Assembly: GCF_002283555.1 (NCBI RefSeq) | Contig: NZ_MVOI01000007.1 | Location: forward strand, 62,001-126,000 | Direction: 5' to 3' | Length of the DNA stretch: 64,000 nt | DNA from: Rubrivirga sp. SAORIC476 | GTDB lineage: Bacteria > Bacteroidota > Rhodothermia > Rhodothermales > Rubricoccaceae | Part shown: positions 1 to 64,000 of the stretch, piece by piece | Position numbering within the stretch: the stretch's first letter is position 1 | Layout of the letters: every line of letters begins with the position of its first letter | Notes under the pieces: model-generated | What the model saw: only the letters and a program-made list of their open reading frames with translations | The model's database searches: none | What the model was told of the DNA's origin: nothing | Position numbers and translations under genes: made by a program

Positions 1-321
1 CTCGTCGGCGGCGTAGATGTAGGTCTCCACGTCTACGCTCCGCCGGGCCCCTCGGATGGACGCGACCATGGCGTCGTACAGGTCGTCGCCCTCGGTAAAG
101 AGCACGTAGTCGCTCGTGCCGCCCGTCGGCCAGGGCACACACTCGACCCCGGGGTGCCTCCCGCGCCGGGGCTCGGTATCGGTCGCCGCGCTCCGTGCGG
201 TCGTGGCCCCGCTGCGAGCGAGACGTGGCGCCCTCGCGTCGCCTTTGGGCGCGATGACCGCTGCCGACGGGGCGCGCATGCCATCGGCCGGCCGGTTGGA
301 AGAAGCAGGCGGGGTCTGCAT
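1..321 (-). CDS. Phospholipase D-superfamily protein (cardiolipin synthase-like), 3' part outside window
   Basis: Partial leftward gene that runs off the window edge; 107 codons are visible. The last residues read YVLFTEGDDLYDAMVASI and then ARRSVDVETYIYAADE, the opening block of phospholipase D-superfamily cardiolipin synthases, in which a hydrophobic strand and the V-x-x-E-T-Y-I signature precede the first HKD motif. Both HKD motifs would lie outside the window, so catalytic competence cannot be judged. The first 60 or so residues are low-complexity and variable. I chose the ATG at 321; an in-frame ATG at 279 is equally possible. It is the last gene of the leftward run and follows the MFS exporter after about 40 bp. 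Expected role is phospholipid head-group transfer or hydrolysis at the membrane. Confidence 0.6.
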   Translation of the reverse strand, partial: MQTPPASSNRPADGMRAPSAAVIAPKGDARAPRLARSGATTARSAATDTEPRRGRHPGVECVPWPTGGTSDYVLFTEGDDLYDAMVASIRGARRSVDVETYIYAADE

Positions 322-362
322 GAGGGCGCCTCGTGGAGGGCTGGCGGTGTCGGAGAGTGTCC

Positions 363-1634
363 TCATGAGCCGTCGTGCGGGGTGTCGAGACACACGGGAA
401 GGGGCGCGGCTCCTAGGGTGTGGCTCAGACCTACGGTCCCGGCGGCGACGGCCAGGGCGACCCCGCCGGCAGCGAGGAAGGGCAGGTCCACCTGCCAGGC
501 GAAGAGGAGGCTCCCCACGAGCGGGCCGAGGATCTGCCCCAGACCGCTGGCGGTGCCCAGCAGCCCGAGCCCGGTGCCCGCCTGCGAGCCGCTGCGGTCG
601 GCGGCGAGCGTGAGGAGGTTCGGTGTGACGAAGGCGACGCCGAGCGCCAGCAGGCTCACGGCCGCGAGCACGGCCGGGACGCGAGTGAGGGCGGGCAGCA
701 GGAGCAACCCCGTTCCGAGCATCGCGAAGCCCAGCGCGACCTGGACCCGGACCCGGACCCGGCCGCTCAGCCATCCGACGGCCCCGCCCTGGAACACGGC
801 CATCACCCCCCCGCACAGCGCGAAGGCGAGGCCGATCTCTCGTAGCCCGAAGCCGAGCACGCGGTCGGCGTAGAGCGCGAAGACGGCCTCGAAGAGCGTG
901 AGCGCGGCCTGGGCGACGAGCACGAGGGCGAGCACACCACCGAGCCGTCGGGCCAACAGTCCCCACCGCACCGGCACGCGGGCTACCTCTTCCGGCGCGG
1001 CGGCGCGCCTCGACGCCGGGAGCGACTGGCCTGGGAGGTAGCGGACCACCAGCGGTACCGCGGCCAGCGTCAGGCCCGCCGCCACGAAGAAGGGGACCGA
1101 GAACCCGTCGAAGACGAGGTGCCCCGGCGTGAGGGTCACGTGCCACGCGTCCCGCGCCAGGAGACCGCCGAGCGCGGGTCCAGCCACGAAGCCGAGGCTG
1201 ACGGCCGTCCCCAGCCACGCCATCGCCCGGCCCCGCTCCCCCTCCGGGACCGCGTCGGCGACGGCCGCGGTGGCGGCCACGACGAGCGCCGCCGCGAACG
1301 CGCCGCCGGCCAGGCGCGCCCCGTAGAGGAGCGGTAGCGAGGTCCCCAGCCCGAAGGCCACCTGCGAGAAGGCGACGCCGACGAGACCGAGCACCACGAG
1401 CGCCTTCCGACCGTGCCGGTCCGACCACCCTCCCCACAGCGGGGCCAGCACCAGCTGCGTCAGCGCGTAGGCACTCGTGAGCGCCCCCACGTGCAGGGCG
1501 ACCCGCTCTGGCGTCGCCGCCCGCCCGAGCGCGAGCCGCTCGACGAACGCCGGTAGCACCGGGAGCGTGAGGCCGAATCCGATCATGGCGAGGAAGAGGG
1601 CGAGGAAGAGGAGGAGCAGGGGGCGCGGCATCAC
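363..1634 (-). CDS. MFS efflux transporter
   Basis: Encodes 423 residues with about twelve hydrophobic segments, the usual size of a drug:proton antiporter of the major facilitator superfamily. The first helix (PLLLLFLALFLAMIGFGL) begins near the N-terminus, followed by L-P-V-L-P, typical of the TetA/Bcr type. The loop between helices 2 and 3 carries GGWSDRHGRK, matching superfamily motif A (G-x-x-x-D-R-x-G-R). A central cytoplasmic linker near residues 205-220 separates the two six-helix halves. It starts 4 bp after the CDF transporter stop, so the two are probably co-transcribed. The substrate cannot be read from sequence; neighbouring metal-resistance genes make toxic-compound export plausible. 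Confidence 0.88.
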   Translation of the reverse strand: MMPRPLLLLFLALFLAMIGFGLTLPVLPAFVERLALGRAATPERVALHVGALTSAYALTQLVLAPLWGGWSDRHGRKALVVLGLVGVAFSQVAFGLGTSLPLLYGARLAGGAFAAALVVAATAAVADAVPEGERGRAMAWLGTAVSLGFVAGPALGGLLARDAWHVTLTPGHLVFDGFSVPFFVAAGLTLAAVPLVVRYLPGQSLPASRRAAAPEEVARVPVRWGLLARRLGGVLALVLVAQAALTLFEAVFALYADRVLGFGLREIGLAFALCGGVMAVFQGGAVGWLSGRVRVRVQVALGFAMLGTGLLLLPALTRVPAVLAAVSLLALGVAFVTPNLLTLAADRSGSQAGTGLGLLGTASGLGQILGPLVGSLLFAWQVDLPFLAAGGVALAVAAGTVGLSHTLGAAPLPVCLDTPHDGS

Positions 1635-1638
1635 GGAG

Positions 1639-2679
1639 CTACCGCGGCGGACCGTGGAGGCCGTTCGAGGTCGGTTTGGTGGGGCCGATCACCACCGAGC
1701 TTGCGCCACGCTCGACCGTCCCCGGCGGCATCGCGGCCGAGGCCCCTGGCCCCGCCCACGTCGCGTCGATCGCGCGGGCCTCTTCCCGTTCGAGGCAGGT
1801 CGTCTCGACCTGGACCGTGGAGAAGTACACGTCGAAGTCGTCCCGGAGCAGCGCGAAGACGTGGCGCTGGAGCGCCTGCGCGTCGGTGCCCTCGTCGACG
1901 AGGACGTGGAGTGAGACGACGTCTTTGCCGGTCGTGAGCGCCCAGGCGTGGAGGTGGTGCGCCTCGCGCACGCCCGGCAGCGCCTCGACGGCGTCCTTCA
2001 CGGCCCCGAGGTCGAGGTCGTCGGGGACGGCCTGGAGCAGGATCCGCAGCGCGCCCCGGATGATCCCCCACGACGCCCACACGAGCACGACGCCGAAGCC
2101 CATCCCCAGGATCGGGTCGATGGCGAGGAAGCCCGTGAACCGGATGACGAGGGCGGCGACGATGATGAGGATGCTCCCCACGAACGTCTGCATCACGTGC
2201 CAGAAGGCCCCCTTCATGTTCAGGTTGCCCTTCTGCCGGGCGTAGAGCAGCCGGAGCGCGATGACCTCGGTGACGAGGCCGCCCGCCGCCGCCCACAGCA
2301 TCGGCCCGGTCTCGACCTCCATCGGGTCGCGCAGCCGCATCGCCCCCATCCAGAGCACGAGCGCGGCCATGCCGAGGAGGAAGAGCCCGTTGAAGAGCGC
2401 CCCGACGATCTCGGCGCGGACGAGCCCGTAGGAAGCCCGGTCCGTCGCCGGGCGCTCGGCGTAGCGGCCCGCGACGAGGGCGACGAGCACGCCGCCCACG
2501 GCCGAGAACGTGTGGAAGGCGTCGGAGGTGACGGACACGGAGCCGGTCCAGAGCCCGATGGCGAGCTCGACGACGAAGTAGACGCCGGTGAGGAGGCCGG
2601 AGATCTTGAGCGCACGGGCGTTCCCGGCCGTCGCGGGCGGGAGACCGTGGCCGCCGGAGGAGGCGCGGGTGGGCTTCAT
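1639..2679 (-). CDS. Cation diffusion facilitator family transporter with substituted metal-site residues
   Basis: Encodes 346 residues of the CDF (CzcD/ZnT) family, six-helix proton-coupled exporters of divalent metals. TGSVSVTSDAFHTFSAVGG near residues 45-63 is the helix-2 block, GNLNMKGAFWHVMQTFVGS near 152-170 is the helix-5 block, and a C-terminal ferredoxin-like domain starts near residue 225. Oddly, the aspartate of each H-x-x-x-D metal motif is missing: after H56 the position is A60, and after H161 it is T165. Known CDF members need these residues for zinc binding. The start at 2679 puts the family block at the right distance from the N-terminus, although the frame stays open upstream. 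The protein may have changed substrate or lost transport. Confidence 0.88.
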   Translation of the reverse strand: MKPTRASSGGHGLPPATAGNARALKISGLLTGVYFVVELAIGLWTGSVSVTSDAFHTFSAVGGVLVALVAGRYAERPATDRASYGLVRAEIVGALFNGLFLLGMAALVLWMGAMRLRDPMEVETGPMLWAAAGGLVTEVIALRLLYARQKGNLNMKGAFWHVMQTFVGSILIIVAALVIRFTGFLAIDPILGMGFGVVLVWASWGIIRGALRILLQAVPDDLDLGAVKDAVEALPGVREAHHLHAWALTTGKDVVSLHVLVDEGTDAQALQRHVFALLRDDFDVYFSTVQVETTCLEREEARAIDATWAGPGASAAMPPGTVERGASSVVIGPTKPTSNGLHGPPR

Positions 2680-2708
2680 GGAGGCGTTCCCAGGGTTCAC
2701 GGAGACGG

Positions 2709-3023
2709 TTAGCGCGACGGGTCGTAGAGGTCGCTCCGGGCCGCAACGGCCGACCCGGCCAGCGCCGCCGTCCCCCACCGCCGGTAGATCGCGTTGTAGA
2801 CGAGGGCGAACCCGCCGCCGAGATAGACCCCCCACAGGAAGCTCTCGGCGAGCCCCAGCAGGAAGCTGCCGAAGCCGATCCACTCGAACGCCGGGAGGAC
2901 GATCTCGAGGAACTGGTGCATGTGGACGCTCTCGGGCGTGACGAGCCCGTAGACGACGCAGAGGACGAAGCTGAGGGCCGCAAAGAGGGCTGCCGCCCAG
3001 GTGGTGAGGCGGAGGTTGAGCAT
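2709..3023 (-). CDS. Small inner-membrane protein, DUF5676-like
   Basis: Encodes 104 residues with three predicted membrane segments: AALFAALSFVLCVVYGLV, a middle segment around FEWIGFGSFLLGLAES, and FLWGVYLGGGFALVYNAIY. The pattern of a short helix, a loop with aromatic and acidic residues, and a C-terminal W-G-x-x-x-G-G-x-x-x-x-x-Y-N resembles DUF5676 proteins, which are often found in bacterial metal-resistance islands. Biochemical function is unknown. It lies between the DUF2933-like gene and the CDF transporter in the same orientation, with 30 bp to the latter, so it is likely part of the same transcript. Family assignment is from memory of the pattern only. Confidence 0.6.
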   Translation of the reverse strand: MLNLRLTTWAAALFAALSFVLCVVYGLVTPESVHMHQFLEIVLPAFEWIGFGSFLLGLAESFLWGVYLGGGFALVYNAIYRRWGTAALAGSAVAARSDLYDPSR

Positions 3024-3055
3024 GACGGTCTCGGTAGGGTGAACGGAGGGGCAGA

Positions 3056-3214
3056 TCAGTGCCTGTGCCCGGCTGGCTCGTCGGGCGGCGGCGGGATGCT
3101 GTCGTGTCCGCCGTGGCTGTGGCCGCCGTGACCGTGGCCGTGGCCGAACAGGTGCATCGCGATGAAGGCGATGAGCAGAAACACGAAGAACCAGTTTTCA
3201 GCGAGCCAGCCCAT
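3056..3214 (-). CDS. Short histidine-rich membrane protein, DUF2933-like
   Basis: Encodes 52 residues. The N-terminus MGWLAENWFFVFLLIAFIAM forms one membrane helix, followed by a histidine/glycine tail (HLFGHGHGHGGHSHGGHDS) and a proline-rich end. This is the layout of DUF2933 proteins, short membrane anchors with a His-rich tail in copper and heavy-metal clusters. The tail is a plausible metal-binding segment facing either side of the membrane. Its start overlaps the 3' end of the patatin gene by 17 bp, indicating coupled translation. Reading frame and composition support a real gene despite the length. Confidence 0.65.
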   Translation of the reverse strand: MGWLAENWFFVFLLIAFIAMHLFGHGHGHGGHSHGGHDSIPPPPDEPAGHRH

Positions 3215-4148
3215 GACGGGGTACCAGGTGATGCGTGGAGGATGTGTCCTCGGGGAGCGGCGGGGCCTCCGGGTCCAGGAGCGCCGCGAGAACCGTGCGG
3301 TGGTCCCGGACCACGCGGACCCCGGCCGCGACGCACTCGCGCCGGGCCGCGAAGTCGAGCGTGTCGATGGCGCGACGGAAGGCGGGCCGGAGGACGAGGT
3401 CGGCCTGCTGGAACCCGGCGTCGGCGTGGCTCAGGTTGCAGACCTCGGTGGCGCGGCGGAGGGCCTGGAGGCCGTTGCGGACCTCGGCTGTGGCGAGGGC
3501 CTGGGCGGGGTTGACGGCGACGACCACCGGCGGCCCCATCTCCCGGGCGACGCCTACGGGGGCGAGGTCGGCGTAGGCCCCGTCGGCGAGGAGGAGCCCG
3601 TCGCGTTCGAGCGGGGGGAGCACGCCGGCCAGGGCGACGCTGGCGTAGACGGCCTCGGCCGCGTCGCCGGTGCGGATCACGTGGCGGCGCCCGCCGCGGA
3701 GGTCGGTGGTCGAGACGGCCACGGGCAGGCGGGCGTCCTCCAGGTTCCGACCCTGCGTGAGCGTGCGGAGCGCGCGGAGCCCCGCCTCGCGGGCGGGCAC
3801 GCCGATGCCCCACCCCGTCAGGAGCCGGTAGGCGAACCGGGCGCCGAGCCGCCGAGCCCGGAGCCTGAGGCGGAGCGAGTCCCGCTGCTGCTCGGCCGTG
3901 GGCATGGGTGCCGGGAACGCCCGCGTGTCCATCGCCAGGAGCGCCGGGTACCAGTCCTCGCGGAGGCCGTAGCCCACGCTGACGGCGGCCCCCATCGAGA
4001 CGCCGACGAGCGCGGACGGGCGGTAGCCGTCGGCTTCGAGCGCGCGGAGCACGCCGACGTGGGCGAACCCACGCGCCCCGCCGCCGGCCAGCACGAGCGT
4101 GAAGGGCCGGTGGGCAGAGCCGGTGGGAGGGGTCGCGGCGGCGGGCAT
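3198..4148 (-). CDS. Patatin-like phospholipase (RssA type)
   Basis: Encodes 316 residues of the patatin fold. The oxyanion-hole loop GGGARG is at about residues 22-27, the nucleophile elbow G-V-S-M-G has Ser51, and the second member of the Ser-Asp dyad is in LLADGAYADL near residue 188. These are the complete catalytic signatures of bacterial patatin/RssA acyl hydrolases, which cleave phospholipid or lipid esters. There is no signal peptide, so it acts from the cytoplasm. It sits between an M50 membrane protease and a DUF2933-like protein in the leftward run. Patatin-like genes are recurrent neighbours of DUF2933 proteins in metal-resistance islands, suggesting membrane repair under metal stress (inference). 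Confidence 0.85.
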   Translation of the reverse strand: MPAAATPPTGSAHRPFTLVLAGGGARGFAHVGVLRALEADGYRPSALVGVSMGAAVSVGYGLREDWYPALLAMDTRAFPAPMPTAEQQRDSLRLRLRARRLGARFAYRLLTGWGIGVPAREAGLRALRTLTQGRNLEDARLPVAVSTTDLRGGRRHVIRTGDAAEAVYASVALAGVLPPLERDGLLLADGAYADLAPVGVAREMGPPVVVAVNPAQALATAEVRNGLQALRRATEVCNLSHADAGFQQADLVLRPAFRRAIDTLDFAARRECVAAGVRVVRDHRTVLAALLDPEAPPLPEDTSSTHHLVPRHGLAR

Positions 4149-4160
4149 CGAGGGGCGCGG

Positions 4161-5537
4161 CTAGAGGTAGGGGCTGTGGATGCCGAAGGCGTCGTAGAGC
4201 GCGTGCGGCACGGGCAGGAGGATCAGGAGGAGGACCGCGAAGGCGACCGCCCCCAGCGCCACGCGCCCGGGGCCGACGCGGCTCACGTCGTTGAGCGGGG
4301 GCACGTCCGTGGTCCCGGCGACGAGGACGATGAGGAGCGCCCACACCAGGAGCCCGCTCCAGACGAAGAGCCCGAGCACGACGAGCGCCCCCAGTGCGGC
4401 GAGGCCCACGACCCGGGCCATCCGGTGGCCGAGGAGGGCGTGGACGAGGTGCCCCCCGTCGAGCTGGCCCACCGGGATGAGGTTGAGGGCCGTGACGAGC
4501 AGGCCCAGCCACCCGGCGAACGCGACCGGGTGGAGCACGAGCCGGTGCCCCTCCAGGACGGCCCCGCCGAGCGCCGCCTTCGCGAGGACGGCGAAGAGCA
4601 CCGACGAGCCCACGTCGGCCCCACCCATCATCATGCCCGGTGCCGCCGGTCCCGTCACGACGGTCGAGTCTTGGAGCCCGATGAGGAGCGCCGGTATGGC
4701 GATCACGAGGCCCGCCAGCGGTCCGGCCACCGCCACGTCGAACATCTGCCGGCGGTCGGCGGCGAGCGACTTCATTTTGATGAAGGCCCCGAACGTCCCC
4801 AGTGCGAACGGGATGGGGATGAAGTACGGGAGCGAGACGGCGATGCCGTGGCGCCGCGCGGTGACGTAGTGCCCGAGCTCGTGCGCGCCCAGGATGAGGA
4901 GGAGCGCCAGGGCGTAGGGCAGCCCTTCAGCGAACCGGCCGGGCTCGGCGAGGAGGTCGACACCCCGGTGCGCGGCCCCGGCCCACGTCGTCGTCGCCAG
5001 CGTCGCGAGCAGGAGGACGAGGTTGAGCCACGCCCAGCCTCGTCGTTGGACGGGTGACGGGAGCGCCGCGGCTGGCGCCAGCACGAGGCGGGGGCGGCCT
5101 TCGCCGGTCTCCTGCAGGAGCGGCGTGAGCGCGCTGCCCTCGAAGCGACGGCCGAGCTCGGCGAAGGCTGCGTCCGGCTCCATCAGGAGGGTCCCTTCGA
5201 TGACGTAGTGGTCCTCCAGCCGGTACTGCGCGAGCGGGTAGATGACGTCGACCGTCCGGAGGATGAGGTCTTCAGGCACCCCCCGCTCTGACCCCCGCCC
5301 CTCTTGCACCACCTCGACGGAGGCGTGCGGCCCCACCCCGGTCCCTGGAGGCTCACGCGAGACGAATAGCATGACGGCGAAGCACAGGGCGAGCGCCCCG
5401 AGCACGAGCCACGCGGGGACGGCCACGGCGCTCGTGAGGACGAGCGCCAGGAGGACGAAGGGGAGCAGGCACAGCACGACCATCAGGAGGGCGTGGCCTC
5501 GAGCGGGTGGGCGCTTCTGCGGGTACGGATGCGACAT
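4161..5537 (-). CDS. Site-2-type membrane metalloprotease, peptidase M50 family
   Basis: Encodes 458 residues with several membrane helices. The zinc motif H-E-L-G-H lies in LLILGAHELGHYVTARRHG near residue 215, and the third ligand is in NLIPVGQLDGGHL near residue 360; together these define the M50 site-2 protease core. Two N-terminal helices and a soluble region of about 120 residues precede the core; no PDZ domain is recognisable. Family members cleave membrane-embedded helices, often of anti-sigma factors or signalling proteins. An ECF sigma factor heads this gene run at 14.3 kb, but no obvious anti-sigma factor is present, so the substrate is unknown. It is 10 bp downstream of the LOG-family gene. 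Confidence 0.87.
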   Translation of the reverse strand: MSHPYPQKRPPARGHALLMVVLCLLPFVLLALVLTSAVAVPAWLVLGALALCFAVMLFVSREPPGTGVGPHASVEVVQEGRGSERGVPEDLILRTVDVIYPLAQYRLEDHYVIEGTLLMEPDAAFAELGRRFEGSALTPLLQETGEGRPRLVLAPAAALPSPVQRRGWAWLNLVLLLATLATTTWAGAAHRGVDLLAEPGRFAEGLPYALALLLILGAHELGHYVTARRHGIAVSLPYFIPIPFALGTFGAFIKMKSLAADRRQMFDVAVAGPLAGLVIAIPALLIGLQDSTVVTGPAAPGMMMGGADVGSSVLFAVLAKAALGGAVLEGHRLVLHPVAFAGWLGLLVTALNLIPVGQLDGGHLVHALLGHRMARVVGLAALGALVVLGLFVWSGLLVWALLIVLVAGTTDVPPLNDVSRVGPGRVALGAVAFAVLLLILLPVPHALYDAFGIHSPYL

Positions 5538-5547
5538 GAGAACGGCG

Positions 5548-6213
5548 TCAGCGGTCCGACGGCTGGAGTCCGGCGGCGGCGGCGGCCGTCTCGGCCTGGG
5601 CGAGGTAGCGCTCCAGGAGCCGGTCCACGAGGCCGTCCGGGTCGTCGTCGTAGAGGACCTCGGCGCCGGTGGCCTTGAACAGGGTGTCCTCGAGGGCCGG
5701 GAGGACGTCGGTGATGCCCCCGGTCCCGGCGAGCACCCCGATCAGCTTGCCCTCCTCGTAGGCGATGGCGAACTCGCCGAGCGTGCCCGACCGGCCCCCG
5801 ACCACGACGACGACGTCGCTGCTGTGGATGTTGACGAGCTCGCGGCCCATGAGCCCGAGCCCGGTGTAGATGAGGACGCCGTACTCGCGGAAGGGCGACG
5901 CGAACGTCTCGACGTGCTCGCGGAGCGACGTGGCCGGCGAGATCCCGACGACGTGGCCGCCCGCCTTGTAAGCCCCGAGCACGGCCTCGTGGGGCAACCC
6001 TGGACAGGCCCCGGTGAGCAGGCAGCACCCGCGCTCGGCGAGGGCGCGGCCCAGCGCCCGGCACTGGGCGGCGACCTCGGGGTCCTGCGCCTCGGCCGCC
6101 GAGCCCATGACCCCGACCCGGATCTGGACGCCCGTGGTCGGGTCGCGTGCCACGGCCGAGCCGCTGGTGGCGGGGTTCGGGGGAGCGGGCGGGCGGGGGG
6201 CGAGCGGGTTCAT
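5548..6213 (-). CDS. LOG/TIGR00725-type Rossmann-fold protein
   Basis: Encodes 221 residues. After a Pro/Ala-rich 30-residue leader comes VGVMGSAAEAQDPEVAAQ and later VVVVGGRSGTLGEFAIAY, the nucleotide-binding signature (G-G-x-x-G-T-x-x-E) of the SLOG/LOG Rossmann superfamily. Some relatives are cytokinin-type nucleotide 5'-monophosphate phosphoribohydrolases and many are uncharacterised. Motif spacing fits the TIGR00725 branch better than plant-type LOG enzymes. The chosen ATG at 6213 overlaps the stop of the upstream FAD oxidoreductase by 4 bp, indicating translational coupling. A nucleotide-derived ligand or substrate is likely, but the reaction cannot be stated. Confidence 0.75.
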   Translation of the reverse strand: MNPLAPRPPAPPNPATSGSAVARDPTTGVQIRVGVMGSAAEAQDPEVAAQCRALGRALAERGCCLLTGACPGLPHEAVLGAYKAGGHVVGISPATSLREHVETFASPFREYGVLIYTGLGLMGRELVNIHSSDVVVVVGGRSGTLGEFAIAYEEGKLIGVLAGTGGITDVLPALEDTLFKATGAEVLYDDDPDGLVDRLLERYLAQAETAAAAAGLQPSDR

Positions 6214-7364
6214 AGCGAAAGCGAAGTCGGGACGGCCTCGGGACCGTGCTCGCACCAGAGGCACCGGCAGTCCTCGCCGTGGCAGGCCGGCTCGGGGAGC
6301 GGCGGGTGCGGGCCAAAGCGCGCGAGCTCGTGGAGCACGGCCGTCGTCCGGGTGGGTTGGTAGAGCCGCCGGAGGGCGGCCATGGCGTTGCCGGAGGCGG
6401 CCCGGCGCAGGACCTCCTCGTAGCGCTCGGGGGGGAGCTGGCCGAGGAGCACGCGGTTGGCGAGCGCGACCTCGAGGCCTGGCACGAGGAGCTCGCGGCA
6501 CAGGGCGTCGTAGTCCTCGCCCATCGTGATGGCACGGGCGGCCAGCACGCCCGACAGGAGGGCCTGGCGCAGGCCGAGACCCCAGAGAGCGTCCTGGAAC
6601 CCGGCCCGCTCGCCCACGAAGCGGAGCCGTCCGCTTCGCGAGTACGGTGGGGCCACGCTGAAGCTGACGACGCCCCCGCTCCGCCGGGGCGAGCGGACGT
6701 CGCACCCCGTCACCTCGCCGACGGCGTCGAGGGCTCGGTCGACGTACGTGCCCGGTTTGCACGCCTGAGCGGCCGGGTCGAAGAGCCACACCGAGAGGGC
6801 GGCCCGGCCGTCGCGGACGAGGAGCGAGGCGTAGCCCCCCGGGGCGAGGTGCTCGTCGATGAAGCCGACGACGGCGTCGGGGTGGTCGGTCTCGAAGGCG
6901 ACCCGCTCGACGCGGGCGTCGGCCCCGCGGGGGCCGGTGGCCACGACGACGTGGCGCGCGTCGCTGTGGTCGACGCGCTGGCCGAAGCGGAACTCGGCCC
7001 CGGCCGCGAGCGCCAAGTCCCTCAGGCTCCGGTCGAGCGCGCCCGCACGGTGCCCCCGCTCAACGAGGTAGGCGAGCGGGCGGGAACCGGAGACGGTGTG
7101 GGGCTGGCGGTCCGGGCCGTAGACCGTGGCCTCGCGGACGGGCTCGAACCGGACGTCGTGCGTGACGCCGAACCCGGCGAGGGCTGTGGCGGCGTCCTCC
7201 TCAGACGACCAGTTCTCCAGCACCTGGAGCTCGCCGTCGAACCGGCCGCCGACGTCGGCGGCCTGCTCGAACACGACGGGGCGGAGGCCCACCCGGGCGA
7301 GGTAGAGCGCGGCGGCCAGCCCGGCCGGTCCGGCCCCGATAACGTGGACGGTGGGGAGCGGCAT
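6210..7364 (-). CDS. FAD-dependent oxidoreductase with C-terminal cysteine cluster
   Basis: Encodes 384 residues. The N-terminus VHVIGAGPAGLAAALYLARVG is a textbook dinucleotide-binding G-x-G-x-x-G fold followed by an acidic residue at the end of strand 2 (VVFEQAADVGGRF), which binds FAD. Layout and length resemble geranylgeranyl-reductase/monooxygenase-like flavoproteins. The C-terminus carries an unusual cysteine group, CHGEDCRCLWCEH, which could bind a metal or form a redox centre. It begins 2 bp before the CopB-type ATPase stop region and overlaps the LOG gene by 4 bp. The substrate is unknown; its position beside the copper ATPase may be functional or historical. Confidence 0.75.
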   Translation of the reverse strand: MPLPTVHVIGAGPAGLAAALYLARVGLRPVVFEQAADVGGRFDGELQVLENWSSEEDAATALAGFGVTHDVRFEPVREATVYGPDRQPHTVSGSRPLAYLVERGHRAGALDRSLRDLALAAGAEFRFGQRVDHSDARHVVVATGPRGADARVERVAFETDHPDAVVGFIDEHLAPGGYASLLVRDGRAALSVWLFDPAAQACKPGTYVDRALDAVGEVTGCDVRSPRRSGGVVSFSVAPPYSRSGRLRFVGERAGFQDALWGLGLRQALLSGVLAARAITMGEDYDALCRELLVPGLEVALANRVLLGQLPPERYEEVLRRAASGNAMAALRRLYQPTRTTAVLHELARFGPHPPLPEPACHGEDCRCLWCEHGPEAVPTSLSL

Positions 7365-7365
7365 G

Positions 7366-9570
<2,205 letters not shown>

Positions 9571-9629
9571 GGGAGGCGGGGGTCGGGTGAGGGGCGGGGG
9601 CTCTCTGAACGGGGGGGATACGCGAGGGG

Positions 9630-10922
9630 TCAGCGGACGGACGTGTACCCCCCGGGGACGCCGTTCTTCGAAAGGACGACCTGCCAGAGCTGGGCGCCTC
9701 GCGCCCGGAACAGGCCGGCGCACTGGAGGAGGTAGTAGGTCCACATCCGCCGGAACCGGTCGTCGTAGCGGGCCGGGAGCGATGCCCACGCGCGCTCGAC
9801 GTTCGCGTGCCACGCCATCAGCGTCCGGTCGTAGTGGGCCCCGAGGTTGTGCCAGTCCTCCATCACGAACCGCCCCTCGACGGCCCGCCCGATCTGTTGG
9901 ATCGAGGGGAGCATCGAGTTGGGGAAGATGTACCGCTCGATCCAGGGGTCGGTCGAGCGGGCGGAGTGGTTGCCCCCGATGGTGTGGAGGAGGACGAGCC
10001 CGTCGTCCTTGAGGTGCCGGCGCACGACGTCCAGGAACGTCCGGTACCGCTTCACGCCGACGTGCTCGAACATGCCGAGCGAGACGACGTGGTCGAACGG
10101 CTCCGGCTCCTCGAAGGCGCGGTAGTCCTGGAGGCGGACCTCGACCGGGAGGCCATGTAGCCTCGCACTAGCCAAAGCGACCTGCTCCTCCGACACGGTG
10201 ATGCCGACGCCGCGCGCCCCATAGCGCTCGGCGGCATAGGCGAGGAAGCTCCCCCACCCGCAGCCGACGTCGAGCACGCGGTCGCCCGGCTGGAGCCCGA
10301 GCTTGCGGCAGACGAGGTCGAGCTTCGCCTCCTGCGCCGCGTCGAGCGTGTCGGCCTCGGCCCAGTACGCGCAGGTGTAGACCATGCGGCGGTCGAGCAT
10401 GGCCTCGAAGAGGTCGTTGCCGAGGTCGTAGTGGCGCTCCCCGACCTCGAACGCCTGCGATGGCCGCACTTTACCCGCAATGGCCGCCGCAATCGCCGGG
10501 AGGAGCACCCACGGGTTGCGGGTCGCCTGACGGACGGCCGCGCGGGCGTCCGGGCGGAGCAGGCGGTGGAACGTCTCGTCGAGGCGCTCGGCGTCCCACC
10601 ACCCGTCCACGTAGCTCTCGCCGAGGCCGAGCGAGCCGCTGCGAACGACCCGCTTGTAGAAGCGCTCGTCGTGGACCTGGATGTCCCACGGGTTCGGGCC
10701 GTCGATGGCGAGCCCCGTGTGGGCCGCCAGCTCGAGGACGACGCAGTGGGCCGGGGAGGCGCCCCGGTGACGGACCGGCCGGGTGGGCTCGAGCGGCGGC
10801 AGCCGCCCGCCCCCGTCCGACCGTGCAGGGGCGCCCGCGGCGCGGCCGAGGCCGGGGCGGCCAGGCCCGTTGGAGGAGTAGGTGCGAGAGGTGGGCATCA
10901 TCGGAGGGACTGGCGGGCTCAT
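9630..10922 (-). CDS. Cyclopropane-fatty-acyl-phospholipid synthase family methyltransferase
   Basis: Encodes 430 residues. SAM-binding motif I is VLDVGCGWGSFLAYAAERYG near residue 235. The family-typical segments EVGERHYDLGNDLFEAML, CAYWAEADTLDAAQEAKL and WIERYIFPNSMLPS are all present. These enzymes transfer a methylene from SAM to double bonds of membrane phospholipid acyl chains or make related methylations, adjusting fluidity and stress resistance. The ATG at 10922 overlaps the preceding gene's TGA (ATGA), so I prefer it over the double ATG at 10901/10898. The N-terminal 60 residues are low-complexity and could be non-conserved. It lies next to other lipid or envelope genes. Confidence 0.85.
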   Translation of the reverse strand: MSPPVPPMMPTSRTYSSNGPGRPGLGRAAGAPARSDGGGRLPPLEPTRPVRHRGASPAHCVVLELAAHTGLAIDGPNPWDIQVHDERFYKRVVRSGSLGLGESYVDGWWDAERLDETFHRLLRPDARAAVRQATRNPWVLLPAIAAAIAGKVRPSQAFEVGERHYDLGNDLFEAMLDRRMVYTCAYWAEADTLDAAQEAKLDLVCRKLGLQPGDRVLDVGCGWGSFLAYAAERYGARGVGITVSEEQVALASARLHGLPVEVRLQDYRAFEEPEPFDHVVSLGMFEHVGVKRYRTFLDVVRRHLKDDGLVLLHTIGGNHSARSTDPWIERYIFPNSMLPSIQQIGRAVEGRFVMEDWHNLGAHYDRTLMAWHANVERAWASLPARYDDRFRRMWTYYLLQCAGLFRARGAQLWQVVLSKNGVPGGYTSVR

Positions 10923-11632
10923 TCGGAGCGGGCGAGCACGATGGAGCCCCCGTCCGAAGTGAGGACCTGCCGCAGGAGCCCGCCGCCGGGCAGCAGCGTC
11001 TCCTCGGCCCGGTAGCGATCGTTCTTTACCCGGACTCCGAGGACGTAGGCCCGCAGGCGGACCGCCTCGGTGACGGTGTAGGCCCCGGCGGGCGCGTCGG
11101 TGGCCGAGGGCCGAGCCACGCGGTTCTCGAAATCGATGCGGGTCCTCCCGCCGAGGAAGCCGAGGGTTCCGCGCTCGATGTCGGCCTCCAGCGTCACGTC
11201 GTCGAGGGCGACGCGTTGAGTCGGCGGGCCGGGGTAGAGGAGCGCATCGCCCGTCACGCGCAGCGCGAGGTCTCGGCCCTCGGGGCCGAGCAGGGCGACG
11301 ACGTTCATCACCATGCCCGCGTCGTCGACCCGGCACCGAATGGTCGTCTCGGACACGTCGGCGGCGTCCCCGTCGCACGGCCGCACCGTGAGCGTCGCCG
11401 CCATCTCCTCGCCCGCGACGACGACGGAGCCGACCGCCAGGGTCTGGCACGCGCCCTCCGCTCCCTGCGCGTCGACCGTGCGTCGCGTGTAGCGGCTGCC
11501 CTCGACGAGGGCGAGCGGCATCTGCTGGGCGGCCACCGCAGACGCACCCAGGCACAGCGCGAGCGCGACGAGTGCGGGCCGCGGAGGGCGGGCCGAGGGG
11601 TGCCAGGAGAGGTTCGAGAGGACCGGCGTCAT
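10919..11632 (-). CDS. Exported hypothetical protein, weakly TapB-like
   Basis: Encodes 237 residues. PALVALALCLGASAVAAQQ near residues 19-37 is a classical Sec signal peptide with an A-x-A cleavage site. The mature part opens with PLALVEGSRYTRRTV and closes with YRAEETLLPGGGLLRQVLT, the begin-and-end pattern of TapB-type secreted beta-rich proteins of Bacteroidota (weak, from memory). Cysteines at CQTLAV, RPCDGD and IRCRVD could form a disulfide. It lies between the SDR and the cyclopropane synthase, 14 bp and -4 bp apart respectively. No catalytic motif is visible. A periplasmic or surface role is the most that can be said. Confidence 0.6.
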   Translation of the reverse strand: MTPVLSNLSWHPSARPPRPALVALALCLGASAVAAQQMPLALVEGSRYTRRTVDAQGAEGACQTLAVGSVVVAGEEMAATLTVRPCDGDAADVSETTIRCRVDDAGMVMNVVALLGPEGRDLALRVTGDALLYPGPPTQRVALDDVTLEADIERGTLGFLGGRTRIDFENRVARPSATDAPAGAYTVTEAVRLRAYVLGVRVKNDRYRAEETLLPGGGLLRQVLTSDGGSIVLARSE

Positions 11633-11646
11633 GAGGCGGAGGGGGT

Positions 11647-12396
11647 TCACCGGGCGAGGTACCCGCCGTCGACGGGGTAGTAGGCCCCGGTGACGAACGA
11701 GGCCTCGTCGGACGAGAGCCACGCGACGAGGGCGGCGACCTCGTCGGGCGTGCCCAGCCGACCCGCCGGGTGGAGACCGACGAGCGTGGCGAGCGTCTCG
11801 GGGTCCGCTTCCAGCGCCGAGATCATAGGCGTCTCGATGAAGGCGGGGCCGACGGCGTTGACCCGGATGCCCTCGGCCGCCAATTCGATGGCGGCGGTCT
11901 TGGTGAGCCCCACGACGCCGTGCTTGGCCGCGACGTAGGCCGGGGCACTGGCGAACCCGACCTGCCCCAGGATCGAGGCCACGTTGACGATGGCCCCGCC
12001 CCCGGCCTCTCGCATCGCCGGGATCTGGGCCTTCATGCCGTAGAAGACGCCCGACAGGTTGACGCCGAGCACGCGCTGCCACGCCTCGACGGGGTAGTCC
12101 GCCGTCGGGGCCTGCTCCCCGCCGATGCCGGCGTTGTTGCAGGCGACGTCGAGCCGACCGAAGGCGCGGACGGCCCCGGCGACGAGGGCCTCGCACGCGG
12201 CCGGGTCCGACACGTCGGCCAGGACGAAGAGGGCCCCTCCCCCGCCCTCTTCGATCTGCTGCGCGGTCTCCTGCCCCCCGGCCTCGTCCACGTCGGAGAC
12301 GACGACGCGGAAGCCCTCGCGGGCGTAGCGGAGGGCGATGGCGCGTCCGATTCCGGAGGCGGCACCGGTGACGAGGGCGACGGAATCAGGAGTCAT
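11647..12396 (-). CDS. Short-chain dehydrogenase/reductase
   Basis: Encodes 249 residues of the classical SDR family. The cofactor motif [12 protein letters not shown] is near residue 10, the NNAG motif is in [10 protein letters not shown] near 88, and the catalytic Ser plus Y-x-x-x-K is in [22 protein letters not shown] (Tyr near 152, Lys near 156). The acidic residue after strand 2 ([10 protein letters not shown]) favours NAD(H) over NADP(H). The C-terminus [15 protein letters not shown] is standard for oxidoreductases acting on hydroxy or keto substrates. It overlaps the upstream nuclease-fold gene by 11 bp. The substrate is unknown. Confidence 0.88.
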
Positions 12397-13027
12397 GGGA
12401 GGCGAGGCTTGAGCTGGACGAAGGAGGGGCCGGGCGCATCCGGGTGGCCTTCTCGAGCAGCATCAGGAAGCCCATCGCCGGGTCCCGCGACTGCGCGTGG
12501 TGGAGGACGTCCCAGTGCGCGCGGAGGTGGTCTTGGACGAACTCGACCATGTGCCCGAGAGAGAGCGTGAGGGTGGCCGGGTGGCTGGGCGCACCGTCCG
12601 AGGAGAAGACGGCCAGGCGGACCTGGTGGCCGGCCGTGAGCTGGGCGGCGCCCCGGCGGAGCAGGTCGTGGGCGGCCGAGGCGGCCTCGTCCGGGTCGGC
12701 GCACCCGAACCGGGCCAGGGCCGCCTCGATCACGCCCGCGTCGAGCGTGGCCTCGTTGAAGCGGCCACGTCCCTCCTTGACCTCGGCCACCAACATGTCG
12801 GGGCGGTCGGTGGGGGCGCGCAGGGCCGGGTCCGTCTCGAACCGATGCCGCCCCCCTCGCCCGAGCACGCGGCGACCCGCTCCGGGAAAGCGGACCGCCA
12901 GGACGTCGAGGTCGGTCACGGTGCGGTAGCCGCCGTGCCGGGCGGCCTCGAGGACGGGGTACTCCGTGACGGTGAAGTAGCCGTTGACGTGGAGGTAGGC
13001 GCGGACGAGGGCGACGGCGTTATCCAT
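12386..13027 (-). CDS. Hypothetical protein with PD-(D/E)xK-like nuclease signature
   Basis: Encodes 213 residues of no family I can name. The first 90 residues show the order seen in restriction-endonuclease-like folds: a helix with Glu22, a strand [13 protein letters not shown] with Asp41, then a strand MLVAEVKEG with Glu82-x-Lys84. The spacing fits a D...ExK active site, and the following helix is consistent. The remaining 120 residues are helical with no motif. The gene is embedded in a lipid- and metal-associated operon by overlaps on both sides (8 and 11 bp), which is odd for a nuclease. The fold could have been recruited for another role; catalysis is not proven. Confidence 0.55.
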
Positions 13028-13733
13028 AGGTCACCTCGGGCTGGGGCGCCGCGCGGGGCGGCTCCGGCGGCGGCGCGGACCCGTCGTAGCGGACGCCCGG
13101 GCGGGGGACGAAGCGGGGGACCTGGGCCGCGTAGACGTCGTAGGCCGCGCCGAAGCGTGCGCGGACCTCGCGCTCCTCGATCCGCGCGAGCCGGGCGTAC
13201 ATCCAGACCAGCACGGGGAACATCGCCAGCGTCAGGAGGGTGGGCCACTGCACGAGGAAGCCGAAGAGGACCGCCACGAAGCCGCCGTACTGGGGGTGGC
13301 GGACACGCGCGTAGAGCCCCGTCGTCGCCAGGCGACCCTCCCGCTGCGCTTGGTACAGCACGCGCCAGGCGCTCATAATGACGAGCACGCCGCCGCCGAT
13401 GAGCACGTTGCTCAGCACGTGGAGCACGTTGAAGTGGGCCGCCCACGGGCTCCCCTCCCCGATCCCGAAGAGGGTTTGCCAGAGGTGGCCGTTGTCGTGG
13501 GCGAAGAGGTCGAGGCCGGGGTACCGGCTCCCGAGCCACCCCGAGAGGAGGTAGATCGTGAGCGGGAACCCGTACATCTCGGCGAAGAGCGCCACGACGA
13601 AGGCCGAGAACGCCCCGAAGGAGCGCCAGTCGCGCCAGTTCTTCGGGCGCGTGAAGCTGAAGGCGAAGGCGACGAAGATGACCGACATCACGACGGCCAT
13701 CAGCCAGTATCCGTAGTCGTAGGGTCCGTTCAT
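13020..13733 (-). CDS. Isoprenylcysteine carboxyl methyltransferase-like membrane protein
   Basis: Encodes 237 residues with about five membrane helices. The C-terminal signature GLYARVRHPQYGGFVAV, then EEREVRARFGAAYDVYAAQV and RFVP, is the ICMT/PEMT-type SAM-binding segment (R-H-P-x-Y and E-E-x-x-L-x-x-x-F-G-x-x-Y). Family members methylate lipid-like or small substrates within the membrane; bacterial ones near DUF2933 genes are common in heavy-metal islands, though the substrate is undefined. It overlaps the sigma-factor gene by 4 bp upstream and the nuclease-fold gene by 8 bp downstream, so translation is coupled. Confidence 0.8.
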   Translation of the reverse strand: MNGPYDYGYWLMAVVMSVIFVAFAFSFTRPKNWRDWRSFGAFSAFVVALFAEMYGFPLTIYLLSGWLGSRYPGLDLFAHDNGHLWQTLFGIGEGSPWAAHFNVLHVLSNVLIGGGVLVIMSAWRVLYQAQREGRLATTGLYARVRHPQYGGFVAVLFGFLVQWPTLLTLAMFPVLVWMYARLARIEEREVRARFGAAYDVYAAQVPRFVPRPGVRYDGSAPPPEPPRAAPQPEVTYG

Positions 13734-14338
13734 CGGATGGCGGGGTCAGGGGCAGGCTGCTCCGGGTCGAGGAGCTCTTCGCGGGGCGGGCAGTCGCAGG
13801 CGTGGAAGCCGTGGTCGGGGCACGCCGTGCACAGCGCCTCCAGCCGCTCGCGGAGCTGGCGGCGGGCGCGGTGCCGCCGCACGTTGAGGTTGTTGCGGGT
13901 GATGCCGAGATCTGAGGCGACCGCGTCGGGGTCGCGCCCCTCCAGCTCCAGCGCTTCGATCAGCACGCGGTACTCGTCTTTGAGCGTCGGGAGGAGAGCC
14001 CGGAAACAGAGGCAGAGTGCCTCGTCCTCCGTGGGAGGCACGGCGCCTTCCCGCTCGTGTCGGTAGCGGTCGAGAGACGCGACCTCCCGCTCACGCCTCC
14101 GGTACACGTCGGCGATGGCGTTCGCGACGATGCGGCGGAACCACGGGACGAGCTTCTCCTCGTCCCGGAGGCCGGGGGCGGCGCGGAGGGCTCGGAGCAG
14201 GCTGTCTTGCACGACGTCTTCGGCGAGGGAGGGGTCGTCCACGCGGGATGCGACGTAGGCGAGCAGGTAGGCCCTGCCCGCGACGAGGTGGGCCTCGACC
14301 AGGGCGTGAGGGGCGGCGTCTGTCTGCGGTTCAGTCAT
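13730..14338 (-). CDS. ECF-type RNA polymerase sigma factor with C-terminal Cys/His motif
   Basis: Encodes 202 residues. Region 2 is recognisable in LLAYVASRVDDPSLAEDVVQDSLLRALRA followed by KLVPWFRRIVANAIADVYRRRER, and region 4 in DAVASDLGITRNNLNVRRHRARRQLRERL, a helix-turn-helix for the -35 element. After region 4 the protein adds a metal-binding-type motif, CTACPDHGFHACDCPP near residues 170-185, which may sense metal or redox state or act as an internal anti-sigma element (inference). It heads the leftward run and no separate anti-sigma gene is adjacent. It probably directs transcription of the downstream envelope and metal genes. Confidence 0.85.
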   Translation of the reverse strand: MTEPQTDAAPHALVEAHLVAGRAYLLAYVASRVDDPSLAEDVVQDSLLRALRAAPGLRDEEKLVPWFRRIVANAIADVYRRREREVASLDRYRHEREGAVPPTEDEALCLCFRALLPTLKDEYRVLIEALELEGRDPDAVASDLGITRNNLNVRRHRARRQLRERLEALCTACPDHGFHACDCPPREELLDPEQPAPDPAIR

Positions 14339-14540
14339 CGTCTACCTGTAGTGACGCGGGAGGGCTCGGGGGATTACAGTCGCGAGCCCCAAGGCGGGGA
14401 GCGGTCGACCGGTGGCTCCGGAGGGCGAGACCTGGGTGGCCGCGCGAACGTGGGTGACGGTGATACCGGGGCCACGGTGCGGAGGGGGGTGTCAGGATCG
14501 GGAGCCCGAGGAGGGCGCCGTGCGGCCCCGGCCGCGGGCG

Positions 14541-14969
14541 TCACATCGCGTCGTAAGTCGCGCGGTCTATCAGGCGCACGGTCTCCCCCGGGCGCAGGCA
14601 CGCCACCTCGTGCATGCGGTGGGGATGCCGAACAGCCACCTCGCTACCACCCACGTCGAGACGGTTGAGGCAGCGGGAGACCCCGACGGCGTCGGGGGCG
14701 CAGTCCTCGTCGGTGAGGACTTGGGCCTCCACGGCAGCGGGCGGGACAACGCCCTCGACGAGGGTCACTGCCAGCACGCCTGGCTTGTGGGGGAGGCGCT
14801 CGGCCTCTGGCGTGACGAGGACAGCGCGGACCTCGGTCTCGGTAGGCTGGGTGCGGAGTGTCCTGTCCGTCGGGGGGACGTCGTTGGTGCCCAGGAGGAG
14901 CCGAGCGCCGACGACGACGGCTCCGACGATGAGACCGAGAAGGATGAGGCGTGTGATTCGGACATGCAT
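14541..14969 (-). CDS. Hypothetical membrane-anchored protein with tandem-repeat start region
   Basis: Encodes 142 residues from the ATG at 14969. One N-terminal helix (LILLGLIVGAVVVGARLLL) is followed by a soluble domain with three cysteines (DEDCAPDAVGVSRCLNRL and EVACLRPGETVRL) that faces the periplasm if the helix is an uncleaved anchor. No family is recognised. The start codon lies inside a tandem DNA repeat whose copies each encode M-H-V-R-I-like peptides in the same frame, so translation could also start 16 codons or more upstream. It is flanked by the sigma-factor gene and the PBP2-type gene. Confidence 0.55.
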   Translation of the reverse strand: MHVRITRLILLGLIVGAVVVGARLLLGTNDVPPTDRTLRTQPTETEVRAVLVTPEAERLPHKPGVLAVTLVEGVVPPAAVEAQVLTDEDCAPDAVGVSRCLNRLDVGGSEVAVRHPHRMHEVACLRPGETVRLIDRATYDAM

Positions 14970-15021
14970 GGGATGATTCGGACATGCATGCATGCATGGG
15001 ATGATTCGGACATGCATGGGA
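14955..15021. repeat. Tandem repeat of a 20-bp unit containing ATGCAT
   Basis: Three head-to-tail copies of gattcggacatgcatgggat are seen at 14955-14974, 14975-15002 and 15003-15021. The middle copy has an 8-bp expansion (gcatgcat), and the last differs at the final base. Copy 1 contains the start codon of the leftward hypothetical gene. Because 20 plus 28 bp is a multiple of three, all copies encode the same frame. Confidence 0.85.
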
Positions 15022-15309
15022 CGGCCGGGCTGCCGGGGAACCTCCGTGACGGCAGGCAACGCTCGTGAGGTTGCCCCCATGAAAGGCGTCCCAGCGCGGA
15101 GGAGCGTGGAGGACGACCTGGTGCCTCCAACCTCAGGCAACGCACCCTTACGGAACCTGAGCTCGCCCTTAAAATCCGCTCAGGTTGTCCACCTGGCAGG
15201 GTTTGGCCCCCCACAACCGCCCTCCTCCGGATACGCTGTGGGCTGCGGCCCCAACCGCCTCGACAATCCGACCCCGGTCTTCCAATCCAGACGCAACCCG
15301 AGACCGGGG
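14970..15309. other. Intergenic region without a recognised gene
   Basis: About 340 bp between the small anchored protein and the PBP2-type gene. It holds two of the tandem repeat copies and the hairpin described separately. It is less G+C-rich than its neighbours in places (a cccttaaaatc stretch near 15165-15180) and may contain the promoter of the leftward hypothetical gene. I see no RNA gene or coding frame with family similarity. Confidence 0.5.
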
Positions 15310-15311
15310 TC
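15270..15311 (-). terminator. Hairpin overlapping the stop codon of the PBP2-type gene
   Basis: Perfect 11-bp inverted repeat: gaccccggtct at 15270-15280 and agaccggggtc at 15301-15311, with a 20-nt loop. The right arm includes the first bases of the leftward gene's stop codon. There is no clear T-run after it in the leftward direction, so it may act as a processing or stability hairpin rather than an intrinsic terminator. Confidence 0.45.
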
Positions 15312-17136
15312 AGGGGCCTGGTTCCAGCGGCTCGCTCCGGACCGTCTCGACGAGACGGCGGACGAGGTCGGGCCGGGTGGTCCGGCCGGTCAGCGCCTGC
15401 TCGATGAGGAGGCTCGCAATGGGGGCGGCGGCCGTGGACCCGAACCCCCCGTTCTCGACGAAGACGGCGACGGCGATCCGGGGGGCCTCGGCCGGGGCGT
15501 AGGCGATGAAGAGCGAGTGGTCCTCGCCCTGCGGGTTCTGGGCCGTGCCGGTCTTCCCCGCGACGGCGACCCCCGGGACGGCCGCCACGCGGGCCGTCCC
15601 CGACGTCACGACCGCGCGCATCCCGCGCTGGACGACCGCGAGGTTCGCCGGACTGACGGGGAGCCTGCGGGGCGTCGGGAGGCCGGGGCGGACCTCGTCG
15701 CCGGAGGCCGGCTGCCGGAGGACGCGGGCGAGGTGGGGCGTGACGAGGCGGCCGCCGTTGGCGAGAGCGGCCGTGTACCGGGCGAGCTGGAGCGTGGTCA
15801 CGGACACGTTGCCCTGCCCGATCCCGAGGGACACGAGGTAGCCCCGTGTCCAGCGCCCGGCGCCGTAGGTCCGGTCGAAGTACGACGAGTCGGGCCAGAG
15901 GCCCGGGCTCTGCGAGGGGAGGTCGGTGGGCATGGGCTCTCCGAAGCCGACGAGGTGGCCCCACCGCGCGTAGGTGTCGAGGCCCATGTCGAGGCCGAGC
16001 GCGTAGAAGAACTCGTTGCACGAGACGCGGATGGCGTCCTCGACGCCGAGCGGCCCGTAGCTCCCGTGGCCCCCGAAGCGACGGCCACCGAAGACGAAGG
16101 ACCCGTTGCACGGGTACGTACTGGACGGCGTGATGACGCCCTCCTCGAGCCCCGCGAGGCCCATGAGCGGCTTGATGGTTGAGCCGAGGGGCTGGGCGCT
16201 GAGGGCGGCCCGGTCGTAGAGGGGCCTCGCGGGATCGGCCGAGAGTCGCGCCCACGTCGCCTGAGCGACGGGCGGGACGAGCATGGCGGGAGCGTAGTCC
16301 GGGCCGGAGACGTAGGCGAGGATCTCGCCCGTCTCGGAATCGAGGGCGACGGCGGCCCCCCGCTTGCCGACGAACAGGGACTCGGCGAGGGCCTGGACGT
16401 CGGCGTCGAGCGTGAGCGTGAGGTCGTAGCCCGAGACCGGGGCGGCGTCGTCCGCCCCGCCCCTCCAGCGCCCCACCGCGCGCCCGCGAACGTCGACGAG
16501 CTCGAAGCGACGCCCCGGGCGCCCCCGGAGCAAGGCGTCGTAGGTCCGCTCCATGCCCGTCTGGCCGACGAGGTCGCCGGGGGCGAGGCCCTCGACCTCG
16601 CGCCGGGCGACCTCGTCGGGGCCGACCTCGGCGAGGGTCCCGAGCGCGTGGGCGGCGCGGGGGCCGGGCGGATACGTCCGGTGGTAGGCGTCGACGACCT
16701 CGACTCCAGGGAGCCGGTACGCCTCTTCGAAAACGCGGGCGGCGATGGCCGGGCGGAGGTGGGCGGCCACGACGGTCGGTCGGTAGAGGCTCCACCGCCG
16801 GGCCTCGTCGACCCGAGCCTCGACGGTCGAGTCCGGGAGGCCAAGCAGGTCCGCCAGTCGGCCGACGTCGTCGCCGAGGCGGTAGGGCGTCACGGTGACG
16901 GCGGAGGCGGTCTCGTTGTTGACGAGGAGGCGGCCGTCGCGGTCGTAGATGCGGCCCCGGGGGGCCGGTGACCGGACGGCTCGGATGGCGTTGTCGCGGG
17001 CCACCTCGGCGTAGAGGTCGCGGTGGAGGATCTGGAGGTCCGCGAGGCGGAGCCCGAGGACGGCGAAGCTTCCGACGACCAGGCCGACGAAGATGCGGTA
17101 CCGGACGGTGCGCGCTAGGAGATCGTTCGACCTCAT
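15310..17136 (-). CDS. mrdA: Penicillin-binding protein 2 (class B transpeptidase)
   Basis: Encodes 608 residues. One N-terminal signal-anchor (IFVGLVVGSFAVLGLRLADL) is followed by the PBP dimer region with APRGRIYDRDGRLLV near residues 58-72 and the transpeptidase domain. Catalytic motifs are S-T-I-K in QPLGSTIKPLMGL (about 313), S-C-N in IRVSCNEFFYAL (about 370) and K-T-G-T in AVAGKTGTAQNPQG (about 525). This is the PBP2 layout for elongation-specific peptidoglycan cross-linking in the periplasm. The usual mreC/mreD/rodA neighbours are absent, so it may be an accessory copy. It stands alone between two intergenic gaps. Confidence 0.9.
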   Translation of the reverse strand: MRSNDLLARTVRYRIFVGLVVGSFAVLGLRLADLQILHRDLYAEVARDNAIRAVRSPAPRGRIYDRDGRLLVNNETASAVTVTPYRLGDDVGRLADLLGLPDSTVEARVDEARRWSLYRPTVVAAHLRPAIAARVFEEAYRLPGVEVVDAYHRTYPPGPRAAHALGTLAEVGPDEVARREVEGLAPGDLVGQTGMERTYDALLRGRPGRRFELVDVRGRAVGRWRGGADDAAPVSGYDLTLTLDADVQALAESLFVGKRGAAVALDSETGEILAYVSGPDYAPAMLVPPVAQATWARLSADPARPLYDRAALSAQPLGSTIKPLMGLAGLEEGVITPSSTYPCNGSFVFGGRRFGGHGSYGPLGVEDAIRVSCNEFFYALGLDMGLDTYARWGHLVGFGEPMPTDLPSQSPGLWPDSSYFDRTYGAGRWTRGYLVSLGIGQGNVSVTTLQLARYTAALANGGRLVTPHLARVLRQPASGDEVRPGLPTPRRLPVSPANLAVVQRGMRAVVTSGTARVAAVPGVAVAGKTGTAQNPQGEDHSLFIAYAPAEAPRIAVAVFVENGGFGSTAAAPIASLLIEQALTGRTTRPDLVRRLVETVRSEPLEPGP

Positions 17137-17368
17137 GGTGACACCGGGTCGCCGCTACGCCCGACCGAGCCTCGAGCCCACGTCAGCGCGGAGGCGAGGG
17201 CTCCGATGGAGAAAGCCCGGCCGATGAGGCCCCCCCACGGCCTCATCGTAGGGCCGCCGTGGAGAGCTCGGCTCGCTCGAGTCCGGGGCAGGAGGCGGAG
17301 TCGTGGTCCGTCCATGGGGGCGCGTCGTTCGTGAGCGGAACGCCGCACGGGCTGCGAGGGTCGCTCTC

Positions 17369-17392
17369 TAACCTGAAATGGACCTAAGGTTA
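17369..17392. other. Inverted repeat at the end of the amine-oxidase-like gene
   Basis: taacct at 17369-17374 and aggtta at 17387-17392 form a perfect 6-bp inverted repeat with a 12-nt spacer in a locally A+T-rich patch. It overlaps the TAA stop of the leftward flavoprotein gene and lies about 230 bp before the PBP2 gene. It could be a weak terminator or an operator for the PBP2 gene. Nothing else is seen in the 17137-17389 gap. Confidence 0.3.
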
Positions 17393-19057
17393 TCTGATCC
17401 GACGGCCCTCCCCCGCACGGCTCAGGCCGAGCACGAGCCCGGCAGCCGCACCTGCGCCGAGTACGCTCAGGACGTGCGGCAGGCCTAGCGCATACAGGCC
17501 ATCGTCGAGCCTGGCCGTGAGCCGAAGCGGTAGGGGCTTGTGCTGCTTTAGAACGACGACGTCCGGCTCGAACACGCGGGCCGCGCGGCGCCCGCTCTCG
17601 ACGGCCCCCTCGATGCTCCAGATGTCGGCCTCGGTCTCGGTGTGGGCGCCGGCGAGCACGAGGTTCGGGACCGACGTCGCCTGGGTGGGCCGGTGGGGCC
17701 GCGTGTTCGTCGTCGTGACCCACTTGGGCTGGTCGGGCTCGATCCCGTCCGGCGAGAACGTCCACTCGGGCCAGACCTCGACCCTGGCGATGGGGAACGT
17801 GTCGAGCCCGCGCCCGCCGTTCGCTTGGCGGATCATGCGGTCGAGCGCGTCGGACGCGCGGATCTGCGCGAGCACCTCGTCGAGGAACTCCTCCTTCGTG
17901 CACGTCCGGAGCGGCTTGCCGTGGACGCGCCCGGGGACGGACGCCACGCACGCCGTGCACGTCCAGAGCGAGGCGACGCCGTCGCCGAGGTCGACGCGGG
18001 GCGGCCACGCCTGCTCCTGGGCGAACAGCGTGAGGTCGAACTCGGAGTCGGTGAGGGCCACGGCCGTCCGGTCGCGGGGCCACGCCATCGGCTCGTCGAA
18101 GGCGATCCGGAACGAGACCTGGGTGTGCGGGCCGTCCTGGATGAGGGGCCGGAATTTCTGGAGTTGCGGGTCCGCCTCCAGCTCCGGCGTCCGGGCGAGG
18201 ACGTCGGCGGCGGCGAAGGGCGTGACGGCCAGGACGTAGAGGTCGGCCTCGACGGCCGCGCCCGTCGCGAGGGCCGCGCCCGTCACGCGCTCGCCGTCGA
18301 ACCGGAGCGTCTCGAGCGGGGCCTCCCAGTGGAACGTGACGCCGCGCCGCTCGAGGTCGGCGACCCACTTGTCGAACCACCACTCGTTGCTGGGGCCGCG
18401 GAGGAGCGACCAGCCGCCGAGCGACTCGTGCGCCCAGGCCGAGCCCTCGGCGTCGGCCGGGTGCGTGTGGCGCGGGCCGGACCGGACGTTCCGCCCGAAG
18501 AACAGCCCGACGTGGTGGATCGAGGCGACCGGCCAGTCCGCCCCGATCCACGGGCCGAAGAGGGCCCGCCACGTCGCGTGCCCGACGGCGCTCATCCGGG
18601 GCTTCCAGTACGCCGCGGCGTTGGTCCGGGCGTACCGCTCCTTCGAGCGCCGGTTCGTGGACCACGCCTTGAGGAGCCCCCACGCCAGCCACGCCTTGTC
18701 GGCAGCCGTCATCCGGAACGCCTTCGGCTTGTCGAAGAGGTCGTCCGGGTCGAGGTCGTCGTCGGCCGGGTTCGGGACGACGGCGTACTCGACGGGCCGG
18801 GAGAGGACGCGGTCGTAGAGCGAGTGCTCGTCGTCGAAGGGGATCTGGCGGAGGAGGTCGAACGTGTTGTGGTACCACGGCCCAAACCCGTGCCACGAGT
18901 ACTCCGTGGGGAGGTCGTCAGCCTCGCGGCGGGCGCTCCGGAAGAAGCCGCCGGCGGAGTCGTTCCGCTCGTAGACCTCGACGTGGTGCCCCCGGCGGAC
19001 GAGCTCGTGGGCGGCGCTGAGGCCGGCGACGCCGGCCCCGAAGATGGCAACGGTCAC
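17390..19057 (-). CDS. FAD-dependent amine-oxidase/desaturase-like flavoprotein
   Basis: Encodes 555 residues. The N-terminus VAIFGAGVAGLSAAHELVRRG followed by VEVYERNDSAGGFFRSAR is the FAD-binding and G-G-x-x-R signature of the flavin amine oxidase/phytoene desaturase group. The C-terminal FAD contact appears in NLVLAGAHTETEADIWSIEGA near residues 478-498, followed by a C-terminal hydrophobic segment (LPHVLSVLGAGAAAGLVLGL) that may anchor it to the membrane. Relatives act on carotenoid, squalene or polyamine substrates; this length and the W-rich middle do not let me choose. It starts 52 bp after the Met-rich protein gene of the copper locus. Confidence 0.75.
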   Translation of the reverse strand: MTVAIFGAGVAGLSAAHELVRRGHHVEVYERNDSAGGFFRSARREADDLPTEYSWHGFGPWYHNTFDLLRQIPFDDEHSLYDRVLSRPVEYAVVPNPADDDLDPDDLFDKPKAFRMTAADKAWLAWGLLKAWSTNRRSKERYARTNAAAYWKPRMSAVGHATWRALFGPWIGADWPVASIHHVGLFFGRNVRSGPRHTHPADAEGSAWAHESLGGWSLLRGPSNEWWFDKWVADLERRGVTFHWEAPLETLRFDGERVTGAALATGAAVEADLYVLAVTPFAAADVLARTPELEADPQLQKFRPLIQDGPHTQVSFRIAFDEPMAWPRDRTAVALTDSEFDLTLFAQEQAWPPRVDLGDGVASLWTCTACVASVPGRVHGKPLRTCTKEEFLDEVLAQIRASDALDRMIRQANGGRGLDTFPIARVEVWPEWTFSPDGIEPDQPKWVTTTNTRPHRPTQATSVPNLVLAGAHTETEADIWSIEGAVESGRRAARVFEPDVVVLKQHKPLPLRLTARLDDGLYALGLPHVLSVLGAGAAAGLVLGLSRAGEGRRIR

Positions 19058-19108
19058 GGAGTGGTGGGGAGCGGGGCGATCGTATAGGCGGCCTGGAAAG
19101 GGGTGCCG

Positions 19109-20065
19109 CTAGCGCCCCGACGACCAGTGGACGGCGGCGACGCGCCAGCCCTCGGGCGTCCGCTTCATGACGAGGAGCTCGGCCATCTCGGCGTCGCCGA
19201 TGCGCTGGGTGGACGCGACCCAGGCGGCGTCGCCGGCGACGGTCGTGCGGCGGAAGAGCGGCTCGACGGCAGCGTCGGCGAGGAAGGCGGCGTCGCGGGC
19301 GAAGTGGTGGGAGAGGTACTCGGTGCGGGACTCATGGCGGCCCCCTTCGAGGACCACGGCGTCGGGGAGGAGCAGGACCTCGACCGCCGGGCGGTCGCCC
19401 GCCGCGAGGGCGGCGTGGAAGCGGTCAGCGGTGGCGGAGGCGTCGAACTCGGCCTGGCCGACGGCGGGCGTGGCCGGGCGCTCGTCGCCGTTGTGGGCGC
19501 CCGCGTTGCGCCGCTGCATGGCGACGCCGTCGCCGTGGTCCATCTGACCGTGGTCCATAGGGCCATCTCCGTGCATCCCCTCCATCCGCTCACGCATCTC
19601 GGGGTCGGCCATCATCCGCTCGTGCATGGCCCGCATCCGCTCGTGCATCGCGCGTCGCTGCTCGGGGTCCATGGCCTCCATCCGTTCCATCATCTGTGCG
19701 TGCATCTGACGCATGTGGGCCCGGCGCTCGTCGGGAGACATCGCCACCATCCGCTCGCGCATGGCGGCCATGTCCATCTCCCCGCCCATCATCTCCTGCA
19801 TCATGGCCCGCATCTCGGGCATCGCCATCATGCGCTGGTGCATCTCGGGGTCGGCCATCATCCGCTCGTGCATGGCCATCATCCGCGGCATCATGGCGTC
19901 CATGTCCATGGCCCCGTGGTCCATGCCGTCCATGCCGTCCATGTGGCCGTGGTCCATGGGTGCGGCCCGGGTGGTGTCGGCGTGCTGGTGCTCCTGGGCC
20001 TGGGCGGTCGGGATGACAGCGCCGAGGACGAGCGCGAGGGCGAAGTAGAGGGCGTGGCGTTTCAT
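19109..20065 (-). CDS. Exported Met/His-rich protein fused to an NTF2/SnoaL-like domain
   Basis: Encodes 318 residues. MKRHALYFALALVLGAVIP then TAQAQ is a signal peptide. Residues about 25-187 contain roughly 45 methionines plus many His and Asp, with repeated units such as MHERMMADPEM and MDHGHMDGMDGM; such M-x-x-M and M-D-H motifs bind Cu(I) in known copper proteins. Residues about 205-318 form a DUF4440/SnoaL-like alpha-beta cone domain (ADRFHAALAAGDRPAVEVLL and GWRVAAVHWS at the end). The fusion of a copper-sponge-like segment to an NTF2 fold is unusual. It is the last gene after the second multicopper oxidase, and probably a periplasmic copper buffer or chaperone (inference). Confidence 0.75.
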   Translation of the reverse strand: MKRHALYFALALVLGAVIPTAQAQEHQHADTTRAAPMDHGHMDGMDGMDHGAMDMDAMMPRMMAMHERMMADPEMHQRMMAMPEMRAMMQEMMGGEMDMAAMRERMVAMSPDERRAHMRQMHAQMMERMEAMDPEQRRAMHERMRAMHERMMADPEMRERMEGMHGDGPMDHGQMDHGDGVAMQRRNAGAHNGDERPATPAVGQAEFDASATADRFHAALAAGDRPAVEVLLLPDAVVLEGGRHESRTEYLSHHFARDAAFLADAAVEPLFRRTTVAGDAAWVASTQRIGDAEMAELLVMKRTPEGWRVAAVHWSSGR

Positions 20066-20110
20066 GGTTCTGGGGTGGTGTGGGAAAAGCGTCGTTTCGG
20101 GGGTGGAGAG

Positions 20111-21571
20111 TCAGACGTAGCGGACCTCCCGGGCCATGCCGGCCTCCAGGTGGTAGGCGTTGTGGCAGTGGAAGAACCACCGCCCGGGGTTGTCGGCGAC
20201 GAACTCGACGGCGACTCGGCCCATGTGTGCTGGGACGAGGACGGTGTCCTTGCGGACGCCACCAGTGGCGAGGTCGCCGGTGCGGAAAAAGTGGCCGTGG
20301 AGGTGCATCGGGTGGAGCATGGCGCTGTGGTTGGTCATGCTCAGCCGGACGCGCTCGCCCTCGCGGACCGCCAGCGGAGCGGCGTCGGGGTAGGCCTGCC
20401 CGTCAATGGTCCAGGCCGACGACATCATCCCGCCCGAGAGCGTCAGGTCGAACGTGCGGTCGGGCCGCGTCGCGGGCGCCGGCTCCTCGACGCTCCGGAG
20501 GTCGTCGAGGCGGAGGAGCCGCCCCCCGGTGAGCCCATCCGGAAGGGCTCCCTCGCGGGGGCGAACGGCCGCGGCATCGCGGTAGCGCAGGACGGCCTGG
20601 GCCGGGGCGCTGGTGCCCTCGACGGTGGCGGCCGCGATGGGCCAGGCGCCGGGGTTGTCGGCCTCCAGGACGACGTCGTAGCGCTCGCCCATGCTCACGA
20701 GCAGCGCGTCGACGGTGACGGGTCGGACGGGCTCGCCGTCGGCGTGGGTGACGGTGAGGCGGTGGCCGCCGACGGCGAACCGGAAGGTGGTGGCCCCAGA
20801 GGGGTTCATGACGCGCATCCGGAGCCGCTCGCCCCGCCGGACCTCGATGGCGACGGGGTCGGTGGGGAGCTTGCCGTTGAGGAGGAGGCCGCGGTAGGGG
20901 GGCACCTGGCCGCCCATCATGCCGCCTCTCCCCCGCCCCATCCGCCCCCCCACCATGCCGCCCCGGCCAGCCGCCGTGAGGGGCTCGGGCGCGCCCGGGA
21001 GGTAGTCGTCGAGGACGATCGTGACGTCGCGGTCGTAGGCGACGTGGGGCTCGCGCTCTTCGATGACGAGCGGTGCGACGAGTCCGCGGTCAAGTTGGAG
21101 GCCGACGTGGCTGTGGTAGAGGTAGCTCCCGGCGGGTTCGGCGGCGAAGTCGTAGACGAAGGAGCCACCGGGGGGGACGGGCTCCTGGGTCAGGCCCGGC
21201 ACGCCGTCCATGGGGTTGGGGACCGGGATGCCGTGCCAATGGATGGTGGTGGGCTCGGGGAGACGGTTCACGACCGTCGCCTCGAGGCGCTCGCCCTCGG
21301 CGAGTCGGATCTCGGGGCCGGTGTACCCGCCGTTGTAGCCCCAGGTGCGCCAGACCTCCCCGGGCCCGACCTCGACCTCGACGGCCTCGGCGACGAGGCG
21401 GACCTGCCGGGCGGGGCCGGTGGCGGCGTCCCGCGCGGCCTGGTACGAGGGCGCGCCGGGCACGGCGATGGGCCGCCCCGCCTCTGCGTAGCGAGGGGCC
21501 TCCGGGCGGCAGCCCACGAGGGTGGCGGCCCCGGCGAGGGCGGTGTGGTAGAGGAAGTGTCGGCGGTCCAT
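20111..21571 (-). CDS. Multicopper oxidase (CueO/CopA-like), second copy
   Basis: Encodes 486 residues with all four copper-binding blocks: HWHGIPVPN near 115, YHSHVGLQ near 152, HPMHLHGHFF near 415 and HCHNAYHLEAGM near 470, which supply the type 1 and trinuclear copper ligands. The N-terminus MDRRHFLYHTALAGAATLVGC has a twin Arg and a hydrophobic stretch ending in Cys, so it could be a Tat-exported lipoprotein. A short Gly/Met/Arg insert (GRMGRGRGGMMGG near 212-224) lies before the second domain. Such enzymes oxidise Cu(I) or other substrates in the periplasm. It shares its operon with DUF302 and the larger oxidase. Confidence 0.92.
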   Translation of the reverse strand: MDRRHFLYHTALAGAATLVGCRPEAPRYAEAGRPIAVPGAPSYQAARDAATGPARQVRLVAEAVEVEVGPGEVWRTWGYNGGYTGPEIRLAEGERLEATVVNRLPEPTTIHWHGIPVPNPMDGVPGLTQEPVPPGGSFVYDFAAEPAGSYLYHSHVGLQLDRGLVAPLVIEEREPHVAYDRDVTIVLDDYLPGAPEPLTAAGRGGMVGGRMGRGRGGMMGGQVPPYRGLLLNGKLPTDPVAIEVRRGERLRMRVMNPSGATTFRFAVGGHRLTVTHADGEPVRPVTVDALLVSMGERYDVVLEADNPGAWPIAAATVEGTSAPAQAVLRYRDAAAVRPREGALPDGLTGGRLLRLDDLRSVEEPAPATRPDRTFDLTLSGGMMSSAWTIDGQAYPDAAPLAVREGERVRLSMTNHSAMLHPMHLHGHFFRTGDLATGGVRKDTVLVPAHMGRVAVEFVADNPGRWFFHCHNAYHLEAGMAREVRYV

Positions 21572-21604
21572 GGGGATCTCCCAGGGGCGGGGGCGGGGAG
21601 TGGG

Positions 21605-22000
21605 CTACACGTGGTCGATGGCGAGGCGGAGGCGGTCCCGGATCTCGGCGGCGATCTCGCCGAGCGCGAGGTTGTCGACGGCGGTCATCGAGGCGACGGG
21701 GTCCACGGCGGCGACCTCGGTCTGGCCGTCGCCCGCGTCTCGGAGGACGACGTTGCAGGGGAGCATCGTCCCGATGAGCGGTTCGGCCTGGAGCGCGCGG
21801 TGCGCAGCCGAGGGGTTGCACGCTCCGAGGATCTTGTAGGGGCGGACATCGACGTCGAGCTTCGCCTTGAGCGTGGCCTGGATGTCGATCTCGGTGAGGA
21901 CGCCGAAGCCCTGCTCGCGGAGCGTCTCGCGGACGCGCGGTTCCGCCTCGCTCATTGGGAGGTCGACGGTACGGGCGTAGTGGTAGGTGCTGGAAGACAT
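21605..22000 (-). CDS. DUF302 domain protein
   Basis: Encodes 131 residues. The sequence fits DUF302: an N-terminal strand-helix (YHYARTVDLPMSEAEPRVRETL), FGVLTEIDIQATLKAKL, then YKILGACNPSAAHRALQAEP and LLPCNVVLRD-like ending (here MLPCNVVLRD). The two conserved cysteines (GACNP and LPCNV) are present. DUF302 proteins are small, often single-domain, and frequently encoded with copper or sulfur redox genes; their biochemistry is not established. No signal peptide is seen, so it is cytoplasmic. It lies 33 bp after the methyltransferase stop side and before the second multicopper oxidase. Confidence 0.85.
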   Translation of the reverse strand: MSSSTYHYARTVDLPMSEAEPRVRETLREQGFGVLTEIDIQATLKAKLDVDVRPYKILGACNPSAAHRALQAEPLIGTMLPCNVVLRDAGDGQTEVAAVDPVASMTAVDNLALGEIAAEIRDRLRLAIDHV

Positions 22001-22011
22001 GGGAGGGGCGA

Positions 22012-22683
22012 TCAGAGCGGTTTGTGGGCGTCGATGCGGCGGAACACTCCGAAGGGGGCGATCGGCTCGGCGCGGTCGAGGTGCCAGCCCGCAGCCTGGA
22101 CGTTCTCGACGGTGCGCCGGGCGACGTGGACGCCGGTGAAGCGGTGGACCGGGCCGTCGAGCCCGTCCATCACGCGCCCGAGCGGCTCCAGGCTGGCGCG
22201 CTGGTGTTCGAGGAGGCGGAGGCGACCGCCGGGCTTGGTGACGCGGAGCCCCTCACGGAGCCCCGCGACGGGGTCCGGGACGGAGCAGAAGACGAACGTG
22301 GCGACGGCCTCGTCGAACGCGTCGTCGGGGAGCGAGAGGTGCTGGGCGTCCATGAGGTGGAGCGTGGCCTCTGTATCGGGGTGGCGCCGGAGCACGCGCC
22401 GAGCCCGGGAGAGCATCCCTTCCGAGAGGTCCACGCCGGTGACGCGAACGCCGTCGGGGTAGTGGGGGATGTTTTTCCCCGTCCCGACGCCGATCTCGAC
22501 CACGTCTAGCCCGTCGACGTCTCGCCAGAGCGCCCGCCTCCAGCGGCGGTAGGCGAGGGCCTCGACGGGCCACTCCATCGCGTCGTACGCCCGCGCGTGG
22601 CGGTCGTAGGCCCGGCGGGTGTGCTCGGTCTGCTCGAGGGCGGAACCGGGGGGGCGGGCAGCGGGAAGGCGGGTGGTCTCCAC
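22012..22683 (-). CDS. Class I SAM-dependent methyltransferase (UbiE/phosphatidylethanolamine type)
   Basis: Encodes 223 residues. Motif I is VVEIGVGTGKNIPHYP near residue 60, motif II is VTGVDLSEGMLSRARRVL near 80, and motif III-like GGRLRLLEHQRASLEPLGR near 152 gives the Rossmann methyltransferase core. The EHQR-S-x-x-x-x-L-G-x block is common in UbiE/Opi3-like proteins found in copper clusters. The substrate may be a lipid or quinone, but this cannot be fixed. It is 10 bp from the SHOCT gene and 11 bp from DUF302, so it belongs to the copper operon. Confidence 0.85.
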   Translation of the reverse strand: METTRLPAARPPGSALEQTEHTRRAYDRHARAYDAMEWPVEALAYRRWRRALWRDVDGLDVVEIGVGTGKNIPHYPDGVRVTGVDLSEGMLSRARRVLRRHPDTEATLHLMDAQHLSLPDDAFDEAVATFVFCSVPDPVAGLREGLRVTKPGGRLRLLEHQRASLEPLGRVMDGLDGPVHRFTGVHVARRTVENVQAAGWHLDRAEPIAPFGVFRRIDAHKPL

Positions 22684-22693
22684 GGGTCTCGGG

Positions 22694-22912
22694 TTAGAGG
22701 TCCCGGAGCAGGTTGGCCTTCCGCTCCTCGTACTCCTCGGTCGTGATCTCCCCGTCGGCGTACCGGCGTTGGAGACGGTCGAGAGGCGCCGCCTCGGGGG
22801 GGGCGGCGGTGCGCCTGGAGAAGGCCCACCAGGCGGCAGCCGCGATGACGGCGGCCCAGACGAGCCACCAGATCCAGTGCATGCCGCTCATGTAGTGCGG
22901 GACGTCGTACAT
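22694..22912 (-). CDS. Small SHOCT-domain membrane protein
   Basis: Encodes 72 residues. MHWIWWLVWAAVIAAAAWWAF is one membrane helix and the C-terminal LDRLQRRYADGEITTEEYEERK is a SHOCT motif (short C-terminal oligomerisation-type helix pair). Such proteins, often with a Met/His N-terminal leader (here MYDVPHYMSGMH), occur beside multicopper oxidases and CopB in copper loci. The function is undefined; oligomerisation or membrane docking is inferred. It is 10 bp from the methyltransferase gene. Confidence 0.8.
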   Translation of the reverse strand: MYDVPHYMSGMHWIWWLVWAAVIAAAAWWAFSRRTAAPPEAAPLDRLQRRYADGEITTEEYEERKANLLRDL

Positions 22913-22949
22913 GATTGGGGTTGGGGGTGGCTAGGGGTTCGGAAGCGGG

Positions 22950-23711
22950 CTAGCGCCAGAGGCGGATGCCGAAGACGACGTTGGCCTCGGAGGCCGAGCC
23001 GCCCTCGTCGCGGGCGAAGTCGGCGGCGGCGCCGTACCGCTGGGTCCAGTTCACGCCGACGTAGGGGGCGATCTCGCGACGGACCTCGTAGCGGAGCCGG
23101 AGGCCGAGCTCGGTGTCGTTGAGCCCGGAGCCGACGCCCCAGTCGGCGACCTCCTGGAGCGCGGCGTTGACCTCGAGCCGGGGCTGGGCCACCAGCCGCT
23201 GTGTGAGGAGGAGGTCGTAGGACCCGACGAACCGGGCTGAGAGGTCGCCGGCGTCGGAGAGGAACAGGGCGGGCTCGACCTCGAAGAAGTAGGGCGCCAA
23301 GCCTTCGAGCCCCACGACGAGGTGGGGGCGGGCGCGGAGCTCGCCGTCGCCGAACTCGGTGTCGAGCCGGACGCCCGCCTGCGCCTCGAAGTAGGACGTG
23401 ATGAGGCGGCTGTAGAGGGCCTGCCCCTCAACCTCACCGGCGGCGTCGGCGATCGACCCCTCGCCCTCGCCCTTGATGTAGAGGCGGGTGTAGTCGTTGC
23501 CGATGCGGTAGAGGCCCTCGACCCGGGCCGGGACGCCGCTGGCGGCCGGCGCGGCCTCGAACAGGTCCAAGAGCGCCAGGGAGTACAGGTTCTGGTCGGC
23601 CGCGGCGACGGCGCCGGGACGGAAGTCGGGGTACTCCGGGAACGGCGGCGCGTCCTGGGCGCTGGCGGGCAGCGCCAGCGCGGCGAGGAGGATGAGAAGG
23701 AAGCGAGGCAT
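22950..23711 (-). CDS. copB: Outer-membrane copper resistance protein CopB (PcoB-like)
   Basis: Encodes 253 residues. A signal peptide (FLLILLAALALPASAQ) precedes a beta-barrel-type sequence with alternating hydrophobic and polar residues. It matches the CopB/PcoB C-terminal domain: YRIGNDYTRLYIKGEGEG, LYSRLITSYFEAQAGVR, QRLVAQPRLEVNAALQ and a terminal FGIRLWR. The Met/His-rich N-terminal extension of classical CopB is missing here, but the neighbouring Met-rich proteins could supply it. The protein is expected in the outer membrane, binding or passing copper together with CopA. It lies 40 bp after the CopA-type oxidase gene, the classical copAB arrangement. Confidence 0.85.
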   Translation of the reverse strand: MPRFLLILLAALALPASAQDAPPFPEYPDFRPGAVAAADQNLYSLALLDLFEAAPAASGVPARVEGLYRIGNDYTRLYIKGEGEGSIADAAGEVEGQALYSRLITSYFEAQAGVRLDTEFGDGELRARPHLVVGLEGLAPYFFEVEPALFLSDAGDLSARFVGSYDLLLTQRLVAQPRLEVNAALQEVADWGVGSGLNDTELGLRLRYEVRREIAPYVGVNWTQRYGAAADFARDEGGSASEANVVFGIRLWR

Positions 23712-23752
23712 GGGATCGGTCGAGCGGGAAGGGCAGGCGGGCAGCGCAGGCG

Positions 23753-25741
23753 CTAGCCCCGGGCGAGGTCGCGGCGCGGGGGGCCGTCCGGGTAGAGCGA
23801 GGCGAGCACCTCCGGGTCCCAGTCGTCGGGCCGCTGGACCATCGCCACCCTGAACATGCCGAGGTCCATGTGGTAGAGGATGTGGCAGTGGAAGGCCCAC
23901 GGCCCGAGCGCGTCGACGTCGATCAGGAGCGAGAGCCGCTCGGCAGGTTTCACGACGACGGTGTGGACGCGCGGGATGTACTCGCCGTGGCCGTTCTCGA
24001 GCTCCATCCACATCCCGTGCAAGTGCATCGGGTGGTTCATCATGGTGTCGTTGACCATGGTGAGGCGCAGGCGCTCGCCGTAGACCATCGGGATGAGCGG
24101 CTCCTCGGCGTAGGTCTTCCCGTCGATCCCCCACATGTAGCGCTCCATGTTGCCCGTGAGGTGGACCTCGACCTCGCGGTCGGGCGCACGCCGGGGCTCG
24201 GGGTGGAGCGCCTTGAGGTCGGTGTAGACGAGGACACGGCGGCCGTCGCCCCCCAGCCCGACGCCGGGCTCGTGGAGCCGGCTCATGGTCTGGTCCGGGG
24301 CCATCGCGTTCGCGATCCCGTGGTCGTCGGCGCCGTGGGGCGTGACGTCGGGGAGGGCGCCCGGCGGGCGGAGGCCGGCGTGGTCCATGCCCGGCATGGC
24401 GACCTCATCGGCGCGCGCGGCGTGGTCGCCGTGGGCCATGATCGGAGCCGCAGCGGCGGGGTGGTCGGGTGCGGGCGCCTCGCCGTGGCCCATCGCCCCG
24501 TGGTCCACGCCCTCCATTGGAGCGCCGGCCGCCGCGCCGGCCGCCGGCCCGTCCATGTCCATCCCAGCGTGGCCGCCGCTGCCCATGTCCATCCCAGCGT
24601 GGTCCATGCCCGGCCCGCCGTGGGCCATCCCCATGTCCATCATCGTGAGCGAGGGGCGGTCCCGCATCTCCGGCACGGGTGCGCTCATGCCGGGCCGAGG
24701 CGCCAGTGTGCCGCGGGCGTAGCCCGAGCGGTCCATCGACTCGGCGAAGACGGTGTAGGCCCGGTCGCCCGGCTCCACGACGACGTCGTAGGTCTCGGCG
24801 ATCCCCATCCGGATCTCCTCGACCGTGACCGGCTGGACGTGCTGGCCGCTCACCTGGACGACGGTCATCGGCAAGCCCGGAATCCGCACGTCGTAGAACG
24901 TGCCCGCGCTCGCGTTGACGAACCGGAGCCGGACGCGCTCGCCCGGCCGGAACAGGCCGGACCAGCCGGGGTCTGGGGCCTGTCCGTTCATGAGGAACGT
25001 GTAGGTGGCCCCGGTGATGTCGGCGATGTCGGTCGGGTCCATCCGCATCCGGTCCCAGTCGAGCCGGGCGCCGGCGCCCATCCCCTCGCCCGCGACGAGC
25101 CCCGCCAGCGTCTGGCGCTGGTAGTTGTAGTAGTTCGCCCGCTTCTTGAGGTTGGCGAGGACGTCGTGGGGGTCCTCAAACGTCCAGTCCGAGAGGACGA
25201 CGACGTACTCGCGGTCGTAGGCGTGCGGCTCCGGCCCGGCCGGGTCGATGACGAGCGCGGCGTAGTGGCCCTGCTGCTCCTGGAACGCCGAGTGGCTGTG
25301 GCACCAGTACGTCCCGAACTGGCGGATCGGGTAGCGGTACTCGAACGTCGAGCGCGCCGCGATGCCGGGGAAGTTGACGTGGGGGACGCCGTCCTGGTCG
25401 TTGGGGAGGATGAGCCCGTGCCAGTGGACCGACGTCATCTCGTCGAGCCGGTTGTGGACGCGGACGACGGCCTCGTCGCCCTCGGTGAACCGGAGGAGCG
25501 GGCCGGGGACCGACCCGTTCATCGTGACGGCCGTGCCCGTCCGGCCGCCGAAGGCGAGCGGCGTCCGGTCGATGGTGAGGTCGTACTCGACCAGGCCGGG
25601 GCGCCGGACGGTCGGCTGGAGGCCGGGCTGGCGGAGCGGGCCGTGCGCGAGCGCCGAGCGCGCCCAGGCGGGCGTGAGGGCGCTCAGGCCCGCGAGCGCG
25701 CCGACGGCGGAGGCGTTTCGGATAAAGAGTCGGCGGTCCAT
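23753..25741 (-). CDS. copA: Multicopper oxidase of the CopA/PcoA type
   Basis: Encodes 662 residues. The start MDRRLFIRNASAVGALAGLS is a Tat signal, as expected for a folded copper enzyme. Copper blocks are SVHWHGLILPND near 105, WCHSHSAFQEQQ near 148, HPMHLHGMW near 575 and HCHILYHMDLGMF near 620. Residues about 360-455 hold a long Met/His insert (M-D-M-G, H-A-G-M-D motifs), typical of CopA/PcoA, which oxidises Cu(I) and binds excess copper in the periplasm. It is the first gene of the leftward copper operon, and an operator-like sequence lies 64 bp before its start codon. Confidence 0.93.
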   Translation of the reverse strand: MDRRLFIRNASAVGALAGLSALTPAWARSALAHGPLRQPGLQPTVRRPGLVEYDLTIDRTPLAFGGRTGTAVTMNGSVPGPLLRFTEGDEAVVRVHNRLDEMTSVHWHGLILPNDQDGVPHVNFPGIAARSTFEYRYPIRQFGTYWCHSHSAFQEQQGHYAALVIDPAGPEPHAYDREYVVVLSDWTFEDPHDVLANLKKRANYYNYQRQTLAGLVAGEGMGAGARLDWDRMRMDPTDIADITGATYTFLMNGQAPDPGWSGLFRPGERVRLRFVNASAGTFYDVRIPGLPMTVVQVSGQHVQPVTVEEIRMGIAETYDVVVEPGDRAYTVFAESMDRSGYARGTLAPRPGMSAPVPEMRDRPSLTMMDMGMAHGGPGMDHAGMDMGSGGHAGMDMDGPAAGAAAGAPMEGVDHGAMGHGEAPAPDHPAAAAPIMAHGDHAARADEVAMPGMDHAGLRPPGALPDVTPHGADDHGIANAMAPDQTMSRLHEPGVGLGGDGRRVLVYTDLKALHPEPRRAPDREVEVHLTGNMERYMWGIDGKTYAEEPLIPMVYGERLRLTMVNDTMMNHPMHLHGMWMELENGHGEYIPRVHTVVVKPAERLSLLIDVDALGPWAFHCHILYHMDLGMFRVAMVQRPDDWDPEVLASLYPDGPPRRDLARG

Positions 25742-25804
25742 CGGGGGCGGAGTCGGAGGGTGGGTCTGTTACGGGCCGGAGTCGCGGGGGTGCGGGCCGG
25801 GGCC

Positions 25805-25822
25805 TTAAAAGGCGTTAAGGTG
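25805..25822 (-). promoter_or_regulatory. Copper-locus operator-like box, copy 1
   Basis: The plus strand reads ttaaaaggcgttaaggtg. Seventeen of 18 bases match the box at 27455-27472, and TTAA recurs 10 bp apart as expected for tandem response-regulator binding. It lies 64 bp upstream of the copA start codon, in the gap between the Met-rich lipoprotein stop and copA. It is a likely site for the locus response regulator (inference). Confidence 0.6.
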
Positions 25823-25849
25823 GGCCGCTAAGAGTCCGCGAAGGGTCGG

Positions 25850-26236
25850 CTAGCCGTCGTGGTCGGCCGGGTGGCCGCCGTCGCCGTGGTCCATCGGCAT
25901 CCCGTCCATGTCGTGGTCCATGGGCATGTCGCCACCCATCATCGTCCCGTCGTCCATGGAGTGCTCCCCGTCGGGGTGGGCGTCGGAGGCGGGGGGCGCC
26001 GGGGCGGGGGGCGCCGCCGGAGCCGGCCGGACCGGCTCGCCTGCGACGGCCTCGTCTACGGCTACGGAGGGCGCGGCCTCGCCGGCCGGGTCCGAGAGCG
26101 GGTCGGCGTCGCCGAGGCCGTCGATGGCCGAGGGCTCGGGGGCCGCGTCGAGGACGATGGGGTCGGGGTCCTCCGAGGCGCAGGCGGCGAGGGCGAGCGG
26201 GAGGGCGAGGGCAGCTGTGAGGAGGCGGGGGCGCAT
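25850..26236 (-). CDS. Met/His-rich lipoprotein of the copper locus
   Basis: Encodes 128 residues. LLTAALALPLALAACAS has a lipobox (L-A-A-C), so the mature protein would be lipid-anchored. The middle is an acidic and Pro/Ala-rich linker, and the last 35 residues are Met/His/Asp repeats (DDGTMMGGDMPMDHDMDG and MPMDHGDGGHPADHDG). This is a plausible periplasmic copper-binding tail. No catalytic domain is present and family assignment is not possible. It lies between the DUF2231 gene and copA, but the operator box between it and copA suggests separate transcription. Confidence 0.7.
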   Translation of the reverse strand: MRPRLLTAALALPLALAACASEDPDPIVLDAAPEPSAIDGLGDADPLSDPAGEAAPSVAVDEAVAGEPVRPAPAAPPAPAPPASDAHPDGEHSMDDGTMMGGDMPMDHDMDGMPMDHGDGGHPADHDG

Positions 26237-26294
26237 GGGGGTGGAGGCAGGGGGGCAGGAACGCCCCGGGGTACAGGGGCAAGGCGAAACGTAG

Positions 26295-27281
26295 CTACTC
26301 GACGGGCGTGGCCGAGAGCGCGAGGACGCGGACGGCGCCCTGGCCGTCGAGGCGGAGCCCGACCCGGCCGGGCGGGGCGGCGTCGGCGTGGGGGTGCGTG
26401 AGCTGCTCGCCGCCGAGGTAGCCCCGGAAGTGGGTGCCAACGGCGTAGGCTCGGATCTCGGCGGGGCCGTCGAGCGGCGCGGTCCCGCTGTCCATCGTGG
26501 TCTCGTCGCCGCTCTCGACGCGGCCCTGGCGGAGGGTCACGGCGCCAGAGGCCGTGCGGTCGAGGGCGAGGAAGTCGTAGGTCTGGCCGTCCTGGAGGTG
26601 GTGGACGAGAGAGGCGGTGCCGGTGAAGCCGGAGAGGTCGAGCGTGGCCCGAGCTTCGAGGTCGCCGAGGGTGTCCGGCAGGACGGCGAGCGTCGGCTGG
26701 CCGGGCGTGACGGTAAAGACGGAGCCCTCGGCGGGGGCGCCCGCGAGCACGTCGAGGCGGGCTGCGACCGAGGTGTCGGGCGGTGCGCTGGACGGATCCC
26801 TCGTGTCCATGCCGTCGTGGTCGCCAGAGGCCGCGGCGACGGCGACGCCGTACTCGTAGACGAGCCGCCCCCCGCGCTCGGCGGTCTGCTGGACGAGCAG
26901 GAGGCCCGCCAGCCCGAGGAGCGCGAGCGGGAGGTGGACGGCGAGGCTGACCTCGCGCTTCCAGTACAGCACGGCCACGCGCAGGGCGGCGTAGAGGCTG
27001 GCGAACCACACGAGGTAGAGCGCCCAGTCGGCGTGGGCGTTCAGCGTCGTGAGCGCCCGGACGGGGAGGTCGACCTCGTCGGAGGCGTCGCGCCCGGTGA
27101 AGAAGGCGGCGACCGTGCCCAGCGCGCCGAGGGCGTAGAGCCCGACGGCGGAGGTGCGGACCCAGGGGTGTCGGTCGCGGACGACGAGCGCGACGGCGTC
27201 GACGAGCGCTCCGACGAAGAGGAGCGCGATGGGGAAGTGGACGACGAGGGGGTGGACGTTGGGCGCCCAGTCGGGGAGCAT
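26295..27281 (-). CDS. DUF2231 membrane protein fused to an extracytoplasmic beta domain
   Basis: Encodes 328 residues. Residues 1-130 carry four membrane helices with the DUF2231 pattern (NVHPLVVHFPIALLFVGALVDA at the start and HADWALYLVWFASL near 72). Residues about 150-328 are a beta-rich domain reminiscent of concanavalin/DUF1080-type folds (VFTVTPGQPTLAVLPDTLGD, QTYDFLALDRTASGAVTLRQG, YLGGEQLTHPHADAAPPG). His and Met residues occur in the linker (ASGDHDGMDTRD). The architecture is uncommon. It begins 4 bp after a 35-codon frame and is in a copper-locus transcription unit. A role in sensing or handling copper in the periplasm is inferred only. Confidence 0.7.
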   Translation of the reverse strand: MLPDWAPNVHPLVVHFPIALLFVGALVDAVALVVRDRHPWVRTSAVGLYALGALGTVAAFFTGRDASDEVDLPVRALTTLNAHADWALYLVWFASLYAALRVAVLYWKREVSLAVHLPLALLGLAGLLLVQQTAERGGRLVYEYGVAVAAASGDHDGMDTRDPSSAPPDTSVAARLDVLAGAPAEGSVFTVTPGQPTLAVLPDTLGDLEARATLDLSGFTGTASLVHHLQDGQTYDFLALDRTASGAVTLRQGRVESGDETTMDSGTAPLDGPAEIRAYAVGTHFRGYLGGEQLTHPHADAAPPGRVGLRLDGQGAVRVLALSATPVE

Positions 27282-27285
27282 GGGG

Positions 27286-27393
27286 TCAGCGATGGAGGCC
27301 GAGGTGCCGGACCGAGGGTGGCGCGAGGGCGCGCCCGACGGCGACGGTGGCCGTGAGGAGCGCGGCGAACCAGAGGGCGACGAGGAGGGTCAT
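27286..27393 (-). CDS. Very small putative membrane protein
   Basis: A 35-codon frame, MTLLVALWFAALLTATVAV followed by GRALAPPSVRHLGLHR, would be one membrane helix with a basic tail. It lies directly before the DUF2231 gene with 4 bp between them, and the operator-like box is 62 bp upstream, the same spacing as for copA. There is no family recognition. The helix and spacing argue for a real leader gene, but it could be spurious. Confidence 0.4.
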   Translation of the reverse strand: MTLLVALWFAALLTATVAVGRALAPPSVRHLGLHR

Positions 27394-27454
27394 GGGATCA
27401 GAGTCTGCGGGATGAGGAAACGGCGGGGCGGCTGAGATGGGGCTTTGCGGGACC

Positions 27455-27472
27455 TGAAAAGGCGTTAAGGTG
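27455..27472. promoter_or_regulatory. Copper-locus operator-like box, copy 2
   Basis: The plus strand reads tgaaaaggcgttaaggtg, differing from the box at 25805 by one base and in the same orientation. It lies 62 bp before the small membrane-protein start on the minus strand, and 64 bp before the response-regulator start (27536) on the plus strand. A single site could therefore autoregulate the two-component pair and the leftward unit. Confidence 0.6.
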
Positions 27473-27535
27473 CCGGTCTCCGCTGTTATCCGTCGGTATC
27501 CCATGTCCCCTGACCTCCCCTTCCCCGGCGCGCCC

Positions 27536-28246
27536 ATGTGGATCCTGCTCATCGAAGACGAGGCCCGCCTGGCGGGCTCCATCCGCCGTGGGCTGGAGGA
27601 GGAGGGCTACCGCGTGGACGTGGCGAGCGACGCCGAGGCGGGCGAGGAGCGGGCGCTGGAGAACGCCTACGACGCCTTCGTGGTGGACTGGCGGCTACCG
27701 CGGGGCGACGGGAAGACGCTTGTCGAGCGCATCCGAGCCGCGGGCAAGGACCAGCCGGTCCTGATGCTGACGGCGCTCTCGGACGTCGAGCACCGCGTGG
27801 CCGGGCTCGACGCCGGAGCCGACGACTACCTCCCGAAGCCGTTCGCCTTCGAGGAGCTGGTGGCGCGCCTGCGAGCGCTGCTCCGCCGGCCGCCGCTCTC
27901 GGACCAGGAGCGGACGGTGACCGTGGGTCCGCTGACGCTGGACGGCGAGCGCCGGAAGGTGACGATGGTCGGCCCGAAGGGCGAGGCGGTCCTGAACCTC
28001 CGCCCGAAGGAGTACGCGATGCTGGAGGTGTTCATGCGGAGCGCCGACGCGGTTCTCTCGCGGACCGTCCTCGCCGAGCGCGTCTGGGGCGACGCGCTGT
28101 TCGTGACCGACAACGCGCTCGACGTGACGGTCAGCGGGCTCCGCCAGCGGCTCGCAGATGCCGAGAAAGCCTCGGGCGCCGAGGGCGCCCCGACCATCGA
28201 GACGATCCGCGGCGTGGGCTACCGGCTCGCGCCTGACGCGGAGTAG
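27536..28246 (+). CDS. OmpR-family response regulator of the copper locus
   Basis: Encodes 236 residues. The receiver domain begins at once (MWILLIEDEARLAGSIRRGL) and has the acidic pocket in IEDE, the phospho-acceptor Asp in DAFVVDWRLPRGDG (about residue 51), Thr/Ser and Lys switch residues (MLTALS and LPKPFAF). The C-terminal winged helix ends in VTVSGLRQRLAD and TIRGVGYRLAPD, typical of OmpR/CusR/CopR regulators. I chose the ATG at 27536 because it sits exactly at the domain start; an ATG at 27503 and a GTG at 27470 are alternatives. It is followed 23 bp later by the sensor kinase. The likely signal is periplasmic copper. Confidence 0.9.
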   Translation: MWILLIEDEARLAGSIRRGLEEEGYRVDVASDAEAGEERALENAYDAFVVDWRLPRGDGKTLVERIRAAGKDQPVLMLTALSDVEHRVAGLDAGADDYLPKPFAFEELVARLRALLRRPPLSDQERTVTVGPLTLDGERRKVTMVGPKGEAVLNLRPKEYAMLEVFMRSADAVLSRTVLAERVWGDALFVTDNALDVTVSGLRQRLADAEKASGAEGAPTIETIRGVGYRLAPDAE

Positions 28247-28269
28247 GCGCGGCGTCGCGTTCTTGGACC

Positions 28270-29706
28270 ATGGCCCGACTCTCCACGCTCCCGATCTCGG
28301 CCCGGCTCGCGCTGTGGTACGCGCTGACGTTGCTCCTGCTCTTGAGCGCGTTCGCCGTGTTCTGCTACGTCGGCTTCCACGCCGCAGCGCACCGGAGCTT
28401 CGACCGCCACCTCGATCATGAGATGGGCGTCGTCGCGCCGCTCGTACGTGTGGGACCGGACGGGGCCGACGCGGGCGCGCTGGAGCGGACGCCGGCGGCG
28501 GTCCGGCTGGACGGGCCGGACGGGACGTACGTCCGCCTCCTCTCGCCCGGGGGCGACGTGCTGTACCAGTCGCCGAACGTCGCGGGCCACCCCCCGCTCG
28601 GCGTGACGCTGCCCGAGGGGCGCGGGGCGCTCCGCCTCAGCCGGGAGTGGGACGGCGAGCCCGCGCGGTCGCTCGTCCAGCCCGTCGTTTCCGACGGGGG
28701 TCTGGCGGGCTACGTCGAGGTGACGGGGTTCGAGTGGAGCCGCCACGCCGAACTCGACGAGTTGGGCCGGATGCTCGTCCTGGGCGTGGCATTGAGCGTG
28801 CTGTTCGCGCTAGGGGCCGGGTGGTGGCTCGCGCGCCGGTCGCTCCGGCCGGTCGCCGTGCTGACGGAGGCTGCGGGGCGGATGGCGGCCGACGGGGGGC
28901 GGCTGGGCGGACGGCTACCGTCGGACTTCGAGACGCGAGACGAGCTGACGGACCTGGCGGAGACGTTCAACGGGCTGCTGGGGCGGCTGGAGGCCTCGGT
29001 CGAGCGCGAGCGGCGGTTCACGTCGAACGCGGCGCACGAGCTGCTCACGCCGCTCGCGACGCTCCGGAGCGAGGCCGAGGTCGCGCTCCGGCGCGAGCGC
29101 GAGCCGGAGGCGTACCGCGAGACACTGGGGCGCGTGGTGGAGGACGTGGCCGAGATGACGGGGACGGTCCAGGGCCTCTTGCAGCTCGCGCGGGCGGAGT
29201 CGCTCGCGCGGCCCTCCGACGCGCGGCTCGACTTCGGCGAGCTGGTGACGCAGCGGGTAGAGCGGGTACGGGCGGAGGCCACCTCGCGGGGGATCACCCT
29301 CGCGGCGGACGTGGAGGCGGGCGTCCGGCTGGCGGCCGAGGCGGCGCCCTTGGCGGAGGTCGTGGACAACCTCATGGGCAACGCCGTGAAGTACACGCCG
29401 GAGGGCGGGCACGTTGCGGTCACGCTCGGGCACGGCGCGGACGGTGGGACGTGTAGCGGGACGGCGCGGTTGGAGGTGCGGGACACTGGGCCTGGGTTCG
29501 ACGAGGCCACGTGCGAGCGGCTGTTCGACCGGTTCTTCCGGGCCGACACGCCCGAGGTCCAGGCCGAGCCGGGGAGCGGGCTCGGGCTCGCCATCGTCAA
29601 GGCCATCGTCGAGGGGTACGGCGGCTCCGTCGGGTGCGCCAGCCCCGGTCCGGGTCGTGGGGCGACGTTCTGGGCGGAGCTGCCGTGCCTCGGAGATCAC
29701 AGATAA
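28270..29706 (+). CDS. Sensor histidine kinase of the copper locus
   Basis: Encodes 478 residues. Membrane helix 1 (LALWYALTLLLLLSAFAVF) and helix 2 (LVLGVALSVLFALGAGWWL, about residues 170-190) flank a periplasmic sensor of about 135 residues. A HAMP domain follows (RSLRPVAVLTEAAGRMAA). The dimerisation domain has the phospho-His in NAAHELLTPLATLRSEAE, with Leu in place of the usual Arg in HELRTPL. ATP-binding boxes are NLMGNAVKYTPEGG (N), VRDTGPGFDEA (G1) and GSGLGLAIVKAIVEGYGG (G2). The layout is that of CusS/CopS-type kinases. It is co-transcribed with the response regulator. Confidence 0.92.
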   Translation: MARLSTLPISARLALWYALTLLLLLSAFAVFCYVGFHAAAHRSFDRHLDHEMGVVAPLVRVGPDGADAGALERTPAAVRLDGPDGTYVRLLSPGGDVLYQSPNVAGHPPLGVTLPEGRGALRLSREWDGEPARSLVQPVVSDGGLAGYVEVTGFEWSRHAELDELGRMLVLGVALSVLFALGAGWWLARRSLRPVAVLTEAAGRMAADGGRLGGRLPSDFETRDELTDLAETFNGLLGRLEASVERERRFTSNAAHELLTPLATLRSEAEVALRREREPEAYRETLGRVVEDVAEMTGTVQGLLQLARAESLARPSDARLDFGELVTQRVERVRAEATSRGITLAADVEAGVRLAAEAAPLAEVVDNLMGNAVKYTPEGGHVAVTLGHGADGGTCSGTARLEVRDTGPGFDEATCERLFDRFFRADTPEVQAEPGSGLGLAIVKAIVEGYGGSVGCASPGPGRGATFWAELPCLGDHR

Positions 29707-29748
29707 CCAAGGGGAGGTGGCCGCCCGTCCCCGTCCGGCGCTGACCTC

Positions 29749-30783
29749 TCACCCCACCGATACTCGGACGGGCGCGAGGACGCCGATGGCGTCTGCGACG
29801 CTCTCGGCGGTGGCCTCCACGCGCGCCCTGCCGCCGCCGGACGATGTTTCCGACACCCGGTCCACGACGAGCAGCCGCGTGCGTACAGAGGTCCCGCACG
29901 GGCGGTAGACGGCCCCGGCGACCTCGACGTCGGCCCGGAGCCGGAACGGGTCGGCGTCGACGGCCCGGAAGAACGCCCGGTGGGTCGCCTTTCCGCGTTG
30001 AACGGCAGCGCTGAGGACGGCGACGAGGCGCCCGCCCGCGTCGAGCCGACGGAGGGCCTGGAGCACGTGGTCGGTCCCGACCGTCGGGACGCGGCGTCGG
30101 CCGAGCCGCCCGGCCGTCTGGGAGAAGGGCGGGTTCATGAGCACGACGTCGGCTCGGACGTCCGGGGGAAGGATGGCGTCGAGGTGGTCGGCGTTCTCGC
30201 GCGTGAGGGCCCGGGCCGGGTCCTGCCCGGACTCGCGGAGCAACGCCGCCAGCAGGTCCGCCCGGCGGTCCGAGAGCTCGTTGGCGTGGAGGGCCGCGCC
30301 AGAGGCCAGGGCGAACGTGCAGAGCGCGCCGGTCCCGGCCGAGGGCTCCAGCACATGGTGCCCTGCGCGCGAATCCGCGCGCACCCCCACCCCGCTCACC
30401 CAGGCGCAGAGCCCCGCGTAGGCGGCGGGCGTCGAGAACTGCTGGTAGTCGTTCTGCTCCGCCGTGCGGCGCGTCTGGCTGGGCAGGAGCGTTGAGAGCC
30501 GCTCGACCTCGGCGAGCGCGTCGCAGGCGCCAGAGGCCTCTGGCGGGAGCCGCCCGACGGTACGGAGCAGGTGGAGGTGGAGGCCGAGCTCGGCGGCGTC
30601 GTAGGCGTCGCGGGGCGTGAAGGCGCCCTCGGCGAGCGCGCCGCCGTAGGCGTCGGAGGCCAGCGCGAACAGGTCGCCAGAGGCCAACGGCTCCGAGTCC
30701 TGGACGCGGTCCTGGACCTCGCGGGCCAGGCGGACGGCCGCGCGGGTCGTGCCCGTTGTGTGGGTGGAGGGTCGGGTGGTCAT
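29749..30783 (-). CDS. N6-adenine DNA methyltransferase-like protein
   Basis: Encodes 344 residues. The methylase domain shows QQFSTPAAYAGLCAWVSG, HVLEPSAGTGALCTFALASG (SAM motif I) and VVLMNPPFSQTAGRLGRRR, where N-P-P-F is the catalytic motif of N6-adenine methylases. The Q-Q-F-S-T-P preamble is typical of the methylases associated with strawberry-notch-type helicases in mobile elements, but no helicase is adjacent. The first 120 residues are helical and unassigned. It is divergent from the LexA-like gene and sits at the left edge of the conjugative module, where a methylase could protect transferred DNA from restriction (inference). Confidence 0.8.
   Translation of the reverse strand: MTTRPSTHTTGTTRAAVRLAREVQDRVQDSEPLASGDLFALASDAYGGALAEGAFTPRDAYDAAELGLHLHLLRTVGRLPPEASGACDALAEVERLSTLLPSQTRRTAEQNDYQQFSTPAAYAGLCAWVSGVGVRADSRAGHHVLEPSAGTGALCTFALASGAALHANELSDRRADLLAALLRESGQDPARALTRENADHLDAILPPDVRADVVLMNPPFSQTAGRLGRRRVPTVGTDHVLQALRRLDAGGRLVAVLSAAVQRGKATHRAFFRAVDADPFRLRADVEVAGAVYRPCGTSVRTRLLVVDRVSETSSGGGRARVEATAESVADAIGVLAPVRVSVG
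30528..30545. repeat. 18-bp palindrome made of two opposed copies of the over-represented 10-mer
   Basis: cgccagaggcctctggcg is a perfect palindrome formed by CGCCAGAGGC (30528-30537) and its reverse complement (30536-30545), sharing two bases. It lies inside the adenine methylase gene. Eighteen other exact copies of the 10-mer were found in the window (see findings). Confidence 0.8.
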
Positions 30784-30965
30784 GGGCTTGGGAGTCCGGT
30801 TGGGGTGCCGACTGTGCGTCACCGGGGGTCGCGCGGTCGGCACCCCTGGCGGAGCAGGGAGCCGGAACCGCCCCCGTCTTGCACCTGCCCTCTCCCCATC
30901 TGTTTGTCCTGGACTTACAGCGCCGCCGACGTACCACGGACCGACCCGAATCGCCGAATTTGTAT

Positions 30966-30994
30966 CCTGTGGGACCCGAGTTATCACCCAGAGG
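30966..30994 (+). promoter_or_regulatory. Imperfect inverted repeat upstream of the LexA-like gene
   Basis: cctgtggg at 30966-30973 and cccagagg at 30987-30994 form an 8-bp inverted repeat with one mismatch in an A+T-richer patch, 38 bp before the GTG start of the LexA-like gene. LexA-family repressors usually bind such dyads at their own promoters. The rest of the 30784-31031 gap holds the divergent promoters and no gene. Confidence 0.3.
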
Positions 30995-31031
30995 TGTAAA
31001 CTGACGACAGCCCCGTCACACGCGACCGCCC

Positions 31032-31661
31032 GTGCTCTACCCCCGCCAAGCCCAGCTCCTCGGCCTCATCCGAGACGCCGTCCGCCGCGGTGGCGGGGCG
31101 CCGAACGGACGCGAGCTCGCGCGGCGGATGGGGCTCAAGGGCGTCTCGGCCGTCTACGCCCACCTCCGCAAGCTCGAGGCCGCCGGGCTCGTCCGGCTCA
31201 CGTCGGGCGGCCGGGGCGTCCCGCTCGAGATCGAGCTGACCGAGGAGGGCGAGCGGCACGGCCGCGCGCGCCCCTGGCCCCGCCTCGGCACGATCCCCGC
31301 CGGCCCCATCACCGACGTGTCCCAGCAGGCCGACGAGTTCGTCGCCACGCTCCCCGACCTTGTCCCCCAGATGCGGCCGGGCGACTACCTCCTCGACGTC
31401 GAGGGGTACTCGATGCAGGGGGCCGGCATCGTCCCCGGCATGACGCTCGTGATGCGGCCCGACGTCACGCCGACCGAGACCGACGTGTGCTCGGTCTACG
31501 TCGAGGGCGAGGGGAACACGCTCAAGCACGTCGTCTGCGACGGGTCGTACGTCCGGCTCGTGGCCGCCAACCCCGAGTTCGCCGAGCAGCGCGTGCCCGC
31601 CCGCGCGGTCCGCGTCCAGGGCGTCGCCATCGCCGCGTTCTCCGTCCACTCGTTCCGCTAG
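31032..31661 (+). CDS. LexA-like self-cleaving repressor
   Basis: Encodes 209 residues. Residues 1-58 form a winged helix-turn-helix (ARRMGLKGVSAVYAHLRKLEAAGLV) in place of canonical LexA residues. The C-terminal S24 domain has the cleavage site Ala90-Gly91 (TIPAGPI), the catalytic Ser127 (GYSMQGAGI) and Lys165 (NTLKHVVC). All elements for RecA-stimulated autocleavage are therefore present. It starts with GTG at 31032; no other start fits. As in SXT-type elements, such a repressor could couple DNA damage to induction of the neighbouring element genes (inference). It is followed by the ECF sigma factor 55 bp later. Confidence 0.88.
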   Translation: MLYPRQAQLLGLIRDAVRRGGGAPNGRELARRMGLKGVSAVYAHLRKLEAAGLVRLTSGGRGVPLEIELTEEGERHGRARPWPRLGTIPAGPITDVSQQADEFVATLPDLVPQMRPGDYLLDVEGYSMQGAGIVPGMTLVMRPDVTPTETDVCSVYVEGEGNTLKHVVCDGSYVRLVAANPEFAEQRVPARAVRVQGVAIAAFSVHSFR

Positions 31662-31716
31662 CTGCCCTGACCGGCCGCGCTGGCGGTTTCCGTCCACCGT
31701 CCCCCACCACCCCTCG

Positions 31717-32346
31717 ATGATCGCCACGTCCCCCCTCCCCGTCCGTTCCCGGACGCTCCGCACCGAGGCCGACGCCCAGCGCGCCGTCTACGCCGACCTC
31801 CGCATGATCGCCCGGAGGCTCCGCTCGCGCGAGAGCCCGGGGATGACGCTCGCCACGACGGGCCTCGTCCACGAGGCGTACCTCGCGCTCCAGCGCGGGT
31901 CGGCCCGCGAGGCCAGCGACATCGCCCGGGGCGCGGGCGTCCCCCTCGGGCTCTACGCCCGGGCCATGCGGAACGTGCTGGTGAGCGCGGCCCGGAAGCG
32001 GGGCGCCGACAAGCGCGGGGGCGGGGTCCGGGCTCTCCAGCTCCACGACCACGACGTCCGCGCCGGTGCGGACCCGACCGGCGTCGAGGGGTGGGCGCAC
32101 CTCGCCGTCGACCTCGACCGGGCGATGGACCGGCTCCAGCGCGCCGGGGAGCGGCTCCACCGCGTCGTCGAGCTCAAGTTCTTCGCCGGGCTCGAGATCA
32201 CCGAGATCGCGGCGGTCACGGGCACGAGCCCGGCGACCGTCAAGCGCGACTGGGAGAAGGCCCGCGCGCTGCTCTACGCCTACGTCGCGGAGGGGGAGCC
32301 GTCCGAGCCGGTGCAGCCAGAGAGCGTCCGCTCCCAAGCGCCATGA
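31717..32346 (+). CDS. ECF sigma factor of the ECF_SF (TIGR02999-like) group
   Basis: Encodes 209 residues. Region 2 runs around VYADLRMIARRLRSRESPGMTLATTGLVHEAYLAL, with the R-R-x-R and L-V-H-E-A-Y-L signature of the ECF_SF group, and region 4 is HRVVELKFFAGLEITEIAAVTGTSPATVKRDWEKARALL. Members of this group are usually encoded beside a serine/threonine kinase, and phosphorylation rather than a membrane anti-sigma factor is the proposed switch. Here the stop overlaps the kinase start (ATGA). The pair lies between a LexA-like repressor and the partition genes and may control element transcription. Confidence 0.88.
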   Translation: MIATSPLPVRSRTLRTEADAQRAVYADLRMIARRLRSRESPGMTLATTGLVHEAYLALQRGSAREASDIARGAGVPLGLYARAMRNVLVSAARKRGADKRGGGVRALQLHDHDVRAGADPTGVEGWAHLAVDLDRAMDRLQRAGERLHRVVELKFFAGLEITEIAAVTGTSPATVKRDWEKARALLYAYVAEGEPSEPVQPESVRSQAP

Positions 32347-33575
32347 GCCCGCTCCCCGCCTCCAGCCCGGACGGTGGGGAGGCCACCGGCGGGCACCCGA
32401 CGAACGGCGCGACGCACCCCCCAGGCGCCGCTCTGCGCGCGCGACTGCGGGAAGCCCAGAGGGGGGACCCGGCGTTCGCGGCGGTCCGCGCCGACGGGGT
32501 CCTCCTCGACCTCCTGCTCGACGCCGGGCCATCGGGTCGCGCCCACGTCGTCGCTCTCGTCCGCGAGCACGCGTCGGAGTACGCCGAACGGGCCGAGACG
32601 CTGGCCCTCGCCGTCGGGGCCGCGCCAGAGGCCGGCTTCCTCACGCGCCCCGCCGCCGAGACGTTCGCGGCGCACGTCGCCGACCCCGCCCTCGCACCAG
32701 GGGATACCATCGGGGAGTACCGGGTGGTCCATGAGATCGGGCGCGGGGGGATGGGCGTCGTCTACCTCGCCGAGCGCCCCGACGTGGGGCTCCGCGCCGC
32801 GCTCAAGGTGCTCGCCGGCCCCGTCGCGAGCGACGACGCCCCCGACCCCGACTTCGCGCGGTTCTGTGAGGAGCGGAGGCACCTCGCGCGCTTCGCCCAC
32901 CCGGGCGTGGCCCGGCTCTACGACGCCGGCCGCACCGACGACGGGCGGCCGTTCTTCGCGATGGAGCACGTCGAGGGCGAGCCGGTCACGGCCTACGCCG
33001 ACCGCCGTCGCCTCGGGCTCCGCGATCGGGCCGAGCTGTTCCTCCAGCTCTGCGACGCCGTCCGACACGTCCACGGGCGGGGGGTCGTCCACGGCGACGT
33101 GAAGCCCGACAACGTGCTCGTGGCCGACGACGACGACGGACGCCCCGTCGCGAAGCTGCTCGACTTCGGGGTGGCGGCGCGATGGCGGGGTGGCCGAGAC
33201 GCGCCGGCCCCTCCCCTGCCCCACCGGCCGTTCACCTACGCCTACACCGCCCCGGAGCTCGTGGCCGGGGGCGCTCCTACGCCCACGTCCGACGTGTACG
33301 CGCTCGGCGTCGTGCTCCGCGACCTTCTCGCCGGTGCTCTCGCGTCGCGGGACGGACTCCGTTCGCGGCTCGAAGCGCTCGCCCGGCGGGCTGCGAGCCC
33401 CGACGTCGGGCGGCGACCGGCGACGGCCGTGGACCTCCTGGCCGAGGTCCGCGCCGCACTCCGCGTCGAGACGCCGCGCCGGGCGGAGGCCCTCGCCCGT
33501 CCGACCCTGTTCGCGCTCGTGGCCGCGTCGGCGCTCGCTGCGGCCGTGGTCGCCCGCGCGGTGGGCCGGAGCTAG
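32343..33575 (+). CDS. Hanks-type serine/threonine protein kinase with C-terminal membrane helix
   Basis: Encodes 410 residues. Kinase landmarks are the Gly loop GRGGMG (133-138), Lys155 in AALKVL, the catalytic loop HGDVKPDN (250-257) and DFG (274-276). The Arg of the usual H-R-D is replaced by Gly251, as in many kinases of this ECF-linked type. Residues 1-120 are a helical N-terminal region, probably sigma-interacting. One membrane helix near the C-terminus (LFALVAASALAAAVVARAV, about 388-406) leaves almost nothing outside, unlike PknB-type receptors. Its ATG overlaps the sigma-factor stop. It most likely phosphorylates that sigma factor (family inference). Confidence 0.88.
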   Translation: MSPLPASSPDGGEATGGHPTNGATHPPGAALRARLREAQRGDPAFAAVRADGVLLDLLLDAGPSGRAHVVALVREHASEYAERAETLALAVGAAPEAGFLTRPAAETFAAHVADPALAPGDTIGEYRVVHEIGRGGMGVVYLAERPDVGLRAALKVLAGPVASDDAPDPDFARFCEERRHLARFAHPGVARLYDAGRTDDGRPFFAMEHVEGEPVTAYADRRRLGLRDRAELFLQLCDAVRHVHGRGVVHGDVKPDNVLVADDDDGRPVAKLLDFGVAARWRGGRDAPAPPLPHRPFTYAYTAPELVAGGAPTPTSDVYALGVVLRDLLAGALASRDGLRSRLEALARRAASPDVGRRPATAVDLLAEVRAALRVETPRRAEALARPTLFALVAASALAAAVVARAVGRS

Positions 33576-33997
33576 CGACCGCGGCGGTTCCCGAAGTGGC
33601 GGGCCTCGAGGGCGAACCCCCCTCCCCTGCTCCGCTCGGCCTCCTCGATGTGGCGCTGGAGCGCCTCCTGGACGAAGTCGTTCTGGCTCGCGCCGCCCTC
33701 CTCGGCCGCCGCGCGGACCTTCGCGCGCATCCACGCCGGGACGTTCCAGTTGCCCTGGACCGTCCGCTCGTAGGCGTCGTCGCCGGGGGCGGGCGCCTCG
33801 GGGCGCTGGACCGGCTTGGCCGGGCCGACGCCCGGGGCCTTCGCGGTGCGTTTCCGCTTGGCCTTGGGCTCCGGGCTCTCCGTCTCGGCGGACGGCGCCT
33901 CTACGGGCGGGGTGGCCGCGCCGAAGGCGCCATCGAAGGCGGTCCCCTCGGTCGTGGCCGGGCCGATGTTGAGGCGGGGTTTGCGGGACTTCGCCAT
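33572..33997 (-). CDS. Ribbon-helix-helix DNA-binding protein, candidate ParB/omega-type partition protein
   Basis: Encodes 141 residues. Residues 1-75 are disordered and Lys/Arg/Pro-rich. Residues about 82-125 fit a ribbon-helix-helix fold: strand ERTVQGNWNVP, helix AWMRAKVRAAAEEGG, turn, helix SQNDFVQEALQRHIEEAE. ParG and omega proteins have the same plan, with a flexible N-terminal tail that stimulates ParA and an RHH that binds short tandem repeats. It is directly downstream of parA in the same orientation. Four CTAG heptads lie 5 bp before its start codon. Identification as partition protein is inference from fold, neighbour and repeats. Confidence 0.7.
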   Translation of the reverse strand: MAKSRKPRLNIGPATTEGTAFDGAFGAATPPVEAPSAETESPEPKAKRKRTAKAPGVGPAKPVQRPEAPAPGDDAYERTVQGNWNVPAWMRAKVRAAAEEGGASQNDFVQEALQRHIEEAERSRGGGFALEARHFGNRRGR

Positions 33998-34002
33998 GGG
34001 TA

Positions 34003-34030
34003 CTAGGATCTAGATGCTAGGGGCTAGGCT
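34003..34030. promoter_or_regulatory. CTAG heptad array A (4 units) before the RHH gene
   Basis: CTAG occurs at 34003, 34010, 34017 and 34024, exactly 7 bp apart, each with three variable bases (ggat, atg, ggg, ct pattern). The array lies between the parA stop (34035) and the RHH start codon (33997). It is a probable operator for the RHH gene and a binding cluster for its product. Confidence 0.75.
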
Positions 34031-34034
34031 CGGA

Positions 34035-34820
34035 TCAGACGATCCGGGGCGACGGGCGGGCCTCGATCTCGTCCGCCAGCGCGGCGTAGTCCTGCGCGGC
34101 CGTGGACGAGCGGTCGTAGAACGGGAGCGGGACGCGGGCCATCTCGGACTCCCGCACGCGGACGGTCTCGCGGATATAGGTCTTGAGCCCCCCCTCCCCG
34201 TCCGGCCCCGTCGCTTGCTGGGCCACGTACTCGGCGAGGTCGAGGTCGTGGTGGCTCGACACGTTGACGCGGGTCGCGAAGGCGCCCGAGACCGGCGTCG
34301 TCCCGAACCGCTTCGAGAGCTCGACGACGTCGACGAGCCCGTCGAGCGCGCCGCGTCCGGAGGCCACGGGGACGTAGACCTCGTCGGCCGATGCGAGCGT
34401 GGCCGTCACGAGCGCCGACGCCTGCGGGGGCGAGTCGATGACGACGAAGTCGTAGTCGGCCTCGACGGCGTCGAGCAGCGCCACGAGCCGGTTGGCGAGC
34501 CGCGCGACGGCCTGGCCCTCGAACTGGACGAGCTGGCGGCTGGCCGGGACGAGGTGGAGGGCGCCCCCGTTCTCGGCGAGCGCGTCGTCCCAGAGCCCCT
34601 CGGGCCGGAGCACGGCGGCCTCGGCCTCGACCTCGCCCTTGAGGTACCGGGCCGCCGCGTGGGACGGGTCGAGCCCGGCCGACTTCGTGAGCGTGGCCTG
34701 GGGGTCGAGGTCGACGAGGAGGACGCGGCGGCCCCGGCGGGCCAGCTCGGCGCCGACGGCGAGCGAGGAGGTCGTCTTGGACGAGCCGCCCTTGAGGTTG
34801 CTGAAGGCGATGACGCGCAC
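34035..34820 (-). CDS. parA: ParA-family partition ATPase (short, type Ib-like)
   Basis: Encodes 261 residues. The deviant Walker A motif KGGSSKTTSS starts at residue 10 with the signature Lys, and Walker A' (VLLVDLDPQATLT) and Walker B (YDFVVIDSPPQA) are present. There is no N-terminal helix-turn-helix, so this is the short ParA type that pairs with RHH proteins such as ParG or omega. These ATPases position plasmids on the nucleoid. The GTG at 34820 is the only start giving the family N-terminus MRVIAFSNLKGG. It is followed by the RHH gene and preceded by the largest heptad array, which fits a parS site. Confidence 0.93.
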   Translation of the reverse strand: MRVIAFSNLKGGSSKTTSSLAVGAELARRGRRVLLVDLDPQATLTKSAGLDPSHAAARYLKGEVEAEAAVLRPEGLWDDALAENGGALHLVPASRQLVQFEGQAVARLANRLVALLDAVEADYDFVVIDSPPQASALVTATLASADEVYVPVASGRGALDGLVDVVELSKRFGTTPVSGAFATRVNVSSHHDLDLAEYVAQQATGPDGEGGLKTYIRETVRVRESEMARVPLPFYDRSSTAAQDYAALADEIEARPSPRIV

Positions 34821-34840
34821 GGCGGGGAAGGGGGGAGAGT

Positions 34841-34903
34841 CTAGCGCCTAGATACTACCGACTAGCCCCTACTGTCGAGAGGCTAGGTTCTAGACTCTAG
34901 TTC
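34841..34903. promoter_or_regulatory. CTAG heptad array B (9 units), candidate centromere/parS and parA operator
   Basis: Nine consecutive 7-bp units start at 34841, 34848, 34855, 34862, 34869, 34876, 34883, 34890 and 34897. Six begin CTAG, two CTAC and one CGAG. The array ends 20 bp before the parA start. Length, uninterrupted 7-bp period and location match the heptad centromeres of omega-type RHH partition systems, with a different core sequence. Confidence 0.8.
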
Positions 34904-34965
34904 GTGGTTCGCCCCGAATGAGCTCCCGGCGTGTCTAAGCGCGCTACCCAGTCGCAATCGGATGT

Positions 34966-34979
34966 CTAGAACCTAGATG
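34966..34979. promoter_or_regulatory. CTAG heptad pair C over the traF start codon
   Basis: CTAG at 34966 and 34973, 7 bp apart, followed in phase by a degenerate CCAG at 34980. The ATG of traF (34977) lies inside the second unit, so binding here would block transcription or initiation of the transfer genes. Confidence 0.65.
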
Positions 34980-35570
34980 CCAGGACAGCAAGACGCTCCC
35001 CAGGGGCCCGTCCGTTCCACAGAGAGGCGGTCCCCCGGGCGGTTGGGCATCCGACTCGTCGCGGCGTCAGCCGTCGCGTTCGGTGCGGTGGCGGTGGCCG
35101 CCGGTCTCGGGGTCCGCGTCAACACGACGCCGAGCCTGCCGCGCGGCCTCTACCTCGCGGGACCGTTGGACGCCGGCGGGGTGGAGAGGGGGGAGCTCGT
35201 CTCGGCGTGCCCCGACACGGCCGCCATCCGCCGCCTCGGGCGGTACTGGACGAACGGACGGTGCCCCGGCGGCGAGGGCCGCCCGGAGGGCGTGCGGCCC
35301 CTGGCGAAGCCCGTCGCGGGAGTCCCGGGCGACACCATCCGCGTCGACAGCTCGGGCGTCTGGGTCGGGGGGAGGCCCCTCCCGTCCAGCGCGCCGCTCT
35401 TCCGGGACCGCGCGGGCCGGCCCGTCCGTCCCGCGCTCGGGGTCCACGTCCTCGGCCGGGGGGAGTACTGGCTCCACTCCGGCCGCGTCGCGACGTCGAT
35501 CGACTCCCGGTACGTCGGCCCCGTCCGTGTCGTCCTGGAGCGCGTGCGCCCGCTGTGGACGGAGGATTAG
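34977..35570 (+). CDS. traF: TraF-type S26 signal peptidase of conjugation
   Basis: Encodes 197 residues. A membrane helix (LVAASAVAFGAVAVAAGLG) is followed by NTTPSLPRGLY, with nucleophile Ser53, and PLAKPVAGVPGDTI, with general base Lys111; S-x-x-x-G and K-x-x-x-G-x-P-G-D are the S26 catalytic boxes. Short length and two cysteines (ACPD, RCPGG) fit TraF of IncP plasmids, which trims and cyclises the TrbC pilin. The pilin gene lies 1.3 kb downstream. A pair of CTAG heptads covers the start. Confidence 0.85.
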   Translation: MPGQQDAPQGPVRSTERRSPGRLGIRLVAASAVAFGAVAVAAGLGVRVNTTPSLPRGLYLAGPLDAGGVERGELVSACPDTAAIRRLGRYWTNGRCPGGEGRPEGVRPLAKPVAGVPGDTIRVDSSGVWVGGRPLPSSAPLFRDRAGRPVRPALGVHVLGRGEYWLHSGRVATSIDSRYVGPVRVVLERVRPLWTED

Positions 35571-35596
35571 CGGTGTACGACGCCGAGCGGGCCGCT

Positions 35597-35624
35597 CTAG
35601 CCCATAGACTCTAGACCCTAGCTC
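35597..35624. promoter_or_regulatory. CTAG heptad array D (4 units) upstream of trbB
   Basis: Units start at 35597 (CTAG), 35604 (ATAG), 35611 (CTAG) and 35618 (CTAG). After the array an ATG at 35630 opens a six-codon frame (M-S-R-G-V-P) whose stop overlaps a GTG, so a leader peptide before trbB is possible. Confidence 0.7.
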
Positions 35625-35749
35625 CGACCATGAGCCGTGGCGTCCCGTGAGCGCGCTTTCCTCGTCGGACCCGCCCGTGCCGCTCTCCGAACGAGGTGAC
35701 AGCCCGGTGCTCGCGGCGGAGTGCGGGTCCCCACCTTCCGAGCCGACCC

Positions 35750-36769
35750 GTGACCCCGACGCCCGCCCCGGCAGCCCCGACGACCGCCCCAGGGAGCGGG
35801 GCGGACGGTGGCCGCGAGGTCCGCTACCGCGAGCTCATGGAGCGGTACCTCGGCCCCCGCGTCGTCGAGGCGTTCGCCGACGACGACGTGACCGAGGTGT
35901 ACGTCAACGGCGACGGGCGCCTCCGGCTCGACACCCACTCGCGCGGCAAGGTGCTCGCGGGCGTCCGGCTCCGCGCGGCCCGCGTCGAGCAGTTCCTCCA
36001 CGCCGTCGCCGCCTTCCACGGCGACGCGCTCCATGGGGGCACGCCGTCCGTCCAGGCCGAGCTCCCCGTCGAGACGTTCGGGGGCGCCCGGCTCCAGGGG
36101 TTCCTCTCGCCGCTCGCGGAGGCGTCGTGCTTCGTGATCCGGAAGCGGGCCTCGCGCGTGTTCGACCTCGACAGCTACGTCGAGACCGGCGTGATGACGG
36201 CGCGGCAGCGGGCCGCGCTCGGCGACGCCGTCCGGGACCACGAGAACGTCCTCGTCTGCGGTGGGACCGGGTCGGGCAAGACGACGCTCTGCAACGCGCT
36301 CCTGAAGGAGATGACCGACCAGTTCCCCGAGGAGAGGATCGTCGTCCTTGAGGACACGGGCGAGCTCCAGTGCGCGGCCGACGACCACCTCCAGCTCCGG
36401 ACGTCCGACGGCACCGGCAGAGGTGCCGGTGTCTCGCTCGCCGACCTCGTGCGGCACACGCTCCGCTGCACGCCCGACCGGATCGTCGTCGGCGAGGTCC
36501 GCGACGAGGCCGCGCTCCACCTGCTCGACGCCTGGGCGACGGGGCACCCCGGCGGGTGCGCGACGCTCCACGCCACGACGGCGCTCGGCGCGCTCCACCG
36601 GCTGGGGCGGCTCGCGCAGCGGGCGAACGTGCCGCCCCAGCACGAGCTGGTCGCCGAGGCCGTCGGGGTCGTCCTCGTGATCCAGGGCGGCAACCAGGGC
36701 CGCCGCGTGACCGAGCTCGTCCGCGTCGAGGGCCAGCACGCCGGGACGTACGAGCTGGCGCCCGTCTGA
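35750..36769 (+). CDS. trbB: TrbB/VirB11-type secretion ATPase
   Basis: Encodes 339 residues from the GTG at 35750; a GTG at 35696 would add 18 residues of low-complexity sequence. The start of homology is YRELMERYLGPRVVEAF with DDDVTEVYVNGDGRL, as in TrbB. Walker A is CGGTGSGKTTLCNAL (about residue 170), the Asp box is VVLEDTGELQ, Walker B is RIVVGEVRDEAALHLL and the His box is GGCATLHATTALG. Hexameric TrbB powers pilus assembly at the inner membrane. It heads the trb gene order B, C, D, E, J, K-like, L, F, G, I. Array D lies 125 bp upstream. Confidence 0.93.
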   Translation: MTPTPAPAAPTTAPGSGADGGREVRYRELMERYLGPRVVEAFADDDVTEVYVNGDGRLRLDTHSRGKVLAGVRLRAARVEQFLHAVAAFHGDALHGGTPSVQAELPVETFGGARLQGFLSPLAEASCFVIRKRASRVFDLDSYVETGVMTARQRAALGDAVRDHENVLVCGGTGSGKTTLCNALLKEMTDQFPEERIVVLEDTGELQCAADDHLQLRTSDGTGRGAGVSLADLVRHTLRCTPDRIVVGEVRDEAALHLLDAWATGHPGGCATLHATTALGALHRLGRLAQRANVPPQHELVAEAVGVVLVIQGGNQGRRVTELVRVEGQHAGTYELAPV

Positions 36770-36922
36770 GGCGCACGGCCTCCGGCGCCCTGAGCGTCCC
36801 TCTCACGCTCGCTTCCGGTCTCGTGAGCCTCGGACACCGCCCAGCGCGCTCTCGCGCAGTAGGCGGCCCCCCAGAGCCTCTGGCGAGCCGCCGCGTCACT
36901 CACTCCAGGCCACCGCTCCGCC

Positions 36923-37258
36923 ATGCACCGCCTTCAGTCCACTGCCCACCGCCGCGTCCTCGTCGGCCGCGCGCTCGCGCTCCTCGCCCTCGCCGCCGTC
37001 CTCGCCGACCCCGCCGCGGCCTCGGGCGGCGCGGCCATGCCGTGGGACGGACCGCTCCAGACCATCGCCGACGCCCTCACCGGCAACACGATCCGGCTCG
37101 TGGCCGTGATCGCGCTCGCCGCCGGCGGCATCGTCTGGGCGTTCACCAAGAACGAGGAGGGCGTCAAGCGGATCGGCCAGGCCGTGCTCGGCCTCGGCGT
37201 CGCCATCGGGGCCGCCTCGTTCGCGGCCACGCTCGGCATTTCGGGCTCGACGTTTTGA
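36923..37258 (+). CDS. trbC: TrbC/VirB2-type conjugative pilin
   Basis: Encodes 111 residues. A signal peptide (LALLALAAVLADPAAASGG) precedes the mature pilin, which has two hydrophobic helices: NTIRLVAVIALAAGGIVWAF and AVLGLGVAIGAASFAATLG, separated by a short charged loop (TKNEEGVKRIGQ). This is the TrbC/VirB2 topology, and the presence of TraF predicts head-to-tail cyclisation. The stop codon overlaps the TTG start of trbD. The 150-bp gap before it carries one copy of the CGCCAGAGGC 10-mer. Confidence 0.88.
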   Translation: MHRLQSTAHRRVLVGRALALLALAAVLADPAAASGGAAMPWDGPLQTIADALTGNTIRLVAVIALAAGGIVWAFTKNEEGVKRIGQAVLGLGVAIGAASFAATLGISGSTF

Positions 37259-37611
37259 GCGCTGGCCGCAGCAGGGGAGGGGAGGGGCCGCCGGGGACGC
37301 TCCCCGAGCGGCCCGTCCACCAGTCGCTCGTCCGGACGCCGCGCTACGCCGGCGTGGACCGGAGCTTCCTCGTCCTCGAGGTCACGCTCGTCGTGTGCCT
37401 CGGCTACCTCATGGGGCTCTCGTGGTCCACGGCCTTGGTCGTGCTCGTGACCGTCGGCGTGGTCCACCCGCTCATGGTCCGGCTCTCTGCCGACGACGAC
37501 CTCCTCCCGCACCTCGTCGTCCGCACGCTCGCGCAGGCCGACGCCTACGACCCGCTCCCAATGGTCGGCGCGGCGGGCCGCAAGCCAAACCCGTCCGTCC
37601 AGACGCCGTAA
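37255..37611 (+). CDS. trbD: TrbD/VirB3-type T4SS membrane protein
   Basis: Encodes 118 residues. After a polar N-terminus comes VHQSLVRTPRYAGVDRSFLV, matching the R-x-x-x-x-x-x-G-x-D-R TrbD block, and then two hydrophobic segments (LEVTLVVCLGYLMGLSW and TALVVLVTVGVVHPLMV). I use the TTG at 37255, which overlaps the trbC stop (TTGA), because no other start retains the conserved block. VirB3-type proteins partner the VirB4/TrbE ATPase at the inner membrane. trbE follows after a heptad array. Confidence 0.8.
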   Translation: MSAGRSRGGEGPPGTLPERPVHQSLVRTPRYAGVDRSFLVLEVTLVVCLGYLMGLSWSTALVVLVTVGVVHPLMVRLSADDDLLPHLVVRTLAQADAYDPLPMVGAAGRKPNPSVQTP

Positions 37612-37617
37612 TGGTGT

Positions 37618-37645
37618 CTACCCCCTAGTGTCTAGACCCTAGAAC
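37618..37645. promoter_or_regulatory. CTAG heptad array E (4 units) abutting the trbE start codon
   Basis: Units start at 37618 (CTAC), 37625, 37632 and 37639 (CTAG each). The last unit ends at 37645 and the ATG of trbE is at 37646, so the array occupies exactly the place where a ribosome binding site would lie. Confidence 0.75.
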
Positions 37646-40252
37646 ATGAGCCTGATCGCCGCCGCCGCTGGCCTCGCCGCCGGGACGCTCGGGGCCGCCG
37701 GTCTCGGTCGGCTCCGCGAGTACCGCGCCCGACCCCGCGCGCTCTCCGACCTCCTCGGCTGGGGGTTCCTGGTGGGGGAGGGGGTCGTGCTGATGAAGGA
37801 CGGCTCGTTCCTGGCCGCCTACCGCGTCCGCGGCCGCGACCTCGCCTCCTCGACCGCGGGGGAGGTCGCAGCACTCGCGGGCCACGTCGGCGCTGCGCTC
37901 GCGGCCTACGGCGACGGGTGGATGGTCCACGCCGACGCCGTCCGCCGCGAGGCCGTCGGCTACGCGCCGCCCGAGCGCTGCCACTTCCCCGACCCCGTGA
38001 GCGCGCTCCTCGACGAGACGCGCCGCGCGCGGTACACGGCGACCGCCGAGCACTACGAGACCGAGGCCGTCCTCTCGCTCACCTACACGCCGCCGCCCGG
38101 CCTGGTGGGGCGGCTCCAGAAGGCCGTCGTCGCGGGCCGTGGCGAGGGCGCCGGCATCGACTGGGACCTGCTCCTCGGCCAGTTCGAGCGGGAGGCGCGC
38201 GGGCTCCGCGACCGGCTCTCGTCGGCCATGAAGGTCGAGCGGCTCGGGAGCGCGGACCTGCTCCGCCACCTCCACGAGAGCCTGACGGGGCTTCCCCACG
38301 CCGTCGGCGTGCCGGGCCACGGGGCCTACCTCGACTACGCGCTCGCCGACCAGCCGTTCGTCGGCGGGTTCGAGCCGCGCGTGGGCGCGAAGCACGTCCG
38401 CGTCGTGGCCGTCCAGGGCTACCCGAACGCGACGCGCCCCGGCCTCGCCGACCCGCTCACGCGGCTGCCGTTCCCGTACCGCTGGTCGGTCCGGTTCCTC
38501 CCGTTCTCGCCCGCGACGGCGACGAAGGTGATCGGGAAGGCCCAGCTCGGGTGGTTCCAGAAACGGCGCGGCGCGGGCGACTGGGTCCGCGACATGGCCT
38601 CGAAGGAGAAGCGCCAGGAGACCGAGATGGACCTCGCCTTCCAGGACGCCAACGCGAGCCAGATGGTGCTCGACGCCGGGGCCGCGCGGGCCTCGAACAC
38701 GGGCGGCGAGCTCCGCTTCGGGCACCTCACGGCCTGCGCCGTCGTGATGGCGGACGACGCCCGCTCGGCGAACGAGCGCGCCGCTTCGCTCCTCAAGGCC
38801 GTCCGCGACCTCGGGTTCACGGGCCGCGTCGAGGACGTGAACGCCGTCGACGCCTTCCTCGGGAGCCTCCCAGGCCACGGCCACGCCAACCTCCGCCGCC
38901 CCGTTCTGTCGACGGACAACCTCGTCGACGTGCTCCCGCTCACGGCGCCCTGGGGCGGACACCGCGAGGTCCCGAGCGGGCTCTTCCCGCCGCACTCGCC
39001 CCCTCTCCTGTGGGCCAAGACCGACGGCTCGACGCCGTTCCGGCTCTGCCTCCACGAGGGCGACGTCGGCCACACGCTCGTCGTCGGCGCGACGGGCGCG
39101 GGCAAGTCGGTGCTCGTCGGGCTCCTGCTCGCGCAGTGGCGTCGCTACGACGGGGCGCGGACGGTCACGTTCGACGTCGGCTACAGCCACTACGTCTCGG
39201 GCCGCGCGATGGGCGCGGCGCACTATGACCTCGCCGGACCGCTGGCGGCGGGGGGGCCCGTCGAGATGCAGCCGCTCCGCGACGTGGACCGGCCCGAGGT
39301 GCGGACGTGGGCGGTCGACTGGGTCGAGTCGCTCGTCGAGCTCCAGGGCGAGCGGTTGTCGCCCGACGAGCGGGGCCGCTTGGCGCACGCCGTCTGCCTG
39401 CTGGCGGAGAGCCCGCCTGAGGACCGGACGCTGACGGCGCTCCTGGTCGGGCTGGGGTCCGAGCGGCTGAGGGCGCTCGTGCGGCCCTACACGCTGGAGG
39501 GGCCGTACGGCCAGCTCTTCGACGCCGACTGCGACTCGTTCGGGTCCGCCAGCGGACCCGGCGGGCAGGGTGGGGGAGAGGTCCGGCACCAGGTCGTCGA
39601 ACTCTCGCACCTCGTCGGGATGTCCGACCGCGTGCTGGTGCCTGCGCTGACGTACCTGTTCCGCCGCGTCGAGGAGGGCCTGAACGGTTCGCCGACGCTC
39701 ATCGTGATCGAGGAGGCCTGGGCGGCCCTCATGCACGGCCGCTTCGCCGACCGACTCCGCCAGTGGCTCCTGACCCTCCGCAAGCGGAACGCGGCCGTCG
39801 TCGTCGTGGCCCACAGCCCCGCCCAGTTCCGCGACCCCGGCGTCAAGGGCGCGCAGCTCCTCGTCGAGAGCTGCCCGACGCGGATCTTCCTCCCGAACCC
39901 CGACGCCGCCGAGCCCGACACGGCCGCGCTCTACCGCTGGCTGGGGCTGAACGAGGCCGAGGTCGCCCGGCTCGCGAGGGCGCGGAAGAAGCGGGACTAC
40001 TACGTCCGCTCGCCGTCGGGGGCGCGGACGTTCGACCTGGCGCTGGGGCCGCTGGAGATGGCCTTTCTCGGCACGCTCCCCGGCCGCTCGGCCGACGAGA
40101 CCGTCCGGGAGGCCGCGCGGCTGGCGGAGGCCGAGGGCGAGCGGTGGCCGGCCACGTGGCTCCGGCTCTGCGGACTCGAGGTCGAGGCCGACGCGCTCGC
40201 ATCCTCGCTCCGGGGCGAGGGTTCCGACGTGCCCCCTCAGAGCTTGCCGTAG
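37646..40252 (+). CDS. trbE: TrbE/VirB4-type conjugative ATPase
   Basis: Encodes 868 residues, the usual length for TrbE. Two short hydrophobic segments lie near the N-terminus (LIAAAAGLAAGTLGAAGLG). Walker A is VVGATGAGKSVLVGLLLAQW near residue 482 and Walker B is SPTLIVIEEAWAALMHGRFA near 680, followed by FLPNPDAAEPDTAALYRWLGL, a conserved VirB4/TrbE C-terminal block. It is the largest motor of the type IV secretion channel. A DUF4143 ATPase gene is inserted before trbJ. Confidence 0.94.
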   Translation: MSLIAAAAGLAAGTLGAAGLGRLREYRARPRALSDLLGWGFLVGEGVVLMKDGSFLAAYRVRGRDLASSTAGEVAALAGHVGAALAAYGDGWMVHADAVRREAVGYAPPERCHFPDPVSALLDETRRARYTATAEHYETEAVLSLTYTPPPGLVGRLQKAVVAGRGEGAGIDWDLLLGQFEREARGLRDRLSSAMKVERLGSADLLRHLHESLTGLPHAVGVPGHGAYLDYALADQPFVGGFEPRVGAKHVRVVAVQGYPNATRPGLADPLTRLPFPYRWSVRFLPFSPATATKVIGKAQLGWFQKRRGAGDWVRDMASKEKRQETEMDLAFQDANASQMVLDAGAARASNTGGELRFGHLTACAVVMADDARSANERAASLLKAVRDLGFTGRVEDVNAVDAFLGSLPGHGHANLRRPVLSTDNLVDVLPLTAPWGGHREVPSGLFPPHSPPLLWAKTDGSTPFRLCLHEGDVGHTLVVGATGAGKSVLVGLLLAQWRRYDGARTVTFDVGYSHYVSGRAMGAAHYDLAGPLAAGGPVEMQPLRDVDRPEVRTWAVDWVESLVELQGERLSPDERGRLAHAVCLLAESPPEDRTLTALLVGLGSERLRALVRPYTLEGPYGQLFDADCDSFGSASGPGGQGGGEVRHQVVELSHLVGMSDRVLVPALTYLFRRVEEGLNGSPTLIVIEEAWAALMHGRFADRLRQWLLTLRKRNAAVVVVAHSPAQFRDPGVKGAQLLVESCPTRIFLPNPDAAEPDTAALYRWLGLNEAEVARLARARKKRDYYVRSPSGARTFDLALGPLEMAFLGTLPGRSADETVREAARLAEAEGERWPATWLRLCGLEVEADALASSLRGEGSDVPPQSLP

Positions 40253-40290
40253 GCTACCGCGGGCGGCGGACGAGGGCGAGTGCTGAGCAA

Positions 40291-40340
40291 TCCACCGCTG
40301 GGCGGTGGAAAATCAACCATCCACTGGTGGATATTCCACC
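40291..40340 (+). promoter_or_regulatory. TCCACC palindromes before the DUF4143 ATPase gene
   Basis: The first dyad, tccaccgc/gcggtgga with a 3-bp loop, spans 40291-40309. The second, tccactggtgga, spans 40320-40331. A further half-site, ttccacc, ends at 40340, directly before the ATG at 40341. The set looks like an autoregulatory operator or the boundary of an inserted gene cassette. Confidence 0.55.
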
Positions 40341-41576
40341 ATGATCCAGCGCAACGTCACCCCCCAGGTCCGGGCCGCCCTCGCCGACACGCCCGTCGTC
40401 CTCCTCAACGGCGCCCGCCAGACGGGCAAGAGCACGCTCGCGCGCGCCCTCGCACAGGACGCCTTCCCAGGTGGCCCGGCCACCTACGTCACCCTCGACG
40501 ACGCAACCGTTCTAGCCGCGGCGACCGAGGACCCCGACGGCTACGTCCGGGGGCTCAGTGGCCCCGTCATCCTCGACGAGGTCCAGCGAGCGCCGGACCT
40601 GTTCCGCGCCGTCAAGGCCGAGGTCGACCGCGACCGACGCCCGGGACGGTTCCTTCTCACGGGGTCAGCGGACGTGATGCTCCTCCCGGTCGCGTCCGAG
40701 TCGCTCGCGGGCCGGATGGAGATCGTCACGCTCTGGCCACTCTCGCAAGGCGAGATGGAGGGACGGGACGAGCGGTTCGTCGACGCCGTGTTCTCGGACG
40801 CGCTCCCGCCCGCGCCCACGGGCGTCGGCGACTCGGTGTGGACCCGTCTCGTGCGGGGCGGCTACCCCGAGGCGACCGAGCGCGACGCCCCCGAGCGGCG
40901 GGAGCGGTGGTTCGAGTCGTACGTCACGACGATCCTCCAGCGCGACGTCCGGGACCTGGCTCGGATCGAGGGGCTCTCCGAGATGCCGCGCCTGCTCGCC
41001 CTCGTGGCCGCCCGGACGGCCACGCTCTTGAACGCCGCCGAGCTCTCGCGCTCGTCGGGCCTCCCGGCCACGACGCTCAAGCGCTACCTCACGCTCTTGC
41101 AGGCCACGTTCCTCGTCCGCGAGCTCCCGGCGTGGTCCACGAACCTATCGAAACGGCTCGTCAAGTCGCCCAAGCTGCTCGTCGTCGACTCCGGGCTTGC
41201 GGCGCACCTGACGGGGTTCGAGGCGCCCGGCGACGGGGCCGTGGACCTCCCGGGGTTCCTGCTGGAGACGTTCGTCGTCGGCGAGCTCGCCAAGCAGGCC
41301 GGGTGGAACAGCCGCCACGTCTCGCTCCACCACTACCGGACTCAGAGGGGCCGGGAGGTCGACGTCGTCCTGGAGGACCGGGCGGGCCGCGTCGTCGGCG
41401 TCGAGGTCAAGTCGGCCGGGTCGGTATCGGGCCGGGACTTCCGGGGGCTCGAGTCGCTCCGCGAGGAGCGGCCGGAAGCGTTCCAGCGGGGCGTCGTGCT
41501 CTACACCGGGTCCGACGTGGTCCCGTTCGGCGACGGCCTCGCCGCCGTCCCGATGTCGGCGCTCTGGGAATGGTAG
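40341..41576 (+). CDS. DUF4143-type AAA ATPase inserted in the trb operon
   Basis: Encodes 411 residues. The AAA part has Walker A LNGARQTGKSTLARAL near residue 20, Walker B SGPVILDEVQRAPDLF near 75 and sensor-1-like GRFLLTGSADVML near 105. The C-terminal DUF4143 region has DFRGLES and a nuclease-like strand REVDVVLEDRAGRVVGVEVK near 340-360 (E-x-K type). Such proteins occur widely as solitary genes, and their job is unclear. It interrupts the trbE-trbJ order and is preceded by its own palindromes. The ATG at 40341 is preferred over a GTG at 40305, which lies inside the palindromes. Confidence 0.85.
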   Translation: MIQRNVTPQVRAALADTPVVLLNGARQTGKSTLARALAQDAFPGGPATYVTLDDATVLAAATEDPDGYVRGLSGPVILDEVQRAPDLFRAVKAEVDRDRRPGRFLLTGSADVMLLPVASESLAGRMEIVTLWPLSQGEMEGRDERFVDAVFSDALPPAPTGVGDSVWTRLVRGGYPEATERDAPERRERWFESYVTTILQRDVRDLARIEGLSEMPRLLALVAARTATLLNAAELSRSSGLPATTLKRYLTLLQATFLVRELPAWSTNLSKRLVKSPKLLVVDSGLAAHLTGFEAPGDGAVDLPGFLLETFVVGELAKQAGWNSRHVSLHHYRTQRGREVDVVLEDRAGRVVGVEVKSAGSVSGRDFRGLESLREERPEAFQRGVVLYTGSDVVPFGDGLAAVPMSALWEW

Positions 41577-41653
41577 GAGGGGAGGGGTGAGCCGCCAGAG
41601 GCTCGGACCGCGCTCTCGGGGTGACGCCCTTTCCACGAGACGCCCCCAGCCAC

Positions 41654-42436
41654 ATGCTCCGGCTCAGCCTCCCCCTCCGCATCGCCCGCATCCGCACCGC
41701 GCGGTCCCCCCGCTTCCGCCTGCCGCGCTCGTTCGGTCTCGCGGCGCTCCTGGCCTTGGTCGCCTTCGCGCCCACGCAGGAAGCGAAGGCGCAGTGGGCC
41801 GTGATCGACCCGGCCCACATCGCGAAGTCGATCTACAACGGGCGCCAGATCCTCCAGCAGCTCCGGGCGCAGCGCGACCAGCTCGTCGCCTTCCGCGAGA
41901 ACGTCCGCAAGCTCCGGAGCTACAACGTCCGCGACGTGGGCGGGCTCATCGACCAGTTCGACCGGACGATCGTCTCGGGCGGCCAGCTCGCCTACACCTC
42001 GGCCGACCTCGCGCGGGAATTCGACGAGACCTACCGCTCGTTCGACGTGAACGACCCCGCGGGCGAGGCCCGGCGCGTGCTGGAGGACCGGCTCTCGGGC
42101 TCGCTCAACACGCTCCGGGCACTCCGCGAGCACGCGACCCAGCTCCAGACGTCGCGGCGTGACCTCCAGGGGTTCCAGTCCCAGATCCGCGCGGCCACGA
42201 CGGCCCAGCAGATCGCCGAGCTCCAGGGGACCGTCCAGGCGTACCAGGCGCAGGAGACCCAGATGCTCCGGCAGGTCGTGATGCTCCAGGCCGACCAGGC
42301 GGCGCAGTCCGACGCTCGCGAGGCGGCCGTCCGGGCCTACGCCCGCGAGGTCGGTCGGGCGCAGTCGGCGCGGAGCCGGGACTACGCGCGCCGGATGGGC
42401 GGGCGGGACTACGGGAGCCGCCCAGTCATCGACTGA
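41654..42436 (+). CDS. trbJ: TrbJ/VirB5-like T4SS protein
   Basis: Encodes 260 residues. A long basic N-terminus leads into a signal peptide (SFGLAALLALVAFAPTQEAKAQ), then WAVIDPAHIAKSIYNGRQILQQL, the hallmark TrbJ opening. The rest is coiled-coil rich (QLRAQRDQLVAFRENVRKL, AQQIAELQGTVQAYQAQE). TrbJ is a periplasmic or pilus-tip protein of the VirB5 group needed for pilus assembly. I chose the ATG at 41654; a GTG at 41621 is possible. A hairpin follows the stop. Confidence 0.88.
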   Translation: MLRLSLPLRIARIRTARSPRFRLPRSFGLAALLALVAFAPTQEAKAQWAVIDPAHIAKSIYNGRQILQQLRAQRDQLVAFRENVRKLRSYNVRDVGGLIDQFDRTIVSGGQLAYTSADLAREFDETYRSFDVNDPAGEARRVLEDRLSGSLNTLRALREHATQLQTSRRDLQGFQSQIRAATTAQQIAELQGTVQAYQAQETQMLRQVVMLQADQAAQSDAREAAVRAYAREVGRAQSARSRDYARRMGGRDYGSRPVID

Positions 42437-42448
42437 TCGCCCCGGGTC

Positions 42449-42471
42449 CGGTGACGGGAGGGCCGTCACCG
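42449..42471 (+). terminator. Hairpin between trbJ and the trbK-slot lipoprotein
   Basis: cggtgacgg at 42449-42457 and ccgtcaccg at 42463-42471 form a perfect 9-bp stem with a 5-nt loop, 13 bp after the trbJ stop. No T-run follows, so it could be an attenuator or an mRNA-stability element that changes the ratio of upstream and downstream products. Confidence 0.5.
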
Positions 42472-42521
42472 CTGGCGTCTAGCGTCGGCGGCGGTGGCCC
42501 TCCCATTTCCCTGACCGACCC

Positions 42522-43001
42522 ATGACCCGCCCCGCCTTGCTGTCCGTCCTCGTCCTCCTGATCTCTGCCGGTTGCGGCTCCGGCGACGCGCCCGAGGCGG
42601 TCGCGCCAGAGGCTCCAACGGTGCCGAGCGCGGTCGCATACCTCCAGGCGTGCGTCGACGACGCACCAGACGAGCCGTGCCCCCCAAACCCCGACGCGGA
42701 TGCGGCCTACTGGACGGTCCAGCAGGAGGCCCAGAGCGAGAGCTACCTCGACGCAGCGGAGCTCTGCCTCCGTGCGGCCCTCGAGAGCCAGAAGGCGGGC
42801 CGCGAGGGCGCCTGCGTCGACGTGTACGAGGCCTACGTCACCGAGGGCGTCCGCTCCGACCTCGGCGGCCGACTCGACGAGTCCGAGGCCCGGCGTGGCT
42901 ACGCGAAGGCGCGGATCGCACTCCAGCGCCAGCGGAGCCAGACGTTCATCGACGGGATGCGCGCCGAGCCCGGCCGTGACGTCCCCCAGTCCATCGAGTA
43001 G
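42522..43001 (+). CDS. Lipoprotein in the trbK position, candidate entry-exclusion protein
   Basis: Encodes 159 residues. MTRPALLSVLVLLISAGCGS is a lipoprotein signal with lipobox S-A-G-C. The mature part is acidic with four cysteines (LQACVDDAPDEPC, AELCLRAAL, GACVDVYEAY) and a helical second half. No sequence family is recognised. In Ti/IncP-type operons the gene between trbJ and trbL is trbK, a small lipoprotein that blocks entry of a second copy. Position, lipidation and lack of conservation fit an entry-exclusion role, although RP4 TrbK is much shorter. Function is inferred from order only. Confidence 0.6.
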   Translation: MTRPALLSVLVLLISAGCGSGDAPEAVAPEAPTVPSAVAYLQACVDDAPDEPCPPNPDADAAYWTVQQEAQSESYLDAAELCLRAALESQKAGREGACVDVYEAYVTEGVRSDLGGRLDESEARRGYAKARIALQRQRSQTFIDGMRAEPGRDVPQSIE

Positions 43002-43004
43002 CCC

Positions 43005-43949
43005 GTGACGCCCCTCCACCTCCGCGACGCCCACCGCCAGAGGCTCTTCGCACGCCGAGCCCTCGGAGGGGCCGGTCTCGCCGCGCTGGTGGTCGTCCTC
43101 GCGCCGGAGGCCAGCGCCCAGTCTCCGCCGCCGGAGGTGCTCGACACCATCGTCGAGGACTTCCGCACCGCGGCCGACAACGCGCGCCCGGCGCTCCTCG
43201 CCATCGCGCGGGGGACGTTCGGGGTCCTTGCCGTAATCGAGATCGCGCTAAGCGGGCTCTACTGGACGCTCCGCGCTGAGGGGCCGTACAAGGTGCTCAC
43301 CGGGCTCGTCGTCAAGCTGGGGTGGCTCGCGTTCGCCTTCGGGCTCATCGCGACGTTCGACGTCTGGTTCCCGCCGGTCATCAACGGGTTCCTCGCGGCG
43401 GGGCAGTCGGCGTCGCCAGGCACGTTCAGCCCGGGCGAGGTGCTCGGCCTGGGCGTCGAGATCTCGACCTCGATGGTGAACGCGATGTTCGAGGACCTCT
43501 CGATCCTCGACGTCGACGGCCCGACGCTCACGAACATCGTCCTGGTCGCGATCGCGGCGCTCGTGATGGAGATTCTTTTCGCCGTCATCGCGGGGATGGT
43601 CGTACTCGTACTCGTCGAGTCGTTCCTCGTCCTCGCGTGCGGGTCGCTGGTGCTCGGGTTCGCCGCGTTCCGGGGGACGGCCTCGCTCGCAGACCGGTTC
43701 GTGGCCTACGTGTTCTCGGTCGGGATCAAGCTGTTCGTGCTCTTCCTGCTGGTCTCGGTTGGGATGGACGTCGCCGACGCTTGGCTCCCCATCATCCAGT
43801 CGAACCCGGGGACGGTCGCGCCGATGCTGGCGGTCCTGGGCGGGGCGATCACGTTCGCCCTGCTCGTGATCGTGCTGCCGTCGAAGGCGGCCTCGTTCCT
43901 CACGCGCGACTTCCAGCCCGGCTTCGTCCGCGCGCTCCAAGCCGTGTAG
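43005..43949 (+). CDS. trbL: TrbL/VirB6-type T4SS channel protein
   Basis: Encodes 314 residues. A signal-like helix (GGAGLAALVVVLAPEASA) is followed by DTIVEDFRTAADNARPAL and about six membrane segments, including LAVIEIALSGLYWTL, NIVLVAIAALVMEILFAVI and MLAVLGGAITFALLVIVLP. This is the VirB6/TrbL layout of polytopic inner-membrane channel components. The GTG at 43005 is 3 bp after the lipoprotein stop, so translation is coupled. A 7-bp-stem hairpin follows. Confidence 0.88.
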   Translation: MTPLHLRDAHRQRLFARRALGGAGLAALVVVLAPEASAQSPPPEVLDTIVEDFRTAADNARPALLAIARGTFGVLAVIEIALSGLYWTLRAEGPYKVLTGLVVKLGWLAFAFGLIATFDVWFPPVINGFLAAGQSASPGTFSPGEVLGLGVEISTSMVNAMFEDLSILDVDGPTLTNIVLVAIAALVMEILFAVIAGMVVLVLVESFLVLACGSLVLGFAAFRGTASLADRFVAYVFSVGIKLFVLFLLVSVGMDVADAWLPIIQSNPGTVAPMLAVLGGAITFALLVIVLPSKAASFLTRDFQPGFVRALQAV

Positions 43950-43954
43950 CGCTT

Positions 43955-43987
43955 CGGTCTCCCGGACGGCCTGGGGTTCAGAGACCG
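43955..43987 (+). terminator. Inverted repeat after trbL
   Basis: cggtctc at 43955-43961 and gagaccg at 43981-43987 form a perfect 7-bp dyad with a 19-nt loop, 5 bp after the trbL stop. It separates the trbB-L block from the XRE regulator and the trbF-I block. It could be a partial terminator. Confidence 0.35.
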
Positions 43988-44049
43988 CAGCGCCGGAATG
44001 GGTCATAGAGTACGTGGACACCGGCTGTCCGCACGGGGAAGTTGGCCCC

Positions 44050-44400
44050 ATGCCCGACTCCCCCGACCTCTCGTTCCCCTTCGGTCCCCAGCCGACCGAG
44101 ATCCTGGGCCGCCTGGCCCGAGTTCGGCGGCTCGCCCTCGGACTGGCTCCGGAGGACGTGGCCGAACGGTGCGGGCTCGAGTGGACGTACGTGCTGGAGC
44201 TCGAACGTGGGGTCGCGGACCCCGAGCTCGACATCTTCCTCCTGTGGGCGCGGGGGCTCGACCTCGACCCCGTCGAGCTGATGCGCCAGGCGAACGCGAT
44301 CCTTCTGGAGGAGAACGCCTGGTACGCCGAGGCCGTCCGCCGAGGCGACATGTCCTGGTCGGAAGGGGAGGCCCCAGGGGACGGACCGGCTTCGAGGTAG
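44050..44400 (+). CDS. Small XRE-type helix-turn-helix regulator inside the trb operon
   Basis: Encodes 116 residues. The DNA-binding region is ILGRLARVRRLALGLAPEDVAERCGLEWTYVLELERGV (about residues 20-58), a Cro/C1-type helix-turn-helix, then a short helical C-terminus with an acidic/aromatic segment (LLEENAWYAEAVRRGDMSW). The ATG at 44050 is preferred over a GTG at 44014. It lies between trbL and trbF, where no regulator is normally found. Directly after its stop are three 15-bp direct repeats that could be its operator, implying local control of trbF, trbG, trbI and traG. Confidence 0.75.
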   Translation: MPDSPDLSFPFGPQPTEILGRLARVRRLALGLAPEDVAERCGLEWTYVLELERGVADPELDIFLLWARGLDLDPVELMRQANAILLEENAWYAEAVRRGDMSWSEGEAPGDGPASR

Positions 44401-44402
44401 CC

Positions 44403-44455
44403 CGCCCGTTACGCTGATCGGCGTAACGCTGATCTACGTAACGCGCGAACGGGCG
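44403..44455. promoter_or_regulatory. Three 15-bp direct repeats within an inverted repeat, before trbF
   Basis: gttacgctgatcggc (44408), gtaacgctgatctac (44423) and gtaacgcgcgaacgg (44438) are tandem with an exact 15-bp period. They are enclosed by cgcccgtt at 44403-44410 and aacgggcg at 44448-44455, a perfect 8-bp inverted repeat. The cluster starts 3 bp after the XRE gene stop and about 70 bp before the trbF start. Confidence 0.65.
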
Positions 44456-44526
44456 GCCCTTCTGCCGTTGTGAGCCTCGGACGTGCGAAGCTGCGCTCAG
44501 GGGAGGGAACGCCTCCCTGACCGTCC

Positions 44527-45411
44527 GTGCCCTTCCCGAGCCTCCGCCGCCCCCCGTCCTCGAACGGGGCCGCCCCGCCGTCCGAGCGGACGAAGCCGAA
44601 GGGCTGGGACTACGGCGCGAAGGAGTCGCCCGAGGTGTTGCGCGGCCGGTACGAGTTCCACCGCGCGTTCTCCGACCTCGCGAAGGGGAAGCGGAACTGG
44701 CAGGTCGCCGCCTTCTTCGCTTTCGCCGTCCTCGCGCTCGCCGTCGCAGGGCTGGTGACGCTCGCGGCCCAAAGCCGGGTCGTCCCCTACGTCGTCGAGG
44801 TCGACCGGCTCGGCCGGGCCTCGGCCATCGCGCCCGCCGAGGCGGTCCCGGCCGTGGCCGACCGCGTCGTCATCGCGGCGCTCTCGGCGTTCGTCACGAA
44901 CATCCGGACGGTCTATGCCGACCCCGTCGCGCAGCGCGACGCCGTCTACCGGGCCTACGCCTACGTCGGCGGCGACGCGCGGGCGTTCCTGGAGGGCTAC
45001 TTCTCCGACCCACAGAACGACCCACGCCGCCTCGGCAAGGGCGCGCGGCGGAGCGTCGAGGTCGTCGCCGTGCTCCCCGTGCCGGGGACGGCGGCGGACG
45101 GCGCGCGGACGTACCGCGTGACGTGGAACGAGACCGAGTCGTCGCCCCAGCGCGGCGACACCGAGCGGGCGTGGGAGGGCTACCTCTCGGTCGTGGTCGC
45201 CCCGCCGACGACGACGGAGGGCGTCGAGCGGAACCCGCTCGGCGTGTTCGTGACCGACCTCTCGTGGAGCCCGCTCGCGGGCACCGGCGAGCCGGACGAG
45301 GCCGACGAGCCTGTGGACGACGCCCCTCCCGCCGAGAGCCGCCAGCCCGACGAGCCCACGCCGAGGGGCGTGCTCGCGCAGCCCCAGCCCGCCGATTCGA
45401 CGCAGCCGTAG
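44527..45411 (+). CDS. trbF: TrbF/VirB8-type T4SS protein
   Basis: Encodes 294 residues from a GTG. A polar N-terminus (GWDYGAKESPEVLRGRYEF) leads to one membrane helix (VAAFFAFAVLALAVAGLVTL) and the VirB8 periplasmic domain: VVPYVVEVDRLGRASAIAPA, NIRTVYADPVAQRDAVYRAY and YRVTWNETE. A Pro/Glu-rich tail of about 50 residues extends the usual length. VirB8 proteins nucleate the inner-membrane complex. It is followed by heptad array F and trbG. Confidence 0.9.
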   Translation: MPFPSLRRPPSSNGAAPPSERTKPKGWDYGAKESPEVLRGRYEFHRAFSDLAKGKRNWQVAAFFAFAVLALAVAGLVTLAAQSRVVPYVVEVDRLGRASAIAPAEAVPAVADRVVIAALSAFVTNIRTVYADPVAQRDAVYRAYAYVGGDARAFLEGYFSDPQNDPRRLGKGARRSVEVVAVLPVPGTAADGARTYRVTWNETESSPQRGDTERAWEGYLSVVVAPPTTTEGVERNPLGVFVTDLSWSPLAGTGEPDEADEPVDDAPPAESRQPDEPTPRGVLAQPQPADSTQP

Positions 45412-45415
45412 TCGT

Positions 45416-45436
45416 CTAGCGTCTAGACCCTAGCCC
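45416..45436. promoter_or_regulatory. CTAG heptad array F (3 units) before trbG
   Basis: CTAG at 45416, 45423 and 45430, 7 bp apart. The array starts 5 bp after the trbF stop and ends 8 bp before the trbG ATG (45445), again in the ribosome-binding position. Confidence 0.7.
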
Positions 45437-45444
45437 ACCCGACC

Positions 45445-46503
45445 ATGCGATTCATCCCATTCGCCCTCGCGCTCCTCCTCACCGCATCCGCCTCGGCCCA
45501 GTCCGCGCCCGACCCGCCAGAGGCCCAGACCATAGTGGACCTCGCCCGCGCCTCTGGCGAAGTCGAGGCGACCGAGCTCCCGGTCGGCCGCCCCGTGGGT
45601 GACGGGTTCGACGGCGGCGCCGTCGTCGTGACGGCGGGGGAGATGGAGGAGGCGCTCGGCGAGCTCGTCCGCGAATACCAGCGGACCGGACGCGCCCGCG
45701 TGCTCCGCCAGTCGGCCGTGTGGGTGTTCCCGTTCGGCCACACCCAGCCCGTGCTCGCGTGCGCCCCGCTCCGGGCGTCGGTCGTCGAGCTCGAAGAGGG
45801 CGAGACCGTGCTCGGGGTCGTCGCTGGCGACACCGAGCGGTTCGCGGTCGACCTCGCGGCCACGGGCCGCTCGGGGCGGACGCCGCTCGTGGTCGTGAAG
45901 CCCCTTCAATACGACGTGACGACGAACCTCGTGGTCTCGACCGACCGTCGGGTCTACCACGTCACGCTCGACTCGGCGCCACGCCCGAGCCGTGCGTCGG
46001 GTACCCGACGCGGCGGGGAGGACCTCAACCCCCAGACCCGCTACGCCCGCCACGTCCGGTTCTACTACCCCGACGACGCGCTGGCAGCCCTCGCGACCGA
46101 GGCCGCGACGGGCGCGGCGGCAATCCGACCGACGGTGGCCTCTGGCGACGACGAAGCGGTCTCGCTTGACGACCTCACGTTCGCCTACGAGTGGTCCGGT
46201 GACCCCGTGCTCCGCGAGCGCGTCGCGCGGGTCTTCGACGACGGCGCGCACACCTACGTCCAGCTCGCCCGCGGGCGGAGCGGGGAGGCCCCTGTGCTCT
46301 ACGCCATCGGGCCGGACGGCTCGCGCGAGGTGCTCAACTACGCTTACCGCCCCGGCCGCGGCGGCGCCGGGACCTACGTGGCCGACCGCGTCCTCGACCG
46401 GGCCGACCTCGTGCTCGGGGCGACGGTGAAGAAGGGGCCATTCGGGCTCTTCGGCCGCCGCCAGATCGAGCGGGCCGTCCGCATCGCCCGCGTCTCTCGC
46501 TAA
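45445..46503 (+). CDS. trbG: TrbG/VirB9-type T4SS outer complex protein
   Basis: Encodes 352 residues. A Sec signal (FIPFALALLLTASASAQ) precedes a beta-rich domain. TrbG/VirB9 features include FPFGHTQPVLACAPLRASV, VKPLQYDVTTNLVVSTDRRVYHV near 150 and RHVRFYYPDDALA, followed by the C-terminal LFGRRQIERAVRI. It forms the outer-membrane core complex with TrbI; no separate trbH lipoprotein is present. It lies between trbF and trbI in the standard order. Confidence 0.92.
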   Translation: MRFIPFALALLLTASASAQSAPDPPEAQTIVDLARASGEVEATELPVGRPVGDGFDGGAVVVTAGEMEEALGELVREYQRTGRARVLRQSAVWVFPFGHTQPVLACAPLRASVVELEEGETVLGVVAGDTERFAVDLAATGRSGRTPLVVVKPLQYDVTTNLVVSTDRRVYHVTLDSAPRPSRASGTRRGGEDLNPQTRYARHVRFYYPDDALAALATEAATGAAAIRPTVASGDDEAVSLDDLTFAYEWSGDPVLRERVARVFDDGAHTYVQLARGRSGEAPVLYAIGPDGSREVLNYAYRPGRGGAGTYVADRVLDRADLVLGATVKKGPFGLFGRRQIERAVRIARVSR

Positions 46504-46521
46504 CCGAAGCTCCCCGCCCCG

Positions 46522-48117
46522 ATGGCCCACGACCCCTTCGACGACCTGGACGGCGCCTCTGACGAGCCGCCCCGCCACCCCGACCTCTCCGAGTTCGAGC
46601 TGAGCGCCGAGACGCCAGAGGCCGACGTGCCTCTGGCGAACGCCTCGCTCGCAGACGAGCCGTTCTCGTTCGACGACGAGCCCGCGGACGCCCCGCGCGG
46701 CGACCTCCTCGCGGGGACCGACGACGGCCGCTACGAGCCAGTCCGTGTCAACCGCCGCCTGGTGCTCGGCGGGCTCCTCATCGCGGGCGCCGCCGTACTC
46801 CTGGGCCTCCTGGTGTTCTCGGGCGACTCGGACTCCGCCGAGCGCGACGTCGCCGGCGTCGAGCGCCCCGAGGCGGCCCCGCCCGACTTCCTCGAACGAG
46901 GAGGAGACGACCTGTACGCCCTCGACGGCGACCCAACGGCCCCAGCCCCTGAGGTCTACGCGGCCGACCCCTACGCCGACCCGTACAGGCCGTCCTACGC
47001 CGCGCCCGCCTACACACCGGACTACAGGACGTCGTCGGTTGGCCCCACCGCGTCGCCGTCCTACAGCGCGTCTCCCCAGCCGGTGGCCGCTCGCGAGGAG
47101 CGCGTGACGCCGGAGGCCGACGCCTTCGCGCGGGCGCTGGCCTCGCCGGTCGTCGCGCGGACGGGCGCGCTCACGCTCGGTCCGGGCGCGGCACCCGTCG
47201 ACGACCCGGACGCGGTCCGGCTCGACCCCGAGCTCCAGCGCGAGGTCGACGAGATCCGGCTCATCGCCCAGCAACTCGCGCCCGCCGCCAGCGGCCCGCC
47301 GGTCCCGAGCCAGCCGACGGCACAGGCCGTCGCCCTGCCGCCTCTCGCGGCTCCTGTGCCCCAGGGGCGTGGCGCGGTAAGCCCGGGTCCCGACACCCGC
47401 CGCGCGTTCGCGGAGCGCACCTCGGCGCTCGGGGAGGGCCGCTACGGCGTCCGCGTCCAGGTGCCCGAGACCCCGTTCGTGCTCCAGGCCGGGACCATCA
47501 TCCCGGCCGCGCTCGTGACCGGGATCGACTCCGAGTTGCCCGGCGCCGTCGTCGGCCAGGTCACGCGCGACGTGTACGACAGCCGGAGCCAGTACCACGT
47601 CTTGGTCCCGAAGGGGAGCCGCCTCATCGGCGAGTACGACGACCAGATCGCGTACGGCCAGAACCGGGCGCTCGTAGCCTGGACGCGGATCGTCTTCCCC
47701 GACGGCCGCTCGGTCGCGCTCCCCGGCCTCGACGCGAAGGACCTCCGGGGCTACTCCGGGCTCCGCGGCCGCGTGGACCGCCACTTCGCGCAGACGTTCG
47801 GGTCGGCCGTGTTGCTGGCGACGGTCGGGGCGGGCGCCCAGCTCGCGCTGCCCGACGGCGGCGGTGAGGACTTCGCGCAGAGCCCGCAGGAGGTGATCGC
47901 GGGCCAGATCGCCCTCGAGCTCTCGCGCGTGGCCTCGAAGATCGTCGAGCGCGGCCTCGACGTGCAGCCGACGCTCCGGATCTCGCCGGGCCACCGGTTC
48001 ACGGTCTTCCTCGCGCGCGACCTCGCGTTTGCGGCGCCGTACCGGACGGCACCGGCCGAGCCCCGGTTCACGCGTCCCCCCACGCCGCGCGCGCCGCACG
48101 GAGGGGCGGGTCGGTAG
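46522..48117 (+). CDS. trbI: TrbI/VirB10-type T4SS protein
   Basis: Encodes 531 residues. A long acidic cytoplasmic N-terminus precedes one membrane helix (RLVLGGLLIAGAAVLLGLLVF, about residues 77-97). A Pro/Ala/Tyr-rich periplasmic linker follows, then the VirB10 C-terminal beta-barrel domain with VLQAGTIIPAALVTGIDSEL, VYDSRSQYHVLVPKGSRLIG and RIVFPDGRSVALPGLDAKD. These are canonical TrbI blocks. It spans both membranes and links the motor to the outer complex. It ends 1 bp before the traG start. Confidence 0.93.
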   Translation: MAHDPFDDLDGASDEPPRHPDLSEFELSAETPEADVPLANASLADEPFSFDDEPADAPRGDLLAGTDDGRYEPVRVNRRLVLGGLLIAGAAVLLGLLVFSGDSDSAERDVAGVERPEAAPPDFLERGGDDLYALDGDPTAPAPEVYAADPYADPYRPSYAAPAYTPDYRTSSVGPTASPSYSASPQPVAAREERVTPEADAFARALASPVVARTGALTLGPGAAPVDDPDAVRLDPELQREVDEIRLIAQQLAPAASGPPVPSQPTAQAVALPPLAAPVPQGRGAVSPGPDTRRAFAERTSALGEGRYGVRVQVPETPFVLQAGTIIPAALVTGIDSELPGAVVGQVTRDVYDSRSQYHVLVPKGSRLIGEYDDQIAYGQNRALVAWTRIVFPDGRSVALPGLDAKDLRGYSGLRGRVDRHFAQTFGSAVLLATVGAGAQLALPDGGGEDFAQSPQEVIAGQIALELSRVASKIVERGLDVQPTLRISPGHRFTVFLARDLAFAAPYRTAPAEPRFTRPPTPRAPHGGAGR

Positions 48118-48118
48118 C

Positions 48119-49996
48119 GTGACCGACTCCGCCAGCCTGCCCGGATCGCGCTCGGGCGCCGCGCTCCTGGCGCTCCTCACGGTCCCCGTCGGCGTCGGGG
48201 GCGTCGTCGGGACGCACGCGCTCGCGTGGTACGCCGAGTTCCACCCGGCGCTCGGCGATCCGATCTGGAGCGCCGACCCGCCCGCGTACGCTTTGCTACT
48301 CGCCGTGGCGGCGGGCGCGCTCGGGGGGATCGGCCACACGCTCCTGGTGGACCGCAACCGGGGCGGCTGGGCGCTCGTGCTTCTGCTCGTCGTGATGGCG
48401 CCCACGCTCATCGGGCCGATCTACGAGCCGTCGGACGGGGCGCGGTGGGTCGCCCAGGCGATCCGAACCCAGGGCGTGACATCGACGCCCGTCCAGGTCG
48501 CGGGGTGGTCGTTCGGGGCGGCGTGGCTCCTCGCCACGGTCGCGATGGTCGTCCTCACCAAGCCCGAGCCGCGCGCGCCGTCGGGCAGCCACGGCTCGGC
48601 GGCGTGGGGTGACGGGGCCAAGTTGGCCGAGGCGAAGAGAGGCGCGCTCGTCGGCAGGGGAGAGGCGAAGAGGCGCAGGAAGCCTGGGCCGCTCCTCCGC
48701 TACGACGGGCCGGGCCACCTCCTCACCGTTGCCCCGACGCGGGCGGGCAAGGGCGTCGGCGCCGTCGTCCCGAACCTCCTGAACCACGGCGGCTCGGTCG
48801 TCGTGACGGACCCGAAGGGCGAGAACTTCGCGCTCACGGCGGCCCACCGGCGCCAGAGGCTTGGGCACCGCGTCGTCGCGCTCGACCCGTTCGGGCTGGC
48901 GGGCCGCCTCGGGCTCCCCGAGGCCGAACGTGAGGGGGCGCGTGCCGCGCTCAACCCGCTCGACCTCATCGACTCCGCGAGCCCGGACGCGGCCGACGAC
49001 GCGGCCATGGTCGCCGACATGCTCGTCGTCCCACAGAAGGGCGGGGCGGAGGGCTCGTTCTGGGACGACGAGGCGAAGGCGCTCCTGGCGGGCCTCGTGC
49101 TCTACGTCGCCCTCACGCGCGTCGGCGCCGAGCGGTCGCTCCCCCACGTCCGCGAACTGCTCACGCTCGCGCCCGACGCCTTCGACGACCTCTTGGTCAC
49201 GATGGGCGGGCACCCGAACGCGACCGTCCAGCGGACCTCGAACCGGCTCCGCCAGAAGGCCGACCGCGAACGGTCCGGCGTCGTCTCGTCGGCCCAGAGC
49301 CACACGCACTTTCTCGACTCGCCCCGGATGGCGCGGGTGCTCGGCGAGAGCACGTTCAGTCCAGCCGATCTCGCCAGAGGCCGCTTGTCGGTCTACCTCG
49401 TGCTCCCGCCCGACCGGCTCGACACGTTCTCGCGCTGGCTCCGCTTGGTCGTCGCGACCTCGCTCGTGGCCGTGACGCGGGCGCGGCCTGATACCGTCGG
49501 CGGGGGCACCCAGGGCGCCCGAGTGCTCTTCCTCCTGGACGAGTTTGCGCAGCTCGGCCCGATGGCGCCCGTCCGCCGAGCCGTCTCGCTCATGGCGGGG
49601 TACGGCGTCCAGGTGTGGACCTTCCTTCAGGACCTCGGCCAGCTCAAGCAGACCTACCCGAAGGACTGGGAGACGTTCGTGGCGAACACCGACGTGGTCC
49701 AGGCCTTCGGGACGACCGACCAGTTCACGGCCGAGTACCTCTCGAAGATGGCGGGCACGCGAACCGTGTTCTCGCACGGCGCGACGACGGGGAAGAGCCG
49801 GAGCCGGGGGAAGAGCCGGTCGTCGGGGCGGAGCGAGGGGGCGTCGATGAGCGAGCACGGTCGTCCGCTCGTGATGCCGGACGAGCTCCGGCTGATGGAC
49901 GAGGCCGAGCAGCTCCTTCTGGTCCGGGGCCACCGGCCCGTCCGGTGCCGGAAGCTCCGGTTCTACGAGGACACGGAGTTCGACGGGCTCACTTGA
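48119..49996 (+). CDS. traG: TraG/VirD4-type coupling protein
   Basis: Encodes 625 residues from the GTG at 48119. Three or four N-terminal membrane helices precede the ATPase. Walker A is LTVAPTRAGKGVGAVVPNLL near residue 205, followed by VVTDPKGENFALTA. Walker B is RVLFLLDEFAQLGPMAPV near 470, and VWTFLQDLGQLKQTYPKDWE with FGTTDQFTAEYLSKMAGT completes the TraG family pattern. Coupling proteins bring the relaxase-DNA complex to the channel, yet no relaxase is in the window. It is the last gene of the conjugation block. Confidence 0.94.
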   Translation: MTDSASLPGSRSGAALLALLTVPVGVGGVVGTHALAWYAEFHPALGDPIWSADPPAYALLLAVAAGALGGIGHTLLVDRNRGGWALVLLLVVMAPTLIGPIYEPSDGARWVAQAIRTQGVTSTPVQVAGWSFGAAWLLATVAMVVLTKPEPRAPSGSHGSAAWGDGAKLAEAKRGALVGRGEAKRRRKPGPLLRYDGPGHLLTVAPTRAGKGVGAVVPNLLNHGGSVVVTDPKGENFALTAAHRRQRLGHRVVALDPFGLAGRLGLPEAEREGARAALNPLDLIDSASPDAADDAAMVADMLVVPQKGGAEGSFWDDEAKALLAGLVLYVALTRVGAERSLPHVRELLTLAPDAFDDLLVTMGGHPNATVQRTSNRLRQKADRERSGVVSSAQSHTHFLDSPRMARVLGESTFSPADLARGRLSVYLVLPPDRLDTFSRWLRLVVATSLVAVTRARPDTVGGGTQGARVLFLLDEFAQLGPMAPVRRAVSLMAGYGVQVWTFLQDLGQLKQTYPKDWETFVANTDVVQAFGTTDQFTAEYLSKMAGTRTVFSHGATTGKSRSRGKSRSSGRSEGASMSEHGRPLVMPDELRLMDEAEQLLLVRGHRPVRCRKLRFYEDTEFDGLT

Positions 49997-50045
49997 TCGT
50001 TGGACGCGCGATAACGGCGCGTACCGGAACTATGCGAGCCGAGGC

Positions 50046-50063
50046 GGCTCAGCCTCCTGAGCC
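50046..50063 (+). terminator. Hairpin after traG
   Basis: ggctcag at 50046-50052 and ctgagcc at 50057-50063 make a perfect 7-bp stem with a 4-nt loop, about 50 bp after the traG stop and about 110 bp before the convergent NmrA-like gene. It probably marks the end of the conjugation transcript. Confidence 0.5.
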
Positions 50064-50170
50064 TGCCGAATCGTAGTCTCACTCGTCAACACGTGAGGTA
50101 GACCCCGCACCCGGCCGAGCCCCCGCCGATCGTACCTGTGGGACCGTCGCAGCTTCGGCCCCGCTCTGTC

Positions 50171-51031
50171 TCAGACCTTCCCGTCCCCGGCGAAGGCCTC
50201 TTTCAGGAGGTCGCGGAGGGACCGCGGCGGCCGGCCCGCCAGCCGCTCGACGTCGCCCGTGACCACGTCGAAGGCGCCCTCGGCGAAGTGCCGCTGGATC
50301 GAGAGGACCGCTCCGACCACGCCTCCGGGGAGCCCCGCGCCCTCGAGGCTGCTCCGGAGGACGTCCTCGGGGAACACGGCGAACGCGAACGGCCGGCCCG
50401 ACGCCTCGGCCACGGAGGCCGCCCGCTCGGCGCCCGAGAGCCGCTCCGGCCCGGTCGCGTGGTAGACCGCGCCGTCGTGGCCGTCCGACGTGAGGAGCCC
50501 GGCGACGGCCGCCGCCACGTCCTCGCGCGAGACGAACGCGACCCGGTTCTCGGCGAGCCCCGGCAGCGCCCCGCCGCCCAGCGACATCAGGGCCTCCTGG
50601 ACGAACGACTCGGCGTAGTAGTTCATCCGGACGACGGTCCAGCGCGGGGCCGTCCGCATGAGGTGCTGCTCGGCGGCGTAGTACGAGGCGAAGATGTCGG
50701 GCTCCCTGACCGCCTTCGTCCCGGCCGACGACACGAACACGACGAGGCCGACGCCCGCCTCGACGGCGGCGTCGATGGCCCCCACGGCCTGCCGCGCGCG
50801 GACCCCGGGCTCCATCGCGGCCGAGGGGACGAGGACGAGCCGGTCGAGCCCGGCGTACGCCTCGGCGAGCGTCTCCGGCCGGTCGTAGTCGCCGAGCCGG
50901 CCCTCGGCCGGCACCGGGACGCTCTCGGGTGTGCGCGTGACGCCGACGACGGCGTGCCCGCCGAGGTCGACGAGGTCCTGGAGGATGGACGAGCCGAGGT
51001 GGCCGCTCGCCCCGCTGACGCCGATGGTCAT
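50171..51031 (-). CDS. NmrA-like NAD(P)H-binding oxidoreductase
   Basis: Encodes 286 residues. The N-terminus TIGVSGASGHLGSSILQDLV has the atypical-SDR Rossmann motif G-x-x-G-x-x-G, and the middle (GLVVFVSSAGTKAV and WTVVRMNYYAESF) and C-terminal parts resemble QorB/NmrA-type quinone oxidoreductases and redox sensors. There is no classical Y-x-x-x-K. An alternative ATG 15 bp upstream (51046) results from a tandem duplication of atgaccatcggttcc at the start. It is followed upstream by the FMN reductase gene, 60 bp away, forming a two-gene redox unit under the HxlR-type palindrome. Confidence 0.82.
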   Translation of the reverse strand: MTIGVSGASGHLGSSILQDLVDLGGHAVVGVTRTPESVPVPAEGRLGDYDRPETLAEAYAGLDRLVLVPSAAMEPGVRARQAVGAIDAAVEAGVGLVVFVSSAGTKAVREPDIFASYYAAEQHLMRTAPRWTVVRMNYYAESFVQEALMSLGGGALPGLAENRVAFVSREDVAAAVAGLLTSDGHDGAVYHATGPERLSGAERAASVAEASGRPFAFAVFPEDVLRSSLEGAGLPGGVVGAVLSIQRHFAEGAFDVVTGDVERLAGRPPRSLRDLLKEAFAGDGKV

Positions 51032-51091
51032 GGAACCGATGGTCATGGAAGAGGGGGAATGAGGGAGAGACCTGGGAGCCAGACGAGGAGG

Positions 51092-51694
51092 TCAGGCCGT
51101 GGTCTCGGCCGTCGACCGGCGAGCGGCGCGGAGCGCGGAGGCCCACCACACGAGCTCGTCGAGCATCTGCTGGGCGTTCGTCGCGAGGTAGTCGAGGTCG
51201 CCGAGCGCCTTCTGGCCCTGGTGGACGGCCATGAAGTCGGCGCCCTGGAGGTGGACGCCGGTCCGCGTCGGGGCCATCTGGAGCTCGACGGCGATGGTCC
51301 GGAGGTGCTCCACGGCCCGGGCCGCGCCCACCGAGCCGTAGCCGAAGACCGCCGCCGGCTTCCGGTTCCACTCGTTGTAGGCCTGGTCGAGCGCGTTCTT
51401 GAGCGCGCCGGGGACGCTCCGGTTGTACTCCGCCGTAACGAACACGTAGCCGTCGAACTCGGCGACGGTCTGCTGCCAGCGGACCGCGTGGGGGTCCTCG
51501 GAGGGGACCCAGAGGTTCGAGGCGGCCTCGTTGAAGAACGGGAGGTCGAAGTCGCGGAGGTCGACGAGCTCGACGTCGAGGTCGTCGCGGGCGGCGGCGA
51601 GGTCGACGAGCCAGCGGGCCGGTGTGTCGCCGAAGCGGGCGTCGCGGGTGCTGCCGAGGACGACGGCGATGCGGACGGGGGACGGGGAGTCCAT
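51092..51694 (-). CDS. NADPH-dependent FMN reductase family protein
   Basis: Encodes 200 residues of the flavodoxin-like NAD(P)H:FMN/quinone oxidoreductase family. IAVVLGSTRDARFGDTPARW near residue 9 is the phosphate-binding loop, and FVTAEYNRSVPGALKNALDQ near 85 with AVFGYGSVGAARAVEHLR near 115 are the flavin-contact blocks. These enzymes reduce quinones, azo compounds or FMN in the cytoplasm. The palindrome GTTACC-N3-GGTAAC lies 32 bp before its start. It precedes the NmrA-like gene. Confidence 0.88.
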   Translation of the reverse strand: MDSPSPVRIAVVLGSTRDARFGDTPARWLVDLAAARDDLDVELVDLRDFDLPFFNEAASNLWVPSEDPHAVRWQQTVAEFDGYVFVTAEYNRSVPGALKNALDQAYNEWNRKPAAVFGYGSVGAARAVEHLRTIAVELQMAPTRTGVHLQGADFMAVHQGQKALGDLDYLATNAQQMLDELVWWASALRAARRSTAETTA

Positions 51695-51725
51695 GGGGCA
51701 GAGGGGAGTTCTGATGAGTGCCTGA

Positions 51726-51740
51726 GTTACCGTAGGTAAC
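51726..51740. promoter_or_regulatory. HxlR-type palindrome, copy 1
   Basis: gttaccgtaggtaac is a perfect palindrome GTTACC-N3-GGTAAC, 32 bp upstream of the FMN reductase gene. The same arms occur at 54671-54685 beside the hxlR-type gene. A related dyad, taccctccgggta, is at 51801-51813. The rest of the 51741-51980 gap shows no gene. Confidence 0.65.
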
Positions 51741-51980
51741 CGGCCCCGAACCTAGTCCCCCGCTGCTCCGAACGGAAGTACGCACGCCGACGTGCCCCAG
51801 TACCCTCCGGGTAACCGTGGGCGCGCGGTCACCGAGGCGTCGTCCACCGAGGCGGGAGGGGGCAGACGTCCGCCGGCTGGCGAACCGTGGGGCCGGCGGC
51901 GTGGGCGCGAGGACGGGGGCGACGGCACCGGGCGGAGAGCGACCCGACGTAGCTCGGCCGTGCGGGACGCATCGGGCCCG

Positions 51981-52727
51981 TCAACCCTGGAGGTACCCCC
52001 CGTCGACGGGGAGGCTAGCGCCGGTGACGAACGAGGCCCGCTCAGAGAGGAGGAAGGCGACGGCCTCGGCGATTTCCTCGGTCCGTCCCATCCGGCCCAT
52101 CGGAATGCTCGCCGCCCACGTCGCGCGCGCCTCCTCGGGGAACGACGCCATGGCCGGCGTGAAGACGGTCCCGGGCTGCACGGCGTTGACGCGGACCCCG
52201 TCCCCGACGTAGTCGAGGGCCGCCGACTTCGTCAGGCCCTCTACGCCGTGCTTGCTCGCGATGTAGCCCGGGAGCCGGGACGTCGCCTTAACGCCGGTCC
52301 CCGACGACACGTTGACGATCGCGCCGCCCCCGTGCGCGGACATGTAGCCGAGCTCGGCGCGGAGGCAGAGGAACACGCCGTGAAACGAGATCGACGTCAC
52401 GCGCTCCCACGTCTCGTCGTCGAGCTCGTGGAGGCGCTGGGGCTGGTGCGCGATGCCGGCGTTGTTGACGGCGAGGTCGAGGCCGCCGTAGGCGTCGAGG
52501 GTCGCCTGGAGGAGCGCGTCCACGTCGTCGCGGTCCGAGACGTCGCACCGGACGAAGGTGGCCGTCCCGCCCGCGTCCTCGATGAGGGCGACCGTCTCGT
52601 CGCCCCCCTCCTGGTTGATGTCGGAGACGACGACGGAGGCCCCGTTGGAGGCGATCCGGAGGGCGCACGCGCGCCCGATCCCACTCGCGGCGCCGGTGAC
52701 AATGGCGGTTTTATCGGCGAAGAGCAT
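51981..52727 (-). CDS. Short-chain dehydrogenase/reductase
   Basis: Encodes 248 residues of the classical SDR family: [12 protein letters not shown] at about residue 12, LAVNNAGIAHQ near 85, Ser in VNVSSGTGVKA near 138 and Y-x-x-x-K in GYIASKHGVEGLTK near 152. Asp in VVVSDINQEGG indicates NAD(H) preference. The start at 52727 (MLFADKTAIVTGAASG) is preferred over upstream Met codons that lack homology. The C-terminus VTGASLPVDGGYLQG is standard. It is about 50% alike by eye to the SDR at 11647 in motif context. The substrate is unknown. Confidence 0.88.
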   Translation of the reverse strand: MLFADKTAIVTGAASGIGRACALRIASNGASVVVSDINQEGGDETVALIEDAGGTATFVRCDVSDRDDVDALLQATLDAYGGLDLAVNNAGIAHQPQRLHELDDETWERVTSISFHGVFLCLRAELGYMSAHGGGAIVNVSSGTGVKATSRLPGYIASKHGVEGLTKSAALDYVGDGVRVNAVQPGTVFTPAMASFPEEARATWAASIPMGRMGRTEEIAEAVAFLLSERASFVTGASLPVDGGYLQG

Positions 52728-52869
52728 AGGGGGAGGGTGTGTGAGGGTGTAGAAAGCGGCCTCAAGACCCAACCCCCGGCGGGTCGAGGGGTGGCGGGCC
52801 GGTCGAGGGTGGGCGGCGAGGCCGCTGGTTGCGAGGGCGTAGTTGTTAGGGTGGCGCGGCGGGGGCGGC

Positions 52870-53640
52870 TCAGCGGACCATCACGAAGCCGCCGTCGACG
52901 CTCAAGACCTGACCCGTGATGAACTTGGAGTCGTCGCTCGCCAGGAAGACGTTCGCGTTCGCGGCATCCTGCGTCTCCCCGAGCCACCCGCCGAGCGGGA
53001 CCATCATCTTGAACCACTCCTTGATCCCCTCCATTTCCTCCGGCCCCGCCTGGTCGAAGGCGAGCTGGGCCATCGGCGTCATGACGAACGGGGCGACGGC
53101 GTTCGAGCGGATGGCGTGCCGCCCCCAGTCGCGCGCGATGTTCCGCGTCCAGGCGAGCACCGCCCCCTTTGCCGCCCCGTAGATCGGGTTGCCGGGGTAC
53201 CCGCTGATCCCGGCGAGCGACGTGTAGTTCACGATCGACCCGCCGGCCCCTTTCATGTGGGGGAAGACGGCCGCGTTAAGGAACAGGGTCCCCTTCACGT
53301 GGACGTCCATGATGAAGTCGATCTCGTCTTCGGTCACGTCCTCGGCCGCCACGTTCTTCTCGTTCGCCGCCATGTGGACCAGCACGTCGAGGCCGCCGAG
53401 GCGGCCGGCGGCCTCGTCGACCACTCGGACGACCTCAGCCTGGTCCGAGATGTCGCAGTGGAGGTAGGACACCGCTCCGGGCCCGAGGTCGTCGGCCGCG
53501 GCGGCGTTGGCGGCGCCCGCCTCGTCCTGGACGTCGAGCGACACGATGGCGGCGCCCTCGCGGGCGAACGTCTCGAGCGTAGTCGCACCGATCCCGCTGG
53601 CCGTGCCGGTGAGGATGACGCGCTTTCCGTGGAGTTGCAT
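52870..53640 (-). CDS. Short-chain dehydrogenase/reductase, TetR-linked
   Basis: Encodes 256 residues. VILTGTASGIGATTLETFA is the cofactor motif, DVLVHMAANEKNV replaces the usual NNAG (the N-A-G position reads M-A-A-N), and the catalytic residues are Ser in NYTSLAGISG and Y-x-x-x-K in PIYGAAKGAVLAW. The Asp after strand 2 (IVSLDVQDEAG) suggests NAD(H). The gene is divergent from the TetR regulator, and the intergenic space contains two palindromes, so it is the likely regulated target. The substrate is probably a small alcohol or ketone (inference). Confidence 0.87.
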   Translation of the reverse strand: MQLHGKRVILTGTASGIGATTLETFAREGAAIVSLDVQDEAGAANAAAADDLGPGAVSYLHCDISDQAEVVRVVDEAAGRLGGLDVLVHMAANEKNVAAEDVTEDEIDFIMDVHVKGTLFLNAAVFPHMKGAGGSIVNYTSLAGISGYPGNPIYGAAKGAVLAWTRNIARDWGRHAIRSNAVAPFVMTPMAQLAFDQAGPEEMEGIKEWFKMMVPLGGWLGETQDAANANVFLASDDSKFITGQVLSVDGGFVMVR

Positions 53641-53668
53641 GGGGCTGGGGGTTGGAGATGCCGTGTAA

Positions 53669-53691
53669 TCTACAGGTGTAGAACATTGTTC
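53669..53691. promoter_or_regulatory. Two overlapping palindromes between the SDR and TetR genes
   Basis: tctacaggtgtaga (53669-53682) and gaacattgttc (53681-53691) are both perfect palindromes sharing two bases. They lie 29 bp from the SDR start and 60 bp from the TetR start, in the only A+T-rich part of the gap. TetR-family operators are dyads of this size. Confidence 0.6.
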
Positions 53692-53750
53692 CGGAAGGGC
53701 TCCCAGCGCCCGGCTCCGGACCGAGACTCGCCGCCTCGCGTATCTGCCCC

Positions 53751-54413
53751 ATGGGAGACCAACGACCGGCGGAGTCACAGACGATGAGTCCGAGCAGGCC
53801 TACGGCCAGCGAGCCCTCGACCGACCGCCGGGCGGAGCGAACCCGCGCGGCACTCCGCGACGCCCTCCTAGCACGGCTCGGCAGCCAGGACCTCGACGGG
53901 CTCACCGTCGCCGGGCTCTGCCGTGCCGCCGGGGTCCACCGGACCACGTTCTACGGTCACTACGACACGACCGAGTCGTTCGCCGTCGGTGTCCTGGCAG
54001 ACCTCGTGGACGAGGCGGCCTCCGTGACGGGCCTCGACGACGGATCTGTCGGGGAGATCGCGGAGTCGTATTACGCGACGCTCGGGGGGATGCTCGACCT
54101 GCTCGACCGCCGACGAGGGGTCTACCGGGCCCTCTTCCGCTCCAGTATGGGGTCCGCCTTCCGAGAGGCCCTGCGGACGGTGCTCCGCCGCCACCTCGCC
54201 CTCGCGCTGGCCGTCCTCGGTGGCCACGGGTTGGGACCACCAGGGCAGCGCGACCTCGTCGCGGCGTTCCTCTCCGGGGCTCTCGCCAGTGCCCTCGAGG
54301 CGTTCGTAGAGGGCCCCCCCAAGGAGATCGATGGGGAGGTCCGGGCGATGTTCGATCTGTTTCCGCCCTGGTGGCCGCGTCTGTCGACGCGGGATTCCCC
54401 GCCGGAGCGGTGA
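53751..54413 (+). CDS. TetR-family transcriptional regulator
   Basis: Encodes 220 residues. The N-terminal helix-turn-helix is RTRAALRDALLARLGSQDLDGLTVAGLCRAAGVHRTTFYGHYDT (about residues 28-71), the TetR signature. The remaining 150 residues are helical, with a C-terminal ligand domain of the TetR_C type (VYRALFRSSMGSAFREALR). It is divergently transcribed from the SDR at 52870 and probably represses it until an inducer binds. The ATG at 53751 is used; an ATG at 53784 is closer to the domain. Its stop lies next to the decayed monooxygenase fragment. Confidence 0.88.
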   Translation: MGDQRPAESQTMSPSRPTASEPSTDRRAERTRAALRDALLARLGSQDLDGLTVAGLCRAAGVHRTTFYGHYDTTESFAVGVLADLVDEAASVTGLDDGSVGEIAESYYATLGGMLDLLDRRRGVYRALFRSSMGSAFREALRTVLRRHLALALAVLGGHGLGPPGQRDLVAAFLSGALASALEAFVEGPPKEIDGEVRAMFDLFPPWWPRLSTRDSPPER

Positions 54414-54419
54414 GCGCCA

Positions 54420-54649
54420 GAGCGCGCTGTGGGATCGGGGGACGGCGGCCATGGCGGCGAGCGTCGCGGCCGTAGCCGAGTTCACGAACCCGAGCCCGTG
54501 GTGCTCGCCCACGCCGACGACGTCGAGACCGGCCGCGTCCGCTTGACGGGCGAGGCTGAGCATCTGGCGCATCCGGTCCTCGCCGGAGGCCGTCCGGCCG
54601 GTGTGGGGTCGGCGACGAGGTCGCCGAACGTGTAGACGCCGATCTCCAT
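54420..54649 (-). pseudogene. Luciferase-like (LLM) flavin monooxygenase remnant, frameshifted and truncated
   Basis: The start MEIGVYTFGDLVADP is that of LLM-class flavin oxidoreductases. After about 15 codons the homology moves to another frame, reading EDRMRQMLSLARQADAAG and then GLDVVGVGEHHGLGFVNSAT. Restoring one base near 54603 would give the expected D-P-H-T-G-R-T-A-S-G-E-D-R-M. The match stops near 54440, leaving about 70 of roughly 340 residues, next to the TetR gene end. The HxlR-type palindrome lies 22 bp upstream of its start, so the intact gene was probably regulated like the FMN reductase, which would have supplied its flavin. Confidence 0.7.
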
Positions 54650-54670
54650 GGACGCGATAGGAGAGCGGTG

Positions 54671-54685
54671 GTTACCATCGGTAAC
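54671..54685. promoter_or_regulatory. HxlR-type palindrome, copy 2
   Basis: gttaccatcggtaac has the same arms as the site at 51726 and a different 3-bp centre. It lies 22 bp before the monooxygenase remnant and 79 bp before the hxlR-type gene, so it may serve both directions. The flanks gagtacgcac (54721) and aagtacgcac (51777) are also alike. Confidence 0.65.
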
Positions 54686-54763
54686 CGGACCCAAGAAGCT
54701 ACCGGCCCCCGCCGCTCGCGGGGAGTACGCACCCCCACGTCACCCGGCATCCCCGAGGGAACC

Positions 54764-55153
54764 ATGACCACCCGGACGACCTCCCCGCCGCCCGACGCCG
54801 GCGTCCCCGACTGCCGGGGCCGCGAGATCCTCGACCGCGTCGGCGACAAGTGGTCGGTGTACGTGGTCCACACGCTGGGCGAGGCGGGCACGCTCCGGTT
54901 CAGCGCGCTCAAGCGGCGGATCGAGGGGATCAGCCAGCGGATGCTGACGGTCACGCTCCGGAGCCTCGAGCGCGACGGGCTCGTCGAGCGGACGGTGTAC
55001 CCGGTGGTCCCGCCCCGCGTCGAGTACACGCTGACCGAGCTGGGCGCGACGCTCCGGAGCGTGGTCGGCCAGCTCGTGGCGTGGTCGGTGGCCCACCTCC
55101 CCGAGATCGACGCGGCCCGCGACCGCTACGACGCCCGCGACGACGGGGGGTGA
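54764..55153 (+). CDS. HxlR-family transcriptional regulator
   Basis: Encodes 129 residues. The opening CRGREILDRVGDKWSVYVVHTL and the winged helix FSALKRRIEGISQRMLTVTLRSLERDGLVERTVYPVVPPRVEYTLTELG are the complete HxlR signature. The conserved N-terminal Cys of the family (PDCRG) may sense thiol-reactive or quinone-like compounds. The palindromes GTTACC-N3-GGTAAC beside this gene and before the FMN reductase suggest a small redox regulon. The ATG at 54764 is preferred over earlier frames. The NAD(P)-binding gene follows 52 bp later. Confidence 0.92.
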   Translation: MTTRTTSPPPDAGVPDCRGREILDRVGDKWSVYVVHTLGEAGTLRFSALKRRIEGISQRMLTVTLRSLERDGLVERTVYPVVPPRVEYTLTELGATLRSVVGQLVAWSVAHLPEIDAARDRYDARDDGG

Positions 55154-55205
55154 CCGCCCGGCCCTTCGCCCCGACCGGCCCTCTCCACCCCAATTGGACT
55201 CTCCC

Positions 55206-55847
55206 ATGCAGATCGCCGTCTTCGGCTCGACCGGCGAGGCCGGCCGTCTCACCGTCCGCGAGGCCCTCGCGCGCGGCCACGACGTCGTCGCCTACGCCCG
55301 CTCCCCCCGCAAGCTCGACGCTCTCGCCCACGACCGGCTCCGCGTCGTCGAGGGCGAGCTCTCAGACCGCGCCGCCATCGGAAGGGCCGTGGACGGCGCC
55401 GACGCCGTGGTCAGCCTGCTCGGGCCGACCGGGCGCGGGAGCGGGGGCCACCCGATCACGGCCGGCACGCTCCACGTCGTCGACGCCATGCGTGAGCACG
55501 GGGTCCACCGGCTCGTGGCGACGGCGACGCCGAGCTACCGGGTGGCCCAGGACGGGGAGGCCCTCCCGTTCCGGCTCGCCGTGGCGGTCGTCAAGCGGCT
55601 GATCCCCGACGCCTACGCCGACATCGTGGGGACCGGGGCGGCCGTGGCCGAGAGCGGGCTCGACTGGACGCTCGCCCGCCTCCCGATGCTCACGAGCAAG
55701 CCGCCGAGGCGGCCCCTGCACGTCGGGCACGTCGGCGATCCGGACGTCCGTCTGTTCTGGCTGTCGCGGTCGTCGCTCGCGTCGTTCCTCGTCTCGGCCG
55801 TCGAGGACGGGGGGTACGTCAGCGAGGCCCCCGTGCTCAGCACGTAG
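55206..55847 (+). CDS. NAD(P)-binding atypical SDR (biliverdin reductase/flavin reductase-like)
   Basis: Encodes 213 residues. MQIAVFGSTGEAGRLTVREAL is a G-x-x-G-x-x-G Rossmann start, followed by VVAYARSPRKLDAL, in which the Arg after strand 2 suggests NADP(H), and LVATATPSYRVAQDGEALPF. The pattern is that of the atypical SDR5-like group containing BLVRB/flavin reductases and NmrA-like proteins. No Y-x-x-x-K is present. It follows the hxlR-type gene closely and likely shares its promoter and electrophile-defence role (inference). Confidence 0.85.
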   Translation: MQIAVFGSTGEAGRLTVREALARGHDVVAYARSPRKLDALAHDRLRVVEGELSDRAAIGRAVDGADAVVSLLGPTGRGSGGHPITAGTLHVVDAMREHGVHRLVATATPSYRVAQDGEALPFRLAVAVVKRLIPDAYADIVGTGAAVAESGLDWTLARLPMLTSKPPRRPLHVGHVGDPDVRLFWLSRSSLASFLVSAVEDGGYVSEAPVLST

Positions 55848-56278
55848 GGACGAACCGGCCGGCAGCGGCTTGATCGAGGAATCCACCGGCTCGACAGTCA
55901 GGAGCCGCCATAGACTCAAGGCATGGCCCCAGGACAACGGCCCCGAACGACCTGCTCCGAGAAGCAGCGTCAAGGCCCCCTGGGGGCGACGGTAGACGGA
56001 AGGTCGAGCTGCTCAATCGGTCGGTCAGGGTTCTCCTCTGGAACCAGAGAGGTACCGCTACGGACTACCTCGAGCTCGTGGCACGGTGTGAAATGGTAAA
56101 CGGCCAGGTCCCGTGGGCGAACTTCGAGAGGCGCCGACTACAGCCACGAAGGCTCGACACCCTCTCCTGGACCTCCTGAATCACCGGCTCGTCCATCAGG
56201 TTGAGGGCTGCGTCGGGGGCCGGCGCAAACCGACGGTCGTGATCAGGATGCGCATGGCGGGTGACCCCGGGACGGGCA
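55848..56278. other. Gene-free region, possible decayed gene
   Basis: About 430 bp with lower G+C and different codon character than the surroundings. One plus-strand frame is open up to the TGA at 56177-56179 and would read VELLNRSVRVLLWNQRGTAT and then DYLELVARCEMVNGQVPWAN, but it lacks a convincing start and I recognise no family. It also contains ctctggaaccagag, a palindrome at 56036-56049. I consider it intergenic or the remnant of a transferred gene. Confidence 0.4.
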
Positions 56279-57492
<1,214 letters not shown>

Positions 57493-57496
<4 letters not shown>

Positions 57497-58272
57497 GGTG
57501 TCGGGGCGTCGTCGGGCAGGGGGATGAGCGGCGTGTCGGTCTCCAGGTCCCGCCGCGCGTCGCGACGGTCGACGATGGCCTCGTCCCGGATGAGGCGGCC
57601 GTCGCGGAGCTCGATCACCCGCTTGCAGTACTCGGCCACCTCGGGCTCGTGCGTCACGATGAGGATCGTGATGCCGGCGTCGTTGAGCTCCTGGAAGAGG
57701 GCCAGCACCTCGATGGTGGTCCGCGTGTCGAGGTTGCCCGTCGGCTCGTCGGCCAGCAGGACGGCCGGCTCGTTGACGAGGGCCCGCGCGATCGCGACGC
57801 GCTGCTGCTGGCCGCCCGAGAGCTCGCTCGGGACGTGGTCCAGCCGGTGCTCCAGCCCGACGCGCGTGAGCGCCTCGACGGCCCGCTCGCGCGGGTTCTT
57901 GATCCGGCCCGTCCGGTCGTAGAGGAGCGGGAGCAGCACGTTGTCGACGGCCGTCGTCCGCGCGAGCAGGTTGAACCCCTGGAAGATGAAGCCCAGCTTC
58001 TGGTTTCGGAGGTCGGCCCGCTGGTTCCGCGAGAGCGTCGCCACCTCGACGCCGTCGAGACGGTACGACCCGGCCGTCGGCGTGTCGAGGCAGCCGAGCA
58101 GGTTCATGAGCGTGCTCTTGCCGCTCCCCGAGACGCCCATGACGGCGACGAACTCGCCACGCCGGACGGTTAGGTCGAGCGGGCGGAGCGCGTGCACGGG
58201 CTCGGCGCCGGGGTACGTCTTGGCGAGCCCGTCGGTCTGGATGACGGGCGTGCCGCTGGCGGGCGTCGTCAT
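57493..58272 (-). CDS. MacB/LolD-type ABC transporter ATPase
   Basis: Encodes 259 residues. Walker A is [16 protein letters not shown] near residue 45, the Q-loop is in [18 protein letters not shown], the signature is [16 protein letters not shown] and Walker B is [14 protein letters not shown] with the H-loop in [12 protein letters not shown]. The S-S-S and NLDT features are characteristic of the MacB/LolD subfamily. It energises the permease at 56279. Its start overlaps the adaptor's stop by one base. Confidence 0.95.
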
Positions 58273-59636
58273 CAGTCGAAGGGGTTGTCGCTCACGTCCA
58301 TGCGCGTCACGACCTCGAGGCCCCGTTTGAGCACGTCCTCGGACGACTCGGTCGGGGCGACGGCCGTCGTCGTGCCGTCGGTGGCGAGGACGCGGACGAG
58401 GAGCGGACGGAGGAGGGAGCCGGCGGGGTCGCCCGTCGGCGTCCAGATCTCGGCGAGGTCCGCCGAGAACGCGGGGGCGTCGTCGCGGGTGGCCGTGGTC
58501 GAGTCGCGCTGGGCCTCCCGCGCGGCCGAGCGGACCGCCTCGGGCGGCTCGAAGCGGAGCGCGGCGGCGGGCACGAGGAGCGCGTCCTCGACGCCGCCGA
58601 CGACGAACTCGACCGTCGCCGTCATGCCAGGCATGAGTTGGCCGCTCACGTTGTCGGCCGCCACGACGACCGTGTAGAGCACGACGTTCTGGACCGTCTC
58701 CGGCCGCAGCCGCACCTCCTCCGCGACCCCCCGGAACGTCTCGTCGGGGAAGGCGGCGACCGTGAACTCGACCGACTGGCCGGCCTCGACGAGCCCGACG
58801 TCGCTCTCGTCGACCTGGACCAGGATCTCCATCTCGCCCAGGTCCTCGGCGATCACGAACAGCTCGGGCGTCGAGAACGAGGCGGCGACCGTCTGGCCCT
58901 CCTCGACCGAGCGCTGGACGACGACGCCCGCGATGGGCGCGCGGATCTCGGCGTTCCGGCGGTTCTTGAGCGCTTGCCGGAGGGCTTCCTGCGACGAGAC
59001 GACCGATCCCTGGGCCTGCCGGACCCCGGCCTGGGCCGACGCCACGCCGGCTTGGGCCGACGCTACGGCTCCCTGAGACGCGCGGACGCCGGCCTCGGCC
59101 GTCTCGACGGCCGTCTGGATGGGGACGAACTCGCGAGACGAGAGGTAGCCCTGCTCCGCCAGCGGCGCGCTGCGCGCGAGCGCGGCGGCGGCCTCGGTCC
59201 GTTGGGCGCGGCTCTGGGCGAGTTGGGCCTCGGCCTGCGCCAGCCCGGCCCGCGCCTGGCCGACCGCGCTCTCCGCCTGGCGCACGCCTGCCTGCGCCCG
59301 CTCGACGCCCGCACGAGCGTCGCGGACGGCGGCGTCCAGCAGCTCGGGATCGACGAGCGCCAGGATCTGGCCCTGCTCCACGCGGTCGTTGAAGTCGACG
59401 AACACGCGCTCGACCTCGCCCGAGACCTGGGTCCCGACGGTCACCGTCCCGACGGCGTCGAGCGTGCCGGTCGCCGAGACCGTCGAGCGGAGGTCGCCCA
59501 CGCGGACGGCCGTCGCCTCGTAGGGCGGGGCGTCGGCGTCCGAGCCGTCGCCCACGCACCCGCGGAACACGAGCACGAAGACGACGAGCGCGCCGAGGGC
59601 GAGGAGGGCGTTTCGGAGCGTGAGGAATCGTTTCAT
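58272..59636 (-). CDS. MacA/HlyD-type periplasmic adaptor protein
   Basis: Encodes 454 residues. An N-terminal membrane helix (LLALGALVVFVLVFRGCVG) is followed by the lipoyl half-motif VGTQVSGEVERVFVDFNDRVEQGQILA near 68, a very long helical hairpin with A-G-V-x-x-A-Q-A-type heptads (residues about 110-220), the second half-motif NAEIRAPIAGVVVQRSVEEGQTV and a beta-barrel domain. The hairpin length fits a TolC-docking MacA adaptor. It overlaps the TolC gene by 4 bp and the ATPase gene by one. Confidence 0.93.
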   Translation of the reverse strand: MKRFLTLRNALLALGALVVFVLVFRGCVGDGSDADAPPYEATAVRVGDLRSTVSATGTLDAVGTVTVGTQVSGEVERVFVDFNDRVEQGQILALVDPELLDAAVRDARAGVERAQAGVRQAESAVGQARAGLAQAEAQLAQSRAQRTEAAAALARSAPLAEQGYLSSREFVPIQTAVETAEAGVRASQGAVASAQAGVASAQAGVRQAQGSVVSSQEALRQALKNRRNAEIRAPIAGVVVQRSVEEGQTVAASFSTPELFVIAEDLGEMEILVQVDESDVGLVEAGQSVEFTVAAFPDETFRGVAEEVRLRPETVQNVVLYTVVVAADNVSGQLMPGMTATVEFVVGGVEDALLVPAAALRFEPPEAVRSAAREAQRDSTTATRDDAPAFSADLAEIWTPTGDPAGSLLRPLLVRVLATDGTTTAVAPTESSEDVLKRGLEVVTRMDVSDNPFD

Positions 59637-61042
59637 GAGTCAAGGCCGACGAGGGCGTCGGCCAGGAGGCCGGTCTGGTAGGCGACCGCGATGCGGCCGA
59701 GGAGGAGGTCGTAGCGGGCCGAGGCGACGTCGGTCTCGGCCTGGACGAGCGTGCGGCGGGCGTCGAGCACGTCGAGGAAGATGCCCGCCCCGACGCCGTA
59801 GCGGGCCTCGGCGGCGGCCCGCGCCTCGCGCGCGGCGGCGACGGCCCGTTGCGCCGCCACGAGGCGCGCCTGGGCGGCCTCGACGTCGAGCACCGCCGTC
59901 TCGACGTCCGCCGCCACGCGGAGCCGCTGGAGGTCGAGCGCGGCGTCGGCGTCGGCGACGAACACCTCCGCCCGCTCGACGGCCCGTCGCGTCCGGCCCT
60001 GGTCGAGGATGGGGATGGAGAGAGTGAGCCCGACGCTGCTCGACGGGTTCACGTCGAACACCTGTCCGAACGCGCCCCGGTTGTCGTCGAGCGAGTTGTA
60101 GCTGGTCCCGAGGCTTCCGCCCAGCGAGAGGTTTGGGGACCGCCCCGCACGCGCGGCGCGGACGTCGAACCGGGCCGCCTCGATGCGGGCGGACTGGGCG
60201 TCGAGGTCGTCGCGCTCCTCGAAGGCGAGGGCGACGAGCGCGTCCACGTCGAGGTCCCGAGCGGGGAGGTCGAGGACCGCGTCGGCGACGGGGGCGAGGT
60301 CGAGGGCGGTGCCGCGCGGGAGCCGGAGGTCCTGCCGGAGGTTGAGCCGGGCAACGGCCTCGTTGCGGCGGGCCGTCGCGAGCCGCTGCTCGCCCTGCGC
60401 GATCGCGGCCTCCTGCTGGAGCACGTCGCCGAGGTTCCGGTTGCCCGCGTCGTACTCGGCGCGGACGCGGTCGAGGAGCGCCCGGTCGGCGGCGAGGTTC
60501 GTGTCCTCGACGGCCACGAGCGCCGCACCGCGCAGCACGTCGAGGTAGTCGGCGGCCGTCTCGCGGACCACGTCTTCGACCGCCCGGTCGCGGTCGAGGC
60601 GCGCGGCGTCGAGGGCCTGGGACGCCGCGCGGCGTCGGGCGCGGCGGGCGCCGCCGTCGAAGAGGGGCAGGTTGAGCGAGGCGCCGACCGAAGCGCCGAG
60701 GCTGGCCTCGCTCCCCACGCCGAGCTCGGGCCCACCGCCGCCGAGCGAGTCGGGCAGGCCGAAGAAGTCGGTCTCGTAGCCCCGCGAGAGCCGGACCGTC
60801 GGCCCGCCGGAGACGGACAGCTCGGGGTCGCCGGCGGCCTCGGCCTCGCGGAGGTCGAGCGCCTGGAGGTCGACGGTGTAGCCCGCCCGCTGGAGGTCGA
60901 GGCTCCGGACGACCGCCAGCGCGACGGCCTCGTCCAGGCTCAGCTCGATGGGCGTCTCCGGCGTGGTGGGGGGCTCCTGCGCCATCGCCGGGCCGCTGGC
61001 GGCGGCGATGAGGAGGGGGAGGACACGGAGGAGAAAGCGCAC
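59633..61042 (-). CDS. TolC-family outer-membrane efflux protein
   Basis: Encodes 469 residues. The signal peptide is LLRVLPLLIAAASGPAMAQ. Two internally similar halves have the TolC pattern: SLDEAVALAVVRSLDLQRAG near the start, VRETAADYLDVLRGAALVAV near 150, DLDALVALAFEERDDLDAQSARIEAA near 240, and VETAVLDVEAAQARLVAAQRAVAAAREA near 385. It forms the trimeric outer-membrane duct for the MacAB-like pump. It is the first gene of the four-gene efflux operon, and an inverted repeat is located 60 bp upstream. Confidence 0.93.
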   Translation of the reverse strand: MRFLLRVLPLLIAAASGPAMAQEPPTTPETPIELSLDEAVALAVVRSLDLQRAGYTVDLQALDLREAEAAGDPELSVSGGPTVRLSRGYETDFFGLPDSLGGGGPELGVGSEASLGASVGASLNLPLFDGGARRARRRAASQALDAARLDRDRAVEDVVRETAADYLDVLRGAALVAVEDTNLAADRALLDRVRAEYDAGNRNLGDVLQQEAAIAQGEQRLATARRNEAVARLNLRQDLRLPRGTALDLAPVADAVLDLPARDLDVDALVALAFEERDDLDAQSARIEAARFDVRAARAGRSPNLSLGGSLGTSYNSLDDNRGAFGQVFDVNPSSSVGLTLSIPILDQGRTRRAVERAEVFVADADAALDLQRLRVAADVETAVLDVEAAQARLVAAQRAVAAAREARAAAEARYGVGAGIFLDVLDARRTLVQAETDVASARYDLLLGRIAVAYQTGLLADALVGLDS

Positions 61043-61101
61043 GACGAGGATGCCTGTAAGGGTTCGAGACTACGGGCGGTGGGGCGCCCCGGGTGTCACA
61101 C

Positions 61102-61127
61102 GATCCACCTGCGCGGCGTGGTGGATC
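61102..61127. promoter_or_regulatory. Inverted repeat before the TolC-MacAB operon
   Basis: gatccacc at 61102-61109 and ggtggatc at 61120-61127 form a perfect 8-bp dyad with a 10-bp spacer, 60 bp upstream of the TolC start. Size and spacing suit a dimeric repressor; no regulator gene is adjacent. The 61043-61249 gap has no gene. Confidence 0.5.
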
Positions 61128-61249
61128 TCACCCTTCTGCGTTCTCAGCCTCTGTCTGGGAATGCCCCGCAGGAGCTCGTTAGCAACTCGGTCGGGCAGGG
61201 TCGGCGCGGTGTGGGATTTCCTGGACTGGGCGCAGCAGGAACCGTCCCC

Positions 61250-62260
61250 CTACGGGACCGTCGCCGTCCTCCCGAGGCCCAGGAACGCGAACGCGGCCAC
61301 CGAGAGCGGCGCGTAGAACAGGACGAGCCGCCACGCCGCCGTCGCGAGCCCAAGCGTATCCGCCGGGACGAACGGGGCGTAGAGCGCGGCGAAGGCGGCC
61401 TCGGCGCCCCCCGCCGCGCCCGGGGTCGGGACGACGGCCATGAGCGTGAATGTGGCCCACTGGAGCGCCCATGACAAGACAGGCCGGACGGGTACTCCGA
61501 GGAATGCGAGAAGGGCCGCGGCGACGGAGTACCGGGCCGTCCACTGAACGGCCGCGAGGGCGAACCCCGCGGCGAATCGGAGCCGCCCGCGGCGGGCCAC
61601 GAGCGCCGCGACGCGCCGAGCGTCCGCGAGAGGTCGCCGGAGTCTACCGCGAATCCGGGCCGCGAGCCGCCGAGTCCCCTGCCCCAGCCATCCCCGAGCG
61701 CCTGCCACGATCAGCGCGACGGCTCCGACCGCAGCGGCCCCAGCGACCAGCACGACCGGCACGAGCCCGACCCCGGCCCCTGCCAGCGCCGCGCGGAGCG
61801 CCGGGACCTCGGCCGCTACGGTGAACGTGAGGGCGAGCGGGAGCGCGACGGCCATGAACGCCGCGTTCTCCACCGCCTCGACCGCGAGGAGCGTCCCCGC
61901 TGCCCCGGCCGGAAGTCCCTGCCGGGTGAGGAGCGCCCACTTTAGGACGCCCCCGCCGGACCCCGTCGGCGTCACGACCGACCCGACCATCCCTCCCACG
62001 ACGGCCCGGAGCCCGCTGAGGAACCGGACCGGGTGGCCCACGAACGACGCCCAGAGTTGGACCCGGAGCGCGCCCGTGACCCACGGGACGAGGGCGAGCC
62101 CCCCGGCGAGGGCGAGGGGGCCGAGAGGGAGCTCGGCCGTCGCGTCGAGCACGTGGCGGTCCGTCGTCAGAAGCGCCAGGACGACGTTCCCCACCACCCC
62201 GAGGGGGACGAGAATGGCCGCGGCCCGGCCGATGCGGTCCAGGCGGAGCGATGGCGTCAT
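61250..62260 (-). CDS. Lysylphosphatidylglycerol synthase/flippase TM-region protein (UPF0104-like)
   Basis: Encodes 336 residues with about eight membrane helices. The family marks are LWASFVGHPVRFLSGLRAVVGGMVGSVVTPTGSGGG near residues 68-103 (flippase-like T-P-x-x-x-G-G block) and VVPTPGAAGGAEAAFAAL near 285, with the P-T-P-G-x-x-G-G-x-E signature. These polytopic proteins flip or modify lipids, and the catalytic LPG synthase domain is absent. It overlaps the glycosyltransferase stop (ATGA), so a shared role in glycolipid export is plausible. Confidence 0.87.
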   Translation of the reverse strand: MTPSLRLDRIGRAAAILVPLGVVGNVVLALLTTDRHVLDATAELPLGPLALAGGLALVPWVTGALRVQLWASFVGHPVRFLSGLRAVVGGMVGSVVTPTGSGGGVLKWALLTRQGLPAGAAGTLLAVEAVENAAFMAVALPLALTFTVAAEVPALRAALAGAGVGLVPVVLVAGAAAVGAVALIVAGARGWLGQGTRRLAARIRGRLRRPLADARRVAALVARRGRLRFAAGFALAAVQWTARYSVAAALLAFLGVPVRPVLSWALQWATFTLMAVVPTPGAAGGAEAAFAALYAPFVPADTLGLATAAWRLVLFYAPLSVAAFAFLGLGRTATVP

Positions 62261-63522
62261 CTGAGACGGGGGGCGGCGGGCACGACGGACGGACCGGATG
62301 TCGCCCGATGGGAACGCCGGCCGCCCGGGCGAGACTCGGACGGGCGGCGAGGCCGAAGGGGCCGCCCAGCCCGGGCATATAGGCCGAGGAGCTGGCCGAA
62401 CGTGGCGTCCCAAGAGAATCGGGCCTCGACGTGCTCGCGGGCGCGACGCCCCATCTCCGCCCGGTCGCCAGCCACGACACTCTCGACGTTCGCCGCCATC
62501 GCGGCTACGTCACCGGCTGGCCCGAGCCGACCGAGCCCTGGCGGCACTCGGTCGAGCATGGCCCCAGACGCCACGCCGACGACCGGGAGCCCGGAGGCCT
62601 GCGCCTCGACCACCGAGATCCCGAACGTCTCGTACGGCATGGCCGAGACGTACACGTCGGCCGACGCGAGGAGCCGAGCGTAGGCGTCGCGGTCGGGCTC
62701 GAACCCGAGGACGTGGACGCGCTCGTCAGCGGCGGCCTCGATGGCGGCCCTGTGCGGACCCTCGCCGACGAGGGCGAGCCGGGCCCCGAGCGCCTTCGGG
62801 ATGCGCTGGAACGCCTCGACCACCTCCATCGGTCTCTTTTCGGCGTCCAGCCGCCCGGCGTAGACGAGAAGTGGGGACCCGTCCCGGACACCGAGACGGG
62901 CTCGGAGCGCGTCGTCGCGGCGGCGTGGGTGGAACCGGTCCAGGTCGACCCCGAGCGGGAGCAGGTTGCTCTCGACGCCGAGCCCCGCCAGCTTCGCCTG
63001 GTACGACGGCGACAGCGTGTAGACGGCGTCGAACCGGGGGTAGAGCCGGGCGACGTACCGGTACGCCACCGCCTCCGCCCACCGCCCGGCCCAGTCGCCG
63101 AGCACGCCCCCCACGAGCGGCGCCGCGTAGGCCGCTGGGAAGTCGGTCCGGTACCCCCCGACGACGACGCACGACGGGTCCGCCTCACGCCGGTGGCGGA
63201 GGGCGGCCCAGGGGAGGTTGTAGGCGCACTGGCACTCGATGACGTCCGGGCGCTCGGCCGCGAGGAGCCGCCGGACGTGGCCGTTCCGGAGCATGAGCCG
63301 GTAGGCCGGCGAACCGGGGACGGGGGGCGACTTCACGTAGTGCGTCACGTGCCTCCCGTCCCGCTCGGTGGCGTCCTCCGGCCCCGGCACGATGAGGACG
63401 TGCCGGGCGTCCGTGTGGGCATCGAGCCACGCCCGCTTGGCGTGGAGGTACGTCCGGATGCCGCCGCCCGTGGCGGCGTAGGACTGGGTGAGGTCGCAGA
63501 CCGTCGGGAGACGGCTCGTCAT
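62257..63522 (-). CDS. GT4 family glycosyltransferase
   Basis: Encodes 421 residues of GT-B fold. The N-terminal domain has the glycine-rich acceptor region (AATGGGIRTYLHAKRAWL) and IECQCAYNLPWAAL, and the C-terminal donor domain has LLVYAGRLDAEKRPMEVVEAF, ARLALVGEGPHRAAIEA and the E-x7-E motif in YETFGISVVEAQASGLPVVG (Glu near 310 and 318). This is a retaining sugar-nucleotide enzyme that probably decorates a lipid or polysaccharide. I chose the ATG at 63522, which overlaps the preceding small gene by 4 bp. It is part of a three-gene unit with the flippase-like gene. Confidence 0.9.
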   Translation of the reverse strand: MTSRLPTVCDLTQSYAATGGGIRTYLHAKRAWLDAHTDARHVLIVPGPEDATERDGRHVTHYVKSPPVPGSPAYRLMLRNGHVRRLLAAERPDVIECQCAYNLPWAALRHRREADPSCVVVGGYRTDFPAAYAAPLVGGVLGDWAGRWAEAVAYRYVARLYPRFDAVYTLSPSYQAKLAGLGVESNLLPLGVDLDRFHPRRRDDALRARLGVRDGSPLLVYAGRLDAEKRPMEVVEAFQRIPKALGARLALVGEGPHRAAIEAAADERVHVLGFEPDRDAYARLLASADVYVSAMPYETFGISVVEAQASGLPVVGVASGAMLDRVPPGLGRLGPAGDVAAMAANVESVVAGDRAEMGRRAREHVEARFSWDATFGQLLGLYARAGRPLRPRRPSESRPGGRRSHRATSGPSVVPAAPRLR

Positions 63523-63911
63523 GGGACCGGGGTCTCGAGAGAGTGGGTGGCGTCGTCGTGAGCGAAGGACCGGGCATATCGGAGGGCTCGGCCGGCCTCG
63601 GTAGCGCCAAACGTCTCGACGGGAGCTAGCACGAGCGTGCTCAACCACGACGCCGCCCAGGCGCGCCACGCCCCGGCTCCGACGACCGCCGCTCGGACGA
63701 CGGCGCTCGGCACGGCCAGCGGGCGCTGCTCGATGTCGTCGGGGACAGGCCCCTCCGCCTCGGTCACGTCGAGAAGGATGGAAACCCGCCCTTGCGTCCT
63801 GCCCACCCCATCGAGGAGCCGCCAGAGCTTACGGACGTCGGCCACTCCCGCAGGACCGACGAGGGCCACGGGGTAGACGAACAGGTAGTCGGTCGGACGT
63901 TCTCGAACCAT
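63519..63911 (-). CDS. Hypothetical protein, weakly STAS/SpoIIAA-like
   Basis: Encodes 130 residues. The beta-alpha pattern, RVSILLDVTEAEGPVPDDIE and ending ETFGATEAGRALRYARSF, resembles single-domain SpoIIAA-like (STAS) proteins, but the match is faint. A central VVRAAVVGAGAWRAWAASWL stretch may be a helix. There are no catalytic residues. It precedes the glycosyltransferase with a 4-bp overlap, so it belongs to the same operon. The final 90 bp of the window (63912-64000) hold no gene I can support; they probably contain the promoter. Confidence 0.5.
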   Translation of the reverse strand: MVRERPTDYLFVYPVALVGPAGVADVRKLWRLLDGVGRTQGRVSILLDVTEAEGPVPDDIEQRPLAVPSAVVRAAVVGAGAWRAWAASWLSTLVLAPVETFGATEAGRALRYARSFAHDDATHSLETPVP

Positions 63912-64000
63912 CGTCGGAGTATCGATCGGAGCAGCGGGACGCGGGGGGGCCTACGCCGAGGTCAGGGCGGCGGGCCGAGCGGGACGCCGTCAAAAGCCAG

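Follow-up and report, generated by a model that had tools for sequence, protein, structure and literature searches.

Gene content of the locus and its host plasmid

The window, by which we mean the whole 64-kb stretch of DNA analyzed, corresponds to bases 62001–126000 of contig C7 (138,760 bp) in a 4.48-Mb Rhodothermales genome. Within it, a gene for a ParA-type ATPase lies adjacent to a small gene for a ribbon-helix-helix (RHH) protein. The gene order runs LexA-like regulator, ECF sigma factor, kinase, RHH and parA (minus strand), then traF, trbB, trbC, trbE, trbJ, trbK-like, trbL, trbF, trbG, trbI and traG. The genes from the RHH gene onward are as follows:

33572..33997, minus strand: ORF for the RHH protein (141 aa), the proposed centromere-binding protein and repressor
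34035..34820, minus strand: ParA-family ATPase (261 aa; Pfam AAA_31, 4.9e-33; Walker A KGGSSKTT)
34977..35570, plus strand: traF, conjugative transfer signal peptidase (S26) (TIGR02771, 2.6e-24, under the curated cut-off; Pfam S26)
35696..36769, plus strand: trbB/virB11 ATPase (Pfam T2SSE, 2.2e-34; start codon uncertain)
36923..37258, plus strand: trbC/virB2 pilin (Pfam TrbC, 6e-19)
37646..40252, plus strand: trbE/virB4 ATPase (Pfam CagE_TrbE_VirB and TraG P-loop)
41621..45411, plus strand: trbJ, trbK-like, trbL, an HTH gene and trbF (Pfam T4SS, TrbL, HTH and VirB8)
45445..49996, plus strand: trbG, trbI and the traG coupling protein (Pfam CagX, TrbI and T4SS-DNA_transf)

The contig carries Rep3, a relaxase, NikA/MobC and a Trb-type type IV secretion system (T4SS). 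The replication initiator was recognized through its relative in another genome, G046 (C7:840-1973 is a relative of the G046 Rep3 protein), and the relaxase and NikA/MobC protein lie near the opposite end of C7. A plasmid host is supported by an initiator, a relaxase and a T4SS on one contig, and by gene content C7 is a conjugative plasmid and presumably a low-copy replicon. Because relaxase and rep genes adjoin in G046, C7 is naturally read as a circle, a conjugative plasmid whose sequence was opened between these two genes; a comparison of its two ends found no overlap. Its cargo includes an RND efflux operon. The trbE product is 91% identical to its relatives over most of its length, and no Pfam match was obtained for the trbK-like protein. 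In most copies of the cluster, a block of LexA-like S24 regulator, ECF sigma factor and Ser/Thr kinase genes (31032-33575 in the window) adjoins it. Gene content varies between plasmids in the trbE-trbJ (40305-41576) and trbL-trbF (44014-44400) intervals (compare loci L024 in G046 and L027 in G033), where a DUF4143 ATPase, an HTH protein and another ATPase occur; these intervals look like insertion hot spots.

In the five aligned copies of the RHH protein from elements with 7-bp repeats (7-type), an N-terminal motif (RKPRLNIxPATTEGTAF) is conserved and is followed by a variable linker and a C-terminal ribbon-helix-helix. Family searches (Pfam/NCBIfam) returned weak RHH-like matches only. The AlphaFold model of the full-length protein was poor (pLDDT 57.7, low over the N-terminal motif and linker), and the C-terminal domain was therefore modeled by itself, giving a ribbon-helix-helix with pLDDT 83.5. 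Its matches in the PDB included Arc, CopG, ParG, omega and pCXC100 ParB, with no single best family; the omega structure 1irq (Z 5.0) was tied with many other RHH proteins. The domain model and these matches argue for the initial assignment of the small protein as RHH. At the sequence level, the RHH alignment matched no solved structure among PDB sequences, and no homologs were found in PLSDB plasmids and viral contigs. The N-terminal motif and variable linker resemble those of ParG and omega proteins in sequence layout. A lone RHH fragment on contig C14 of G046 (L040:12026-12454), which has lost its original N-terminus and has neither an adjacent ParA nor an array, is probably a decayed copy.

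The neighboring gene was likewise identified as a ParA-family ATPase, as the initial annotation had it; its nearest solved structures are Soj/ParA. Throughout the family (window 34035-34820; L035, L041, L079 and L087), the Walker A motif is without the usual glycine ahead of the lysine; its variants are KGGSSKTT, KGGSAKTT, KGGSCKTT and KGGAAKTV.

CTAG heptads at partition and transfer genes

The initial annotation described two arrays of 7-bp units, A and B, at the RHH and parA genes and noted that their CTAG core is otherwise scarce. Both arrays and the scarcity were recovered. We counted 41 CTAG in the window, compared with 153.6 expected from base composition, and 64 in the entire contig, compared with 347 expected. 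The two arrays are not the full set, as four more (C to F) lie beyond them, giving six in total, upstream of the RHH gene, parA, traF, trbB, trbE and trbG (none has an assigned strand):

34003..34030: array A, four heptads, all CTAG (CTAGGAT CTAGATG CTAGGGG CTAGGCT), with 5 bp between its end and the start codon of the RHH gene (minus strand); in the same place in four relatives
34841..34903: array B, nine contiguous heptads upstream of parA, six of them beginning with CTAG; proposed main centromere and operator
34966..34979: array C, two heptads (CTAGAAC CTAGATG) at traF
35597..35624: array D, three CTAG and one ATAG heptad (CTAGCCC ATAGACT CTAGACC CTAGCTC) upstream of trbB; present in G033 contig C26
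37618..37645: array E, three CTAG and one CTAC heptad (CTACCCC CTAGTGT CTAGACC CTAGAAC), abutting the trbE ATG; strongly conserved in G046 and G033
45416..45436: array F, three heptads (CTAGCGT CTAGACC CTAGCCC) upstream of trbG (ATG at 45445); conserved in G046 and G033

Twelve pairs of CTAG in the window had a spacing of exactly 7 bp; spacings of 4–6 and 8–13 bp did not occur. When 41 positions were drawn at random (100,000 trials), the mean number of pairs at 7 bp was 0.026 and the maximum 2; with CTAGs kept within the same intergenic DNA, these values were 0.55 and 5. The pattern CTAGN3CTAG occurred 14 times in the 4.48-Mb genome, and 12 of these occurrences fell between window positions 34003 and 45433 (11.4 kb). 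Consequently, 7-bp-spaced CTAG is not equally frequent elsewhere in the genome, the outcome that had been named in advance as speaking against a heptad centromere.

The autocorrelation of array B was z = 5.4 at lag 7 and z = -2.2 at lag 8. Among relatives, the units of this array that lack CTAG are mostly conserved as well, and this conservation suggests that they may hold the parA promoter. A promoter and terminator scan of positions 33900-35800 found none, and no sigma-70 consensus promoter was present in arrays A–D. At array C, the traF start codon forms the spacer of a CTAG heptad (CTAG-ATG), so that a bound protein would cover the start codon. The counterparts read CTAG-ATG-CTAG in G046 and G033 C44 and CTAG-GTG-CTAG, before a degenerate traF, in G050 (heptads at about 15394-15411 in L023 and about 16603-16620, minus strand, in L025). 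Overall, strong constraint was seen on the CTAG core only; the spacers are near-random with a bias at the core-adjacent bases, mostly of ACC or ACG type and mostly not AT-rich.

Strong matches to this RHH family were found in 4 of 114 genomes of the order (G000, G046, G050 and G033), with weak matches only in three more, and an evenly drawn sample of the phylum contained no member besides those in G000 and G046. Three plasmids other than that of the window carry the cluster, either largely complete or truncated at the end of a contig, with arrays at the same genes. Arrays recur before the RHH gene, parA, traF, trbB, trbE and trbG in related plasmids, while the other non-coding DNA drifts; they vary slightly among relatives, and array D is missing from G046 C14. 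The ratios of CTAG pairs at 7 and 8 bp in the five 7-type elements were 12:1, 11:2, 8:1, 5:0 and 6:0, the 8-bp pairs being single steps at an array edge or lying outside the arrays. G050 has kept parA, the RHH gene and the arrays, although its T4SS, LexA-like and ECF genes are missing or survive as fragments (L025, L035).

A sister lineage with 8-bp pitch

The 7-bp heptad, which the initial annotation took as the rule, holds within the lineage of the window; a sister lineage has CTAG as its core too, at a pitch of 8 bp. This lineage (G046 contig C15 and G050 contig C2) encodes RHH proteins 47–48% identical and ParA proteins 64–66% identical to those of the window, and its pitch is exactly 8 bp (15 + 7 = 22 pairs at 8 bp, none at 7 bp). 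The 8-type arrays precede the ECF, parA, RHH, trbB, trbE and trbF genes, largely the same regulon as that of the 7-type. Repeat pitch thus tracks the RHH/ParA lineage. In the ParA tree, the two types are sisters (support 93/98); the ancestral pitch is not settled by this tree because the outgroup branches are long. The predicted DNA-reading strands differ by one residue between pitch types (VQGNWNV and VQANWNV), and the helix-helix region differs more (AAAEEGGAS and VKDxDGTS). In RHH proteins, the helix-helix parts can contact a neighboring dimer, and a change in pitch through this region is therefore plausible.

Both pitch types were found in one genome in two cases, G046 (C14 with 7 bp, C15 with 8 bp) and G050 (C13 with 7 bp, C2 with 8 bp). 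In G046, the two contigs (90 and 65 kb) each have their own rep, relaxase and T4SS, and an identical 117 bp stands at the start and end of both, which looks like one shared assembly-graph node, arising from two circles or one cointegrate. The transfer genes of G050, which holds both types, are mostly lost. In Clostridium perfringens, the compatibility of conjugative plasmids is set by partition-protein specificity (PMC9426499). The co-residence in G046 and G050 invites the idea that pitch sets compatibility, and the sequences suggest that repeat pitch, beyond repeat sequence, may set specificity. In its full form, the idea is that the pitch of a shared CTAG core would be the identity of the centromere: a 7-bp protein could not assemble on an 8-bp array and vice versa, which would make two related conjugative plasmids compatible and keep their transfer regulons separate in one cell. 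We put this forward tentatively, and rather doubt that it holds as stated. Counting against it, G033 contains two 7-type elements (C26 and C44), from one cell or from a mixed bin.

We also compared short-repeat ParA cassettes more widely. The Salinibacter ruber plasmids pSR84 and pSR47 (L087, L088), which are classed as non-mobilizable, encode a ParA 40% identical to that of the window and a 93-aa RHH-like protein, annotated as hypothetical, with a similar tail; their arrays consist of TCAYG units at 8-bp pitch, and a replication gene adjoins. By sequence, this locus is a probable type Ib cassette. ParF-type cassettes in G066 and G067 have CTAG at 8 bp, and G071 carries two CATG arrays spaced 8-7-8, one ahead of parA and the other on the far side of the RHH gene. 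Viral contigs contained at least 128 period-7 CTAG arrays, and among those listed none had a ParA within 1.5 kb; for period-8 arrays, a ParA lay within 1.5 kb in 3 of 80. Two of these three adjoin ParA and RHH pairs (L231 and L244) on unrelated contigs, AT-rich and GC-rich. Judging from the 8-bp arrays in G066, G067, pSR84/pSR47 and the viral pairs, a tetramer plus 4 bp recurs. The 7-bp CTAG form together with ParA was seen in the lineage of the window only, among the genomes, plasmids and viral contigs compared. Arrays of CTAGGAA type in G023 were rejected as minisatellites, and an 8-bp match in G101, which adjoins a thymidine-kinase gene, was also rejected.

Proposed function and comparison with known systems

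We consider it likely that the RHH protein has two roles on this Rep3 conjugative plasmid, binding the centromere for a type Ib (ParA-RHH) partition system and acting as a repressor, and the CTAG arrays are probably docking sites for this one small plasmid-encoded protein. The initial proposal of a heptad centromere at the RHH/ParA pair pointed in the right direction, but the heptads are not confined to the par genes. Since they also precede conjugation genes, the RHH protein is probably a transfer regulator too. In the proposed mechanism, RHH dimers would sit side by side on CTAG cores at the exact 7-bp spacing. A filament on array B, and perhaps on A, would form the centromere and activate ParA via the conserved N-terminal tail, and the same filament would shut down the parA and RHH promoters. 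The arrays of two to four units before traF, trbB, trbE and trbG would have an operator role only, keeping the transfer genes at a low level and linking the dosage of the partition protein to conjugation. In pSM19035, ParA is fully activated only by runs of four or more contiguous heptads (PMC9499535). With its nine units, array B exceeds this need and by analogy qualifies as a centromere, A possibly so, and the shorter arrays as operators; at least four contiguous short repeats at the par promoter, a type Ib feature, are present in array B. Points against the proposal are the RHH protein's lack of a sequence match to a solved structure, the atypical Walker A motif, the absence of a consensus promoter in arrays A–D and the slight variation of the arrays among relatives, such as the missing D in G046 C14. 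The proposal builds on features read from sequence, namely the arrays with their restriction to one segment and their conservation, the identification of RHH and ParA, the plasmid setting and the agreement of lineage with pitch; from these we infer binding, repression, ParA activation and partition.

An alternative that we regard as unlikely takes the RHH protein for a master repressor of the par and transfer genes only, similar to ArtA, with arrays that are operators, no centromere, and a ParA that serves transfer or is partnered elsewhere. Four of the six arrays do precede transfer genes, and ArtA, itself an RHH protein, represses genes for conjugation and segregation (PMC6540685). However, the RHH and ParA genes are adjacent and have been kept together without a T4SS in G050, and they also occur together in the non-mobilizable S. 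ruber plasmids; in addition, array B is long, and activation of ParA would call for a tail like the conserved N-terminal one seen here. Binding of the heptads by another regulator of the cluster, be it the LexA-like S24 protein, the ECF sigma factor or an HTH protein, is suggested by the LexA-like, ECF and kinase genes that adjoin most copies, but appears very improbable. G050 retains arrays, parA and the RHH gene without those genes nearby, which points to the RHH protein as the ligand, and between pitch types the LexA-like proteins are 75% identical, compared with 47% for RHH. We know of no use of tandem 7-bp direct repeats by LexA-type proteins. That the arrays are neutral minisatellites without function is scarcely credible. 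Heptameric CTAG minisatellites do exist, in G023 and in numerous viral contigs; most of these repeat only one or two spacers. Here, by contrast, the spacers are diverse with CTAG alone conserved, the arrays are placed at the starts of genes, the same genes carry them in relatives, and CTAG is depleted in other places.

Returning to the RHH protein as centromere-binding protein and repressor, the arrays suggest a coupling of partition and conjugation through a single protein. Known RHH partition systems differ in the sequence of their repeats; if pitch sets specificity, it would offer a simple route for the splitting of plasmid incompatibility groups. A literature search that covered few subscription journals returned no paper combining CTAG, RHH and plasmid partition, and, in the same scope, no close RHH partition relatives that share a core and differ in pitch alone. 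The searches found no studied partition system in Rhodothermota, the group to which the cassette belongs.

In RK2/RP4, one DNA-binding protein, KorB, serves both partition and repression of transfer genes. KorB is a ParB-type HTH protein acting on isolated operators, whereas here an RHH protein would act on tandem repeats. ArtA of pSK41, an RHH protein, is a master regulator whose sites lie at genes for conjugation and for segregation, as in the present case, where repression is putative; unlike the heptads, its sites are pseudo-palindromic, and it is not described in that account as centromere-binding (PMC6540685). The ParF-ParG-parH system of TP228 has, like the present cassette, an RHH protein with an N-terminal tail, flexible in ParG and putatively so here, and tetramer boxes with spacers, plus an operator (PMC7308502); the 8-type sister likewise has a tetramer plus 4 bp. 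However, ParG boxes are degenerate with AT-rich spacers, whereas the spacers here are mostly not AT-rich; the pitch of 7 and the longer ParA (261 aa) are further differences. The delta-omega system of pSM19035 resembles the cassette in its tailed RHH protein (the tail being putative here), its small ParA and its contiguous 7-bp repeats that overlap several plasmid promoters (PMC9499535). As the initial annotation held, the heptads differ from those of omega: WATCACW is non-palindromic, whereas the CTAGNNN units here have the palindromic core CTAG. In addition, the putatively regulated genes here include a T4SS, and the RHH protein has no detectable sequence homology to solved structures. Set beside these systems, the cassette is, by its sequence features, probably a type Ib partition system with two additions: heptads before transfer genes, and a sister family that has the same core at another pitch.
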